From positions 124,001 through 188,000 of the forward strand of contig LLEY01000079.1 in NCBI GenBank assembly GCA_001414485.1: a stretch of DNA of 64,000 nt, in the 5' to 3' direction. Source of the stretch: Calycina herbarum (lineage: Eukaryota > Ascomycota > Leotiomycetes > Helotiales > Pezizellaceae). Under the pieces are notes generated by a model. That model did no database searches. It was not told where the DNA came from and saw nothing but the letters and a program-made list of their open reading frames with translations. The position numbers and the translations under genes are program-made. Shown here one piece after another: positions 1 to 64,000 of the stretch; the first letter of the stretch is position 1; each line of letters begins with the position of its first letter.

Positions 1-96
1 TAGCTTTCTAAGACCTCAATACCAGCTTCTATTAGTAGCCGTTTTGTTGCTAATGAGTAGGTAGGGTCTTAAGCTAGAATCGGGAGAGGAGCAGTG
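1..96 (-). pseudogene. SRR1-like gene, downstream part (continues off window)
   Basis: Read on the minus strand, these 96 bases continue the frame of the SRR1-like relic that starts at 21163. Joining the two pieces at one copy of the CAGTG target duplication keeps the frame open, apart from one TAA in place of CAA. The part here contains the motif DPTYS followed by a helix ending GIEVLES. This matches the SRR1 family block in which an Asp-Pro-x-Tyr segment is followed by a leucine-rich helix and G(I/F)EV. The 3' end of the gene lies beyond base 1. Function is not established for most fungal SRR1-like proteins; named relatives are Arabidopsis SRR1 and yeast BER1. The family call is from memory of the domain and is moderately sure. 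Confidence 0.6.
92..96. repeat. Target site duplication of element A, left copy (CAGTG)
   Basis: CAGTG lies directly before the TGTTACG start of the element A 5' LTR and is repeated directly after its 3' end at 20695-20699. A 5-bp duplication is normal for Ty3/gypsy integrases. Confidence 0.9.
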
Positions 97-561
97 TGTT
101 ACGAATTACGGTATACGTGGTAAGTAGTTCAGACGGCGTTCTGACAGGACAAGGCATAATATCCGGGAAAGGAAAGTAACACAAGAGGAAATCAGTAATG
201 TAGAAGGACATTAGGGATTTCAGGATTTCACTGTTGTAGTAATGTTGGAAGTTATGTGGGGTCATGTGACGTGATCGCCTACATCGCTCTGATTGCCTTG
301 ATCGCGAGCGACGCGAGCGACGCGAGCAATGTAAGCAACGTACTTAGGAAACGAAGGTTCTATATAAGACTAGCACGTCTGCTATTAGATAGGAGCTTCG
401 TACTTAACTTTAGTTATCAATCTTATTATCTTATTTAATATCTTTGATATAAGTAACGAGTTCACTTCTAAGTAAACAACCCGGCACATCTATACTTCTT
501 ACCTATATACCAACCTTCAAGACTTAGTCATCTTTGTTTAGTTCGTTTAAGTTTCGTTATA
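97..561 (+). repeat. Element A 5' LTR (465 bp)
   Basis: It runs from TGTTACGAATTACG to the RIP-altered end CGTTATA. It holds a TATATAAG box at 361-368 and a downstream palindrome around GTTCACTTCTAAG that is conserved in the LTRs of B, C and E. The central segment carries a short tandem motif, GCGAGCGAC (300-330), that B, C and E lack. Confidence 0.85.
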
Positions 562-571
562 CTTTAAGCAC
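562..571 (+). promoter_or_regulatory. Candidate self-priming primer-binding site of element A
   Basis: CTTTAAGCAC directly follows the LTR and shows no tRNA-type TGG start. Its complement begins GTGCTTAA, and the LTR contains GTGCTTAA (here RIPed to GTACTTAA, 400-407) about 35 nt after the TATA box, near the expected mRNA start. This fits Tf1-like self-priming, but the match is only 8 nt. Confidence 0.4.
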
Positions 572-592
572 CTGCTTAGAAGTTCAGTCGCC

Positions 593-3500
593 ATAGCCCT
601 AGCAACCCCCGCAGCAGCTAGCCCGAATACTAGTCGAGTCAACGTCGCTAGAACATCTAGAAGTGTGACCGGAAGAACACCTGCTGGTATATAGTTAACT
701 AAGAACGACGACAATGTTAGTATACCAGACGCCCCCGAGCCCTATAAGGTCGAAGCACTTGAATCTATCAAAGTTAAGATGTTAGATACGTATTATAAGA
801 AGCGAAAGGAACTCGACTTATTTCTTCTCTAAATAGACATCTACTTTAACTTTAATTCTAACAAGTTCAAAGGCAATTATAACTTATAAACCATCTTTGC
901 TATCTCTTACCTTAGGAGATCAGTATTAGAATAGGCTTAGCTATACTTAGAAGACTTCTTTAAAAATAAGAATAAAGATAGAAAGATAGAATTAACTAAG
1001 ATTATATTTAAATCTTAGAGAGGATTTAAGGTAACTATTAGAAAAGTCTTTAGAGACTTTAATATAATTTAAACAGCTATATATAAGCTTTTAGAATTAT
1101 ACTAGACTAGATTAGTAATAGATTATACTAATAAATTTCAACGTTATAGAACAAAGTTAGAATAGGATACTATTACTCTTATAAAACTCTTTTATAGAGG
1201 ATTAAAGATATATATCTATAAGGAAATAGCTAAGCAGAATATATAATTCTTAACTATTATAGGTATAATTAAGGAAGTCGTCTAACTAGACAACCGCCTA
1301 TATAAATTTAGGAAGAGTAACCCTAGGCACGGAGAAAAGAGCAAAGAGTTAGGAAAGTAGAAGCACTCTTATACTAATAAGCATAGTAAGGAGATAAACA
1401 CTATATAGAAGAAAACCTTTCTAAAGAAAGAAGGACTTTCCTAGGAAGAGCGAAATCGTCGACACGAGTAGAACTTGTATTATAATTATAGTTAACTAGG
1501 CTATAGAGTAAATAAGTATAGTAAGAAGAAAGACTCTAAGAGAAAGAAACAAATTAATACTACTATTTAACAATAGGTAGCTTTAACTGATTATATTAAA
1601 CTTATAAATAAGGAGCTTAAAGTATAAGAATACAGAACCTAGATTAAGAATATTAAAGGAATTAGTAATATATAAGACACTAATAATAATAGAAATCCAC
1701 TTCTTAAAGAATATTATAATATATAATTAGTAATAGAATCTAAGCAGCTTTCTTAAGTAAAATACAAATTACTACTATTAACTAGTTCTTTAGAGACATT
1801 GGATTCATCTTCTAGTTTAGAAGGAGAAATAAAGAATAAAGACCTAGAAGTTAGAGAAACTTAGGCTTTTCTTAAAACCTTTAAACAAGGAAATCGATAA
1901 GTATATATCAATAATTAGAAACTAGATTTCTAGAACCCTTATATAATATAAGAGGTTAACCTAACTATCTTAACAACGTATATAGTTATAAGTAATAACC
2001 CTAAAACGATAACTCTAGTTAGCCTAATTACTAGACAGAAAACTATTAAAGGAAAGGAACTAGAACAGGAATAATAACTAATTAAAAAACCTAGTTACTC
2101 TAAAGTAGAGGACGTATAGAAAATATACGATATGTCGGATAAAGTTAGTACGTGGACATAGTAAGTTCTAACGGGATTTAAGAGACGAATTAAAACCCCT
2201 TTTCTTAGAACACTACCTAAAGATATTATACTAAAGGAATTTAAGTAATATATTATTATTATATTAATTAGAAATAATAGGTTAGTATTTAGAAAATACG
2301 ACTTATAACAACTGTTTAGTATATTATACTAGGAGTAAAGGGAGCTCGATATAACTAAGTAGGCTAAGACGGAACTAGAGGAATTATACTATCTATTAGT
2401 AAGAGAACTATAGTTTATAGAAACAGTTTAGGAAACAATAGTATAATAGATACGATATAAACTAAGTCTAACTTTAGACTAGTTATTATAGAAACGATTC
2501 GAAGGAATATTACTAGAGCCTACTAGAATAGTAGAATATTATTAGATATATAAGATAGTATTATTAGATGAAGAAGGAGTAGTATTCTTTCCTTAGTCCT
2601 AGATTAGAGCTATTAAAGAAAAGAATTTAAGAGATTATATATTTAAAGTTTACTATATAAAACTAGAGATAAGTATATTAGAGGCTACTTTAGATTATCT
2701 ATATATAGGAGAACTATAGTCTATAGAAGCTATTTTAGAAACTAGTTATAAATAGATCTAATATAACTATAGATAAATACTAAAGTAATTTATAAGGGAA
2801 ATTCCTAAAACTATAAGAATCGTAGAATATAGATTAGTATACGAGGTAGTATATACTAATAAGGAAAGAGTAAGATTCTTTCTATAGTATAAGGACGAGG
2901 AGAGAAAGAAGTATAATCGAGAAAATCGATCTTTCGAAGTCTAATATGTTAAAGCAAAGTTAGACGCTACTTTAGGAGAAAGATAGTTAGTAATAACTGT
3001 AGAAATAAGAGGGAAAAAGTTATAAGTTATAATAGACTTAGGAGTAATAGATAACTTTATCTCTCTAATAGCTTAAGAAAAGCTAAACGTTTAAATTAAA
3101 GGAATAAGACTATATCGATTAGGAGTAGTTAATAGAATAGATATTATATATTAAAACGGAATTATTAATTAGTAAACTATTCTAATAGAAATTAATATTA
3201 AAGGATACTATTTAAATATATAATTCGATATTATTAAAATAGAGAGTAAGGAAGTAATACTTAGTATATTATAGATTTAGGAACATAATCTAGAAATCGA
3301 CTAGAAGGCTAGAATAATAACCTTTAGTTGATATAAATATATAGGTTTATATTTATAACTTTAAGGCTAGAACGAGGTTAGCGTCACCTCTTCTAAAGTA
3401 CTAGGACACCTTGTCTAGGGTCCTCTATAGGTTAGTAAGAAAGCTAATAACAAAATACCTATATAGTATAGAGAATTCAAGGCTTTGTTTAAAAACCTGA

Positions 3501-5010
3501 AAGACTTACGAGCCTTACTAGAACATTGCTTATAAGATTATAAGATTAAATTAAAAAAGAGTTATTACCTCTCGAAGTAGAAGCTTCGGTTATATAACTA
3601 GAAAAGTCTATAGAGAATAGAAAGTTATATAAAGGAAGGTATTAAGAAGGGATATATTAGAAGATCTAAGTTACTAATTACCTTAAATATACTTATTATT
3701 AAGAAGAAAGATAACCTAGATAGAAGAGTATATATTAATTATTAAGAAGTAAATCACGTTATAGTTAAGAACGCTTATCCGCTACTACCTAGCTAATACT
3801 TATAAGACAAGTTAGGTAAGATAGTACGATTTACGAAATTAGATTAACAAAACGCTTATAGACTTATACAAATAAAAGTCAGAGACGAATAGAAGATAGT
3901 ATTTACCTTACTATCGAGCCTCTACGAATATATAGTTATGCTATTTAGACTCTATAACGTACTAGCTATATATTAGAGATAAAATAATAATATTTTAAGA
4001 GATCTTTTAAAGGTAATAGTAATTTATTACCTAGATAATATCTTAATCTTCTTAGAAAAAGAAGAAGAACATAAGAGATATATTAGAGAAGTTTTATAAT
4101 AACTTATAAAAGTGAACTCTTAGTTAAAACTCTTAAAATATAAGTTTAAAGTAACTTAGACACTTTTCTTAAGATAGGTATTTAGCCTAGGAAAAATAGA
4201 AATAGATTTAGTAAAGATCTAAGACATCTTAAACTAGAAATTACTAGAAAATATAAAAGATATATAGTCCTTTCTTAGATTTATAAACTTTTACTATCTA
4301 TTTATATAAGACTATATAAAGATTATAAAACTAATGTTAATACTAGTTAAGAAAGCTATTAAGTTTATATAGAATAAATAAGTAAAGAATACTTTTTAAA
4401 AAATTAAAGCAAAGTTTATAGAAAAACCTATTCTATATAATTTTAATATAGATAAACCTAGTATAATTAAAATAGACGCCTTAGATATAGTAGTAGGTAT
4501 GATTCACCTATAACTAAATAATAAGAGAAAACTTATACCTATTATATATTATTCTAAAACATTTAACCTAGTATAATAAAACTATAGTATCTTTAACAAA
4601 GAACTGCTTACTATAGTATTAGCTTTAGAACACTAGAGGATTTATTTATAGCTAGTAAAATACCTAGTTATAGTTTTATCTAACTATAAGAACCTTAGGA
4701 CGTTTACTATAATAAAGGAACTTATAATAAGATAATTAGCTAGATAGTTAGAGATATTAGAAGGATTTAATATTATTATTCGATATATAAAGGAAACGTT
4801 AAATACTTAGGCTAATACTCTTAGCTAGAAACCTAGATATAAGAGGAATAAGGAGTATAAGAAGATTACAATCTTAAAAACTCTTAAGAATAGAGACTTA
4901 GTACCTACTATATACGAGATAGTAGCAACGAACGATATATAGATAGATAAGATTTAGAATATATACAAAGGTTATAACTAGTATATAAAAGGAAAATTAT
5001 AGGTCCCTAG
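593..5010 (+). pseudogene. Element A gag-pol, part 1 (gag to early integrase), RIPed
   Basis: The frame is visible through dense TAA/TAG codons. Gag opens with an Ala-rich segment after the position that is ATG in B. A gag zinc-knuckle relic lies near 1475-1530. The reverse transcriptase spans about 3690-4260, with YYLDNIL in place of YLDD at about 4025; the second catalytic Asp reads Asn, a G-to-A change. RNase H follows at about 4480-4800 (KELLTIVLALEH). The stretch ends at the CCTAG insertion site of element B, just after a conserved KGKLQVPS segment. It is non-functional. Confidence 0.8.
5006..5010. repeat. Target site duplication of element B, left copy (CCTAG)
   Basis: CCTAG flanks element B on both sides (5006-5010 and 12272-12276). 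The host integrase frame resumes directly after the right copy. Confidence 0.9.
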
Positions 5011-5444
5011 TATAACGAAACTCAAACGAACTAAACAAAGATAACTAAGTCTCGAAGGTTAGTATATAGGTAAGAAGTATAGATACGCTAGGTTGTTCAC
5101 TTAGAAGTGAACTCGTTACTTATATCAAAGATGTTAAATAAGATGATAAGATTAATAACTAAAGTTAAGCACGAAGCTCCTATCTAGATAGTAGACGTGC
5201 TAGTATATATAGAACCTTCGTTTCCTCTAGGTAGCTAACTCGCTCGTCGAGCTGGCGATCCAACGAGCTAGTTCGCCTAGCGATCCAGCGGTCCCTTTCG
5301 TTACGTGATTTATCGTAATAAAATCCTTAGATCGCTTAGCTAACCTAACCGATCCCTAACTACTATAAGAGTATTCCGATAGTGCTTAACCTATTAGAAC
5401 GCCGCCTAGTCTTCACTTATTATATATATACGTAATTCGTAACA
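5011..5444 (-). repeat. Element B LTR (3' LTR in element sense)
   Basis: This 434-bp LTR runs from TATAACGAAAC (RIPed TGTAACGAAAC) to ATTCGTAACA on the plus strand. It carries the central U3 module with the repeated GCGATCC / AGCTCG words also seen in the solo LTR at 23752. Confidence 0.88.
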
Positions 5445-5533
5445 CTATCCCCTTCTTAGCTTAGCATGTCCCTACGCTTAAGTACGACCTAAGAAATATC
5501 GTTAGAAGGCTAGCAGCCTTCTTCTCTTTTATT

Positions 5534-6137
5534 ATGCCACTTAATCGTTTAGCGAAACACACCGAGTATATCGCTCTTAGAAAAGAAATTAACTTATCTA
5601 GAATAAAATAGCGCCTTATACCCGATGTTTAAAAGCTGGTTTTGTAAATAAATATATCGCCTCTTAAGATAAAAGTCTAAGTCGCTACAGTCGTTATATA
5701 AAGAATAGCAAGACTTACGACGTTCGTAAGGTGAACCGTATACCGACTATTCGAGATTAAGAGTCTATAGATATATAGATCCAACGACTAGAGGACGAGG
5801 CCGATAAGGCTATAGCGAAAGTCCTCCGAGTTAATAAGCAGAAGAAGCTGCTTTACGCCCGGAAGCAGAGAATAATAACGGCTAGTCTTAACTCCCTTAA
5901 GAAGCTAGATACTACTAAAGAATTAGAAAGAAAAGAAAAGGAGAAGAAGGAAGAAAAGAAGCGGATAGAAGAAGAGGCTGCTAGGCTAGCCGCCCTTCCT
6001 ACGCCCGACGTTTCTAACCCTGCCCTCGCTCTAGGCCTTAACCCAGCCTTTCTTAAGTCCTTTCCTACTAACTACGTAATATAGGCAGACTTAGGTTTTA
6101 ACAGTAGAACTCCTAAAGTTCCTTTAAGTACTAGTTA
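5534..6137 (+). CDS. Antisense accessory ORF of element B (RIPed, one frameshift)
   Basis: This frame lies on the strand opposite to B gag-pol, between the pol end and the 3' LTR. It starts at ATG 5534, shifts frame once near 5620-5660, then stays open to 6137 apart from TAA/TAG codons. It encodes a Y-S-R-Y...K-T-Y-D-V segment, where the Tyr codons (TAC/TAT) stand at positions that are Cys in other copies. A K/E-rich coiled coil and the conserved ending LGLNPAFLKSFPTNY...LGF follow. The C-terminal half is very close to the matching frame of element C. No function is known to me. See the findings for the case that it is a real gene. Confidence 0.55.
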
Positions 6138-9100
6138 ATGTTTTTTCTAGGTTCCTAAGTATTTTCTAAATATAGGTAATCTAACTATTTTATTAAATAC
6201 TTAACCTATCCTCTAACAAGTCTATAGTTAAGAATCCTCTTAACTTCATACTCGGTGTTTAGGTTTACTAGTTAAATTTCTATAAGTAGGGCTGGTGGTG
6301 CTCCTAGTAGTGCTAGCTTAAGTAGGGATATATAGAATACTAGGTAGATGTTTATTATCCTTAGTAGTACTAATTTATAATTCAAAGGTCTTTTAACATA
6401 TTTAATTTTAAATAGTCTAAGTTTTTTATAATCTAGTTTATTACTTAGTCTTTTTATATCGATATTCTTTTATACTAAGTAGACTTTATCCCCCTCTTTT
6501 AGCGTTAGCTCCTAACTACGTCGTTTATTATAGTAGTACGTATTTCTTTCTACTACAAATTACAGGTCCTCTATAAGTTCCTTATATAGACTCTTAATTT
6601 TCGAGACCTAAACACGAGTAAGTTAGTTGTTAATAGTTATAGACAGTAGTTCTTAATACACTATTAATTTATACCTAAAATTAGCGTAGAATAGCATAAT
6701 AAGTGTTATTTCTATTACTAAACTATTATAAGCAAACTATACTAAGGGTAGCAGTTCTACCTAGTTATCTTACTAGTAGTTTATATAATAATAAAGATAT
6801 GTTTTAACTACTTAATTTATCTGTTTATTTCCTCTATTTATTTAAGAGTAGAAAGCTATAGAGAGCTTTCTTTTCATACCTAATTATTCTATAAGAGTAA
6901 TCTAAAATTTTAAGGTAAAGAGCTTATCTTTATCTAAGAGTATTTCTTCTAGTAGTCTATATCTTAAGACTACTTCTCTAAGAAATATAAATGCTAATTC
7001 CTTAGCTATACTTAACTCTATATATACTATAAGAATTATATACTTTATAAGTCGTTCTATAATAACTAGGATTATATTATATTTAACTCCTATTATTAAG
7101 TCTTTAGATTTTAGTAGTTTAATAATAAAATCTATAGATATTGATTTCTAAGGTATTTATAGTATTAGAGTAGTGTTCATCTGTCTATAAGAAGTATAGT
7201 AAGAAGCTTTGTTTCTAGTATAAGTATTATATTCTACTATTACTTCCTTAACTATCGTAGATAACCGATTAATATAGTAGTATTATCTTATTCTCTAAAG
7301 GGTTCTACGAATTCCTTAGTGTCTATAAGCGGGCATAGTATAGTATTCCTATATAAATTCCTTAGTATACGAGCTAGGAACCTATAATTTCCCTTTTATA
7401 TACTAGTTATAACCTTTGTATATTTTCTGAATTTTATCTATCTAGATATTATTCGTTACTGCTATCTCGTATATAATAGGTACTAAGTCTCTATTCTTAA
7501 GAGTTTTTAAGATTATAATCTTCTTATACTTCTTATTTCCCTTATAACCGGGTTTCTAGCTAAGAGTATTAGCTCGAGTATTTAACGTTCCTTTTATATA
7601 TCGAATAATAATATTAAATCCTTCTAATATCTCTAACTATCTAGCTAATTATCTTATCGTAAGTTCCTTAGTTATTATAAACGTCTTAAGGTTCTTATAG
7701 TTAGATAAAACTATAACTAGGTATTTTACTAGTTATAAATAAATTCTCTAGTATTCTAAAGCTAATACTATAATAAGCAGTTCCTTATCGAAGATACTAT
7801 AGTTTTATTATACTAGGTTAAATGTTTTTAAATAATATATAATAGATATAAGTTTTCTCTTATTATTTAGTTATAAGTAAATCATATCTACTATTATATC
7901 TAAGGTATCTATTTTAATTATACTAAGTTTATTTATATTAAAATTATATAAAATAGGTTTTTTTATAAACTTTACTTTAATTTTCTAAAAAGTATTCTTT
8001 ACTTATTTATTCTATATAAACTTAGTAGCTTTCTTAACTAGTACTAACATTGGTTTAGTAATCTTTATATAGTCTTATATAAACGGATAGTAAAAGTTTA
8101 TAAATCTAAGGAAAGACTATATATCTTTTATATTCTCTAGTAATTTCTAGTTTAAGATGTCTTAGATCTTTACTAGATCTATTTCTATTTTTCTTAGGCT
8201 AAATACCTATTTTAAGAAAAGTATATAAGTTACTTCGAACTTATATTTCAAGAGTTTTAACTAAGAGTTTACTTTTATAAGTTATTATAAAACTTCTTTA
8301 ATATATCCTTTATATTCTTCTTCTTTTTCTAAGAAGATTAGGATATTATCTAGGTAATAAATTACTATTACTTTTAGAAGATCTTTTAAAATATTATTAT
8401 TTTATCTCTAATATATAGCTAGTATATTATAGAGTTTAAATAGCATAACTGTGTATTTATAGAGGCTTAATAGTAAGGTAAATACTATCTTCTATTTATC
8501 TCTAACTTTTATTTATATAAGTCTATAAGCATTTTGTTAATCTAATTTTATAAATCGTACTACCTTACCTAACTTGTCCTATAAGTATTAGCTAGGTAGT
8601 AGTAGATAAGCGTCCTTAACTATAGTATAATTTACTTCTTAATAATTAATATATACTCTCTTATCTAGGTTATCTTTCTTCTTAATAATAAGTATATTTA
8701 AGGTAATTAGTAACTTAGATCTTCTAATATATCCCTTTTTAATACCTTTCTTTATATAACTTTCTATTCTCTATAGGCTTTTCTAGTTATATAACCGAAG
8801 CTTTTACTTTAAGAGGTAATAACTCTTTTTTAATTTAATCTTATAATCTTATAAGTAATGTTCTAGCAAGGCTTATAAGTCTTTTAGGTTTTTAAATAAA
8901 GCCTTAAATTCTCTATACTATATAGGTATTTCGTTATTAGCTTTCTTACTAACCTATGAAGGACCCTAGATAAGGTGTCTTAGCGCTTTAGAAGAGGTAG
9001 TACTAACCTTGTTCTAGCCTTAAAGTTATAAACGCGATCCCTTATATTTATATTAACTAAAAGTTATTTTCCTATCTTTCTAGTTAATTTCTAGATTATA

Positions 9101-11806
9101 TTCTTAAATCTATAGTATACTAAGTATTACTTCCTTACTTCCTATTTTAATAATATTAAATTATATATCTAAATAGTATCCTTTAATATTAATTCTTATT
9201 AGAATAGTTTACTAATTAATAATCTCGTTTTAGTATATAACGTCTATTCTATTAACTACTCCTAGTTAATATAGTCTTATTTCCTTAATTAGGACGTTTA
9301 GCTTCTCTTAAGCTATTAGAGAAATAAAGTTACCTATTACTCCTAAGTCTATTATAACTTATAACTTCTTCCCTTTTACTTCTATAGTTATTACTAACTA
9401 TCTTTCTTTTAAAGTAGTATCTAACTTTGCTTTAATATATTAAACTTTAAAAGATCGATTTTCTTAATTATAATTTTTCCTTTCCTCGTTCTTATACTAT
9501 AGAAAGAATCTTACTCTTTCCTTATTAACATATACTACCTTATATACTAATCTATATTCTATAATTCTTATAGTTTTAGGAATTTCTTTTATAAATTATT
9601 TTAGTATTTACTTATAGTTATATTAGATCTATTTATAACTAGTTTCTAAAATAGCTTCTATAGACTATAGTTCTCCTATATATAGATAATCTAAAGTAGC
9701 TTCTAGTATACTTATCTCTAGTTTTATATAGTAAACCTTAAATATATAGTCCTTTGAATTCTTTTCTCTAACAGCTCTAATCTAAGACTAAGGAAAGAAT
9801 TCTACTCTTTCTTTATCTAATAATACTACTTTATATATTTAATAATATTCTACTATTCTAGTAGACTCTAGTAATATTCCTTTAAATTACTTCTATAATA
9901 ACTAGTCTAAAGTCGGACTTAGTTTATATCGTATCTATTATACTATTATTTCCTAAACTGTTTCTATAAACCATAGTTCTTCTACTAATAGATAGTATAT
10001 TTCTTCTAGTTCTATCTTAGCCTATCTAGTTATATTAAATTCCCTTTACTTCTAGAATAATATACTAAATAGTTATTATAAGTCGTATTTTCTTAATACT
10101 AACCTATTATTTCTAATTAACATAACTATAATATATTACTTAAATTCCTCTAGTATAACATCTTTAGGCAGTATTCTAAGGAAAGGGGTTTTAATTCGTC
10201 TTATAAATCCTAATAGAACTTATTATATCTATGTACTAGTCTTATCTAAAATATCGTATATTCTCTATATATCCCCTACTTTAGAGTAAGTAGGTTCCTT
10301 AGCTGGTTTTTTAATCGGTTAACGTTTTTGTTCTAGTTCCTTTTCTTTAATAGTTTTCTGTCTAGTAATTAGACTAACTAGAGTTATTGTTTTAGAGTTA
10401 TTACTTATAACTATATACGTTATTAAGATAGTTAGGTTAACTTATCGTGTTATATAAGGACTCTAGAAGTCTAGTTTCTAATTATTAATATATACTTATT
10501 AATTTCCTTATTTAAAGGTTCTAAGAAAAGCCTAAGTTTCTCTAACTTCTAGGTCTTCATTCTTTATTTCTCCTTCTAAACTAGAAGATAAATCTAATAT
10601 CTCTAAAGAACTAGTCGATAGTAGTGATTTATATTCTACTTAAAGAGGTTACTTAGATTCTATTACTAATTATATATTATAATATTCCTTAAGAAGTAGA
10701 TCTCTATTATTATTAGTGTCTTATACTTTACTAATTCCTTTATTATTTTTAATCTAGGTTCTATATTCTCATACTTTAAGCTCCTTATTTATAAGTTTAA
10801 TACGATTAGTTAAAGCTACCTATTATTAAATAGTAGTATTAATTTATTTCTTTCCTTTAAAGTCTTTCTTCTTACTATACTTATTTACTCTATAGCCTTA
10901 TTAGCTATAATTATAATATAAGTTCTACTTATGTTAACGATTTCGCTCTTCTTAGGAAAGTCCTCCTTTCTTTAGAAAGGTTTTCTTTTATATAGTATTT
11001 ACCTTCTTACCCTATTTATTAGTATAAGAGTATTTCTACTTTCCTAACCCTTTACTCTTTTCTCTATGCTTAGGGTTACTCTTTCTAAATTTATATAAGC
11101 AATTATCTAGCTAGACGACTTCCTTAATTATACCTATAATAGTTAAGAATTATATATTCTACTTAGCTATTTCCTTATAAATATATATCTTTAATCCTTT
11201 ATAAAAGAGTTCTATAAGAGTAATAGTATCCTATCCTAACTTCGTTCTATAACGTTAAAATTTATTAATATAATCTATTACTAATCCGGTCTAGTATAAT
11301 TCTAAAAGCTTATATATAGCTGTTTAAATTATATCGAAGTCTCTAAAGACTTTTCTAATAGTTGCCTTAAATCCTCTTTAAGATTTAAATATAATCTTAG
11401 TTAATTCTATCTTTCTATCTTTATTCTTATTTTTAAAGAAGTTCTCTAAGTATAGCTAAGCCTATTCTAGTGCTAATCCCCTAAGGTAGGAGATAGCAAA
11501 GATAGTTCGTAAGTTATAATTACCTTTAAACTTATTAGAATTAAAGTTAAAGTAGATGTTTATTTAGAGAAGGAATAAGTTAAGTTCCTTTCGCTTCTTA
11601 TAATACGTATCTAGTATCTTAACTTTAATAGACTTAAGTGCTTCGACCTTATAGGGCTTAGGGGCGTCTAGTATACTAACATTGTCGTCGTTCCTAGTTA
11701 ACTATATACTAGTAGGTGTTCTTCCGGTCGCACTTTTAGATATTCTTACGACGTTAACTCGACTAGCATTCGAGCTAGCTGCTGCGGCGGGAGTTACTAG
11801 GGCCAT
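6040..11806 (-). pseudogene. Element B gag-pol, RIPed
   Basis: Gag retains its ATG at 11806 (Met-Ala-Leu-Val-Thr-Pro, then an Ala run). Zinc knuckle, protease, RT (about 8980-8270), RNase H, integrase (about 7560-6450) and a C-terminal chromodomain (about 6290-6150) follow on the minus strand, all with TAA/TAG stops. The same integrase blocks recur in A, C and E, which makes the alignment clear. The pol 3' end overlaps the antisense frame at 5534-6137. It is non-functional. Confidence 0.75.
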
Positions 11807-11837
11807 GGCGACTGAACTTCTAAGCAGGTGCTTAAAG

Positions 11838-12271
11838 TATAACAAAACTTAAACGAACTAAACAAAGATAACTAAGTCTCGAAGGTTAGTATATAGGTAA
11901 GAAGTACAGATACGCCGGGTTGTTCACTTAGAAGTAAACTTGTTACTTATATCAAAGATGTTAAATAAGATAATAAGATTAATAACTAAAGTTAAGCACG
12001 AAGCTCCTATCTAGATAGTAGACGTGCTAGTATATATAGAACCTTCGTTTCCTCTAGGTAGCTAACTCGCTCGTCGAGCTGGCGATCCAACGAGCTGGTT
12101 CGCCTAGCGATCCAGCGGTCCCTTTCGTCACGTGATTTATCGTAATAAAATCCTTGGATCGCTTAGCTAACCTAACCGATCCCTAACTACTATAAGAGTA
12201 TTCCGATAGTACTTAATCTATTAGAACGCCGCCTAGTCTTTACTTATTACGTATATACGTGATTCGTAACA
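11838..12271 (-). repeat. Element B LTR (5' LTR in element sense)
   Basis: This 434-bp LTR matches 5011-5444 with mainly transition differences. On the plus strand its TTAAGCAC (11992-11999) is complementary to GTGCTTAAAG (11828-11837) just inside the element, which is the candidate self-priming pair. Confidence 0.88.
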
Positions 12272-12276
12272 CCTAG

Positions 12277-13628
12277 CTTATATATAAAGGAATTTATATA
12301 AGAATACTATACTACGCCTGCTTATAAATACTAAGGAATTCGCAGAACCCTCTAGAGGATAAGATAACACTACTATATTAATCGGTTATCCGCGATAGTT
12401 AAGAAAGTAATAGTAGAATATAATACCTATACTAGGAATAAGGCTTCCTACTATACTCCTTATAAACAGATAAATACTACTCTAATACTATAGATACCTT
12501 AGAAATCAATATCTATAGATTTTATTATTAAACTACTAAAATCTAAAGACCTAATAATAGGAGTTAAATATAATACGATCCTAGTTATTATAGAACGACT
12601 TATAAAGTATATAATTCTTATAGTATATATAGAGTCAAGTATAGCTAAGGAATTAGCATTTACATTCCTTAGAGAAGTAGTCTTAAGACATAGACTACCT
12701 AAAGAGATACTCTTAGACAAAGATAAGCTCTTTATCTTAAAATTTTAGATCGCTCTTATAAAACGATTAGATATAAAAAGAAAGCTTTTAACAACTTTTT
12801 ACTCTTAAATAAATAGAGGAAACGAACGGATAAATTAAGTAGTTAAAACATATCTTTATTATTATATAAACTACTAGTAAGACAACTAGGTAGAACTGCT
12901 ACTCTTAGTATAGTTTGCCTATAATAGTTTAGTAACAGAAATAATACTTATTATACTATTCTACGCTAATTTTAGATATAAATTATCAGCGTATTAAGAA
13001 CCGCTGTCTACGACTATTAATAACTAGCTTACTCGTATTCACGTCTTAAAAATCAAAAGGCTATATAAAGAACTTATAAAGGATTTATAATTCATAGCTA
13101 AAAGAAATACATACTACTATAACAAACGACGTAGTTAAGAGCTAACGCTAAAAGAGGAGGATAAAGTCTACTTAGTATAAAAGAATATTAATATAAAAAG
13201 ACTAAGTAATAAACTAGATTATAAGAAACTTAGACTATTTAAAATCAAACGAGTTAAGAGACCTTTAAATTACGAATTAGCACTACTAAGTATAATAAAC
13301 ATCTACCTAGTATTCTATATATCTCTACTTAAACCAGTACTACTAGGAGCACTACCAGCCTTATTTATAGAAATTCAACTAGTTAATCTAAACACTAAAT
13401 ATAAAGTTAAAAGAATTCTTAACTATAAGATTATTAGAGGTAAGATTAAGTATTTAATTAAATAGTTAGATTACCTATACTTAGAAAACACTTAGGAGCT
13501 AAAAAGCAATCTTAACTATTACCTAGAGGAACTTCGGAAGTTCTACTACTAAAACCTAGGGTTACCTACATCTCGTAGTTAGAAGGGAAAGCCTCGAGGA
13601 AAGCTGAATCAAGGGTTAGCTTAGTAAT
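12277..13628 (+). pseudogene. Element A gag-pol, part 2 (integrase and chromodomain), RIPed
   Basis: The host frame resumes after element B. It contains the HHCC-type region with Cys and His changed to Tyr, then the integrase core (around 12500-12860), then a tail with the motif Y-K-V-K-R-I-L-N-Y-K and LDYLYLENT (about 13382-13540). That tail is a chromodomain. Pol probably ends at the TAG-TAA-TAA cluster near 13620. Its last stretch overlaps the antisense frame at 13511-14045. Confidence 0.75.
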
Positions 13629-14045
13629 AAAAGCGAGGTTACTAGAAGAAGAGAGAGCCGCTAGCCAGGCGACCTCTAATTCCCTCTCTTCTTTCTCTTT
13701 CTCTACTCTTTCTTTCTTATCAGCTTTATTAAGTTCTTATAAGTTAGTAAGACTACGACGGAGCATCTCTTACTCCCGCTCCGTAAGAAAGCGTTATTGT
13801 TTTCATAGGCGAAGGATCTTTTATATAACTTCTTTCTAAATCTTATAAGCTATCTCTTCCTCCTACTATAACCTCCGCTTCTAGGTATCAATAGATTCCT
13901 ACTTAAAAATTAAGAGCATTCGATTTTATAACTCGACATCGTAAGATTTGCCCTTCCTAGTATACTTAGAACACTTAGAACTACTAGGAACGCCGATACA
14001 TCGACGACTAGTTTTCGCATTTATATAACAAGTATAAGGAATCAT
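13511..14045 (-). CDS. Antisense accessory ORF of element A, Zn2Cys6-like (RIPed)
   Basis: The frame starts at ATG 14045 and runs about 178 codons, interrupted only by TAA/TAG at glutamine-type positions. Residues 6-35 read C-x2-N-x6-C-x8-C-x2-Y-x6-Y. The last two Tyr codons (TAT, TAC) are one G-to-A step from Cys, so the spacing is that of a fungal Zn2Cys6 cluster with one position (Asn) not explained by RIP. A glutamate/lysine coiled coil follows, then LDSAFLEAFPSNYEM and LGF. It is homologous to the antisense frames of B, C and E. The role is unknown; a DNA-binding regulator of the element is an inference. Confidence 0.6.
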
Positions 14046-14218
14046 TTCGCGTCTTAAACGTTCGATTCAAAGGGCGTTAAAGGTCCTATATTGTTTAAGC
14101 TTATCTTTTAGAAGAGGTATTAACGATATAATAGGAACTAGAGAGGCTGCTAGCCTCTTAACGATATTTCTTAGGCTGTACTTAAGCGTGGGGACACGCT
14201 AGTCTAAGAAGGGGATAG

Positions 14219-14390
14219 TGTTACGAATCACGGTATACGTGGTAAGTAGTCTAGACGGCGTTCTAATAGAATAAGATATAATATCTAGGAAAGGAAAGTA
14301 ATATAGGAGGAAATTAGTAATATAGAAGGATATTAGGGATTTCAGGATTTCACTGTTATAGTAATGTTAGAAGTTACGTAGAGTTATATA
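14219..14390 (+). repeat. Element A 3' LTR, first part
   Basis: It begins TGTTACGAATCACGG directly after the purine tract AAGAAGGGGATAG. It follows the 5' LTR of A for 172 bp until it is broken by element C at ATATA, the RIPed form of ATGTG. Confidence 0.88.
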
Positions 14391-14824
14391 TGTTACGAAT
14401 CACGTATATACGTGATAAGTGAAGACCAGGCGGCGTCCTAATAGATTAAGCACTATCGGAATACTCTTATAGCAGATAGGGATCGGTTAGATTAGCTAAG
14501 CGATCCAGGGATTTCCTTTGGTTATAATCACGTGATAAGAGTTCGCTAGACGGGGCGACAGGTCTAGTAGTCTAGCAGCGACGGAGCGACTAAGCTAGCA
14601 AGCTAGCACGAGGAAGGAAGCATCTATATAAGACTAGCACGTCTGCTATTAGATAAGAGCTTCGTACTTAACTTTAGTTATTAATCTTATTATCTTATTT
14701 AATATCTTTGATATAAGTAACGAGTTTACTTCTAAGTAAACAACCCGGCGCATTCATACTTCTTACTATATACTAACCTTTGAGACTTAGTTATCTTTGT
14801 TTAGTTTAGTTGAGTTTCGTTACA
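14391..14824 (+). repeat. Element C 5' LTR
   Basis: It is 434 bp, from TGTTACGAATCACG to CGTTACA, with a TATATAAG box near 14630. The U3 centre carries AGCTAGCAAGCTAGC-type repeats not found in the LTRs of A, B or E. Confidence 0.88.
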
Positions 14825-14858
14825 CTTTAAGCACCTACTTAGAAGTAAGATCGCTACT

Positions 14859-17800
14859 ATGTCGGCAACCTCTTCTACTCCGAGAACCACCCTACTAAAG
14901 CCAGCTGCGGACTCCCTAGTTACACTAGTCACTACTCTTCGAGAGGAAGTAAAACTTCTGATTCCGAAGCTGTTCAATAGCTTACCTAAGAAACTAGCCG
15001 AGTTCTTAATAAAAGCTTCCCTCTACTTAAACTTTTATTATACTTAGTTTAGAAATAAAACTAATTAGGTTATATAGTTGTCTACCTATCTTAAAAGGGT
15101 AGCTTATAACTGGTTAGAACTATACCTAGAAGACTACTAGATAAATAAGACAGCTGAAGGAAAAGTCTCTCTTTAAATATCTAAGAAAACAAGAGATTTG
15201 TTTAGAAATATTCAAGAGTTTAGAAATAGAATTAACTAGGCTTTTAAGAATGTTAATATAAAAAAGAAGGCAGTTAGAGCTTTATATATACTTAAGCAAA
15301 AGGGTTTAGCTACTAAATATACCTTATAATTTTAATAGTACTCTATATAGATAAGATAGAACGACGAAGTATTACGTAAACAATTCTATTATAGGCTTAA
15401 GAATAATATAAAGGATAAACTTATATAAGAAGATTTTCTAGACATATTAAATAAATTAATAAATAACGTAATCAAGATCGACAACTGTATTTATAAAAGG
15501 AATCTAGAGAAGAAAGGAAGTTATAGTTATTAACATAGAAAGAGTAGGCGAAAAGATCGTAGAGATCTTATAGAAATTAACACTACTTGGAAATCATAGC
15601 TATAGAGCAAATGAGTATAGTAAGAAGAAAGACTCCAAAGGGAAACAAGCTAACGCTACTGTCTAAAAAGAAGTAGCTTTACTAGAAAAAATCAAACTCA
15701 TAGACGAAGAACTCGAGGCTAGAGGTTATAGCACGTAAATTAAAACAGACGCTGTAGATATAACAGCAGGCGCTATATACTTATAGTTAAACAAAGGAAT
15801 TAAGACATAAGTTAGTAAGGTATAGGATACTAATAATAATAGAGATCTATTACTTAAAGAATATTATAATATATAGTTAGAAATAGATTATAAATTACCT
15901 CTTTAGGTAGAATATAAATCACTACTATTAACGAGTTTATTAGAGTTGTTAAAATCGATATCTAACTTATTAAAGGTAGATCTAGGAATATATAAGCCTA
16001 AATAAGGCGAAACATAGGCATTTATTAGAACCTTTAAAAGAGGGAATAGATAGGTATATATAGAAAACTAGAAACCTAATTTCTAGAGCCTATATTCTAC
16101 TTAAGGAATTAACTCTACTATTTTAACTACCTATAAAATAGTTTAGAATAAATAGGATAGAATAACTTTAGTAAGCCTTATTACTAGAAGGGAAACCATC
16201 GAATTTAAAGAACCTAGACTAAAATAAGCAGTATCTAGCAAGCTATCTAGTATACCTAAGATAGGAGATATTTAGATAGTCGTAGACTTATAGAAGGAAA
16301 CCAGCTTATAGTAATAGCAGGGTTCTAACAACTTTATAAGACGCTCTAAACCTAGTTTTTTAAGTATACTACCTGATAATAAGGAAGCTATACTAGAAAT
16401 AGGAAGCTAGTATACTATAGTCGCTTTAGTTAGAAAAGTCGGAGTAATATTTTAGGAATTAAGAAGTAGAAAATTATTTAGTATAATCTTCTAAGAGATA
16501 AACGAATATAACATAGACTAAGAAATAGAGTTAGTATAAAGAGAGCTCTACTAACTAATAATTAGAGAATTAAATACTACTTTTAGAGAAAATCAACTTA
16601 TAGTAATAGCGAAGATTAGAGGAAAGGAACTCTAAGTCTTGATTAATTTAGAAGTAACGAGTAATTTTCTTTCCTTAGTAGCTTAGAAGAAGCTAAACGT
16701 CCTAATTAAAGGTATAAAGCTATACTACTTAGGAGTAGTTAATAGAATAGACGTTATATACTAGGATAGAATTATTAATTAATAAACTATTCTAATAGGG
16801 ATTACTATTAAAGGACACTGCTTAGATATATAATTCGATATTATTAAAATAGGGAGTAAGGAAGTAATACTTAGTATACTATAGATTACGGAATATAATC
16901 TAGATATTAATTAGAAGGCTTAAATAATAACCTTTAGTTAATATAATTACATAGGTTCGTAATTATAACTATAAGGCTAGAACGAGGTTAGCGCCACCTC
17001 TTCTAAAACGCTAGGACACCTAGCCTAGGGTCCTCTATAGGTTAGTAAACTAGCTAATAATAAAATACCTATATAGTATAGAGAATTTAAGGCTTTGTTT
17101 AAAAACCTAGAAGACTTATAAGCTTTGCTAAAACATCGCTTATAGGATTATAAGATTAAATTAAAAGAGGGTTATTACCTCTCAAAGTAGAAGCTTTAGT
17201 TATATAACTAGAAAAGCCTATAGAGAATAGAAAGTTATATAAAGGAAGGTATTAAGAAGAGACATATTAGAAGATCTAAGTTACTAATTACCTTAAACAT
17301 ACTTATTATTAAGAAAAAAGACAATCTAGATAGGAGAGTATATATTAATTACTAAGAAGTAAATTACGCTATAGTTAAGGACGCTTATCCGCTACTACCT
17401 AGCTAGTACTTATAAGACAAGTTAGGCAAAGTAGTACGATTTACGAAACTAGATTAACAAAACGTCTATAGACTTATATAAATAAAAGTCAGAGACGAAT
17501 AGAAGATAGTATTTACCTTACTATTAGGCCTTTATAAATACACAGTTATACTATTTAGACTTTATAACATACTAGCTATATATTAGAGATAAAACAATAA
17601 CATTTTAAGAGATCTTCTAAGAGTAATAGTAATCTATTACCTAGATAATATATTAATCTTCTTAGAAAAAGAAGAAGAATATAAAGAACACGTCAAAGAA
17701 GTTTTATAACAACTAAGGAACTCACAACGAGACGATTAGCTAGATAGTCAGAAATATTAGAAAGATTTAATATTGTTATTTAATATATTAAAGGAATATT

Positions 17801-19375
17801 AAATACTTAAGCTAATACTCTTAGTCGGAAACCTGGATATAAGAGAGATAAAGAGTATAAAAAGATTATAATCTTAAAAACTCTTAAGAATAGAGACTTA
17901 GTACCTACTATATATAAAATAGTAGTAATAAACAATATCTAGATAGATAAAATTTAGAATATATATAAAGGTTATAATTAGTACGTAAAAGGGAAACTAT
18001 AGGTTCCTAGCTTATATATAAAGGAGTTTATATAGGAATACTATACTACGCTTGCTTATAGTTACTAAGGAATTCGTAGAACCCTCTAGAGAATAAGACA
18101 ATACTACTATATTAATTAGTTATCTATAATAGTTAAAGAAGTAATAGTAGAATATAATACCTATACTAGGAATAAGGCTTCCTGCTATACTCCTTATAGA
18201 TAGATAAACACTACTCTAATACTATAGATACCTTAGAAATTAATATCTATAGATTTTATTATTAAATTACTAAAATCTAAAGATCTAATAATAGAAGTTA
18301 AATATAATACGATCCTAGTTATTATAGAACGTCTTATAAAGTATATAATTCTAATAGTATATATAGAATTAAGTATAGCTAAGGAATTAGTATTTACGTT
18401 TCTTAGAGAAGTAGTCTTAAGATATAGACTACCTAAAGAAATACTCTTAAATAGAGATAAACTCTTTATCTTAAAATTCTAGATTACTCTTATAGAGCAA
18501 TTAGGTATAAAGAGGAAGCTATCTATAGCTTTCTACTCTTAAATAAATAGAGGAAACGAACAGATAAATTAAGTAGTTAAAATATACCTTTGTTATTATA
18601 TAAACTACTAGTAAGATAACTAGGTAGAACTACTACCCTTAGTATAGTTCGCTTATAACAGTTTAATAACAGAAATAACACTTATTATACTATTCTACGC
18701 TAATTTTAGGTATAAATTAATAGCGTATTAAGAACTACTATCTATAACTATTAATAACTAACTTACTTATATTTAGGTCTTAAAAATCAAGAGTCTATAT
18801 AAGGAACTTATAGAGGACCTATAATTTATAGTAGAAAGAAACATATACTACTATAACAAACGACGTAGTTAGGAGCTAATACTAAAAGAGGAGGATAAAG
18901 TCTACTTAGTATAAAAGAATATCAACATAAAAAGACTAAGTAATAAACTAGATTATAAAAAACTTAAACTATTTAAAATCAAACACGTTAAAGGACCTTT
19001 AAATTATAAATTAACGCTACTAAGGATAATAAACATCTACCTAGTATTCTATATATCCCTACTTAAACTAGCACTACTAGGAACACTACTAGCCCTACTT
19101 ATAGAAATTTAACTAGTAAATCTAAACACCGAGTATAAAGTTAAGAGGATTCTTAACTATAGACTTATTAAAGGATAGGTTAGATATTTAATAAAATAGT
19201 TAGATTACCTATATTTAGAAAACACTTAAGAACCTAGAAAAAACATTAGCTAGTACTTAGAGGAACTTCAGGAGTTCTACTATCGAAACCTAAGTCTACC
19301 TACATCGCGTAGTTAGTAGGAAAGGACTTAAGAAAGACTAGGTCGAGGCCTAGAGCGAAGGCAGGGTCGGAGACG
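14859..19375 (+). pseudogene. Element C gag-pol, RIPed and internally deleted
   Basis: Gag starts at ATG 14859 and is open for 62 codons before the first stop. A zinc knuckle lies near 15600, a protease-like segment near 16600 and RT near 17050-17710. At about 17715 the sequence jumps from the RT palm straight to the end of RNase H. Integrase runs about 18000-18900 and the chromodomain about 19130-19290. Stops are TAA/TAG throughout. Confidence 0.78.
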
Positions 19376-19872
19376 TCGGGCGTAGGGAGGGCGGCCAGCC
19401 TAGTAGCCTCTTCTTCTATCTGCTTCTTTTCTTCCTCCTTCTCTTTCTTCTTTCTTTCTAAATCTTTAGCAGCATCTAACTTGTTAAGCGAGTTAAGACT
19501 AGTAGCTATTATCCTTTAACGCTTCTCGTAGAGTTAGCGTTTTTGCTTCTTCAGTCGACGAATACGAGCCATAGCCTCAGCTATGATCGTATAACTCTTC
19601 TCCTCTTCATCATCCAGCTACTCGATCTAGGAGTCGACACTCTACTACTCGTTTACTACAGGTATTTAATTAATAATACAAACATCGCAAGACTTGTTTA
19701 TAGTAGTATAGCAACTATACTATAATAGCTTTTAGTCTCTAGGACTAAAATACTCGTATTCCTTATTAGCGTTTTTATAACGAGTATATAAAGCCATTTT
19801 CTTACTAAATAAATTAATTACTCTACTAAGGGCTTCGTAGTCAGTTCGTTATAGAGAACGGGGGGTATTCAT
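19246..19872 (-). CDS. Antisense accessory ORF of element C (RIPed)
   Basis: A single frame of 209 codons from ATG 19872 lies opposite to gag-pol. Its internal stops are TAA/TAG at glutamine-type positions. It contains Y-S-C-Y-x6-C-D-V, a lysine/glutamate coiled coil (A-R-I-R-R-L-K-K-Q-K-R, later a K/E run) and the tail LGLDLVFLKSFPTNY then LGFDSRTPEVPL. That tail is the best conserved block among the four copies. The first ~115 nt of the interval also encode the pol C-terminus on the other strand. Function unknown. Confidence 0.6.
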
Positions 19873-19962
19873 ATTAGAAAAGAAAGAAGGCCGCTAGCCT
19901 TCTGACGATATTTCTTAGGTCGTACTTAAGCGTAGGGACACGCTAAGCTAAGAAGGGGATAG

Positions 19963-20396
19963 TGTCACAAATTACGTATACACGTGATAAGTAAAGACTA
20001 GGCGGCGTCCTAACAGGTTAAGTACTATCGGAATACTCTTATAGTAGATAGGGATCGGTTAGGTTAGCTAAGCGATCCAGGGATTTCCTTTAGTTATAAT
20101 CACGTAATAAGAGTTCGCTAGACGGGGCGACAGGTCTAGCAGTCTAGCAGCGACGGAGCGACCAAGCTAGCAAGCTAGCACGAGGAAGGAAGCATCTATA
20201 TAAGACTAGCACGTCTGCTATTAGATAGGAGCTTCGTGCTCAACTTTAGTTATCAATCTTATTATCTTATTTAACATCTTTAATACAAGTAACGAGTTCA
20301 CTTCCAAGTGAACAACCCGGCGCATTCATACTTCTTACTGCATACCAACCTTCGAGACTTAGTCATCTTTGTTTAGTTCAGTTGAGTTTCGTTACA
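19963..20396 (+). repeat. Element C 3' LTR
   Basis: This 434-bp LTR starts TGTCACAAATTACG after the purine tract AAGAAGGGGATAG. It is less RIPed than the 5' copy. It retains GTGCTCAACTTTAG after the TATA box and the full palindrome GTTCACTTCCAAGTGAAC. Confidence 0.88.
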
Positions 20397-20694
20397 ATGT
20401 GACGTGATCGCCTACATCGCTCTGATTGCCTTGATCGCGAGCGACGCGAGCGACGCGAGCGATGTAAGCGACGTACTTGGGAAACGAAGGTTCTATATAA
20501 GACTAGCACGTCTGCTATTAGATAGGAGCTTCGTACTCAACTTTAGTTATTAATCTTATTATCTTGTTTAACATCTTTGATATAAGTAACGAGTTCACTT
20601 CTAAGTAAACAACCCGGCGCATCTGTACTTCTTACCTGCATACTAACCTTCGAGACTTAGTCATCTTTGTTTAGTTCGTTTGAGTTTCGTTACA
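20397..20694 (+). repeat. Element A 3' LTR, second part
   Basis: It resumes the A LTR at ATGTGACGTGATCGCC exactly where the 5' LTR of A continues, includes the tandem GCGAGCGAC module, and ends CGTTACA before CAGTG. Confidence 0.9.
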
Positions 20695-21163
20695 CAGTGC
20701 CTAATCGCTTAGCCAAAACGGCTGCCACCGTGAGTGCTGTAGCGTGTTGTGTCATAGCCGTGTATAGCGGAAGACTATCACAAGTGGTGAGATCATCTAG
20801 TCCTAGTTTGAAAGTACTAAGTCTGAAGTATACTAGCTTATTAGTTGTTATTGGGATATGGGTAATAGTACCTAATACTGCTATTAACTCTCTATATATA
20901 AAACTCTGATTTTAGTTGCGTTGTACCTCGTCCTAAGCAGCTTTTAATACGACATAACTAATGGTTGGTGTGTTCTTATTCTGCCGTACTAAAGTGAGCG
21001 CCCGAGTTGTAAGGGCCTTGTCGTCATCGATATCGGGTTTTAAGGCGTCCTAATTTATCTTATTATTAGGATCGAGCTTAAAGGTCTCCTCCTCTGTATC
21101 ATAGACTATTTGTTAATAGATTTTGAAATAAGGACGAACATATCTAAATCCTCTTTTAGCCAT
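20695..21163 (-). pseudogene. SRR1-like gene, 5' part, split by element A and RIPed
   Basis: The frame opens at ATG 21163 (Met-Ala-Lys-Arg-Gly-Phe-Arg-Tyr) and runs to the element A insertion. Four in-frame stops (TAA, TAG, TAG, TAA) all sit where Gln is likely. Near the insertion it contains LPLYTAMTQHATALT followed by VAAVLAKRLG, the SRR1 family block in which a Q-x-A-x-L helix precedes the Asp-Pro-x-Tyr segment; that segment is found at 1-96. With one CAGTG removed, the two pieces join in frame. SRR1-like proteins have no settled biochemical role in fungi. The gene is dead here. The family call is moderately confident. Confidence 0.65.
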
Positions 21164-21358
21164 ACTCCTAGTTTCCTCTTTAAGACTAAGATAACGAAGA
21201 AATGGATATAGAACGACAGATTACATGCTTCTAAAATAAGTACACTTACAGTTGTCCGATGCTAGGTTCCTGCCCCTCGAAGGGAGTCTGCTTAGGTCTT
21301 AGCACCCTATTCACTAATCAAACAATTAGAATTGAAAAAACCAAAGAGTAATACAAAG

Positions 21359-21595
21359 TTACGTACTACTACGAATTACGACGGCGTAAGGCCTCGGTTG
21401 CTTCGCAAGCTCGGCTTCGATCTCGCGAAACATATCCTTCGTCCATAGCTTGGCACCTAAAGTATAGAGGTTTCGGATATATTAAGCTAGCTCGTTACTG
21501 CTATGGCTGATCTTTCGATTACGTCTCTTTTCGATTTCTTCTTTAAGGGCCTTCCTATGGTCTCGCGCCTTGCTTTCAGTACTTTGTTGCGACAT
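21359..21595 (-). pseudogene. Small basic hypothetical protein, one CAA-to-TAA stop
   Basis: The frame runs from ATG 21595 to TAA 21361-21359, 78 codons with one internal TAA after SNELA. The N-terminal half is highly charged (S-K-A-R-D-H-R-K, then E-E-I-E-K-R-R-N-R-K). The second half reads like a short folded segment ending KQPRPYAVVIRSST. Its start lies 22 bp from the solo LTR at 21617, so its promoter is disrupted. I do not recognise the family. Confidence 0.4.
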
Positions 21596-21616
21596 GGTTT
21601 ATAAAATGGAGGTAAT

Positions 21617-21891
21617 TGTAACGGCACGGAACGGATACTACTACAAAAGAGGCATATGGAAGTGCGTTCGATAGAATGACATATCCGAATACTAGGCTCT
21701 GATACGAAGGAAAAGACCAAATTGGTCTTTCCCGATAGAGAGGAGGCAGCTATTTACAAGAGGTTCGGACAATAGTAAGTCCGGAAGCCATCTGGCTTTT
21801 CCAAAACCTGAAACAACATCTGTATCGTATCCCATTCGGCACGTAGACTCGGCAATTCCAATTCCGATCAATTCCTGATGGTTCCATCACA
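21617..21891 (-). repeat. Solo LTR of the D/F gypsy family (275 bp)
   Basis: On the plus strand it runs TGTAACGGCACGG...GGTTCCATCACA and is flanked by GTAAT on both sides (21612-21616, 21892-21896). It matches the reverse complement of the element F LTR at 54802. It is little RIPed and keeps the palindromic GACCAAATTGGTC segment that in D and F forms the self-primer. It is the product of LTR-LTR recombination that removed a full element. Confidence 0.88.
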
Positions 21892-21896
21892 GTAAT

Positions 21897-22933
21897 CGGC
21901 TTGTTAAAGCAAATCAAAAAGAAAGAACTTTTGAAGTATAGTCTCCTTGAGAACTGATTTATCTCGGGACTTAGGCCTAGGGAACAGGCAGGAGGAGAGG
22001 TTATCGTGGTTGGTTAGTGCCAAAAGCGAGCACTCCGCCTTGCTGTTGTACCCCGGCATTTAATTCACACAATGCAATTGCCTGGGACAGTTACAGGCAG
22101 ATTATGTAACCAAGGCACGGGGCTTTCAAAATGACTCCAGACTGGACTCGGAAAAAGACAGCGGTCGAGCCTAAAAATCTTGGCGCAGGGAGTCTTTCCA
22201 TTTAAACTGTGCTGTTAGGTAGTCTTAATGTGCAAGCGTAAAATGAAATGAAGAACGTTGGTGTTGGTGTCTAAGAACAGCGAATCGAAGTAGAGGTAGG
22301 TGTGACGGTGCCAACCGCCACCATCCCCAGGCTGGAACCTCGGCTCGCATGTGGGCCTTGGCCAATAGGTGTGTGTTTCCTGGCATTCCGAGCACAAGTT
22401 ACTTTGTTCCGAGTGCCAGGCCATGTGATGTGATTGGTCAAGAACGAATATCGACTTTTGAAGCCCGCGATTTTATTCTTCTATATACACAATAAGCCAC
22501 ATTTGACATGAGTGAAATGTGTGTTAAAAGGTCAAATGAGAACAGCAGGCAGGAAATGGGACGGTCGGGTGGTTTTCAAATTGGCGTTGGCTGCCATTCC
22601 TCTGTTCTAGTAAGGCCACATTGCGATATCCTCGCACGCCGGCGACCGACGCGCCAACTACTAGCTCCAACGAATGCGAGAGTATCTTATACACTCCAAG
22701 TTCAGAGTGAATTTCAGAGCCATCAGCCCGTAACGGAACCTCCGCAGGATTACCAAGCCCGTGAGGGTATCGAGGAGAAGAGGAGAGCTCGAGAGAGCAC
22801 GAATCTAAATACAAAGTGTAGGTCGCTAAGCAAGCCACGTCACATACTCAACCCCATCAATTTCTTTTTCGTAGCGCCTTCCGAAATCTGTAACGCGATC
22901 TTGCGTAACTCCCGGCCACAACCCATTTTTTCT
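21897..22933. other. Intergenic, near-normal base composition
   Basis: No convincing gene. A plus-strand frame at 22508-22996 is open for 162 codons with a true ATG, but it lacks domain-like composition and its end enters the duplicated segment, so I treat it as chance. Confidence 0.5.
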
Positions 22934-23349
22934 TCGAAGAACCCTCTTATTTTAGCTAACAATAAGAATTCGAAGACACACTACCAGCTCTACTAAGGCC
23001 GTCATAATACGTATAGTCCCCGATTCCTATATACAACCTGGGGTAAGATGTATAATATATACTATACCTTTTAATAAACAGGAGGAGGTTGCTTTAGATG
23101 CAATTTTATTAACTCCTTTTAATAAACTAAACTAATCATAACGTAGTAACTAGTACTAATAAAGTTAATTATGAATAGACTAGAGTATTTAGATTCCCTA
23201 CTGCTGGAGCGACGCTAGAGTGTACGTTGTTTTCGCGCGATAGAATGTAGTAGAAGGTAATATTATGCTATAATCCTTTTTAATACTCTAGTGGTTCAAC
23301 ATTCTACATACCTTGCTTTCGGGCTTCGAGATGTCCTCAAATTCCTTTC

Positions 23350-25062
23350 AAACTATACTTTTAATATATTCGGATACTTAGTTTATAGGTCAGGCCTTAG
23401 GAAACAGCACCATTCTTAGACGACCTTGAGGCTTCTAAGCTTATTTAAACGACCGAGGACGGAATCGCTTGCTTAAACCGAGCGCACCCTAGCAGGGACC
23501 TCTTATAGAGATTATATAACCTCCCTAAGAACTTAAGCAAGAAATCATAACAATGGCATATAGCTTATCACTGTTAAGAATCTTCGCGGCCTACCAACGG
23601 CGAAAGAGGCTAAGCAGCCCGACTAGAGAAAAAGTTACCTACTCTATAACTAACGTAAAATGTGGGAAACGATTAAGACAATTACCTAAGCCTGACTTGA
23701 TAGGAGACATCTTTACTATCGCTATTAATATTCTTAGTATAAGGTCTCTAGTGTAACGAAACTTAAACGAACTAAACAAAGATGACTAAGTCTCGAAGGT
23801 TGGTATACAGTAAGAAGTATAAATGCGCCGGGTTGTTTACTTGGAAGTGAACTCGTTACTTGTATCAAAGATGTTAAACAAGATAATAAGATTGATAACT
23901 AAAGTTGAGTACGAAGCTCCTATCTAATAGCAGACGTGCCAGTCTTATATAGAACCTTCGTTCCCCTGAGTAGCTAACTCGCTCGTCGAGCTGGCGATCT
24001 AACGAGCTGGTTCGCCTAGCGATCCAGCGGTCCGTCACGTGATCGACATAATGAAATCCTTGGATCGCTTAGCTAACCTAACCGATCCCTATCTACTATA
24101 AGAGTATTCCGATAGTGCTTAACCTGTCAGGACGCCGCCTGGTCTTCACTTATCACGTGTACACGTGATTCGTGACATCTAGAAGTATTAAAATCTTAGC
24201 TATGTACGAAATCTAATTAAGCTAAAAATTATAAAGTCTATATTATTAAGCACATTTCTGACTTATATAGGCTTACGATAGAAGAACAAGTAATCTAATT
24301 TATTATTAATTTATTTATAAGACTAATTATATAATAGAGAGATTATTACTATATCTAAAATATTAATAAGCCTCTTTAACTATAAGATACTTCAACCCCT
24401 CTACCTTTTTATTCCTTTCGATTCAGAGGTAAGGAAACATCTTTACTACGCCTTAAAACTATTAAGCTAAATACCTCTCTTCGTAGCCTTTCTGTCTTCT
24501 GCTATAACGGCTCTACTTATAACATCTATCTCTACTACTATGATGATCTATCTTCGGTTCTTAATATTTTTAATCAAATTCTATTAAGACGACGAAACAC
24601 TCTTATCTAGCTCTTTTGTCCACTTTCCTAGTAGTAAATTAAGGATATATAGCTGCGATATAATTCTAGGACTATATTTCCCTCTACTGCTCTTATAGTA
24701 ATTTATATGCCCCCTTTCTTATAATAGTTCTAAAAATTATATAGGTAAGGACAACTTAGAACCAAATATACATCTTTGGTCTATATAGGAATTCAGGCTA
24801 CGATTTCTAATACCTTAGCAGTACACCTTCTTATATCGTCTATAAGAGTGTCGTACTAGGAGAAGAAATTACAGCCTTTGGGATTGCGACAGAGGCACCT
24901 TTAAAGCTCGACGAACTACCTTAAGCTTGTCACATATTTAATCCTCCTCCGGACATAGAAGGATTATATTATAATAGTACACTTTTAAACGGGGTATAAT
25001 CTGTTACAAGTTATTACATAGGAATCTATTGCGTAGGGATAATGATCAATTATTTCAATAGA
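23350..25062 (+). pseudogene. F-box-like gene relic, copy 1, interrupted by a solo LTR
   Basis: It is collinear with the copy at 34331-35718. A readable piece at 23553-23756 matches the part just after the F-box-like helix (MAYSLSLLRIFAAYQRR). After the LTR, frames matching LRRRNTL and the C-terminal block persist but with TAG/TAA at most Gln/Trp positions. The insertion left the duplication TCTAG. It carries far more stops than copy 2. Confidence 0.6.
23752..24177 (-). repeat. Solo LTR of the A/B/C/E chromovirus group (426 bp)
   Basis: It runs TGTAACGAAACTT...GATTCGTGACA on the plus strand and is flanked by TCTAG (23747-23751 and 24178-24182). Its U3 centre is of the element B type. It is the least degraded member, so it is a good reference for the LTR consensus. 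Confidence 0.9.
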
Positions 25063-25392
25063 CTTCAGCGGCCTCTTAGCCAATATAGACCCGACGGACA
25101 CGTGGTTCATAGCCTAGTTGGCTTTCACCACCAATCAAGTATAGTTAGCATACGGCGAAAGCAGACGGTTAAGATGGTCCGTTTATCTACAAACCAACAA
25201 GAGTACTAAGCTCTCGCAAAGCCTGGCTGGGAAAGCACGGAGAATCAACGATGAACGCAAAGTCATAAGGCTCTCTTAGTAGTGTAAGAGTGGCTATAGC
25301 TTTTGCGATATTAGCCATGTGAAGTAGACTATTAATTCTGCCTATGAGGGTTAGAACCCTTCCTAATTGAATATTGAAACCATACCTTTAAG
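25063..25392. other. Intergenic, nothing recognised
   Basis: No gene, repeat or RNA is evident between the duplication edge and the coiled-coil relic. Confidence 0.4.
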
Positions 25393-25985
25393 CTATTCGA
25401 GGTCTGGCCTCTTACGCTGCCTTCTACACTTTAATCCTTCGTTTCCCTTAATTCTCTCCTCCAAAGCTTTACACTCGCCTTCTAAGGTAGATACCAGTGA
25501 GTCTAACTCGATTTCTTTTCCGCGCTTCGTACCTGTTATGCTAGCGCCTGAAATTCTAGCATGCTCGAGTAACTGTATACGCAAGTTATAGATATCCGCT
25601 CTCTTCTCCTCCGAAGCTATTTTAAGAATTCAGATTTCGGCTCGAGTAGTTGATACTTGAGCATAAAGAATTGATTCGAGGTGTGTAAGGTCTGCGCTAG
25701 TCATTTGTTGTATAGCTGCTAGTGAGTAGTTGGGGTCTGGACGAGAGGAAGGTTGTGGATCTATCTTAGAAGCTGTTAAAAAAGTGGTCAGGATTTGATG
25801 AAGTGACAAATTACGTGGGAAGAAAGAAGCAAAAGATTTTATACTCAGAAGGCTGGAAGACTGTGAGGTTGATAAGGTTCGCGGTGGTCTGATTTCTCTC
25901 GTATTTGAGGAGTGCGATGTGTCTCTGGTGCAATAGGAGGCTGCGGAATCCGGACGAAATTAGACAGTCTGATGTTGCGAGTATG
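25393..25985 (-). pseudogene. Coiled-coil protein relic
   Basis: The minus-strand frame is open from about 25985 to the stop at 25393 except for one TGA, where CGA is likely, near 25629. An in-frame ATG lies at 25704. The N-terminal half is Ser/Pro-rich. The C-terminal half is helical and charged (E-E-K-R-A-D-I-Y-N-L, then S-T-L-E-G-E-C-K-A-L-E-E-R-I-K) and ends in a basic K-C-R-R-Q-R-K-R. No start or upstream exon could be fixed. The family is not recognised. Confidence 0.4.
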
Positions 25986-26125
25986 GAATTATGCGAAGAG
26001 CTTGATATTAAGAGAGGTATCTAGGCCATCTATAAATAGGAAAAAGGACGCTAGTAAGCTGAACGAGCACGCACGTAATTAGCATACAATTGACTACTCA
26101 CTTGCAATCAGTGATTTCATTCTCC

Positions 26126-26165
26126 CAGCCTAGCCTAGCCTGAGGGTTAGGCTAGGATAGGCTGA
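26126..26165. repeat. Short inverted repeat (CCTAGCCTAGCCT / AGGCTAGG)
   Basis: The arms CCTAGCCT and AGGCTAGG are separated by GAGGGTT, so the segment can fold. The preceding CAGTGATTT...TCCCAGCCT is repeated in similar form at 31217-31240. Confidence 0.5.
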
Positions 26166-26236
26166 GCAAAACTTGGAAAATTAATATAAAAATATAGACT
26201 AAGTATAATTTTATAAGGGGTGGGAAACGTCATCTC

Positions 26237-26428
26237 CTAGCGGCCAAGCACATCTTCGATATCTACGCGGTCAAAGGTCTGAGCAGCACTGACTGCATTG
26301 GGCGGATATGGCACCTCTGGGGCAACATTTACAGAGTTGTCACGATCGGTAAAACGGGGGGCATGCTGGTTAGTATAGGTTTCTACCATAGGACTGATGA
26401 GTATAGCCTTCCTTCTGCGACGGTCGAC
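26237..26428 (-). CDS. Terminal exon of an unrecognised gene
   Basis: The segment follows a good fungal 3' splice site (CTTCTTCTTATAG) and is open for 63 codons to TAG at 26239-26237 with no RIP stop. It begins with an arginine cluster and ends V-D-I-E-D-V-L-G-R. An internal ATG precedes V-E-T-Y-T-N-Q-H. The upstream exon could not be placed because the DNA beyond is occupied by the TPR fragment on the other strand. It may be a truncated gene. Confidence 0.35.
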   Translation of the reverse strand, partial: VDRRRRKAILISPMVETYTNQHAPRFTDRDNSVNVAPEVPYPPNAVSAAQTFDRVDIEDVLGR

Positions 26429-26576
26429 CTATAAGAAGAAGAAAACAGAGCGCCTGTTAAAGAAGGGAGGTGTAAAGGAGGGTTATGCTCTGTGAGGGTG
26501 GATGTGCCTAGAAGGGACGGTGAAGAGCTGGGATCTCGTACGAGCGAAGAGGGATGGATAGAGGGAAACGGTTTGG

Positions 26577-27001
26577 ATGGAGGTCTCTCCCCTTCTCTTG
26601 ATCATCTTGCTTAGGCAGGAGGACACTCTTGAGAAGGGCTCGATATGGGCAAGGAAAAACCGCTGTAGATACAGCTTGCAAAATCTGATAGATGTAGTTG
26701 CTTTTGATAAAGAGAGTTTGAATCCAGATGATAGTACGGTTCTTAGTGCTTGTAAAGATTTGGCAGTAGCATATGTAAACAACAACCAGCTAGAGAAAGC
26801 CGTCGAGATTTTTGAAAACGTGTTTCAAACTGAGCAAGCGATCCTTCCTCCTACACACCCTAGTCGTCTTGTATCAGAGTATGAACTAGTACAAGCATAT
26901 TAAAACAAAGATTAAGGTGTTAAAATAGGGGCTGCTAAGCATGTTATTAACAATATTGATGAATGGGATCAGAAGTATAAGAGAGCTAGGACTCAAGGAT
27001 A
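26577..27001 (+). pseudogene. TPR-repeat fragment (NLR-like or kinesin-light-chain-like TPR)
   Basis: Within a plus-strand frame open from 26577 lies one recognisable tetratricopeptide unit: LAVAYVNNNQLEKAVEIF, then a linker with H-P-S-R-L and a second helix start S-E-Y-E-L-V-Q-A-Y. Two TAA codons (CAA expected) follow, then KHVINNIDEW and a final stop. Such TPR arrays are common at the C-termini of fungal NACHT/NB-ARC proteins, but no nucleotide-binding domain is present. It is a small remnant of a larger gene. Confidence 0.45.
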
Positions 27002-27513
27002 GCTAGTATGAAAGGGATTTGTTAAGATAAATGGGTCTCGCAGCTATAAAGTCGGCAACTCTTGGAGGAAGTACTTTCCTACGCAATAGTGACAAGAATT
27101 GGAAAATATTAAATCCAAGAAGAATTTTAGCGAATAGGTCTCTATTAATACAAAAAAATTAAGGTGTGACGCTATTGATGTAGAGCTTTGTAAACAATCT
27201 ATTCATCACCTCTTACTATACCTTGACAATGCCGTTGCCATAAGTTCTGAAACTAGCCTTGGTTCTATTTGGTGAGAAAGATGACAAGGTTATTACAGGA
27301 TTTCATGTATAAACCATCTGGCCCACCCCTACCACCGCCTAGGGTAATCGCGCAGATTGGGCTGCTGTAAAACAGCTCCGCAACCGTCATAATTCCTTCT
27401 CAACCATTCTCACGTCGTCTATGCAGAGCTGGTAAAAACGTCAGTGCTATAGCAGTGTGCGTCGCTAGAATATTGTTCTTGTGAATAACCTTTTACTTAA
27501 AATCCGAATTATC
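27002..27513. other. Intergenic, no supported gene
   Basis: A short plus-strand frame near 27170-27270 is open but has no recognisable motif and ends in TGA codons. Nothing else is seen. Confidence 0.35.
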
Positions 27514-28470
27514 TCAGAGGTGGTGTTCATATCCTTTGCAAAGCCGCGCTGCTTTTGAGCGCGTTATCATCCCATGAATCGATCCCTCCCTATGCTTCCG
27601 CCGCCGGGGCCACATTGCCTTGTCCTGTGTTTTTGAACGAGAAATCAACGAGCGTCGAGCGTCGGGAGGCGGGTGGCACGTCCTGCTCGTGTTCGATGAT
27701 GCTTGAGCGGTTCGCAGATAGGATGAAGAAAGGATAGAAGAACTCGAAGGAAATGTGTCTTTTGATATTCGATTCTCGTTGCGAAAACGAAAAGAATCTT
27801 GTCCTATGACGAAATCATTAGCCGGGTATCTGAGTTCCTTTTGTATTGCATGATGCAAACCTTTCTTCGTAGTAGCTTTGGGTCCGAGGTGTCTCTGGGT
27901 CGAATTCACTCTTCGTAGTTTTCTAGTGTCAGCCGCCGCACATTCTGGGGATAGAGATGGTGTCCTGTCATTCTCAATAGCGTCTACAAGTTCGTTGTAG
28001 GCCTCTCGAAGACTATCTGGTGTCGGCAATCTTGCCTCTTCCCGCCGCATCCCAAAGCGCTCGTATCGTTGAAAGCGGGCATTCTCCTCATGTTGCTTCC
28101 GGTGCATCCGATCCTCTAGAGTATATTCAAATTCCCAGCCGAAGCCAGACTGAGGTAGTGTGTCCTCGCCATTGATAGATGGTTGAGGAGAGGCAGGAGT
28201 AGGGTTAGACGGGGTGGACGGGGTAAAAGACGACTGGTTGGCGTGGTGCGACAGAGGAGGTGTTGAGGAGCTTGGCGAAGAACGTATCAAGTGCGTAAAT
28301 GGAGACACAATTGAGATGCAGATGTGGTTTGATAATGGCTGGTGCTGTCGGTATGAGGTGTGGTCGTGGTCCTGATGATGGGTTGACGTTATCTAGGGGT
28401 AAAAGAGTGGAGACGAACCATCGGTCACCAATTCCGATTTTGATGACAAAACCTTGGTGAACATTTTGCT
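27514..28470 (-). CDS. Ser/Pro-rich hypothetical protein
   Basis: The minus-strand frame is open from 28470 to the stop at 27514 without internal stops. The first in-frame ATG is at 28107 (Met-His-Arg-Lys-Gln). The roughly 120 codons before it are open and protein-like (a run of S, P, T and N) but have no ATG. Either the start is at 28107 or an upstream exon supplies it; an ATG at 28446 lies in another frame. The C-terminus is basic and ends near a T-R-S-K-A-A-R motif. There is no enzyme domain. It may be a nuclear or disordered protein. It is unusual here in lacking RIP stops. Confidence 0.5.
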
Positions 28471-28778
28471 ATCGGAAGGAGAACCGGCGACTAGCGACCG
28501 GTCCGAAATAGGCCCGGACCATGCACCGGCGAGATCCACTGTCTCTGCGCACTACTGGTTGAAAATTGAAAAACAGCCAATTGTGCCAGGAGAATATTTA
28601 TGCCGACTCCCATCCCCCCGCAGATGCCATCACTACTGAACATCTTAGGACTTTTTGTCAAGACCAAAACGTGCTTTTGAACCTTTGTTGCCAAAACCTT
28701 GCCGTTAGCGCAATCATACTAGGTTAGCTCTATCTAAATATATTTGTATCTTTTATACCACCTATAGTACACACTAGC
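28471..28778. other. Intergenic between divergent genes
   Basis: Spacer between the minus-strand gene ending upstream and the plus-strand kinase relic. A TATAC/TATAG-rich stretch at 28735-28770 could serve the kinase promoter. No gene seen. Confidence 0.35.
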
Positions 28779-30482
28779 ATGAATTCTGCCCCGCCTCCAT
28801 TCACACTGCCTGCGAGTTTTGTACATTTGACGCCTTTGAATATTAAAGCATGTCAGGCGTTTAACGATGTCGCATTGCTTGTCAAAAATATTGGTTTATT
28901 AAGTACTCCCCAAGGTTCAGCTGGGCGTGTTCGGCATCCCGCCAAGTTCATGATCATTGAACTTTGGACTAGAGGGGGACCAGCGGGACCAGCGGCTTCA
29001 CCAGGCCCCGGTCCTTCCCAGCCTGCTTCTCCGCAAGACCTTGAACTGTCACTCCCGTCATCGTCGGAAGCTCTAGCTGGCATTGAAAACACATCCTCCC
29101 CTCTGCCGGAACCAGAAGAGCTACAATACCAAGGCTTCTATGATCTCTCTTTTAAAAACCTGCCAGATATACCCCGAACCGGCTAGGTAGCTGGCATTGG
29201 CAGATGGAATTCTGACAGTAGCGACTTTCTACGAACCGGTGTTGTTGATCTGATGCTAGCCCCGAGCGACAGCAAGAAACTCTACGGTGTACGAGGAAAA
29301 CATGCCATATTCTACTTTGAACGGGTAGGCGGCTCTTTTTGTATCAAGTCACCTCCTCTAGGGGCACCCATCTTTCTCGGCACCGAGGAGTTCTCCACAG
29401 GATCACGTTTGGTCACGGCAAAATCACAGATTGTCACCTTTGGCCGCCTCACATATCTCCTAGCATATACTATTCGCAATAAAGTCACCTTTCAATCAAA
29501 TTTGAAGGCATACTTTGAATCCTATCTCTCAAGTCCTGCCCCTCCGCCTGACATCTCTGCTACGCCATCCCCATAGGACTTTACTCTCCATGATTGGGTA
29601 TACAAGGGAACGGCGGGCGCAGGTGGCTTTGGGACTGTTAGTGCAGCAAAGCATAGAGTCACTGGAGACCCAGCAGCAGCAAAGACTCTCGTGAGGAAGA
29701 CATCCAAGACGATGAGAGACATTGCAGACGAGATATTTATTTTAGAACGTCTTCCCATCCATGCTCGACTGTTAGCTAAGCGTGCTGTCTACTATGAGCG
29801 AGGTGATAGCTGGTTTACAAGTCTAGACAACGAAGATGACGAACGTCATACATCGCCGGCGCGTGCAGAGAGGGTCATTATCATCATCCAACCTTTTGCT
29901 AGACTCACTCTTACTAAGCTGTTGCCGAGGTTGTCTCTTGACCTGAAGATCGTAGTGTTTCATCAATTGCTACAAGGTGTGCATGCTCTACACAATGCAA
30001 CCTCTTTTCCACTTGTCTATCGAGATCTCAAACTTTCCAACGTCGGCGTTGTATCGTACAATGATCACAGTATCGCAATAGTGATCCTGGACTACGGGCA
30101 AACCATCCAGGCCCGGCCAACCAGCCCAATCAAAGGACAGGCGGGCACTCATGGATACTAAGCGCCGGAAATACAACATCAGATCCATAGCCTAGCTCTC
30201 GATATCTGGTCTTGCGGAATCATTGGTCTTAGAATGTTTGTGCCAGAGTGGCAGATTCCCTTTGATGTCCCTGTCCAAGCACATTTCCAGGAAGGAGTGG
30301 AGATACTACAGTCTCGTGAATCAAATACGGCTAATCACCTCATTGCCCAGATGCTAATTTGGGAGTCTAAAAAACGTATCTCTGCCTCCGATGCTCTGCT
30401 TCATCCCTGTTTTGCTACTCTTACCGAAAAAGCAAGCTCTTCAGATATCCTAACCAGTAAACGATCTAGAGGAGAAAATTAA
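28779..30482 (+). pseudogene. FHA-domain protein kinase, broken by three CAR-to-TAR stops
   Basis: A single frame of 567 codons from ATG 28779 to TAA 30480. The three interruptions are TAG at codon 136, TAG at codon 266 and TAA at codon 461. The N-terminal half is FHA-like (G-R-G-K-H-A-I-F-Y-F-E type core, then G-R-L-T-Y-L-L-A-Y). The kinase follows: Gly loop G-x-G-G-F-G-T-V near 277, Lys in A-A-A-K, YRDLKLSN at 414-421 (HRD His replaced by Tyr), DYG at 438-440 (DFG variant), and A-P-E just after the third stop. D-I-W-S-C-G follows. It is probably a Ser/Thr kinase-like protein. No indel is present, so inactivation is by transitions only. Confidence 0.75.
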
Positions 30483-31366
30483 AGAGAGACTTAAAGAGAA
30501 GGAAAAGAGAGAGACCGCTGATATCATGGCTTGAGTACTACGCTCATGGGACGCTAGTGTAATAGATAATGAGTTATATATCGAGTTGTACGACTTACAG
30601 TGCTAGCTGCTCCTTATTTCCAGGGGCCTCTCGCTAAAGGTATCGTAGCTTGTTAATGGATATATTATCTCTTGTACCATAGCTCAAGAGAGGGTTTGCG
30701 ATCCGGATAAACTTCCCGATTTAATTATCAGAATCTGTATCTGATCTTATCTTCTCCTGTCTAAACTTCTCGTCTAAGCGCGCTTCTTACTAGCTAACGC
30801 CATCGGGAACTACTGTTGCCAAAGTCCGGGGTGGATTTGTGTGATAGAATTGGATAAGTGAATACAGGTACGGAAAATTCGGAAATTGGAGCAGATAGCC
30901 CTTCTACTTTAGAACTCTTTCCTCCTTGTAGACAATCTAGTTAATCAACTCAACGCCTCCCCGACAATTTGTCCAAAGACTTAAAGTGTCGACAGATAGC
31001 TCTTAAAACTAACAAAGCTTTACCATGGTCGTTTCTCTAGTAGTACGACAACCTCAATTTCCATAAAATTATAAATGTACTATAATAAATAACATATCTC
31101 CTTCTAAGGATCATTTAAATTGTCTTATCAAGCAGGTTCATAATCTTGTTATAATCTATTTCTGAGTTCACTAGTACATAAGATTGGTGATCTCATAATA
31201 TAATTTATTAATCTCCCCAGTGATTTGGTTTTCCCAGCCTTACTTATCCTAGAGCCTAGGATAAGGAAGGATACCCCCCTCCTTTAGGATATGGAAGGAT
31301 AGGATACCCCCCTTTCCAGGATAGGATAAATAAGGAAGGATAATTGCAAAAGAAGGATTGAAGTGG
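30483..31366. other. Intergenic with short GGATA-type repeats
   Basis: No gene found. Near 31240-31345 the words AGGATA and GATACCCCCCT recur in a simple pattern. Confidence 0.4.
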
Positions 31367-31651
31367 CTAGGAAGAGTAAAAAGAGGGGCCAGGAAAGGAG
31401 AGGAGAGCTTCAAATACTTGTCCCGCCCAACGTATAGTTTCGGAAAGTGTGAACGTAGGTCCTGTTGAGGAGAGAGGAGATCCTGGCTTGGCTTGGTGGA
31501 TTCCGGTTGGATAGTCGGAGAGGAGATTGAAGGCTAGTTCTTCGAGGAGGGACGTGTATTGAAGAGAGACAGGGGCACAAGCTTTTTGTGAGGCTGTGAA
31601 GGTTAGGGAGAGGGTTTGGGGGTAGGAGATTCCATGGTAGATTGGGAGCAT
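31367..31651 (-). CDS. Possible small hypothetical protein (94 aa)
   Basis: The frame is open from ATG 31651 to 31367 without RIP stops. The composition is S/P/L-rich with no recognised domain, signal peptide or splice signal. It could be chance; it is listed because start and stop are intact. Confidence 0.2.
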   Translation of the reverse strand: MLPIYHGISYPQTLSLTFTASQKACAPVSLQYTSLLEELAFNLLSDYPTGIHQAKPGSPLSSTGPTFTLSETIRWAGQVFEALLSFPGPSFYSS

Positions 31652-32747
31652 GTGGATTGTGCCATGGAGCTGGGGTTGTGGGTTTAGGCTGAGAGGTTGC
31701 TGTATTAAGGGAGAGAATAGTGATATACTGTTGAAGTCCGAAGAAGTTTGGTAGAGATCTTAGATTGTTGAAAAATCTGGGATGAAAATCGGAGATCTAT
31801 TTTTGGATGAGTAGGCTTGCGATTTTACTGTTAGGAAGTTGAGGAGAGGCGATAAGAGGATTGTTAGGTAATGCATTCTTGTGGTTCTCGAATTAGTTTG
31901 TCCGTAGCAAGAGTGCATATCGGGATGCTTTATAAGAACGAATTGTCCTTGCTCTAAGCTTCTTTCTATTACTACAGGCGCAGTTTCTAATATCAAGTAC
32001 AAGAAGTATCTTAAATCTTGTCTGTTACGAAAATAGGCTAAGAAAATAATAACGAAATAAAACGCTGGTCCCTCCGAGATGATCACCAACATCACTACGC
32101 CTTGCGAAGTTTGCACTCTGACCGGCCCTCCCCCCCACTCCCCCAAACCACCCCACTTCAGGGGCCACATTTCCAGCCTAGGACGTGTCTGATTTGTCGC
32201 AAACGGGGGGGGGGGGGGAGCTTGGAGAAGGATTGTAGGGGGTGCATTAGCATTTGAAACTTGTACTAAATATTTACTATACTGAATACTTGCTGTATTA
32301 TACTTTTCTTGTGCTAAAAATTCGCCAGCACTGTCTGTTGGAGTGAGTCCTACCTAGGAGTTTCTTGCACCCTGATTATGCGAATTTCCAGTTGAGCGAC
32401 GACCTATATTAGCGGTCATAGTGAATTTAGCCCTTTTGATCACCCCACTTATTTTTATTATCCTGATTACCCCACTTTTCTTTATCTTTAACCTGGCCGT
32501 TTCTTGGAGTTATATACCTAGCTGTAAACTTAGAGAATATGTTGATCAACAGATGATCTTTTTAAGTGGATACACGTCATATCTGGAGGGCATAAGGTGA
32601 TCATTTGAAAAGTCGATGTTAGAACATCACTTTTCTTCTCCTTCTAATTCTCAGGAATATTGTTCGTATGACTGCTTTTTAAAAGTCAAATGCGTTCAAA
32701 CAAAAGCTAACAGCTATGAATATCCAGGTCTAATAACCAGCTCTCAC
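31652..32747. other. Intergenic; includes a 14-bp G run
   Basis: No supported gene. A homopolymer of 14 G lies at 32205-32218. Confidence 0.4.
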
Positions 32748-33659
32748 TTAGCAATCCTCCCATTCGTAGTCTGAAGGCATTGAGCCATAGTCAGTGCTCT
32801 CGCCATCATCGACCAACCCCCCCGCTATTTCATTCTCAGCCCTTGTAAGCGTGTGATCTTAAGGTATCGCCTTAGGCCATAATTCATCGCCATGGAATAA
32901 CGGGCAAGTCTTGTCCTCTTCTAAAGACTAGGTCAACTTGTTTCCTCTTAACTCTAGTTCAGCTAGTCTCGTCTCCAATTCAGTTCTCGCCCTACATATC
33001 TCCCAGAGCTCCAATTCCTTATGCCAGTGTTGGAGCTGCGTAGTCGTTAAGTCGTCTCGTAAGGCTAAGGATAGCAACCAAGCATCTCTGACCATTTCTT
33101 CCACCACTTAGATAGGCATTTGCAGATCACGATGAACAGCACTATGCCGAATATATTTAACATTGTTGAAGAGGTCGGCTAGTAACTAGCCTTGACTTGA
33201 ATCTACAGCTGCTGTAGGGATTACACAATTTAAGAGGGTCTTCCACCAGACAGTCAATTCCACCGCCTCCGGCACGTCCCATCCATTGTCCTCGAGTACT
33301 AATAGAAACCATTTTCCCGTGAAACGGTAGCAACATTCTTCTAGCAATTGTTGAGTTTTGTTAAGGATCCAGTATTATGTTTTAAAAGGGAGGTACGTAG
33401 GGTTCGGTGGTACAAAATTGCAATCGCAGGTACTTCGCGGGCCTTTTTTGCTCCTCCGTCTGTCTATGAACGTAAAAGGTAGTTAGCATTATTTCAGGAA
33501 TAACTGTGTGGGATACTTGTGCCTAATACCTTGACGTATCTCCTAGGGAACCCTCTCTCCCCTCCCCAGTATGGCTTTAGGTCGTTTTCTAGTAGCTCCA
33601 CTTCGCTTTCGTCCCTTACCACGGCACTCGGGTCTTATCGCGTGGTGGGTATCTGCCAT
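32748..33659 (-). pseudogene. Spliced fungal hypothetical gene with six RIP-type stops
   Basis: Exon 1 is 33659-33530 (Met-Ala-Asp-Thr-His-His, then a basic R-K-R-S-G run). Intron GTATTA...CATAG. Exon 2 is 33463-32748. Together they give 846 nt, an exact multiple of three. Six in-frame stops (TAG/TAA) all fit CAG/CAA. Conserved-looking blocks are TCDCNFVPPNPTYLPF, YRFTGKWFLLVLEDNGWDVP, IRHSAVHR and a charged helical region, ending in an acidic tail (S-D-Y-E-W-E-D-C). I recall a recurring fungal family with the IRHSAVHR block but know no function for it. Confidence 0.6.
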
Positions 33660-33918
33660 ATTTTATGGGACAATAGCATTAGACTACTGTGTGTTTAGGA
33701 CTCCTTCCGCTTGTCATAGACAGTCAAGGTTTGAGATGCATGACCGAAGGTATACTGTGGAGGTTGGTGATCGCTTGAAACTTGGCGTTAAGCTGGAGGC
33801 TATTGTCGGGTTCTCATAGGGTGGGGTGCTATGGAGATGAGGACCCGTAAGCACGCTAATCTGATTTCCTCCTAGCGTCCGAAATGGATCAACCTTTTGC
33901 CGAAAACCCTACATTCTC

Positions 33919-35665
33919 TAAAGAACCTTTTTGTTCAAGCTAACGCTAAAATATCGAAGGCATACTACCAGCTTTACTGGGGCAGCAATAATGATAATAC
34001 TCCCTGATTCCTATATACGACCCGGTATAAGATGTATAATATGCACTGTGCCTTTTAATAACAAGAACAAGTTGTATTAGGTACTAATTTGTCGACTCCC
34101 TTCAACAGAATAATACTGAACATGTCCTAGTTACTAGCACTAATGAGAGCCGCTATGAATAGACTAGGTAATTTGAATTCCCTGCTGCCGCAAATCTCCA
34201 GAAGTGTGCAGTATACGATGGCCAACAGCGGAAGGAAAGGAGATTATGTTACAATCCTTTTCAATGCTCTACCGGTTCAACATTTCACTTAGATTCCTTT
34301 TGTGATTCAAAGCATCCTGATACCTGCACTAGCCGACACTTGCGACATATCTGGATATTTAGCTTATGGGCCAGACCTTGGAAAACAGCACCATCATTAG
34401 ACGACTTTGAGGCTTCCCTGCCTATTCTATATAAACCGACCAACGATGAAATCAAGTGTGAGGACGACTTCTTGCAGAGGTTGCATAAGCTTCCCCAAGA
34501 AATCATGCAAGAAATCATGAAAATGGCATATGGCTCACTATTATAGAGAATCTTCGCGGCCCGCAAATGGAGGGAGCTGAGCGGCCTAACTGGTGATCAA
34601 GTCACACTCCCGATAACTGATATAACATATTGGAAACGAAATCAATTGGGGGGGTCGGCAGGTTTTATGCGCAGGAGCTCACCTATCCGGAAAGAGGACA
34701 CGCTTATAATCGCTATTGATAATCTTGGTATACGATCCCTAGAAGTTTTAGATTCTTGGCCACCCGCGATATCTCATCAAGCCAAAAACCATGAGGTCTA
34801 TGTTGTCGAGAAGATTTCTAACTTTCACAATAGGCTAATGTTAGAAAAGAAGGTAGTTCAATTCGTTGTTTATTTATTTACGAGACTTATGATATAATAG
34901 GGAGATTATTTCCGTGTCCATGATATCGACGAGCCTCTTCGGCTATAGGTACTCCTGCCCCCCCTCCCCCCACTTTTCCATTCCTGTCAGTTTAAAGACA
35001 AGGAAACATCTCCGCTGCGACTTAAAACCATCAAGTTAAATACCTCTCTTCGTGGCCTTTCTGTCTTCTGCTACAACCGTTCCACCTATGGCATTCATCC
35101 TCATCATACCGATGATCTATCTTCCGTTCTTGATATCTTTAATCAAATTCCGTTAAGACGACGAAACACTCTTATCTGGCTTTTTTGTCCACTTGCACAG
35201 CAGCAAATTAAAGATGTGTGGCTACGACATGATTCCATACCTATCTTTCCCACTCAAGCTCTCGTGGTAGTTTATATACCTCCTTTTCTAGATTGCCTCT
35301 AACAATTGTATAGGTGAGGACAACTCGAGACCAGATATACACCTTTGGTCTACATGAGACTTCAGGTTGTAGGTTCTAATACCTTGGCAGCACACCCTCT
35401 CATATTGTCTTTGAGGGTGCTCCACTAGGGGAGAAGCTTTCAGCCTTTGGGATTGCAACAGAGGTGTTTCTAGAGCCCTGCGAACCACCTCAAACTCGTC
35501 ACACACCTAGCCCTCCTTCGGAAATGGAGGGGTTATATTGCTGTAGCGCACTTTTAAACGGGGTACAATACGTCACAAGTTATTGCATAGATAGCTATTG
35601 TATAGGGATGATGATCAATTATTCAAATGGCCTTGAGCAACCTTTGGGCCAATGTAGACCGGATG
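33919..35665 (+). repeat. Segmental duplication, copy 2 (lightly RIPed)
   Basis: The counterpart of 22934-25062, about 9-11 kb away in direct orientation. Differences between the copies are mainly C/T and G/A, with more A/T in copy 1. Confidence 0.85.
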
Positions 35666-35718
35666 CTTCTAGACACAAGGTTAATAATCTGTTGTACTGG
35701 GTCCACAATAACAGTTAG
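34331..35718 (+). pseudogene. F-box-like gene relic, copy 2
   Basis: A frame from about 34340 stays open to 34897 with one TAG at 34544-34546. It includes LHKLPQEIMQEIMKMAY, an F-box-like helix pair, then R-K-W-R-E-L. A second block (35000-35300) reads ITL-type LNTSLRGLSVFCYN, then Y-G-I-H, then L-R-R-R-N-T-L-I-W-L-F. A third (35380-35718) reads HIVFEGAPLGEKLSAFGIAT and later Y-S-N-G-L-E-Q-P-L-G-Q-C-R. The blocks are in different frames, so introns or small indels lie between them. I associate this block order with an expanded F-box-containing family of Leotiomycetes (from memory). F-box proteins recruit substrates to SCF ubiquitin ligases. Confidence 0.55.
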
Positions 35719-36338
35719 CCTTTCCTGTAGCGTACACTGATGACGACCACACTACTATTGATGATCGCACCACTTCACTTAGTACACATTTACTCCTTAT
35801 ATATAGACCTAGCTAGTCAAGCTTCACAAACCAATCAATTCTCCATGACTCACGATACCTCTATACCTCCCAACTCAACGGGTTAATATATCATACATCT
35901 GCTTTATTTTTCTTTACCACTTCCGCCCGACTTGAGCAAGGATAGAGAATTTAGATAGCGGCAGAAATGATTTTGTGAAACAGACCTACTTAAACTACTC
36001 TAACCGACCGGCACAACTGGCCCTTGAGAAACCCAGAACCATGATTTGAGCGATATTGTACTAATTCGCAAGTGAAGGCGGCTAAGGAAATAAAACCTTG
36101 CGATTAGGAAATCTATTAGAGAAGTATAAGCTATTGGTCCATCTCCTTGTTATCAGTCTTAGCTGGTTATTTTTAGTTGACCTATTCTACCTGACCTCTA
36201 ATGAAACATGTTTTTTAATCTTATCCCCTTTCCTTGCTATATATGATGTGAAAACATATAAATCCTGTCTCTCCTTCCCTGCTTTATTAGCGCTGCTAAT
36301 GAAGATCGTATAGTAAGGTTTATGCTTTGTATTTTTCT
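35719..36338. other. Intergenic, possible RIPed short frame
   Basis: From ATG 35845 a plus-strand frame reads through seven to eight TAA/TAG/TGA codons, all RIP-compatible, with a basic end (L-I-R-K). This is too weak to call. A hydrophobic frame at 36098-36313 lacks an ATG. Confidence 0.25.
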
Positions 36339-37905
36339 TTAGTTGTGTATTAGGAGCATGATACGGGGTATGATATGCTAGTCGAAGCTTCTTCCCTTCT
36401 TGAATCGTTCTAAGTATTACTTTAACTATCGAATCCTTGTATTAGCGATCTCTCTTATTAGTGCCAACGCGTCCAGCTTCCTTAGATGTATAATCATATA
36501 TGTCTTACGTAAGAAACCTGTAACGTTTGCCATACCTTCTCGATCGTAGCTCCTTCGTAAGTTGTTAAAGTAGTGGAGAAGTGGAATCTAAGTCGTAGGA
36601 GTCTAGCCCCGTCTCCTGTAGATTACGAGTAAATCCTCTAGTATCGATCACCTTCCTAAGTCTCTAAAGCTAGCCCTTTATTTCAACGCCTTCTAGTGAA
36701 AGACTGACATGCTTATATTAATAACTCTTGATAAATATGAGTTCTTTTACTTAGGGAGGAGGATCGAACTTGTTAAATAACTTCTTTAATATAAAACTAA
36801 ATATGTTATAACGTAGAGTATACGAGCTATTTTTCCTATCGTTCTAAAGAATTTCTCTATTTAGAAAGTACTAGGTAAGTAAAGATAAACTTAGGCTATA
36901 GTTACTATTTAACTCTCGAAGCTTTAAGTGTTTAGAATAGTAATAGTAGTTAGTAACGATTGATAGGAGATCTATACCGTTTATAATATCTTAGCTTCTA
37001 ATACCTAAGTAGATAGAAGGTGACATCGCTTTACAAACTCTATTATCCCTAGTACAAAGCGTGATAGTGTACTTTTTAGCTCTCTAAAGAATTTTCTTAT
37101 AAACTTCCTTATACTATAGTTGATCTTTATAGATATAGTAAAAGCGGGTTACTATCTTACGAAATTAGACTATAGGGATATAAATCTTACTAGGGATATT
37201 CCCTAGATACACGTTCTGTTTTTACGTTTCTAAATAATAGTAGTAGGGGATGAGAAGTTTCATTCCTATATTAGAATAGTACTCTTCTTAAAAAATCTAT
37301 GCTCTCTACTACTATCGATTAGATATAAGTTAATCTAGAAGATAAAGGGTTATTATCAGGTTTCTAGAGACTAAACCTTGTTCTAAATCTCCTCTACTAA
37401 CTTGATTTATATAAAGAGTAAACTAATAGGAAATTTGCTATACTAATATACCTAATCTATATATTCTATCCTAGTACGCTTTTTTTTATTATTATTCTAA
37501 TAAATAGACTCTTCGTTGATCTAAAATAAGCCCGAGCTTGTTAAGTGCTTTATATACTTAATCACTCTTTCGAATACAACGTCTCTTACTATGCTTATAG
37601 GTAGAGTGCCTCCGGATTTCGACTCTACTGAATATCTACTAAAGGTATTATTCTTAGGTAATTTAGAAGAGGGTTCGTAAGAATAAGAGACTATAACAAA
37701 TTCGTAGTTATTAAATAGGCTAATTGTTTCTTAGCGTAAGAATTTAGAACCTAAATTAGTAAGCGATCCCTCCGAACCTTTAAGGCCCTTTTAGTAAGAT
37801 GCTTCGTCAAGTTTAGTAATATATAGATAATATAAATTTTTAATCTAGCTCGATCTTTTATAGGTCTATTTATACTTTTGTATTTTAATAATTTCTAAGG
37901 AGAGT
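36339..37905 (-). pseudogene. Unrecognised RIPed gene, C-terminal part, split by element D
   Basis: On the minus strand one frame can be followed for over 500 codons from 37905 to TAA 36339-36341. The interruptions are TAG/TAA (Gln positions) and a few TGA (Arg). Composition is protein-like: long basic/hydrophobic helices, e.g. V-V-F-E-R-V-I-K-Y-I-K-H-L, later F-L-R-K-T-Y-M-I-I-H-L-R-K-L. The frame continues across element D into 44239-44530 when one AGAGT is removed. No domain recognised. The density of stops suggests it belonged to a repeated family. Confidence 0.5.
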
Positions 37906-38224
37906 TGTAATAGCCTGCTATTAAGAATAAGAGTTGCTAAGGTTATATATATACTAGATAGAATACGGTTTAGGGTATAGGAATGCTAAGGGTTACGTAG
38001 AATGTAAGGATTACGTATTCGAGTATCGGAATGTCTGGTTCGGACCTCCGAGTCTATTATTAGTATTCGAACCCTTTTATATATAGATGCTCTTACCCTT
38101 AGTATCGGGAAAGGTTAATTTGATCTTTTCCTTCGTATTTAGAGCCTAGTATCTAAGTATGTTATTCTACGGAACGTACTTCTATATACCTCTTTTATAG
38201 TATTATCTATTTCGTGCTATTATA
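37906..38224 (+). repeat. Element D 5' LTR (319 bp)
   Basis: It starts TGTAATAGCC and ends in RIPed CTATTATA (CCGTTACA in the 3' copy). TATATATA at 38078-38085 lies about 30 nt before the self-primer segment at 38117, so the mRNA start is expected there. Confidence 0.9.
38117..38129 (+). promoter_or_regulatory. Predicted mRNA 5'-end self-primer of element D
   Basis: AATTTGATCTTTT lies about 31 nt after the TATA box. It is the exact reverse complement of 38227-38239 just inside the LTR. Confidence 0.6.
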
Positions 38225-38226
38225 TT

Positions 38227-38239
38227 AAAAGATCAAATT
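38227..38239 (+). promoter_or_regulatory. Self-priming primer-binding site of element D
   Basis: AAAAGATCAAATT begins 2 nt after the LTR and pairs over 13 nt with 38117-38129. No tRNA-type TGG start is present. This matches the Tf1 type of priming, in which the folded mRNA 5' end primes minus-strand synthesis. Confidence 0.6.
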
Positions 38240-38584
38240 CTTCTCGCTAGGGACGGCCTATTATAATATCTTACCAAGCGTGTTAACGTCCTATATCGAA
38301 TTCGATTTAGCCTAGATTCGGATCAGTACAACAACAACCTTAAATTACTAGTTTATAGACAGCTAGTAATATCAGGGTTTAATATCTATTAGTTAGCTAG
38401 TAAAAAGCGTATCCTCCGATACGTTAAGGAAGTAGAAGACGCTAAGGATTCCTAAGACTTCAAATAACCCTCTCTATATAGGGATTACTATATAAGGTTT
38501 AGAAAGTCGATATTAAGTCACCTGGAAGGCTCCTGAATCTACCTCTAAACCCTCTCTAACGACATCGAGCATATTAAACTAAGG

Positions 38585-41500
38585 AGCGACCCTAGGTCTC
38601 TCCTAAGCTCCGCTAGAGAGCGTTAAGTAACCTACCAGGGAAACCAGTAGGCCCCCCTCTGAATACGTACCGAACCGCACTCGTATACCTAAACCTAAAA
38701 AGTCAAGGAATAACAAAGGCAAGGGCCTAGCCCGAAACCTCAGAGACCTATGAGACTTTTCTAATATAGACGAGATACGAGGTGTAGTATAAGAATTAGA
38801 AGAAGAACTTCAAAACAATAACTATCGGTTTAGACAGTTAGAATCTATTATAAAAGAACTCTAAGAACAAACCAGAGTCCTTTAACCTTCCCGACCCGAA
38901 ACCGACTATAACTCTCCTTCTATTCTAAGCACTATACCAGACCTCTTTCGCTTAAGAAGCGAACCTGCCTCTAATACCTTCTCTTAATAGTAGACCACCC
39001 TATATAACCCCGAATATAGTCCGAATACCCTCCGACCTACTAAAAGCAAAATTATAGAAAAAATTAAACCTTTAGATAACAGTATATTACTAATATACCG
39101 ACAATAGAAGATATCAGTACGTAATAGACTTCTAGTAAATGCCGATTATTATAATATAAGTCTAACTCGAAAAGCCCTTATCTAGGGAATAACTACTAGA
39201 ATCGCTAGGAACTACCTTAAGCCTCGATACTAGTCCGAGTCGATTTATATTACTTTCTACGATTATTAAGATATAATTAAACTTTTGAATTTATATTTCT
39301 TAACTAGATATAAGACAGAGGATATACGGAACGCTTTCCAGGCCTTGTAGATAGATAGAAAAGATCACGCTAGAGAAACGTTTACTAAGTTCAGAGGTCG
39401 CTTTTCGAGTATAGCTATACTCGGAGAGATACTAGAGTTAGAACGATTCTTCTATATATAGGAGAAAATTATACTATAGCTACGAAACTCGGCCGCTATA
39501 CTTAAGAGACGTTGGAATTATAACTTTGTCGAAATAGTAGCAGATCTCCTAGCCCTAGATAAGGAACGACGCTAAAACGCTGAGTTATATACAGCTAATA
39601 CGACTAAGCTAGTCGGTATAAACACTTCGGTTAAAAAGACTACTTTTTAATCCTTATCTAGTTTAACACCGAAACCCTTACTACCCGTAAGCGGATCCTT
39701 CTCTACCGTTTAGACTACTTTAAGAATATTCAAAACCACCTCTACTAGCGAACGCTAAAAGACTCTAGACCGAGTCCCAGCTGGTACGACGTGCTACTAC
39801 TATAGTAAGCCTAGGTACTATAAAACCGACTACTCTTAGCTACCTAGTATCAAAGAAATAGTCTAAGAAGCGGACGAAGATAACCTACAAGTTCTTATAA
39901 GATACCCCGATTCTGCCTCGAATCAGAGAGAAAACGAGGCAGCCTAAGTAAAGACTTCTTCCTAAGCCTACGTAAATATGATCTATCGAATCTCGACCTT
40001 TCTAGACTTATAGAAGGAAACCAATTCCTTACGAATATAACACTTAGTATATATAGATACGGTGTTAAAACTCGAGCCTTAATAGATATAGAAGCGAATA
40101 GATTCCTATTCTTAAATCGACCCCTAGCTCTATAGCTATTCTAATCGTTAGATATATAGATTCGAAAACTACTCTACTCGGTGCCTATTCGTAGATATAA
40201 TAGTAGTATTAAGAGTAAAGCAACATAGTTTATATAACTATATCTGAACCTAGATCGACGTTGTATCTAAAACTACCCCTTTGTCGTCCTAGACCTTGGA
40301 TAATAAGACCTAATTATCGGAAATAAATAGTTAAAACATTTTAATATTCTCCTTAACCCTGCTAGGAATCAACTTATTTAGCTAGCTGAAACCTTATCAA
40401 CTCCTTACTTTAGAAAGGAAATCTTACTTTCTCTAACTTCTAGCTAGAACTAGAAGTCTTATTTAAATATATAGTCGGATACGAACCGAAGAGATCACGC
40501 CCTCTATTAAGATGAAAAGCGAAGGAATAGTAAGCTCTTAGCTAAGTTATTACTATTATCTACGATATTAACTCCCGATATCTACCTCTCCGACTCTGCT
40601 TTAAATACCCTTTAACCTGCTAGTATAGCTTAGATAGATCGGACCTTACACTCTTTTATTAGTGAAATAAGTATAAATGCTTTATATTTTGATATAAAGC
40701 GACCTAATACCGAGTTCTTTATAATAAGTATCTACGAATTAGATTAGATCATCGACGAAAGATTAGCTCTGCCCTTAGATAACGCTAAGACTACGGACCT
40801 GATATAGTCCCGACTCTCTTAATATTACTCGTTATTCTAGGATATGTTCTTAAAAGCAGCCTTAGATAAACTTCCCCCTTACTACGTATACGACTATAAA
40901 ATCACCTTAAACGAACCTCTTCCTATCTCCTACTCTCTACTATATCGACAGTCAACCGCAGAGCTATAAGCGACGAAAGAGTACTTTATCGATAATTTAA
41001 ATAAAGGATTTATCGTCAATAGTAATAGTCCTTTCGTCTTACTAGTACTCTTCGTTAAAAAGCCTAATAGCGATAAGCTACGGTTCTATATCGATTATTA
41101 GAAGCTGAATACTCTTACCTAAAACGACCTCTACTCGATTCCTCGTATCGACGAACTCCTTTCGAGATTAAGAAAAGCTAAGATCTTTACTAAGTTAGAT
41201 ATATACTAAGCTTTCTATCGTATCTAAATAGACCCCGACTCGGAAAAGATAACCACGTTTAAGACTAGGTATAGAATATATAAATATAAGGTCCTTCCTT
41301 TTAGACTCTATAATAGACCTGCTACCTACTAACGTTATATAAACGACGTCTTAATCGAATATCTAGATAACTTCTATATCGCTTACTTAGACGATATATT
41401 AATTTATTTAGATAGTATCGAAGAATATAAGAAACAAGTTAGAAAGGTTCTAAATCGGCTCCGAGAAGCAGGACTCTAAGTAGATATTAAGAAAAGCGAA

Positions 41501-43880
41501 TTTAGTATTACCTAAGTTAAATATCTCGGTTATATATTAACTACGAAAGGACTTAAAGTAGACCCTAAGAAAGTAGAACCTCTACGAAACTAGGTCCGAC
41601 CTAGCACTATAACAGGTGTAAAGTCCTACCTAGGCTTTTATAGTTTCTATAGACAATTTATTAAGAACTTCGGCAAAATCGTAAAACCTCTAACTACTAT
41701 AACACGCTCTTTAGAGCCGTTTTAGTAGACACCCGAATACGAGAAAGCCTTCGAAGAATTATAGACCTAGCTACTCTTAGTTTAAGCTTTATACTACTTC
41801 GACTCTAAACTTGATACGAAGCTGGAGATAGACTCTTCTAATAGAGTAATAGCAGGTGTATTCTTCTAATAACACGGTAATCGGTGGTATCCTATAGGTT
41901 TTTACTCCCACGTCCTAGTCGGCTACGAAGCGAATTAGGAAATCTATAATAAGGAATTGTTTATAATTATTAAAGTATTTAAGAAATAGCGGCCTAAACT
42001 CATGTTATACTAGAACTGTATCGACGTCTTCTTAGACTATAGATCCTTAGAATACTTTATAATAATAAAGCTGCTTACTTCTAAGCAAGTATAATAGATG
42101 GAATTCCTCTCCAACTTTAATTTCTAGATCCGATTTACGTCTAGAAAGAATAATTAAAAGGCGGATATACTAACTAGACAGGAGTAAGACATTAGAATAT
42201 AAGATTAAGTCAAGTTAGACAGCCGCTCGCGTACCCTTCTCAGACCTATTAGGCTTAACCTCTAAATCAACGCCAACCTTACTTAGACCTTTTAAGCGAT
42301 ATCTCTTTCTATAATTAAGTTAGATATTATTCCTAGGTTCGGATCGGATCTGATTTAGAAGCTAAGAACGGCTAACATGTAATTATTCAAGAAGGAACGT
42401 AGAGAACTTAAGAATAGTTATACTATCTCGTCCGACAATTTACTCCTGTTTAGAGGACGGCTTTATATCGAAAGAAACACCGAACTCTGTACGAATCTGA
42501 TCCGAGAAGCCTACGACCAAGTATCTAGTGCTTACCTAAGTACTTAAAAGATATACTAGTTGCTAGCATCCGCCTACTACTGGGTCGGCATAGGTTCGGA
42601 CTATAAGCTATACGTAGCTAACTGCCGAGCTTGTAGATACTCTTATCCTCGATAGACTAAATAACAAGGATTCCTCTACCTACTACTAGTGCTAGATTAC
42701 CTGATATAGTATATATATATAGACTTTAAGTCATTTTTAAAGGATAAGCACGGATATAATACTATACTAGTATTTATTAACTGCCTCGGAAAGGATTCGG
42801 TGTCTATTCACTACTACTCTACTATCGATACTAGAGGATTAGCCTAGTTTTTTATATAATAGATCTATCGTTTTAGTTACTACTCTAAATCGATTACGTC
42901 TAATAGAGGACCTTAATTCGTCTTAGCTTTTTAGATGGAATTCTGTCGTATTATCGGTGTTAAGCTTAAGCTCTCTATAGCTTACTATAAATAAATAGAT
43001 AGTTAGACAGAGATTATAAACTAATATATCGATTAGAGGCTAAGGCCTTTCGTAACCTACTATTAGAATAACTAGAGCGAGTTAATCCCTCTTATAGACA
43101 GAGTATAAATAACCCTTCCGTACTCGTCTATTAGTATAACCCTGTATCGGCTTAAGTTCGGGCTTGATTCGCGAACCTTATAGGATTAGAATACTCCTAA
43201 GACCTCTATTCCCCGGGAACGACTAAATTATAATAAGGTAGTTAAGATAGCTATACGTATACACTCTACCTAGAACGTAGCTAAAGATAATATAAGCAAA
43301 GCCTAGCAGAGAATATAAGATAGTACGAATTAGCACCGAAGAGCTATCGACTAGGACGTTAGTAATAGAGTTTACTTATTAACTAAGAATCTTAAGATAA
43401 ATCGACCTAGCCGAAAGCTAGCCGAATAGTAGACTAGACCCTTTGAAATACTAGAACGTGTAAGACACTCTTATAAACTAAAACTCCTAGAAGGATTATT
43501 AATCTATAATGTTTTCGCTATAGACGTACTATCCAAAGATCTAAATACCCCCCTACCTAGATAAGAAGCCCTAGAGCCACTCTTAGAAATTATTCAGAGT
43601 GTATAAGAATAGGAAGTTTAAGAAATTCTCGGCAGTAGACTTTTTAGGAGATAACTATAATACTAGGTCAGATAGGTTGGTTATAATATAGACTCTATCT
43701 AGTATCCTGCCGACAATTTTCAAGGTTTACTATACCTTCTAAGGGACTTCTATACCAAATATCTAGACGAACCAGGACCGCCCCGACTCCTCTCTGAATA
43801 GATCTAAGTATAGGAGGTAGATAAGAACTAACAACTGAGTTACTACTAAAAACAAACCTCGATACTACCCCGGCTATAAT
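38585..43880 (+). pseudogene. Element D gag-pol, RIPed
   Basis: Gag spans about 38585-39950 and ends with a zinc knuckle at 39791-39835, in which two Cys, the Gly and the His now read Tyr, Arg and Tyr. RT covers about 41040-41720: R-F-Y-I-D-Y, then [10 protein letters not shown], then the thumb motif [16 protein letters not shown]. RNase H covers about 41800-42190. Integrase covers about 42480-43400, with NRG in place of DRG. A tail with V-G-Y-N-I-D-S-I, Y-P-A and P-G-P-P-R-L-L (about 43640-43800) is chromodomain-like. Stops are almost all TAG/TAA. Non-functional. Confidence 0.85.
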
Positions 43881-43919
43881 ATGAAGCCTCGGGGACGAGT
43901 CTTTTTTAAGAGAGGGGGA

Positions 43920-44238
43920 TATAATAGCCCGCTATTAAGAATAAGAGTTGCCAAGGTTGTATACGTACTAGATAGGATATGGTTTAGGGTATAGGAATGC
44001 TAAGGGTTACGTGGAATATAAGGATTACGTATTCGAGTATCGGAATGTCCGGTTCGGACCTCCGAGTCTATTGTTAGTGTCCGAACCCTTTTGTATATAG
44101 ATGCCCTTACCCTTAGTATCGGGAAAGGTTAATTTGATCTTTTCCTTCGTGTTTAGAGCCTAGTATCTAAGTATGTTATTCTACGGAACGTACTTCTATA
44201 TACCTCTTTTATAGTATTGTCTGTTTCGTGCCGTTACA
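43920..44238 (+). repeat. Element D 3' LTR (319 bp)
   Basis: It begins TATAATAGCCC (RIPed TGTAATAG) after the purine tract AAGAGAGGGGGA and ends GTTACA. It is less RIPed than the 5' LTR. Confidence 0.9.
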
Positions 44239-44530
44239 AGAGTAGGGCGTCGCATTCGTCTCGGAGGTTTTAAAGAGGCTTAGTAGTGTCTATTTTAATA
44301 TTCTTTAGCTTTATATTGATAATTATATATGATTTAGAATAGTTAATGTCTGATGTGAGAGCTCTGAAGCTCAAAAGTAATGCTAAATTTAACGTTTAAG
44401 GCTCTTATATTAGAGAGTGTAATCGACTTCAGCCTAAAAGCATTGGAGCCTCACGAGCCTGGAACCATGGGTCTGTGCGTACAGGGCATTTTGACGATTT
44501 TGACGAGTTTTAGCCCCTCCACCAACAAAT
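44239..44530 (-). pseudogene. Unrecognised RIPed gene, N-terminal part, split by element D
   Basis: It continues the frame of 36339-37905 on the minus strand. The frame is readable to about 44520 with TAA/TGA at glutamine/arginine-type positions and includes W-F-Q-A-R-E-A-P-M-L-L-G and R-H-Q-L-F-type helices. The true start lies upstream of a 17-bp C run (44541-44557) and was not found. Confidence 0.45.
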
Positions 44531-44540
44531 ATGCCTTCCA

Positions 44541-44557
44541 CCCCCCCCCCCCCCCCC
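44541..44557. repeat. Homopolymer of 17 C
   Basis: An unbroken run of C on the plus strand, ending in TCCAG, which could act as a 3' splice site for the following plus-strand frame. Confidence 0.8.
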
Positions 44558-44561
44558 TCCA

Positions 44562-44789
44562 GACGACTGGCATCACGAAAAGGCCTACGAGATAACTGCA
44601 AAACACAAGGAGGCTATGCGCCAATTACACTGGTTTAGGAAGGTCCCTATCTGCGTTTTACAGCCTCGGTACAAACATCCTTCCGGCCAACCTCTTAGAG
44701 TACGATACGCAAAATCCTTGGCTACGCAGCCCCCGAACGAGCTCGCGCAAAGCGTAGCGGACCTGCTTTCCTTCTATCAGATAAAGTAG
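44562..44789 (+). CDS. Possible terminal exon, unrecognised
   Basis: After CCCTCCAG the plus strand is open to TAG at 44787-44789 for about 75 codons with no RIP stop (D-W-H-H-E-K-A-Y-E, then V-P-I-C-V-L-Q-P-R-Y-K-H-P). No upstream exon was identified because the other strand holds the split gene. Its end overlaps the converging minus-strand frame by about 13 bp. Confidence 0.3.
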   Translation, partial: DDWHHEKAYEITAKHKEAMRQLHWFRKVPICVLQPRYKHPSGQPLRVRYAKSLATQPPNELAQSVADLLSFYQIK

Positions 44790-45198
44790 TAGGCGAGGTT
44801 ATCCTCCCTTCCCTCTCTTTCCTCTACATTCCTAATCAATTTCTCCATTTCCTGCTCACGTCCCAGCCTTTTCCCCACTTCCTTTAGCCGTTTGCGAGCC
44901 CTATCCTTCCTTATGGAAGCCACCTCTTGCGTTATGTCCATTTTGAGAACATTGCTCAACTGAAGGCAGAGCGCATAGTGTGCTTCTATATCCTCTTTAC
45001 TCTCTGCATCAAAAAACGCCCGACTGCTCCCACCCATTCGTAAATAAAGAATCGAGGGGGCACCTTGTCACCAAAGGATAGACGAAAGATAGGAACGCCA
45101 TTAGGGGGAGGTTCGATTATAGGAATCTTAGATTTGTCGAAGTAGAATTTGAATTTATCGTTGGAGTTCTTATTTTGTTTGGTAGCCATTGCTGACAT
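44777..45198 (-). pseudogene. Small hypothetical protein with a one-base frameshift
   Basis: From ATG 45198 the frame reads Lys/Asn-rich sequence, then K-F-K-F-Y-F-D-K-S-K-I-P-I-I-E-P-P-P, up to F-I-Y-E-W near 45040. There a single-base deletion moves the frame, which then continues A-F-F-D-A-E-S-K-E-D-I-E-A-H-Y-A-L and a long charged helix to the stop at 44777. There are no RIP stops. The homologous-looking continuity on both sides of the shift supports one gene of about 140 codons. Not recognised. Confidence 0.45.
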
Positions 45199-45855
45199 GG
45201 ATAGAGGTTTGATTGCTTTGAAGATGGTACATAAGAGTAAATATATAGCAGTTAATATACCTCCCCATCAGATTCAGTGTAGCCAACAAGCACCCCACCA
45301 TCCAACCCCCAACCCCAAATATCAATACCATACGTGCTGCACTCCTTATCACTTCCGTCTGCCTAAGCAGCTATCCACTTCATAGGCTTACTGGGCAGTG
45401 TGCGCAGGGCGCATTGTACACCCACACCCAATAGGGGCAATAGTGGGTGAAAAAGTACTTGCATCTGTATTTGTAGCCCACGGAAATTTGAGGGGAGTGA
45501 TTGGTTCCTATAATACTTGGTGGGGTGTTGGTCGGTGTTTTGAGGGAGTTGTATATGGCCAAGATTTTAACACTTCTAGGGATCTAATACCAAAATTATC
45601 AATAGCGATAGTAAAGATAGTAGGGTCACGTAACTGTCCTAATCGTTTCTAATATTTTACGAGATTCGTAACACTTATTTCAACATAAACACGCTAGGCT
45701 ATTTTAAGAAAACATAAGAGAAATACTCCTATAACTAGAATCCTATAACCGAAGATAAGAAAGCTAAGTATAAACAACACTATGATTCCTAGATATACTA
45801 AGAAAAAAACCCTAAAAAGAGGTTATTGCAAAGCCTTCCTAATCTACCCTCTACC
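45199..45855. other. Unassigned stretch
   Basis: A plus-strand frame from 45149 runs to 45652 with one TAG at 45383-45385 and no recognisable domain. The rest, to the protease 3' end, is AT-rich and empty. Confidence 0.3.
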
Positions 45856-48505
45856 CTAACAATCAACGCCTATGCTACTAATATCCGAGACTAGGTAGCC
45901 TATATACTTATTTTGCTATATACCTGTATAAAACTTTGCCTCCTATTCCCGGCCATCAGGTCCTAAGCTATATAAAAAGTGCTAGGTATCTAGGAGTAGA
46001 CTACATCTATCTGCTACCTTTTGCTTTAAATTAGCCCTAAAATCTGCACTAGTAAAGCCGCGGCCCTAGATATTGTTATTATTAAAGTAGAATTTGTAAA
46101 CGGAGTCATAGCCTGCCTATCTAGCAAATGTTGATAGCTGGCGAGAGGTTTGTAGGTTGATCTAATACGTGACCTCCCTAACCTTTATCGACCCGCTAGC
46201 CTTAGAGCCCTTAGCATTTTTTAGATCGTTCCTATCGTAGCTATTAACGAGGTTGCTAAGTAGGTACTCTATACACTCTTTCATAGTTGGCTTAAATAGC
46301 AGGCCCAGGGCCCATTCGATCGCGATAGAGACTTCCTCTATAGAGCCCTTGTTGTACTAACGTATTAGCGAGCCTGAGCCTAAGTCTAAAGCACCTTGCT
46401 GTACTGCTGTGGGACAGAATTCCTTCTCGATGAGGGTAGCGAGTGTCGGGCGGCTCAAGTATTTTCCAGTCCCGACGCCCGCGCATTTCTTGTCGATGAT
46501 AGGTGGTGCTGACATAGGCGGTGGGCTTGATAATTGAGGAGGTGGAGGACTTTTAGGGTTGTGTTGCTCTGTGACCCCGTTCCAGAGGACATTGACGCCC
46601 GGGGTCCGCTCCCAGCTCCCAGCCTTTGATCCTAGGTAGGTCCGCACGCTCTTTGCCACCTTGCCGTCGCCTATATCAAAAGGGACCGTGTCGTACGATA
46701 GAAGGTTGGCTACCTCCCCCGCAACCTGCGGCGCAGAAAATGACGTTCCTGACCCGTGTATAAGGTTACCTGATTTGTCTAGACAGCTAACGTCCTCCCC
46801 CACGGCGTTAAGATTGACTTGAGGCCCGCCCTGGCTGAATAGGGAGGGAAGGCCGTTACTTTTGCACGATCCAACTACAATTATAGGTAAATCGTCGCTT
46901 CCCCATACGGCTGGCGCTTGAAAGATCAAGGGGTGCCCTTGTTGGGCCTCGTTACCTGCAGACTGAACTATCGGGACATCCATGTCGAGAAGACTCTTGA
47001 TGACGTCTCGAAATTCTGAGATGGTTTCCCTCCTCATTCTCTCAGTTGTTGCTATCGACGAGGTAACCACGCTCTTCTTACGACGCTCAGGTCGGCTCAC
47101 CATGTCTTCTATGATCATCATAAATCCCTCTATCATCTCTGCTACTGTAATCTCGTGGAGCTTAACTACAACTAGCTTAGCTTGTTTTGCTACGCCATAC
47201 GTCGGGCTTAGTGCTTTGCCAGCAGTGCAGGTGCTGTGTGATATGCTTATAGGATCCTCCCAAGGAGCCGAATTCGACAACCTCGCTAACCGAGTCACGA
47301 GGTGTTGCTCATCGGGGACTCGATTAGGGAATTCCTACAGTACGTTAGCAGGTATTTCAATGTCCAACTTTCTAGTCTACCATTCCTTTCTCACTTCTAG
47401 TTGTCATTGTCTTGGCTTAGAAGAGAAAGAGTAGCTATTGCTTGAGAAGAGTTTGGAGAATAGCTACTAGTAGCATTTGCATAAACAACTTACACCATTC
47501 TTCCAAGCCACCCCTTCCTCGAAATGGTACACGAAGCTGTGTCGTCCGTTATTGCTCTCATACACATAGTTCTTAAGGTCGTTAATATTAGGAATGGTGC
47601 TAAAATAAAGATTAACCATCACGCCCTATCTTACTATCTAGTGTCAAGTGGACCTACCTAGGCTGGCTAATAACGACTAGCTCCGGGACAGCATTCACCT
47701 GCGTAGAGTATCGGACGTCCCTCTTAGCTTTGGCTGCCGATGATGATACAAGTGGAGCCAAGTTGCTAGGTGACATATAGCGATCAACCTGTCCGGCAAC
47801 GTTGGGCTCGACAGCTTTCACCCCTGGGTTCTTGGCAATTTGCTCACGCTGGGAGTCGGTAGCTATAGCAAAAAAAGGTAAGCAAAGAAATAGTCAAAAG
47901 TTGAGAAAAATGTTAAAAAACAGTGCAGAGTAATATATAAGTTATAAGTGTTACTTACTATTCATGGCTACCCAAAATACAAGTCTTCCTCTTGAAGAGA
48001 GTGGGGGTCGCACATTGTCTTTCCCAACAACATCTAGGAGGAATCTTTCTGTCTTGCTAGTTTCATCGTTGTTCTTGCCATCCCGCGGGAAGATAAGGTA
48101 CCCTAGGTCTCGGGGGGGGTTGTCTCGCTCCGACAGTCCAGTAACAACAACCGCACGACGATCAGCTCGGGTAGTGCCAGACTCGATAGATACTTCTAGG
48201 GGATGGAACTCAACTACAGTATCGACATCGGCGTAGCCTCGCAACTGGGTAACCTCGTCAGGTGAGGCCTCCACAGTCCATGAGACCAGTTGTTCTTGGA
48301 GGTTCGTCCAAGGCAAGAGGTCCTCGGTTCCGACGATATTCTTAACAAACTCGCTAGTCTTCGAAATATCGGTGCCGTTCTTTGGAAAGATTGTGTAGAG
48401 TGCTTTGCCAGGGCTAGGCTGCCTATCGATTCGAGGAAGGTTAGTAGCTAGAGTATAGCTGAAAAGGCAGATAATGTATACGAAGAACGGTAATAGAGAC
48501 CGCAT
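45856..48505 (-). pseudogene. Secreted subtilisin-like (S8) protease with a RIPed C-terminal module
   Basis: Four exons: 48505-47959, 47862-47658, 47599-47494, 47334-45856. They total 2337 nt, an exact multiple of three (778 aa). Residues 1-20 are a signal peptide. Two propeptide-like units follow. Of the catalytic triad, the Asp position reads Glu (F-E-E-G-V, residue 278), His is in HSTC (319), Asn in SAGN (414), and Ser in G-T-S-F-S-A-P-Q (484). A Pro-rich linker leads to a Cys-containing module starting IDKKCAGVG (about 566). That module has seven TAG stops, all CAG-type, the first at 46357. The catalytic part has none. A protein truncated before the module could still be made. The Glu may impair activity. 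Confidence 0.75.
45897..46497 (-). repeat. Inverted duplication, copy I (C-terminal secreted module)
   Basis: It is nearly identical, in inverted orientation, to 54202-54801, with essentially only transition differences. Edges are AGCCTATATACTT on the left and the bases for ATCGACAAGAAATG on the right. Outside these edges the two genes are unrelated. Confidence 0.88.
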
Positions 48506-49327
48506 AGTGAAAGGATGTTGAGAATCGAAGATAGGGAGGAGATGAGAAGACAAATATATAAGATCGACAAATACTAAAACTTGAAGGTTGCTAAAAGAGA
48601 AGAGGATGAGCTGTTCAAATGTTTTCTGGATTGTAGAACGACAAGAGATTCTTATAGAAAGTTGATATCCTTCTACGCTGCAAAGAAAACTTCTATCTTT
48701 AGTCCAACAAAGTATACATAAACATGAGGAGTTGGTCGGTAAGAATTCGTGGCATTGCTCTTGGTATGGCCCTACTCGGCCGCATCTCATTCTTTCATTC
48801 TCAAGGGTACAACAGTAGCCATTCTCTTAATCCCGAAGAGGAAAATGAGGCTATGTTTCGAGAACGGCTGCTATTGCCTCTTGTGATTAAGAAGATGGTA
48901 TTTTAGACGTACGAAGATTCGGCGGCAATGCCTTATGCTCTTAGGTTGGACTTACCTCGGCTCGGATCCTTCGACTTGTTCCAAGGTTACATCCATGGTG
49001 ATCGTACGAAAGGAACAGGGAAGCTCCGTCCTGGGCTCTTTGCTAAGAATTGTATTTTGGTCGTGGTATGGAGTTGTGGATTGTTTCTTTGACATAATTT
49101 CCTCAACGTACGCCCTTAGGACGCTATTTATGTGTGACGTGATGTTGGCGGGGCCGTTGGTGGGGCTTGTAACGGGTCAACCTCATCTAATGTGCCCGTC
49201 GTAACGACGCAGTGTGTGTGACCCGAGTAACCCGACACCAACCGAGAACCCTCTTATAGGAGAGCTACACGAGATAACTAGGAAATTAACTGTCGGCGCC
49301 CTTTATCCCTAACACATCCTACTCCCT
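48506..49327. other. Divergent promoter region and possible small ORF
   Basis: Upstream of the protease start is about 220 bp of spacer. Beyond it a plus-strand frame at 48724-48906 (ATG, 60 aa, hydrophobic N-terminus M-A-L-L-G-R-I-S-F-F) could encode a small secreted protein, but support is weak. Nothing else recognised to 49327. Confidence 0.3.
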
Positions 49328-49830
49328 GTAATGTCGCGAGGCAGTGACGAGAATACTTTCAGACCAGTAAAATTTCACCTTATAGTAACATGTCCAACAT
49401 GGCGAAGCAGAAGGGCGTTAACGAGAATACTCTAGGCCAACCAACGGCCTATAATCCTTCAAGGTAAAATATCAAACCAACATTTCCAACACGACGAAGC
49501 AGAAGGATTTTAACAAGGATACTCTGGGCCGACTAACGGTCTACAATCCAACCAGGTAAATTATCAAACCAACATTTCCGACATGGCGAAGCAGAAGGAT
49601 GTTAACGAGGATACTCTAGGCCGGCCAACGGTCTACAATCCAGCAAGGTAAAATATCAAACCAACATTTCCAACACGACAAAGTAGAAGGATGTTGACGA
49701 GAACACTTTAGGCCAGCAAACAATCCTACGAGATAAAAGGCAGCTCCGAAACAATAATGCCAACACGGCGAAGCAGTAGGGCGCTAACGAGCATACTTTA
49801 GACTAACTTTAGAATAATTTACGATCCTAC
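49328..49830. repeat. Tandem repeat, about 92-bp unit, about 5 copies
   Basis: Units start at 49399, 49491, 49583, 49675 and 49765 with A(T/C)GGCGAAGCAG-type starts. A partial unit lies before 49399. The first three spacings are exactly 92 bp and the next is 90 bp. Each unit contains GAAGCAGAAGG, ACTCTAGGCC and ATCAAACCAACATTTCC. Differences are mainly transitions. Confidence 0.88.
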
Positions 49831-50612
49831 ACGTATCCAACACCTCCTCAAGCCACTCTCTATTTGATTGAGAGAGGCAGTGAAATAGATTTGAAATAAC
49901 GGAGTGAGAATTCATGTTGGTCTGTATAGACGTGGTCCTCAAAAATGCGTCAAAATAGGTCCAGGCTACCGACCCTGTGTGACAATCAGACGTGAGATGA
50001 TCGCTAGAAACTCAAATAGCACAAACTAGATCCTTGCGAACTATTCGCTGATGTCCGATGCAGAATTGGGTTTAAACACGTTTATTAAGCGTGACCGCAG
50101 CATCAAGTATATTTGTACCTGGAGAGATGATTGCCCTGGAGGACAAGCCGATCGCTTCGACAAAAGCGATAGTGTACAGAGGAACAACATACTATCGAGG
50201 AAGGAGAAGTGATTCAGCGGGGTAGGAGTATGTGGTCAAGTTTGCTTGGCCGTCTGATAAGACGCAACGGGAGGGAAGATTGTTGAGGTTGGCGAGAGAG
50301 GAGTTACGGGCGTGGCTAAATGGTTCTATTATAAATGTATTGCCATAGAATTAATTTACTTCAATAGTCTAGAGAAAGAAATGCGCAAGGCTTTGTAAGG
50401 TCCCTTTCCATAAGTGCCACAAGCCGCTGTAAGGATTTTGATAGTAGATTTGGGAGGTTTGTCTTCATTTCCTGAAATGCTATTGAGGCAGAGAAGACTG
50501 TTCGTAGTCTTGTAATGTGCTGATACAATCAAGTGCCCTTTGCACCGCAATCGAGATTTGTTCAAAGAGAAACCACGTTACTGAAGTCCGCTTCCTCGCA
50601 AAACATTTGCAT
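49831..50612. other. Intergenic, downstream of the membrane-protein gene
   Basis: No gene supported. A minus-strand frame at 50356-50565 is likely the 3' untranslated region of the gene at 50613-51250 or chance. Confidence 0.35.
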
Positions 50613-51250
50613 TTAGCTCCTTAAGAGTGGGGCGCTTTCATGGTGTCCTGACAAGTCTTCTTCGCCAGTATGGCCCGCGCTAGCAATATTCCTTGACGCA
50701 TAGATGAAGGGGATAATAAAGGGTATCCTATTCAGCCGAGTCAGTAACATTTTCTTTATATCGAGAAGGGCGTTTTAAGAGAGTGATGCGCTTACTGGCA
50801 AACAACCCCCGCCTTAACAAGGTTCTCGGTTCCCAGACTATGCGACCCCGTCTTTATGAGGGTGCGAATCACCATCACAGTCCAGACCAATAGGGAGAGT
50901 GCGGTTTTCACCTGTTGACACAGTAGGTAGGTTTTGGGACTGAGGCCCCTAACTGAGAGATAGCGGTGGATCTCGACGCAGGTTAAGGAGAGTGTAATGA
51001 GCGTGAGGATGAGGAAGAGGATCCATGAACTGTATGTAGGTGGTTGGTATGAGAATGGCGGGTTTGGTAGGGCATGAGGGGGAAGGAGAAGGCAAAAGGA
51101 GGGAGGGGATAAGGGGTAGACTTACATAAATGCGAAGCTTGGGTCCGATTTGGCGGCTAGGAGGAGCACGATGAAGGTTGTGAATGCGAGGACGGTGAGG
51201 ACAAGGAGGGACTGCAGGGCCCAGAAGGTAACAAGAATGGCATCGTCCAT
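50613..51250 (-). CDS. Small three-helix membrane protein, intact, two introns
   Basis: Exons 51250-51126, 51029-50796 and 50727-50613 are joined by GTAAGT...CATACAG and GTAAGC...GAATAG introns. They total 474 nt (157 aa) in one frame. The N-terminus M-D-D-A-I-L-V-T-F-W starts a first hydrophobic helix, exon 2 opens with a second (S-W-I-L-F-L-I-L-T-L-I) and a third follows (A-L-S-L-L-V-W-T-V-M-V-I). The tail is hydrophilic and ends P-L-L-R-S. It likely sits in a membrane with a cytosolic tail. No family recognised. This is one of the few undamaged genes here. Confidence 0.65.
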
Positions 51251-52463
51251 TGCGCTTAAGTTGAATAACGTGTCGGGCGCGACGGTTCTGGGGCTGGGTA
51301 TCTCGATGGAAAGAAAATTCACACGAGTGAGTATGTCTAGATGGCGCGGAGTTTAAACGTAGTAGGGGGTTCGACTTGGTTGCTTTAACAGAAAACAAAT
51401 CACGTTGCTATGGGAGAGGCGTTGATTAATGTAGATGTGTTGGTTGATTTACGTTGCTTATGTATTAATAAGCGCTAGGATTATGATTGGGGTAGGGATG
51501 CTCGGCAGTGCAGCGGCACGGCGGTTGTGGCAATGAAGTGCATTCATTCTTTTTGAGCTGTGGTGTCGTGGAAAAAAGATTGTACAGAACATCTGCGGGA
51601 TCTTGGAGGATCTCAAGGGTCCTGCTATGATGTGGTGTGTACTTTTCACAGGGCTGAAACTTGGGGTGACCACGCAAGTCTTTTCTTAAATCTCTTTTGT
51701 AATAAAGGGGATTCAGTGTGTTTCTCTTAAAATGGCGATGAAAGAGAATAAATAGGAGAGGGAACGCTCTATTTGCCTTGCGGGCAGGAAATATTTTTGA
51801 AAGGTGGAGTAAAGATCCTGTTCTAAGTTTCTCAAATTTTTAATAGATTAATAGAAGGTACCAGTGTCGAACAGAGAACGCCCGCGACACAGGGATTACT
51901 AGAAGACATAATGAGTGCGCCTGGAAGGGTACTGAAACAGCGTGGCCAACTCGGTCGCATGTTAGGAAGCCAAGAACCAACATAAAGTGCAAGCCAAAAA
52001 TTCCGGCAGCCTTGATATAACACAAGGTAAGTTGGTCGTATTTTTAGACGTGTACTATGCCTTCTCTTGCTAAGAATCCTTTTCAGCCTGTTTGATCTTT
52101 TAGAGACCATTTGAATGACCTCTCATGAGATTCACGCCGCAACTTAGGGTCCACTTCAATGTTGGAAGTATAAGCAATAGAAGCATAGCCTCGTCCAGGA
52201 AGACGATGTTGAGATTTTATTGAACAGGTGTCTTTTAAGAGCCGTTTAAATGGTCTGTTGGAGGGTTTACGTACAGGGTCTTGTCGATTTCGTCCTTACA
52301 ACTAAGGTGCATAGCCTCATATTATTACGAAGTGTTAAAATTTTGTTGTTGGAATTAGGGTGACCAAGAGATAAATAGAAGATGGGTTCCTTTACTACAT
52401 CAACACATTCTTTTGAGGTCAGAAAATAAACAAGGTCACGCTCCTATATTTTTTTTAACTACA
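51251..52463. other. Intergenic between two spliced genes
   Basis: It holds the divergent promoters of the membrane-protein gene and the SGNH hydrolase. Minus-strand frames at 51458-51677 and 51832-52110 have no recognisable features. A T-rich, then CTACA, stretch precedes the hydrolase start. Confidence 0.4.
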
Positions 52464-54035
52464 ATGATCTTAAAAACAGTCCTTTCTATTAGCCTGTAAG
52501 TCTATTTATGTAACCCTTTTCTCTGATGATTCTTATTTTTTTAACAAACTTCTAGGAGCATCATCTCCTCAAGCTCAGCTATACCATTAGTTGACCATAT
52601 TCAAAATATTCCTCGAGACCTAGGAGACATCAAAGAATGGACAGTTGTTGGAGACTCTTACGCTACTGGCGTTGGAGCAGGAAAATGGGATGAGTTTCAC
52701 AGATGCTTTCGTTTTAACGGAGCTTACCCTCGTTTAATGAACACTGATATTCGTCTCACTGGATCTATGAATGGGCGCCTCTTGAACAACGTTGCTTGCT
52801 CTGGTGCTAGCTCTAAGGAAGTTCTAGCGGAGCAGTTTCGTGACGAGCCTACCTTTGATTGGCAATACGGACAACGTCCAGTTTTTGGGAAGCCCCAGAT
52901 GGCAGTTATCCACGTCGGCGGTGATGATATCGACTTCCTCGGCTTGGTCAATAATTGCATCTACGAAATCCTTCCATATAAAAGTTGTTCGAAGCAACTT
53001 GAATTTTCATGGGCCTTGCTTCGGACTTCGCCTACCGACAATACACCAAACTCAGCACTCGTGAAAAATATTGCATCTGTTATTCAAGCTACTGTGGACA
53101 AGGGTCGCAAAGGTGTCGGCAATGATTTCAGAGCCTTCGTCCCCGCCTATGCTAGATTTTTCAACGAAAAAACAGAGCTATGCAACAAACGAACCTGGAA
53201 CTTGTACTTAGGGGGTAGGTACGGAGCGACGCTTCTGTCAAACGGCCTACGCAAAACTTTCAACGATATGTCCGATGTGTTAAACGCAGCAGTAAAGGCC
53301 GCAGTCTCTGGATTCAAGGATATCGGGGTCAGCTATGTGGAGTGGAATGACATCCTCGACGGTCATAGATACTGCGAGGGGGTTGATGAGCCGGCCCCAG
53401 ACAACGAGGGGACCTGGTTCTTTAATCATCCTGCAATCCTTGACACCAGAAACTTTCCCTGGTTGAACACGTTAGCAACTAAGATAGATGGATCTTCAAA
53501 AGATTACGCTGACTTCCGAGCAAAGCACGATTCAAATACAGAGTTCAAGGTCAACAACAACCCAATGTCATCCAAAGACTTTAGGGATGCTCTTTACGAC
53601 TCTGTTTTAGGTTCAAAGGAGGGAGAAGTCCAAGCAGAAGCTTTTGGAGACAGCTACAAGCAGACCTTTGTTAACCTCATCAAGGTCTTCCATCCTAAAC
53701 CAGTTCTCCACGCTAAAATTATGGACAAGATATTTGAAGAATTCAAAAAGGAGCTACCTAAGGAAGAACTCAAATGTCGAGGAATCTCAGGCACACTCGC
53801 TGTCAACAAAGACAAGGCTCTAATCGCAGCTGACGAGTTCTGCAAAAGGACTGACCCACCAAGTAGTAAACCGGAAAATTCAAATCAAGGTACACCAGAT
53901 GACATGATCATTTCACTACGGAACTACCTAGATGAAGGTAAAACAATTACCAATCACGACGAATGTGTAAAAGGATTCAGCAAAATCCTGGATAGCTGTG
54001 ATGGAAACAATCCGGCTAATGTAAGTAGTCCATAA
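52464..54035 (+). CDS. Secreted SGNH (GDSL-like) hydrolase with C-terminal module
   Basis: Exon 1 is 52464-52495 and exon 2 is 52556-54035, with a 60-bp GTAAG...TCTAG intron in between. The signal peptide spans residues 1-19. SGNH block I is VVGDSYATGVG (Ser45). Block II is ACSGASS (Gly94). Block III reads GGDD (132-135) rather than GxND, and block V is DGHRYCE (279-285). A second domain with F-C-K-R and C-D-G-N-N-P (about residues 430-500) follows. GTAAGT at 54021 suggests a further intron leading to the module at 54036-54801; otherwise translation ends at 54035. The enzyme is likely an esterase or lipase acting outside the cell. The catalytic part is free of RIP stops. Confidence 0.75.
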
Positions 54036-54801
54036 TCTTCCCTCACAGCTAAACGAGTACTGATACGACGATTAGCCCCAGAATTACAAGTTCGGAGGTT
54101 CCTACAAAAATCTAGACGGTTGGCTTTACTTTATCCAACCTTTGAAATCCAACCAAGGATACATTGACTCAACTACAACCGGCATCCCCACCATCTCCCC
54201 CATCGACAAGAAATGCGCGGGCGTCGGGACTGGAAAATACTTGAGCCGCCCGACACTCGCTACCCTCATCGAGAAGGAATTCTATCCTACGGCAGTGTAG
54301 TAAGGTGCTTTGGACTTAGGCTCAGGCTCGCTAATACGTCAGTACAACAAGGGCTCTATAGAGGAAGTCTCTATCGCGATCGAATAGGCCCTGGGCCTGC
54401 TATTTAAGCCAACTATGAAAGAGTGTATAGAGTACCTGCTTAGTAACCTCGTTAATGGCTGCGATAGGAACGATCCGAAAAATGCTAAGGGCTCTAAGGC
54501 TAGCGGGTCGATAAAGGTTAGGGAGGTCACGTATTAGATCAACCTACAAACCTCCCGCCAGCCATCAACATTTGCTAGATAGACAGGCTATGACTCCGTT
54601 TACAAATTCTACTTTAACAATAACAATATCTAGGGCCGCGGCTTTACTAGTACAGATTTTAGGGCTGATTTAAAGCAAAAGGTAGCGGATAGATGTAGTC
54701 TACTCCCAGATACCTAGCACTTTTCATATAGCTTAGGACCTGATGGCCGGGAATAGGAGGCAAAGTTTTATACGGGTATATAGTAAAATAAGTATATAGG
54801 C
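54036..54801 (+). pseudogene. Continuation of the hydrolase gene: second C-terminal module, RIPed
   Basis: After a short segment with K-F-G-G-S-Y-K and D-G-W-L-Y-F, the sequence enters IDKKCAGVG (54202) and follows the protease module to 54801. Stops here include a TAG-TAA pair and further TAG codons, all CAG/CAA-type. It is cut off by element F after TAGGC (54797-54801), so the natural C-terminus is lost. The module resembles the preceding hydrolase module (both have a C-D-x-N-D/N-P motif), suggesting tandem repeats of one domain. Confidence 0.6.
54202..54801 (+). repeat. Inverted duplication, copy II
   Basis: The counterpart of 45897-46497 (600 versus 601 bp). The downstream end is truncated by the element F LTR, so the original duplication may have been longer. 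Confidence 0.88.
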
Positions 54802-55085
54802 TGTGATAGAACCATCAGGAATTGATCGGAATGATCGGAATTGGAATTGCCGAGTCTACGTGCCGAATAGGATACGATACAGATGTTGTTTCAGGATTTA
54901 GAAAAGCCAGATGGCTTCCAGACTTACTATTGTCCGAACCTCTTATAAATAGCTGCCTCCTCTCTATCGGGAAAGACTAATTTAGTCTTTTCCTTCGTAT
55001 CAGAGCCTAGTATTCAGATATGTTATTCTATTAAACGCACTTCTATATGCCTCTTTTATAGTAGTATCCGTTTTATGCCGTTATA
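54802..55085 (+). repeat. Element F 5' LTR (284 bp)
   Basis: It is close to the solo LTR at 21617-21891 and, in its second half, to the D LTR. TATAAATAG at 54944-54952 precedes the self-primer at 54979 by about 27 nt. Confidence 0.85.
54979..54991 (+). promoter_or_regulatory. Predicted mRNA 5'-end self-primer of element F
   Basis: AATTTAGTCTTTT, the exact reverse complement of 55088-55100 inside the element. Confidence 0.6.
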
Positions 55086-55087
55086 TT

Positions 55088-55100
55088 AAAAGACTAAATT
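55088..55100 (+). promoter_or_regulatory. Self-priming primer-binding site of element F
   Basis: AAAAGACTAAATT lies 2 nt inside the LTR end. It differs from the D site (AAAAGATCAAATT), and the LTR partner differs in the matching bases, so pairing is kept. Confidence 0.6.
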
Positions 55101-55459
55101 CGACTCCGCCGAGGACGGCCTATTATAATATCTTACTCGAGCGCGCCGGCGTACCTGCTTCGAATTCGATTCGGCCTAGATTCGGATTAGTATATCAATA
55201 ACCTTAAATAGCCAGGTAATCAGAGACTACCTAGACGGCTAGTGACACCAGGGTTTAGTGTCTGAACAGTTAGCTGGTAAAATTATAGGCGATTCCTACG
55301 TTAATAGGAGTGGACTACGCTGAGTACTCCTAAGACTTCTAATAACCCTCTCTGTGTAGGGATTGCTATATAAGATACAGACAGTCGACGATATACAGTC
55401 ACCCGGAAGGCTCCTACATCTACCCCTTAACCCCCCCCCTTTTCGAATCGATATATAAC

Positions 55460-56216
55460 ATGTCGAATTCTAAAGCTCTGCTTAAGAGTGTTAAGCAACC
55501 TACTAGGGAAGCTAGTAGACCCCCCTCCGAAAGGTCTACGAACCGCACTCGTACGCCTAAAAACAAAAAGTCTTAGAAAGGAAAGCAACCTGCTCGAAAC
55601 CCTAAAGATAACCGAGACTTTTCTAATATAGACGAGATACGAGGTGTAGTATAAGGCTTAGAAGAAAAACTTTAAGATAACAACGATCGATTCGCCTAGT
55701 TAGAAAGGATGATAAGCGAACTCTAACTGGCCTCTATAAATCCACCTAGAATCGATCCCGAGCCTCTTTCGCCTCTAAGTACTACGCGAGACCCTTATTG
55801 CTTAAGGGATCCTACCTCTAATGCCTTCCCTTAACGGCAGACTACTCTACCTGCTTTCGAAGGCACCCCGAATCCCCTCCTACCCTGAACCGCTAAAAGC
55901 AAGATCACGGAAAGGATTGAACCCTTGAATGACGGTACCTTACCTACCTACTAACAATGGAAGATATCGGTATACGATAGACTCCTAGTAAACGCCGATT
56001 ATTATAATACTATACTGACTTAAAAGGCCCTCATCTGGGGAACAACTACTGGCCACGCTAGGAACTACCTTAAGCCTAGATACGAGTCTAAGTCGATTTA
56101 TATTGCTTTCTACGATTATTAAGATATAATTAAACTTTTAGATTCATATTTCTTAACCGGATATAAGACAGAGGATGCACGGAACGCCTTCTAGGCCTTG
56201 TAGATGGGTGGAAAGG
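55460..56216 (+). pseudogene. Element F gag, RIPed
   Basis: ATG 55460 opens Met-Ser-Asn-Ser-Lys-Ala, then a basic region with S-N-I-D-E-I-R-G-V-V as in D. Many TAG/TAA follow. It is collinear with D gag until the E insertion at AAAGG. Confidence 0.75.
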
Positions 56217-56662
56217 TGTAACGAAACTCAAACGAACTAAACAAAGATGACTAAGTCTCGAAGGTTGGTATGCAGTAAGAAGTATGAATGCGCTAGGTTG
56301 TTCACTTAGAAGTGAACTCGTTACTTGTATCAAAGATGTTAAATAAGATGATAAGATTGATAACTAAAGTTGAGCATAAAGCTCCTATCTAGGTGGCAGA
56401 CGTGCTAGTATATATAGAACCCTTCGTGCTACCTGGATCCCTATATAAGCCTGGATCCCTGGATCCCTTTGGATCCTTTAAGGGATCTAACGGGATCTAT
56501 TACGTGACCTCCAACAGTTATCTAATAGTAAGATCCTGGAATACCTAAATGCCTTCGTATTACTGATTCCCTCTTGTGCTACCTTCCATTTCCTGGATAT
56601 CGTGCCTTGTCCTGTCAGAGCGCCGTCTAGACTACTTACTATGTATAACGTGATTCGTAACA
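56217..56662 (-). repeat. Element E LTR (3' LTR in element sense)
   Basis: This 446-bp LTR has a U3 centre carrying repeated GGATCC / GGGATC words (56440-56500), unlike the other LTRs. The outer parts are shared with A. Confidence 0.88.
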
Positions 56663-56752
56663 CTATCCCCTTCTTAGCCTAGCGTGTCCTCACGCTTAAG
56701 TATAAGCTAAGGAACTCGGTTAAGGTGCTAGCAGCATCCTTTCCTTTCTATT

Positions 56753-57356
56753 ATGTCCTACCCTATACGGAAGAAGAAAGAAGAACGTATACTTCTTATA
56801 AAAAGTATTAAAATGGTTTATAACGAAATATTACTATGCTCTCGCTACGCTTCTCAAAAGCGCAGATGTTTCATAGATTCCTCCTAATCCTCTTAATATT
56901 CTAAATGTGTTTAGTCGAAGCTAAAATGCGACGGTACCGATGATGCTTAGGAGAAAAACGTTCCCCGCGTTAGCGACTGGTCCTCTATTGAAAAACAAGA
57001 GGAGAAGCTGGAGAGAGAGGAGGAGGAGGCGATGGCGAGGATTCTGCGGTTGCGAAAGCAGAAGGCCTTTCTAAAAGAAAGGCGGCGTGAAATGTCTCGT
57101 CGAGGTCTTCGTTTTCTTAACGAACTCGACGCTGCTAAGGAGGTAGAAAAGAAAGAGAAAGAAGAGAAAGAGAGAAAGGAAAAAGAATAGTGAGAGGCGG
57201 AGGTTGCCTGCCTGGCGGTCCCGCCTATTCCTGTCGGTTCCTAATCCGAGATGGGTCTCGACCTAGCCTTCCTCGAAGCCTTTCCTTTAGACTACGAGAT
57301 GTGGGTAAACTTGGGTTTTGTTGGTGGAACTCTTGAAGTTCTGCTAGGCAACGGTT
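56753..57356 (+). CDS. Antisense accessory ORF of element E, Zn2Cys6-like
   Basis: One frame of 201 codons from ATG 56753, opposite in strand to gag-pol. Stops inside are TAA/TAG, plus one TGA, all RIP-compatible. Residues 29-59 read C-x2-Y-x6-C-x9-Y-x2-C-x6-C. Both Tyr codons (TAC, TAT) are one G-to-A step from Cys, giving the full Zn2Cys6 spacing with basic residues between. Residues about 85-150 are a charged coiled coil. The tail reads LDLAFLEAFPLDYEMWVNLGF. This is the best preserved of the four copies. The 3' end overlaps the pol C-terminus on the other strand. Function unknown; a nuclear DNA-binding protein is an inference. Confidence 0.65.
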
Positions 57357-60300
57357 AAGGTTGCTTTTTGGTTCCTAAGTGTTTTCTAAGTGTGGGTAAT
57401 CTAACTACTTGATTAAATACTTGACTTGTCCTCTAATAAGTTTATAGTTAAGAATCCTCTCGACTTCGTATTCGGCGTTTGGGTTTGCTGGTTGAATTTC
57501 TGTGAGTGGAGCTGGTGGTGCTCCTGGTGGTGCTGGTTCGAGTAAGGATATATGAAATACTAGGTGGATGTTTATTATCCTTAGTAGTGCTAATTTATAG
57601 TTTAAAGGTCCTTTAACGTGTTTGATTTTAAATAGTCTAAGTTTTTTGTGATCTAGTTTATTACTTGGTCTTTTTGTGTTAATGTTCTTTTGTACTAAGT
57701 AGACTTTATCCCTCTCTTTTAGCGTTGGCTCCTGACTACGTCGTTTGTTGTAGTAGTGCGTATTTTTTTCTGCTATAAATTGTAGGTCTTCTATAAGTTC
57801 CTTATGTAGATTCTTAATTTTTGAGACATGAATACGAGTAAGTTAGTTATTAATGGTTGTAGATAGTGGTTCTCGATATGCTGTTAATTTATACCTAAAG
57901 TTAGCGTAGAATGGCGTAATAAGTGTTATTTCTATTACTAAACTATTATAAGTAAACTGTGCTAAAGGTAGTAGTTCTACCTAGTTGTTTTGCTAGTAGT
58001 TTATATAATAACGAAGGTATGTTTTAACTACTTAATTTATTCGTTCGTTTCTTCTATTTGTTTATAGGTGAAAAGCTGTTGAAAGCTTTCTTTTCGTACC
58101 TAATCGTTCTATAAGAGCGATTTAAAATTTAGAGGTGAAGAGTTTGTCTCTATCTAAGAGTATTTCTTTAGGTAGTCTATGTCTTAAGACTACTTCTCTA
58201 AGGAATATAAATGCTAATTCCTTAGCTATACTTAACTCTATATATACTATAAGAATTATATACTTTGTAAGTCGTTCTATAATAACTAGGATTGTATTAT
58301 ATTTAACTCCTATTATCGGGTCTTTGGATTTTAGTAGTTTAATAATGAAATCTATAGATATTGATTTCTAAGGTATCTATAGTATTAGAGTAGTGTTTAT
58401 CTATCTATAAGGAGTATAGTAGGAAGCCTTATTCCTAGTATAGGTATTATATTCTACTATCACTTCCTTAACTATCGCGGATAACTGATTAATATAGTAG
58501 TATTGTCTTATCTTCTAAAGGGTTCTGTGAATTCCTTAGTAACTGTAAGCGGGTGTAGTATAGTATTCTTGTATAAATTCTTTTACGTACGAACTAGGAA
58601 CCTATAGTTTCCCTTTTATATACTAGTTATAACCTTTATATATATTTTAAATTTTGTCTATCTATATGTCGTTTATTACTATTATCTTGTATATAGTAGG
58701 TACTAAGTCTCTATTCTTAAGAGTTTTTAAGATTATAATCTTTTTATACTCTTTATTCCTCTTATATCCGGGTTTCTAACTAAGAGTATTAGCTTAAGTA
58801 TTTAACGTTCCTTTTATATGTCGAATAATAATGTTAAATCCTCCTAATATCTCTAATTATCTAGCTAATCGTCTTATTATAAGTTTCTTAGTTATTATAA
58901 ACGTTCTAAGGTTCTCGTAGTCGGATAAAACTATAACTAGGTGTTTTACTAGCTGTAAATAAATCCTCTAGTGTTCTAAAGCTAATATTATAGTAAGTAA
59001 TTCTTTGTTAAAAATGCTATAGTTTTGTTATACTAGGTTAAATATCTTAGAATAATATATAATAGGTATAAGTTTTCCTTTGTTATTTAGCTATAGGTAA
59101 ACCGCTCCTACTGCTGTATCTAAGGTGTCTATTTTAATCGTACTAGGCTTTTCTATGTCGAAATTATATAGAATAGGTTCCTTTATAAACTTTGCTTTAA
59201 TTTTCTAAAAAGCGTCCTCCGCCTATTTATTCTATATAAACTTAACAGCTTTCTTAACCAGTCCCGACATTAGTTTAGTAATCTTTATATAGTCTCAAAT
59301 AAACAGATAGCAAAAGTTTATAAATCTAAGGAAGGACTATACGTCTTTTATATTTTCTAGTAACTTCTAGTTTAAGACGTCCTAGATCTTTACTAGATCC
59401 ATCTCTATTTTTCCTAAACTAAATACCTATCCTAGGAAAAGGGTCCGAGTTACTCTAAACTCGTATTTCAAGAGTTTTAACTAAGAGTTTACTTTTATAA
59501 GTTATTATAAAACTTCTTTAACATATCCCTCGTATTCCTCTTCTTTTTCTAAGAAGATTAGGATATTATCTAGGTAATAAATTACTATTACCCCTAGAAG
59601 ATCTCCTAAAATATTATTATTTTATCTTTAACATATAGCTAGTATATTATAAAGTCTAAAAGGCATAACTGTATATTTATAAAGGCCCGATAGTAAGGCA
59701 AATACTGTCTTCTATTCATCCTCGACTTTTATTCGTATAAGTCTATAGGCGTTTTATTAATCTAATTTCGTAAATCGTACTACCTTGCCTAACTTGTCTC
59801 ATAAGTATTAGCTAGGTAGCAGTAGATAAGCGTTCTTAACTATAGCATGATTTACTTCTTAGTAATCAATATATACTCTTCTATCTAGATTGTCTTTCTT
59901 TTTAACAATAAGTATATTTAAGGTAATTAGCAACTTAGATTTTCTAATATATCCCTTCTTAATACCTTCCTTTATATAACTTTCTATTCTCTATAGACTT
60001 TTCTAGTTATATAACTAAAGCTTCTACTTCGAGAGGTAATAACCCTTTTTTAATTTAATCTTATAATCCTATAAGCGATGTTTTAGCAAGGCTCGTAAGT
60101 CTTCTAGGTTTTCGAACAAAGCCTTAAATTCTCTATACTATATAGGTATTTTATTATCAGCTGTTCTACTAACCTGTGGAGGACCCTGGGCTAGGTGTTC
60201 TAGCGTCTTAGAAGAGGTGGCGCTAACCTTGTTCTAGCCTTGTAGTTATAATTATAAACCTATATAATTATATCAACTGAAGGTTATTATTTAAGCCTTC

Positions 60301-62474
60301 TAATTAATATCTGGATTATGTTCCCTAATCTATAGTATACCTAGTATTACTTCTTTGCTTCCTATTTTAATAATATCGAATTATATGTCTAAGCAGTGTT
60401 CTTCAATAGTAATACTTATTAGAATAGTTTACTAATTAATAATTCTATCCTAGTATATAACGTCTGTTCTATTAACCACTCCTAGGTAGTATAGCTTTAT
60501 GCCTTTGATCAGGACGTTTAGCTTCTTCTAAGCTACTAGGGAAAGAAAATTACCCGTTGCTCTTAAATTAATTAAGACTCGGAGTTCCTTTCCTCTTATC
60601 TTCGCTATTATTATAAGTTGATTTTCTCTAGAGGTAGCGTTTAATTCTCTGATTATCGGTTAGTAGAGCTCTCTCTATACTAACTCTGTTTCCTAGTCTA
60701 TGTTGTATTCGTTTATCTCTTAGAAGATTATACTAAATAACTTCCTATTTCGTGATTTTTGAAATATTACTCTGACTTTTCTAACTAAAGCGACTATAGT
60801 ATACTAGCTTCCTATTTCTAGTATAGCTTCCCTGTCATCAGGTAGCGTACCTAAAAAACTAGGTTTAGAGCGTCCTATAAAGTCGTCAGGACCCTGCTAT
60901 TGCCATTCGCTGGTTTCTTCCTATAGATCTACGATTATCTAAATATCTCCTATCTTAGGCATACTAGATAGTTCGCTAGATACTACTTATTCTAGTCTAG
61001 GTTCTTTAAATTTAATGATTTCCTTTCTAGTAATAAGGCTTACTAAAGTTATTCTGTCTCTTTCATTCTAAACTATTTTATAGGTAGTTAAAATAGTAGG
61101 GTTAATTCCTTAAGTAGAATATAAGCTCTAAAAATCATATTTCTGGTTTTCTATATATACCTATCTATTTCCTCTTTTAAAAGTTCTAATAAATGCCTAT
61201 GTCTCGCCTTATTTAGGCTTATATATTCCGGGATCCACTTTTAACGAGTCGGATATCGATTCTAACGACTCTAACGAACTTGTTAATAGTAACGATTTAT
61301 ATTCTACCTAAAGAGGTAATTTATACTCTATTTCCAACTGTATGTTATAATATTCTTTAAGTAATAGATCCCTATTATTATTAGTGTCTTATACCTTACT
61401 AACTTATGACTTAATTCCTTCGTTTAGCTGTAAGTATATAGTACTTGCTGTTATGTCTACAGTGTCTGTTTTAATTTACGTGCTATAACCTCTAGCCTCG
61501 AGTTCTTCGTCTATAAGTTCGATTTTTTCTAGTAAAGCTACTTCTTTTTAGATAGTAGCATTAGCTTGTTTCTCTTTAGAGTCTTTCTTCTTACTATACT
61601 CATTTGCTCTATAGCTGGGAAGACTATAGTTATAATATAAGTTCTACTTACGTCGACGATTTCGCTCTTTCTAGGACAATCCTCCCTTCTAGGAGTTTTC
61701 TTTCTTAGATTCCTTTCCTAGAACCTATGATTTCCAAGTAGTATTGATTTCTATAGGATCTCTACGATCTTTTCGTCTACTCTTTCTATGTCGATGACTA
61801 TAACTTCCTTTCTTCTCTAGATTTCTTTTATAGATACGGTTGTCGATCCTAATTATATTATTCGTTAATTTATTTAATATATCTAGAAAATCCTCTTACA
61901 CGATTTTATCCTTTACGTTGTTCTTAAGTCTATAATAGAATTGTTTATATAATGCTTTATCGTTCTATCCTATTCGTATAGAGTACTATTGAAATTATAA
62001 GGCGTACTTGACAGCTAACCCCTTCTACTTAAGTGTATACAAAGCTCTAACTGCCTTTTTCTTCATATCAACATCCTTAAAAGCCTAGTTGATTCTCTCT
62101 CTAAATCCTTAAACATTCTTAAACAAATCCCTCGTTTTTTTAGACATCTAAAGAGAGACCTTTCTATCAGCTGTCTTGTTCATCTAGTAATCCTCTAAGT
62201 ACGGTTCTAACCAGTTATAGGCTACCCCTTTAAGATAGGTAGACAACTATATAACCTAGTTAGTTTTACTTAGAAACTAGGTATAATAAAAACTTAAGTA
62301 GAGGGAAGCTTTTATTAAGAATTTAGCTAGCTTCTCAGGCAAGCTATCGAACAGCTTTAGAAGAGGAAGTTTCACTTCCTTTCGAAGAGTAGTAACTAGT
62401 GCAACTAGTGCAACTGGGGGGTCCGTAGCTAGCCTTAGTAGGGCGGTTCTTAGAGTAGAAGAGGTTGCCAACAT
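57225..62474 (-). pseudogene. Element E gag-pol, RIPed
   Basis: Gag starts at ATG 62474 and is open for 65 codons. The zinc knuckle lies near 61640-61590 with Cys/His changed to Tyr. Protease lies near 60650, RT about 60200-59450 and RNase H about 59180-58850. Integrase runs about 58600-57650 with the D..D..E blocks I-S-I-D-F, L-L-D-R-D-K and N-E-R-I-N-Q. The chromodomain is at about 57480-57330 (E-Y-E-V-E-R-I-L-N-Y-K, then L-D-Y-P-H-L-E-N-T). Unlike C, the RT-RNase H region is complete. Stops are mostly TAG/TAA. Confidence 0.8.
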
Positions 62475-62508
62475 AATAGCAATCTTACTTCTAAGTAGGT
62501 GCTTAAAG

Positions 62509-62954
62509 TATAACGAAACTCAAACGAACTAAACAAAGATGACTAAGTCTCGAAGGTTGGTATACAGTAAGAAGTATAAATACGCTAGGTTGTTCACTTA
62601 GAAGTGAACTCGTTACTTATATCAAAGATGTTAAACAAGATAATAAGATTAATAACTAAAGTTAAGCACAAAGCTCCTATCTAGGTAGTAGACGTGCTAG
62701 TATATATAGAACCCTTCATGCTACCTAGATCCCTATATAAGCCTAGATCCCTGGATCCCTTTAGATCCCCTAAGGGATCCAACGGGATCCATCACGTGAC
62801 CTCCAACAGTTATCCAACAGTGAGATCCTAGAATACCTAAATGCCTTCGTATTACTAATTCCCTCTTGTGCTACCTTCCATTTCCTGGATATCGTGCCTT
62901 GTCCTGTCAGAGCGCCGTCTGGACTACTTACCACGTATAACGTGATTCGTGACA
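62509..62954 (-). repeat. Element E LTR (5' LTR in element sense)
   Basis: 446 bp, ending GATTCGTGACA before AAAGG. It is paired with 56217-56662. Confidence 0.88.
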
Positions 62955-62959
62955 AAAGG

Positions 62960-64000
62960 ATCACGCTAGAGAAACGTTTACTAACTTCAGAGGTTGCTTT
63001 TCGAGTATAGCTATACTTGGAGGGATACTAGAGTTAGAACGGTTCTTCTATATATAGGAAAAGATTATACTATAGCTACGAAACTTAGCTGCTATACTTA
63101 AGAGAAGTTAGAACTATAACTTCGTCGAAATAGTAGCAGATCTTCTAGCCCTAGATAAGGAAAAACGCTGAAACGCTAAGTTATATATAGCTAATATAAC
63201 TAAGCTAGTTAGTATAACTACTTTAGTTAAAAAGACTACCTTTTAATCCTTATCTAGTATAATACTAGACCTCCTACTACCCGAATACGAATCCTTTTCT
63301 ACGGTTTAAAGGGAAGATGAAACCAAGTCCTCGTAGAGTACCCTAAATTAGTAGGAAAACAAGGTATTAGATAACATAGTTTATACGACTATATCTGAAC
63401 CTAGATCGACGTTGTATCTATAACTACCCCTTTATTATCCTAGATCTTAGACAACAAGACTTAATTATTAGAAATAAATAGTTAAAACACTTTAAAATTC
63501 TCCTTAACCCTGCTAGGAATCAACTTATTTAGCTAGCCGAAACCCTATCGACTCCCTACTTCGGTAAGGAGTCCTTACTTTCTTTTACCTTCTAGCTGGA
63601 TTCTAGAAGTCTAATTTAAATCGAATACGAATCGAAGAAGTACGCTATCTATCTAGACGAAAGATAAGAATAAGTGACTTCTTAGCTAAGTTATTACTAT
63701 CTTCTACGATATCGACTTCCGAATTCCGACTTTTCCGCCTCCGACTCCTATCTAAATCCTCTCCGATATATAGAATAATCGAGGGATTAGACTATACACT
63801 CTTTTAGCGAATGCTTTGCTTTAGTAGGAAACACCTGATACAGGCAACATCTACAAACAAGGCCGGCTACGACTCGTATCCTACCTTTCGCTAAACACCT
63901 CACTTAATAAACTGTATTCTATACGACAATCCTTCCGCTACTAATACTACTGCCTACAGACACCGTCTACCGATATTGTACAGATACCGCACCGATAATA
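62960..64000 (+). pseudogene. Element F, remainder (gag end to protease region), RIPed and rearranged
   Basis: It resumes the D-type sequence at ATCACGCTAGAGAAACG and runs to about 63300. It then carries a replacement of about 60 bp and rejoins D-type sequence from about 63380 to 63810. The last 190 bases do not match D and look less RIPed. Confidence 0.65.

Follow-up and report, generated by a model that had tools for sequence, protein, structure and literature searches.

The window analysed here is a 64-kb stretch of DNA (positions 124001-188000 of contig C357) from a genome of 68.8 Mb in 379 contigs. It contains four pol 3' ends of a single retrotransposon lineage, belonging to elements A, B, C and E, and beside each of these ends the strand opposite to gag-pol carries a reading frame some 200 codons long. 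Judged from Pfam matches, the elements carrying this antisense frame are chromodomain Ty3/gypsy retrotransposons, since the pol end of a sister copy elsewhere in the genome (L010) matches both SH3_Tf2-1 (PF24626, E 7.2e-13) and the chromodomain (PF00385, E 1.9e-9). The features are as follows (window coordinates):

Element E, on the minus strand, LTR-bounded:
56197-56662, minus strand, 3' LTR (repeat pair with 62488-62954, 91.9% identical)
56661-56750, plus strand, conserved leader, from the LTR edge to the antisense ATG
56753-57358, plus strand, antisense gene, 201 codons and TAA, with seven internal RIP-type stops
57225-57358, overlap of the antisense 3' end with the pol 3' end (pol stop at 57227-57225 on the minus strand)
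57378-57887, minus strand, match to the lineage pol end
62488-62954, minus strand, 5' LTR (partner of 56197-56662)
Element B:
5009-5445 and 11836-12272, direct-repeat pair, LTRs
5443-5532, leader
5534-6138, plus strand, antisense gene (= L039), with RIP stops and one single-base frameshift
6158-6667, minus strand, match to the lineage pol end
Element A:
12989-13492, plus strand, match to the lineage pol end
13512-14129, minus strand, antisense gene, start codon now ATA at 14129
14131-14220, leader
Element C:
18717-19226, plus strand, match to the lineage pol end
19246-19872, minus strand, antisense gene, start and stop verified
19875-19964, leader

The start of the antisense frame is some 90 bp away from the 3' LTR, and its end falls within the last ~44 codons of pol. 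In copy E it begins at 56753, which leaves 90 bp to the inner LTR border, and its stop codon occupies 57356-57358; the LTR edge and the start codon are 88 bp apart in B and 90 bp in C. In A, whose LTR borders are less clear, the distance is about 90 bp by alignment of the leader, and the start position 14129 was placed via alignment to a sister family. An earlier reading made from the sequence alone (the sequence-only reading) had reported a frame opposite to gag-pol in each of these four elements. The frames were found and their starts and stops checked; its coordinates for copy A (13511-14045) proved too short, as this copy runs to 14129. A putative further element of ~6.4 kb in the window, delimited by an LTR-like direct-repeat pair (37892-38246 and 43903-44263), contains neither a relative of the antisense gene nor the lineage pol end at E<=1e-3.

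The association is not confined to the window. Twelve further pol ends, hand-picked from 150 listed ones as not seen among the antisense matches of the E, B and A searches and with similar ones left out, all have an antisense relative on the opposite strand (12/12; 16/16 including the four in the window). Nine of these relatives are nearly full length, one is truncated (L077) and two (L081, L082) represent a short form, which keeps the cysteine region and the LGF tail and is devoid of the coiled coil. A search of the genome with the short-form protein gave at least 150 scored matches (best 150 of 221 candidates). Its cysteine region was compared in 12 copies, i.e., L081, L082 and ten others (L086-L095) picked mostly for having few stops. 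The spacing is C-x2-C-x6-C-x9-C-x2-C-x6-Y, with Cys or Tyr at the first five positions in 12/12 copies and Tyr at the sixth in 12/12.

Searches of the genome with the E, B, A and short-form proteins gave 722, 734, 743 and 221 first-look candidates, respectively, with at least 150 scored matches in each case; the four lists may overlap. Among the matches listed, two are stop-free over the match, L010 (E family) and L069 (B family), with frames of 201 aa each, so that at least two open copies of the antisense gene exist elsewhere in the same genome; the proteins encoded by them (P0001 and P0002, respectively) are 44% identical. The stops of the other copies were traced in 30 E-family and 31 B-family copies including the open ones, a non-random sample consisting of the best-scoring 30 per search plus L069. 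In these 61 copies, 517 of 524 in-frame stops follow from C>T/G>A changes alone relative to the open copy (E, 305/311; B, 212/213), and 57 of the 61 have no internal indel in the aligned span. More generally, the repeat copies differ from the open ones chiefly by C>T and G>A, as fungal RIP predicts. These changes have affected 74% of the CpA sites in both families and 48% (E) or 35% (B) of the CpG sites, and are rare at CpT and CpC (3-11% in the two families), a pattern that suggests either RIP with two contexts or RIP combined with methylation decay. Among 313 pattern stretches in viral contigs, no relative of the antisense gene was found.

Is the antisense frame maintained as a protein? Between E and B, 152 codons outside pol give pN of 0.428 and pS of 0.790 (synonymous sites being saturated), with mismatches at codon positions 1/2/3 of 72/62/97, and of 33/26/57 from residue 70 onward. 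The cysteine region alone has no third-position excess in this comparison (27/24/26); either gaps in the alignment account for this, or it is a point against strong constraint in that region. For the other five frames dN/dS is 0.90-1.51, with the exception of the mirror frame (0.30), which has two stops in each open copy. When seven families are represented by one sequence each, the part outside pol varies most at position 3 and least at position 2 in 21/21 pairs. RIP cannot make transversions, and with transversions only, position 3 is highest in 15/21 pairs and position 2 lowest in 21/21; note that the 21 pairs come from seven sequences, five of them RIPed, and are thus non-independent. Alignments made at the DNA level only gave a significant excess at position 3 in five of six pairs (p 2.5e-3 to 6e-7), the sixth being the E-F pair (p 0.10); with transversions alone, p was below 0.05 in 2/6 pairs. 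In the E-B alignment of this type, 394 of the 463 bases aligned fall in the same frame.

In the E family, transversions shared between copies occur in 12 columns, which are distributed 4/0/8 over the codon positions (p 0.018; N/S of the antisense frame 0.13); singleton transversions are distributed 4/1/6 (p 0.18). The trend is similar in both sets, and the contrast between inherited and later transversions is weak. The B family has one shared transversion column outside the overlap.

We are therefore confident, from these substitution patterns, that the antisense frame is a protein-coding gene under purifying selection. A chance open frame is disfavoured by the E-B pN/pS, the RIP-type stops and the codon-position pattern over seven families. 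The proposal of the sequence-only reading, that this group of elements has a conserved accessory gene in antisense, is supported. The protein is conserved across diverged copies, and nonsynonymous changes lie well below synonymous ones between families, giving a ratio that is not near one; intact copies do occur, although within the same genome; and the internal stops are nearly all of the RIP type (C>T/G>A). These are the points on which the proposal had been said to stand or fall.

That reading did miss one complication: the region encoding the tail motif is shared with the end of pol, so that the conservation of the motif could be a shadow of pol. In element E, the 3' ends of the two genes have 134 bp in common. 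We compared pN/pS in the last 36 codons for 7 of 21 possible pairs, and obtained 0.25-0.53 for the antisense frame and 0.74-1.29 for the pol frame, the antisense frame being under more constraint in 7/7 pairs. The other two sense frames gave 0.47-1.01 and, for the mirror frame, 0.31-0.78. As the antisense ratios are below those of pol, the tail motif seems to owe its conservation to the antisense protein and not to pol, and pol appears to be the less constrained partner, its frame having little or no constraint there. That the whole antisense frame is a by-product of pol or of base composition is hardly credible in view of this comparison, even though the mirror frame has low ratios in the overlap and is partly open on the sense strand (165 aa in L010): about 157 of the 201 antisense codons fall outside pol, and the mirror frame is interrupted by stops in both open copies. 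The comparison of the overlap ratios by itself disfavours a pol shadow.

The sequence between the 3' LTR and the antisense ATG is conserved as well. This leader comprises 90 nt with a mean column identity of 89% (nine sequences from six families) and, judged by eye, is likely to hold the polypurine tract, which is on the minus strand in element E. Three helices are predicted in it; 96.8% of the cells are paired, as compared to 37.0-60.3% if the partners are slid by 1-3 columns, and the covariation score was matched by none of 500 shuffles. Four pairs, all in the last hairpin, are changed on both sides (a number reached in 45/500 shuffles), and the number of further pair types was reached in 362/500. 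One of the helices joins the polypurine-tract region to a downstream complement. With nine related sequences and RIP-type changes, these predicted helices are suggestive only. Wobble pairs in the leader do not discriminate which strand's RNA folds, and the leader may have its function in either RNA, sense or antisense, or at the DNA level. An Rfam search of 56100-57500 yielded two matches, both far under their gathering scores. The leader's identity and covarying helices would also suit a conserved antisense RNA or DNA, e.g. a regulatory RNA or a dsRNA trigger, in which the open frame is incidental. Nevertheless, the codon-position and pN/pS patterns track the antisense frame and indels are almost lacking within families, which makes this alternative very improbable compared with a protein-coding gene.

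The antisense protein has the cysteine cluster, coiled coil and tail that the sequence-only reading had described. Six cysteines are clustered towards the N-terminus; a coiled coil, long and charged, comes next; and the tail contains acidic residues and, in both open copies, lacks Lys and Arg. P0001 contains exactly six cysteines (29-32-39-49-52-59) in the spacing of fungal Zn2Cys6 clusters (C-x2-C-x6-C-x5-12-C-x2-C-x6-8-C), an arrangement that was found in 0/200000 shuffles of this protein. Each of the 30 E-family copies has either Cys or its G>A product Tyr at every one of the six positions. In the other six long-form sequences aligned, the gap between the second and third cysteine is 8 or 12 residues, the canonical value being 6. 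The best Pfam match of P0001 is Zn_clus (PF00172; E 0.022, 15.3 bits, under the cut-off of 21), and its best single-sequence PDB match is the Zn2Cys6 protein PPR1 (E 0.11). Zn_clus was matched at E<=1 by one of five long-form members, and none of three short-form copies matched anything in Pfam; in most of these sequences many Cys have become Tyr through RIP, which reduces their scores. A PDB search with a five-member profile found no zinc-cluster chain, and NCBIfam gave no informative match to the antisense protein. AlphaFold2 (two-sequence input) predicted a single helix over residues 73-155, for the most part at pLDDT >90, and the cysteine cluster with low confidence (pLDDT blocks 47-56), the prediction thus supporting the helix only. 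The N-terminal 65 residues include 14 (P0001) or 15 (P0002) Lys/Arg, and the last 44 residues none in either protein, with 6 (P0001) or 8 (P0002) Asp/Glu. Such a tail may be comparable to acidic activation domains.

Zn2Cys6 factors generally consist of the cluster, a coiled coil and an acidic tail. The antisense protein is similar to them (Gal4/PPR1, PF00172) in the cysteine spacing of the E family (and nearly so in the short form), in the cluster preceding the coil (in the long form) and in the acidic tail; it differs in scoring under the Pfam cut-off, in the longer first loop of other families, in being encoded by a mobile element and in its size of only ~200 aa. From the spacing and the matches, the cluster is probably a zinc cluster of the Zn2Cys6 type, and the layout as a whole resembles a miniature fungal transcription factor. 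That the antisense protein acts as a regulator of transcription or chromatin is plausible, although we stop a little short of favouring it.

The following scheme would join these features. The transcript would start in or beside the 3' LTR, from an antisense LTR promoter. The protein of ~200 aa would fold as a zinc-bound six-cysteine cluster of the Zn2Cys6 type, dimerise via its charged coiled coil, enter the nucleus and bind DNA, and its hydrophobic and acidic C-terminal tail, free of Lys/Arg, would contact the transcription or chromatin machinery. The element would in this way be supplied with a regulator of its own, acting either on transcription from the LTRs or on the chromatin where copies insert. 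As a whole, the sequence from coding antisense gene to self-encoded nuclear zinc-cluster regulator is our best explanation, and we consider it about evenly balanced between right and wrong.

The basic, cysteine-rich N-terminus and the long charged coil would also suit RNA or DNA binding, and the gene adjoins the chromodomain end of pol. The protein might therefore be a nucleic-acid-binding accessory with a structural or cDNA-handling function in packaging, reverse transcription or the targeting of integration via the chromodomain integrase. This appears rather unlikely to us: the product of a gene in antisense orientation is not made from the genomic RNA together with gag-pol, and the cysteines are spaced as in zinc clusters (in E, and also in the short form apart from its sixth position) and not as in the knuckle motif CX2CX4HX4C. 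Another possibility is that the protein counters host silencing (RIP, DNA methylation or RNAi) rather than acting on its own promoter. The heavy mutation of elements by this host would indeed favour an antagonist. However, elements that contain the gene have not escaped heavy mutation, and no domain match in Pfam or NCBIfam points to such an activity, which we regard as quite improbable.

A self-encoded regulator would have a counterpart in HBZ of HTLV-1, a bZIP and not a zinc-cluster protein, which has in common with the antisense protein that it is encoded on the antisense strand of a retroelement. The similarity in outline is one of functional analogy, with no homology, and it is by this analogy that an antisense LTR transcript is proposed above. 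Somewhat less likely than not, in our view, is the further reading that a large fungal chromodomain lineage has a 3'-LTR-driven, antisense and partly pol-overlapping miniature Gal4-like factor, and a coil-less form of it, as a fungal counterpart of HBZ; if this is true, such a factor might control the LTRs of the element itself or neighbouring host genes. A passage of one paper describes HBZ as a nuclear antisense-strand protein (PMC11963269); the closest analogies described are HBZ and the TRP28 proteins of plant Retand elements, a role in regulation having been suggested for the latter (PMC11963269).

The kind of gene is already known (brtn, 2011), the likeness to brtn being one of position and descriptions only. 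Reportedly, the gene was named by Zhao et al. in 2011 in Boty elements of Botrytis cinerea. The sequence-only reading had set the antisense gene outside the standard gag-pol plan of fungal gypsy elements; as a claim of something unprecedented this does not hold, since brtn of Boty sits at the same place. The relevant passages describe brtn as an extra gene of Boty-like elements (PMC8365987, PMC7264820, PMC4227169), antisense and situated between pol and the 3' LTR in B. cinerea and Sclerotinia sclerotiorum (PMC7264820), and mention a CHROMO domain in a Boty-like gypsy element (PMC4227169) and, in Monilinia, a transcript with similarity to Pol and BRTN (PMC5987419). As far as these passages go, an antisense gene between pol and the 3' LTR of a chromodomain gypsy element is thus common to both systems; the gene described here additionally overlaps the end of pol. 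A term search in a survey of fungal LTR elements (PMC3248453) gave no passage on antisense genes.

In plants, aORFs in antisense orientation are described from the region separating pol and the 3' LTR of Retand (TRP28), RIRE2 and Grande in passages of two papers, which report that DNA binding and regulation were suggested for TRP28 and that the Grande protein is nuclear (PMC7264820, PMC11963269). What these have in common with the gene studied here, according to the same passages, is the antisense position between pol and the 3' LTR. Retand differs in its TRP28 domain (PF04195), in a region of 2.9-6.6 kb between pol and the 3' LTR and in belonging to a non-chromovirus lineage (passages of PMC11963269); Pfam gave no match to PF04195 in the antisense proteins of our elements. 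The layout of a six-cysteine cluster, charged coiled coil and acidic tail without Lys/Arg is new here, and a zinc-cluster reading of such an antisense gene was not found among the papers listed in searches of open-licence PMC literature. As a kind of gene the finding is ordinary, and its interest lies more in the particulars, namely in the selection at the protein level that is seen in several diverged families despite RIP, the overlap with pol, the coil-less form and the regulator-like layout. Antisense genes of LTR elements have been reported in fungi and plants, and for the one described here the domain layout suggests a testable role, that of a self-encoded DNA-binding regulator.

Besides these elements, the window contains a tandem array (49387-49714; unit of 92 bp, 3.6 copies, 84% matches) and, between the repeats, several other open frames: a protein-kinase-like stretch slightly under the Pfam cut-off (29691-30161, plus strand), an S8 peptidase (46357-47298, minus strand; Pfam E 4.6e-13) and a Fungal_lectin_2 protein (52737-54035, plus strand; Pfam E 1.5e-7).
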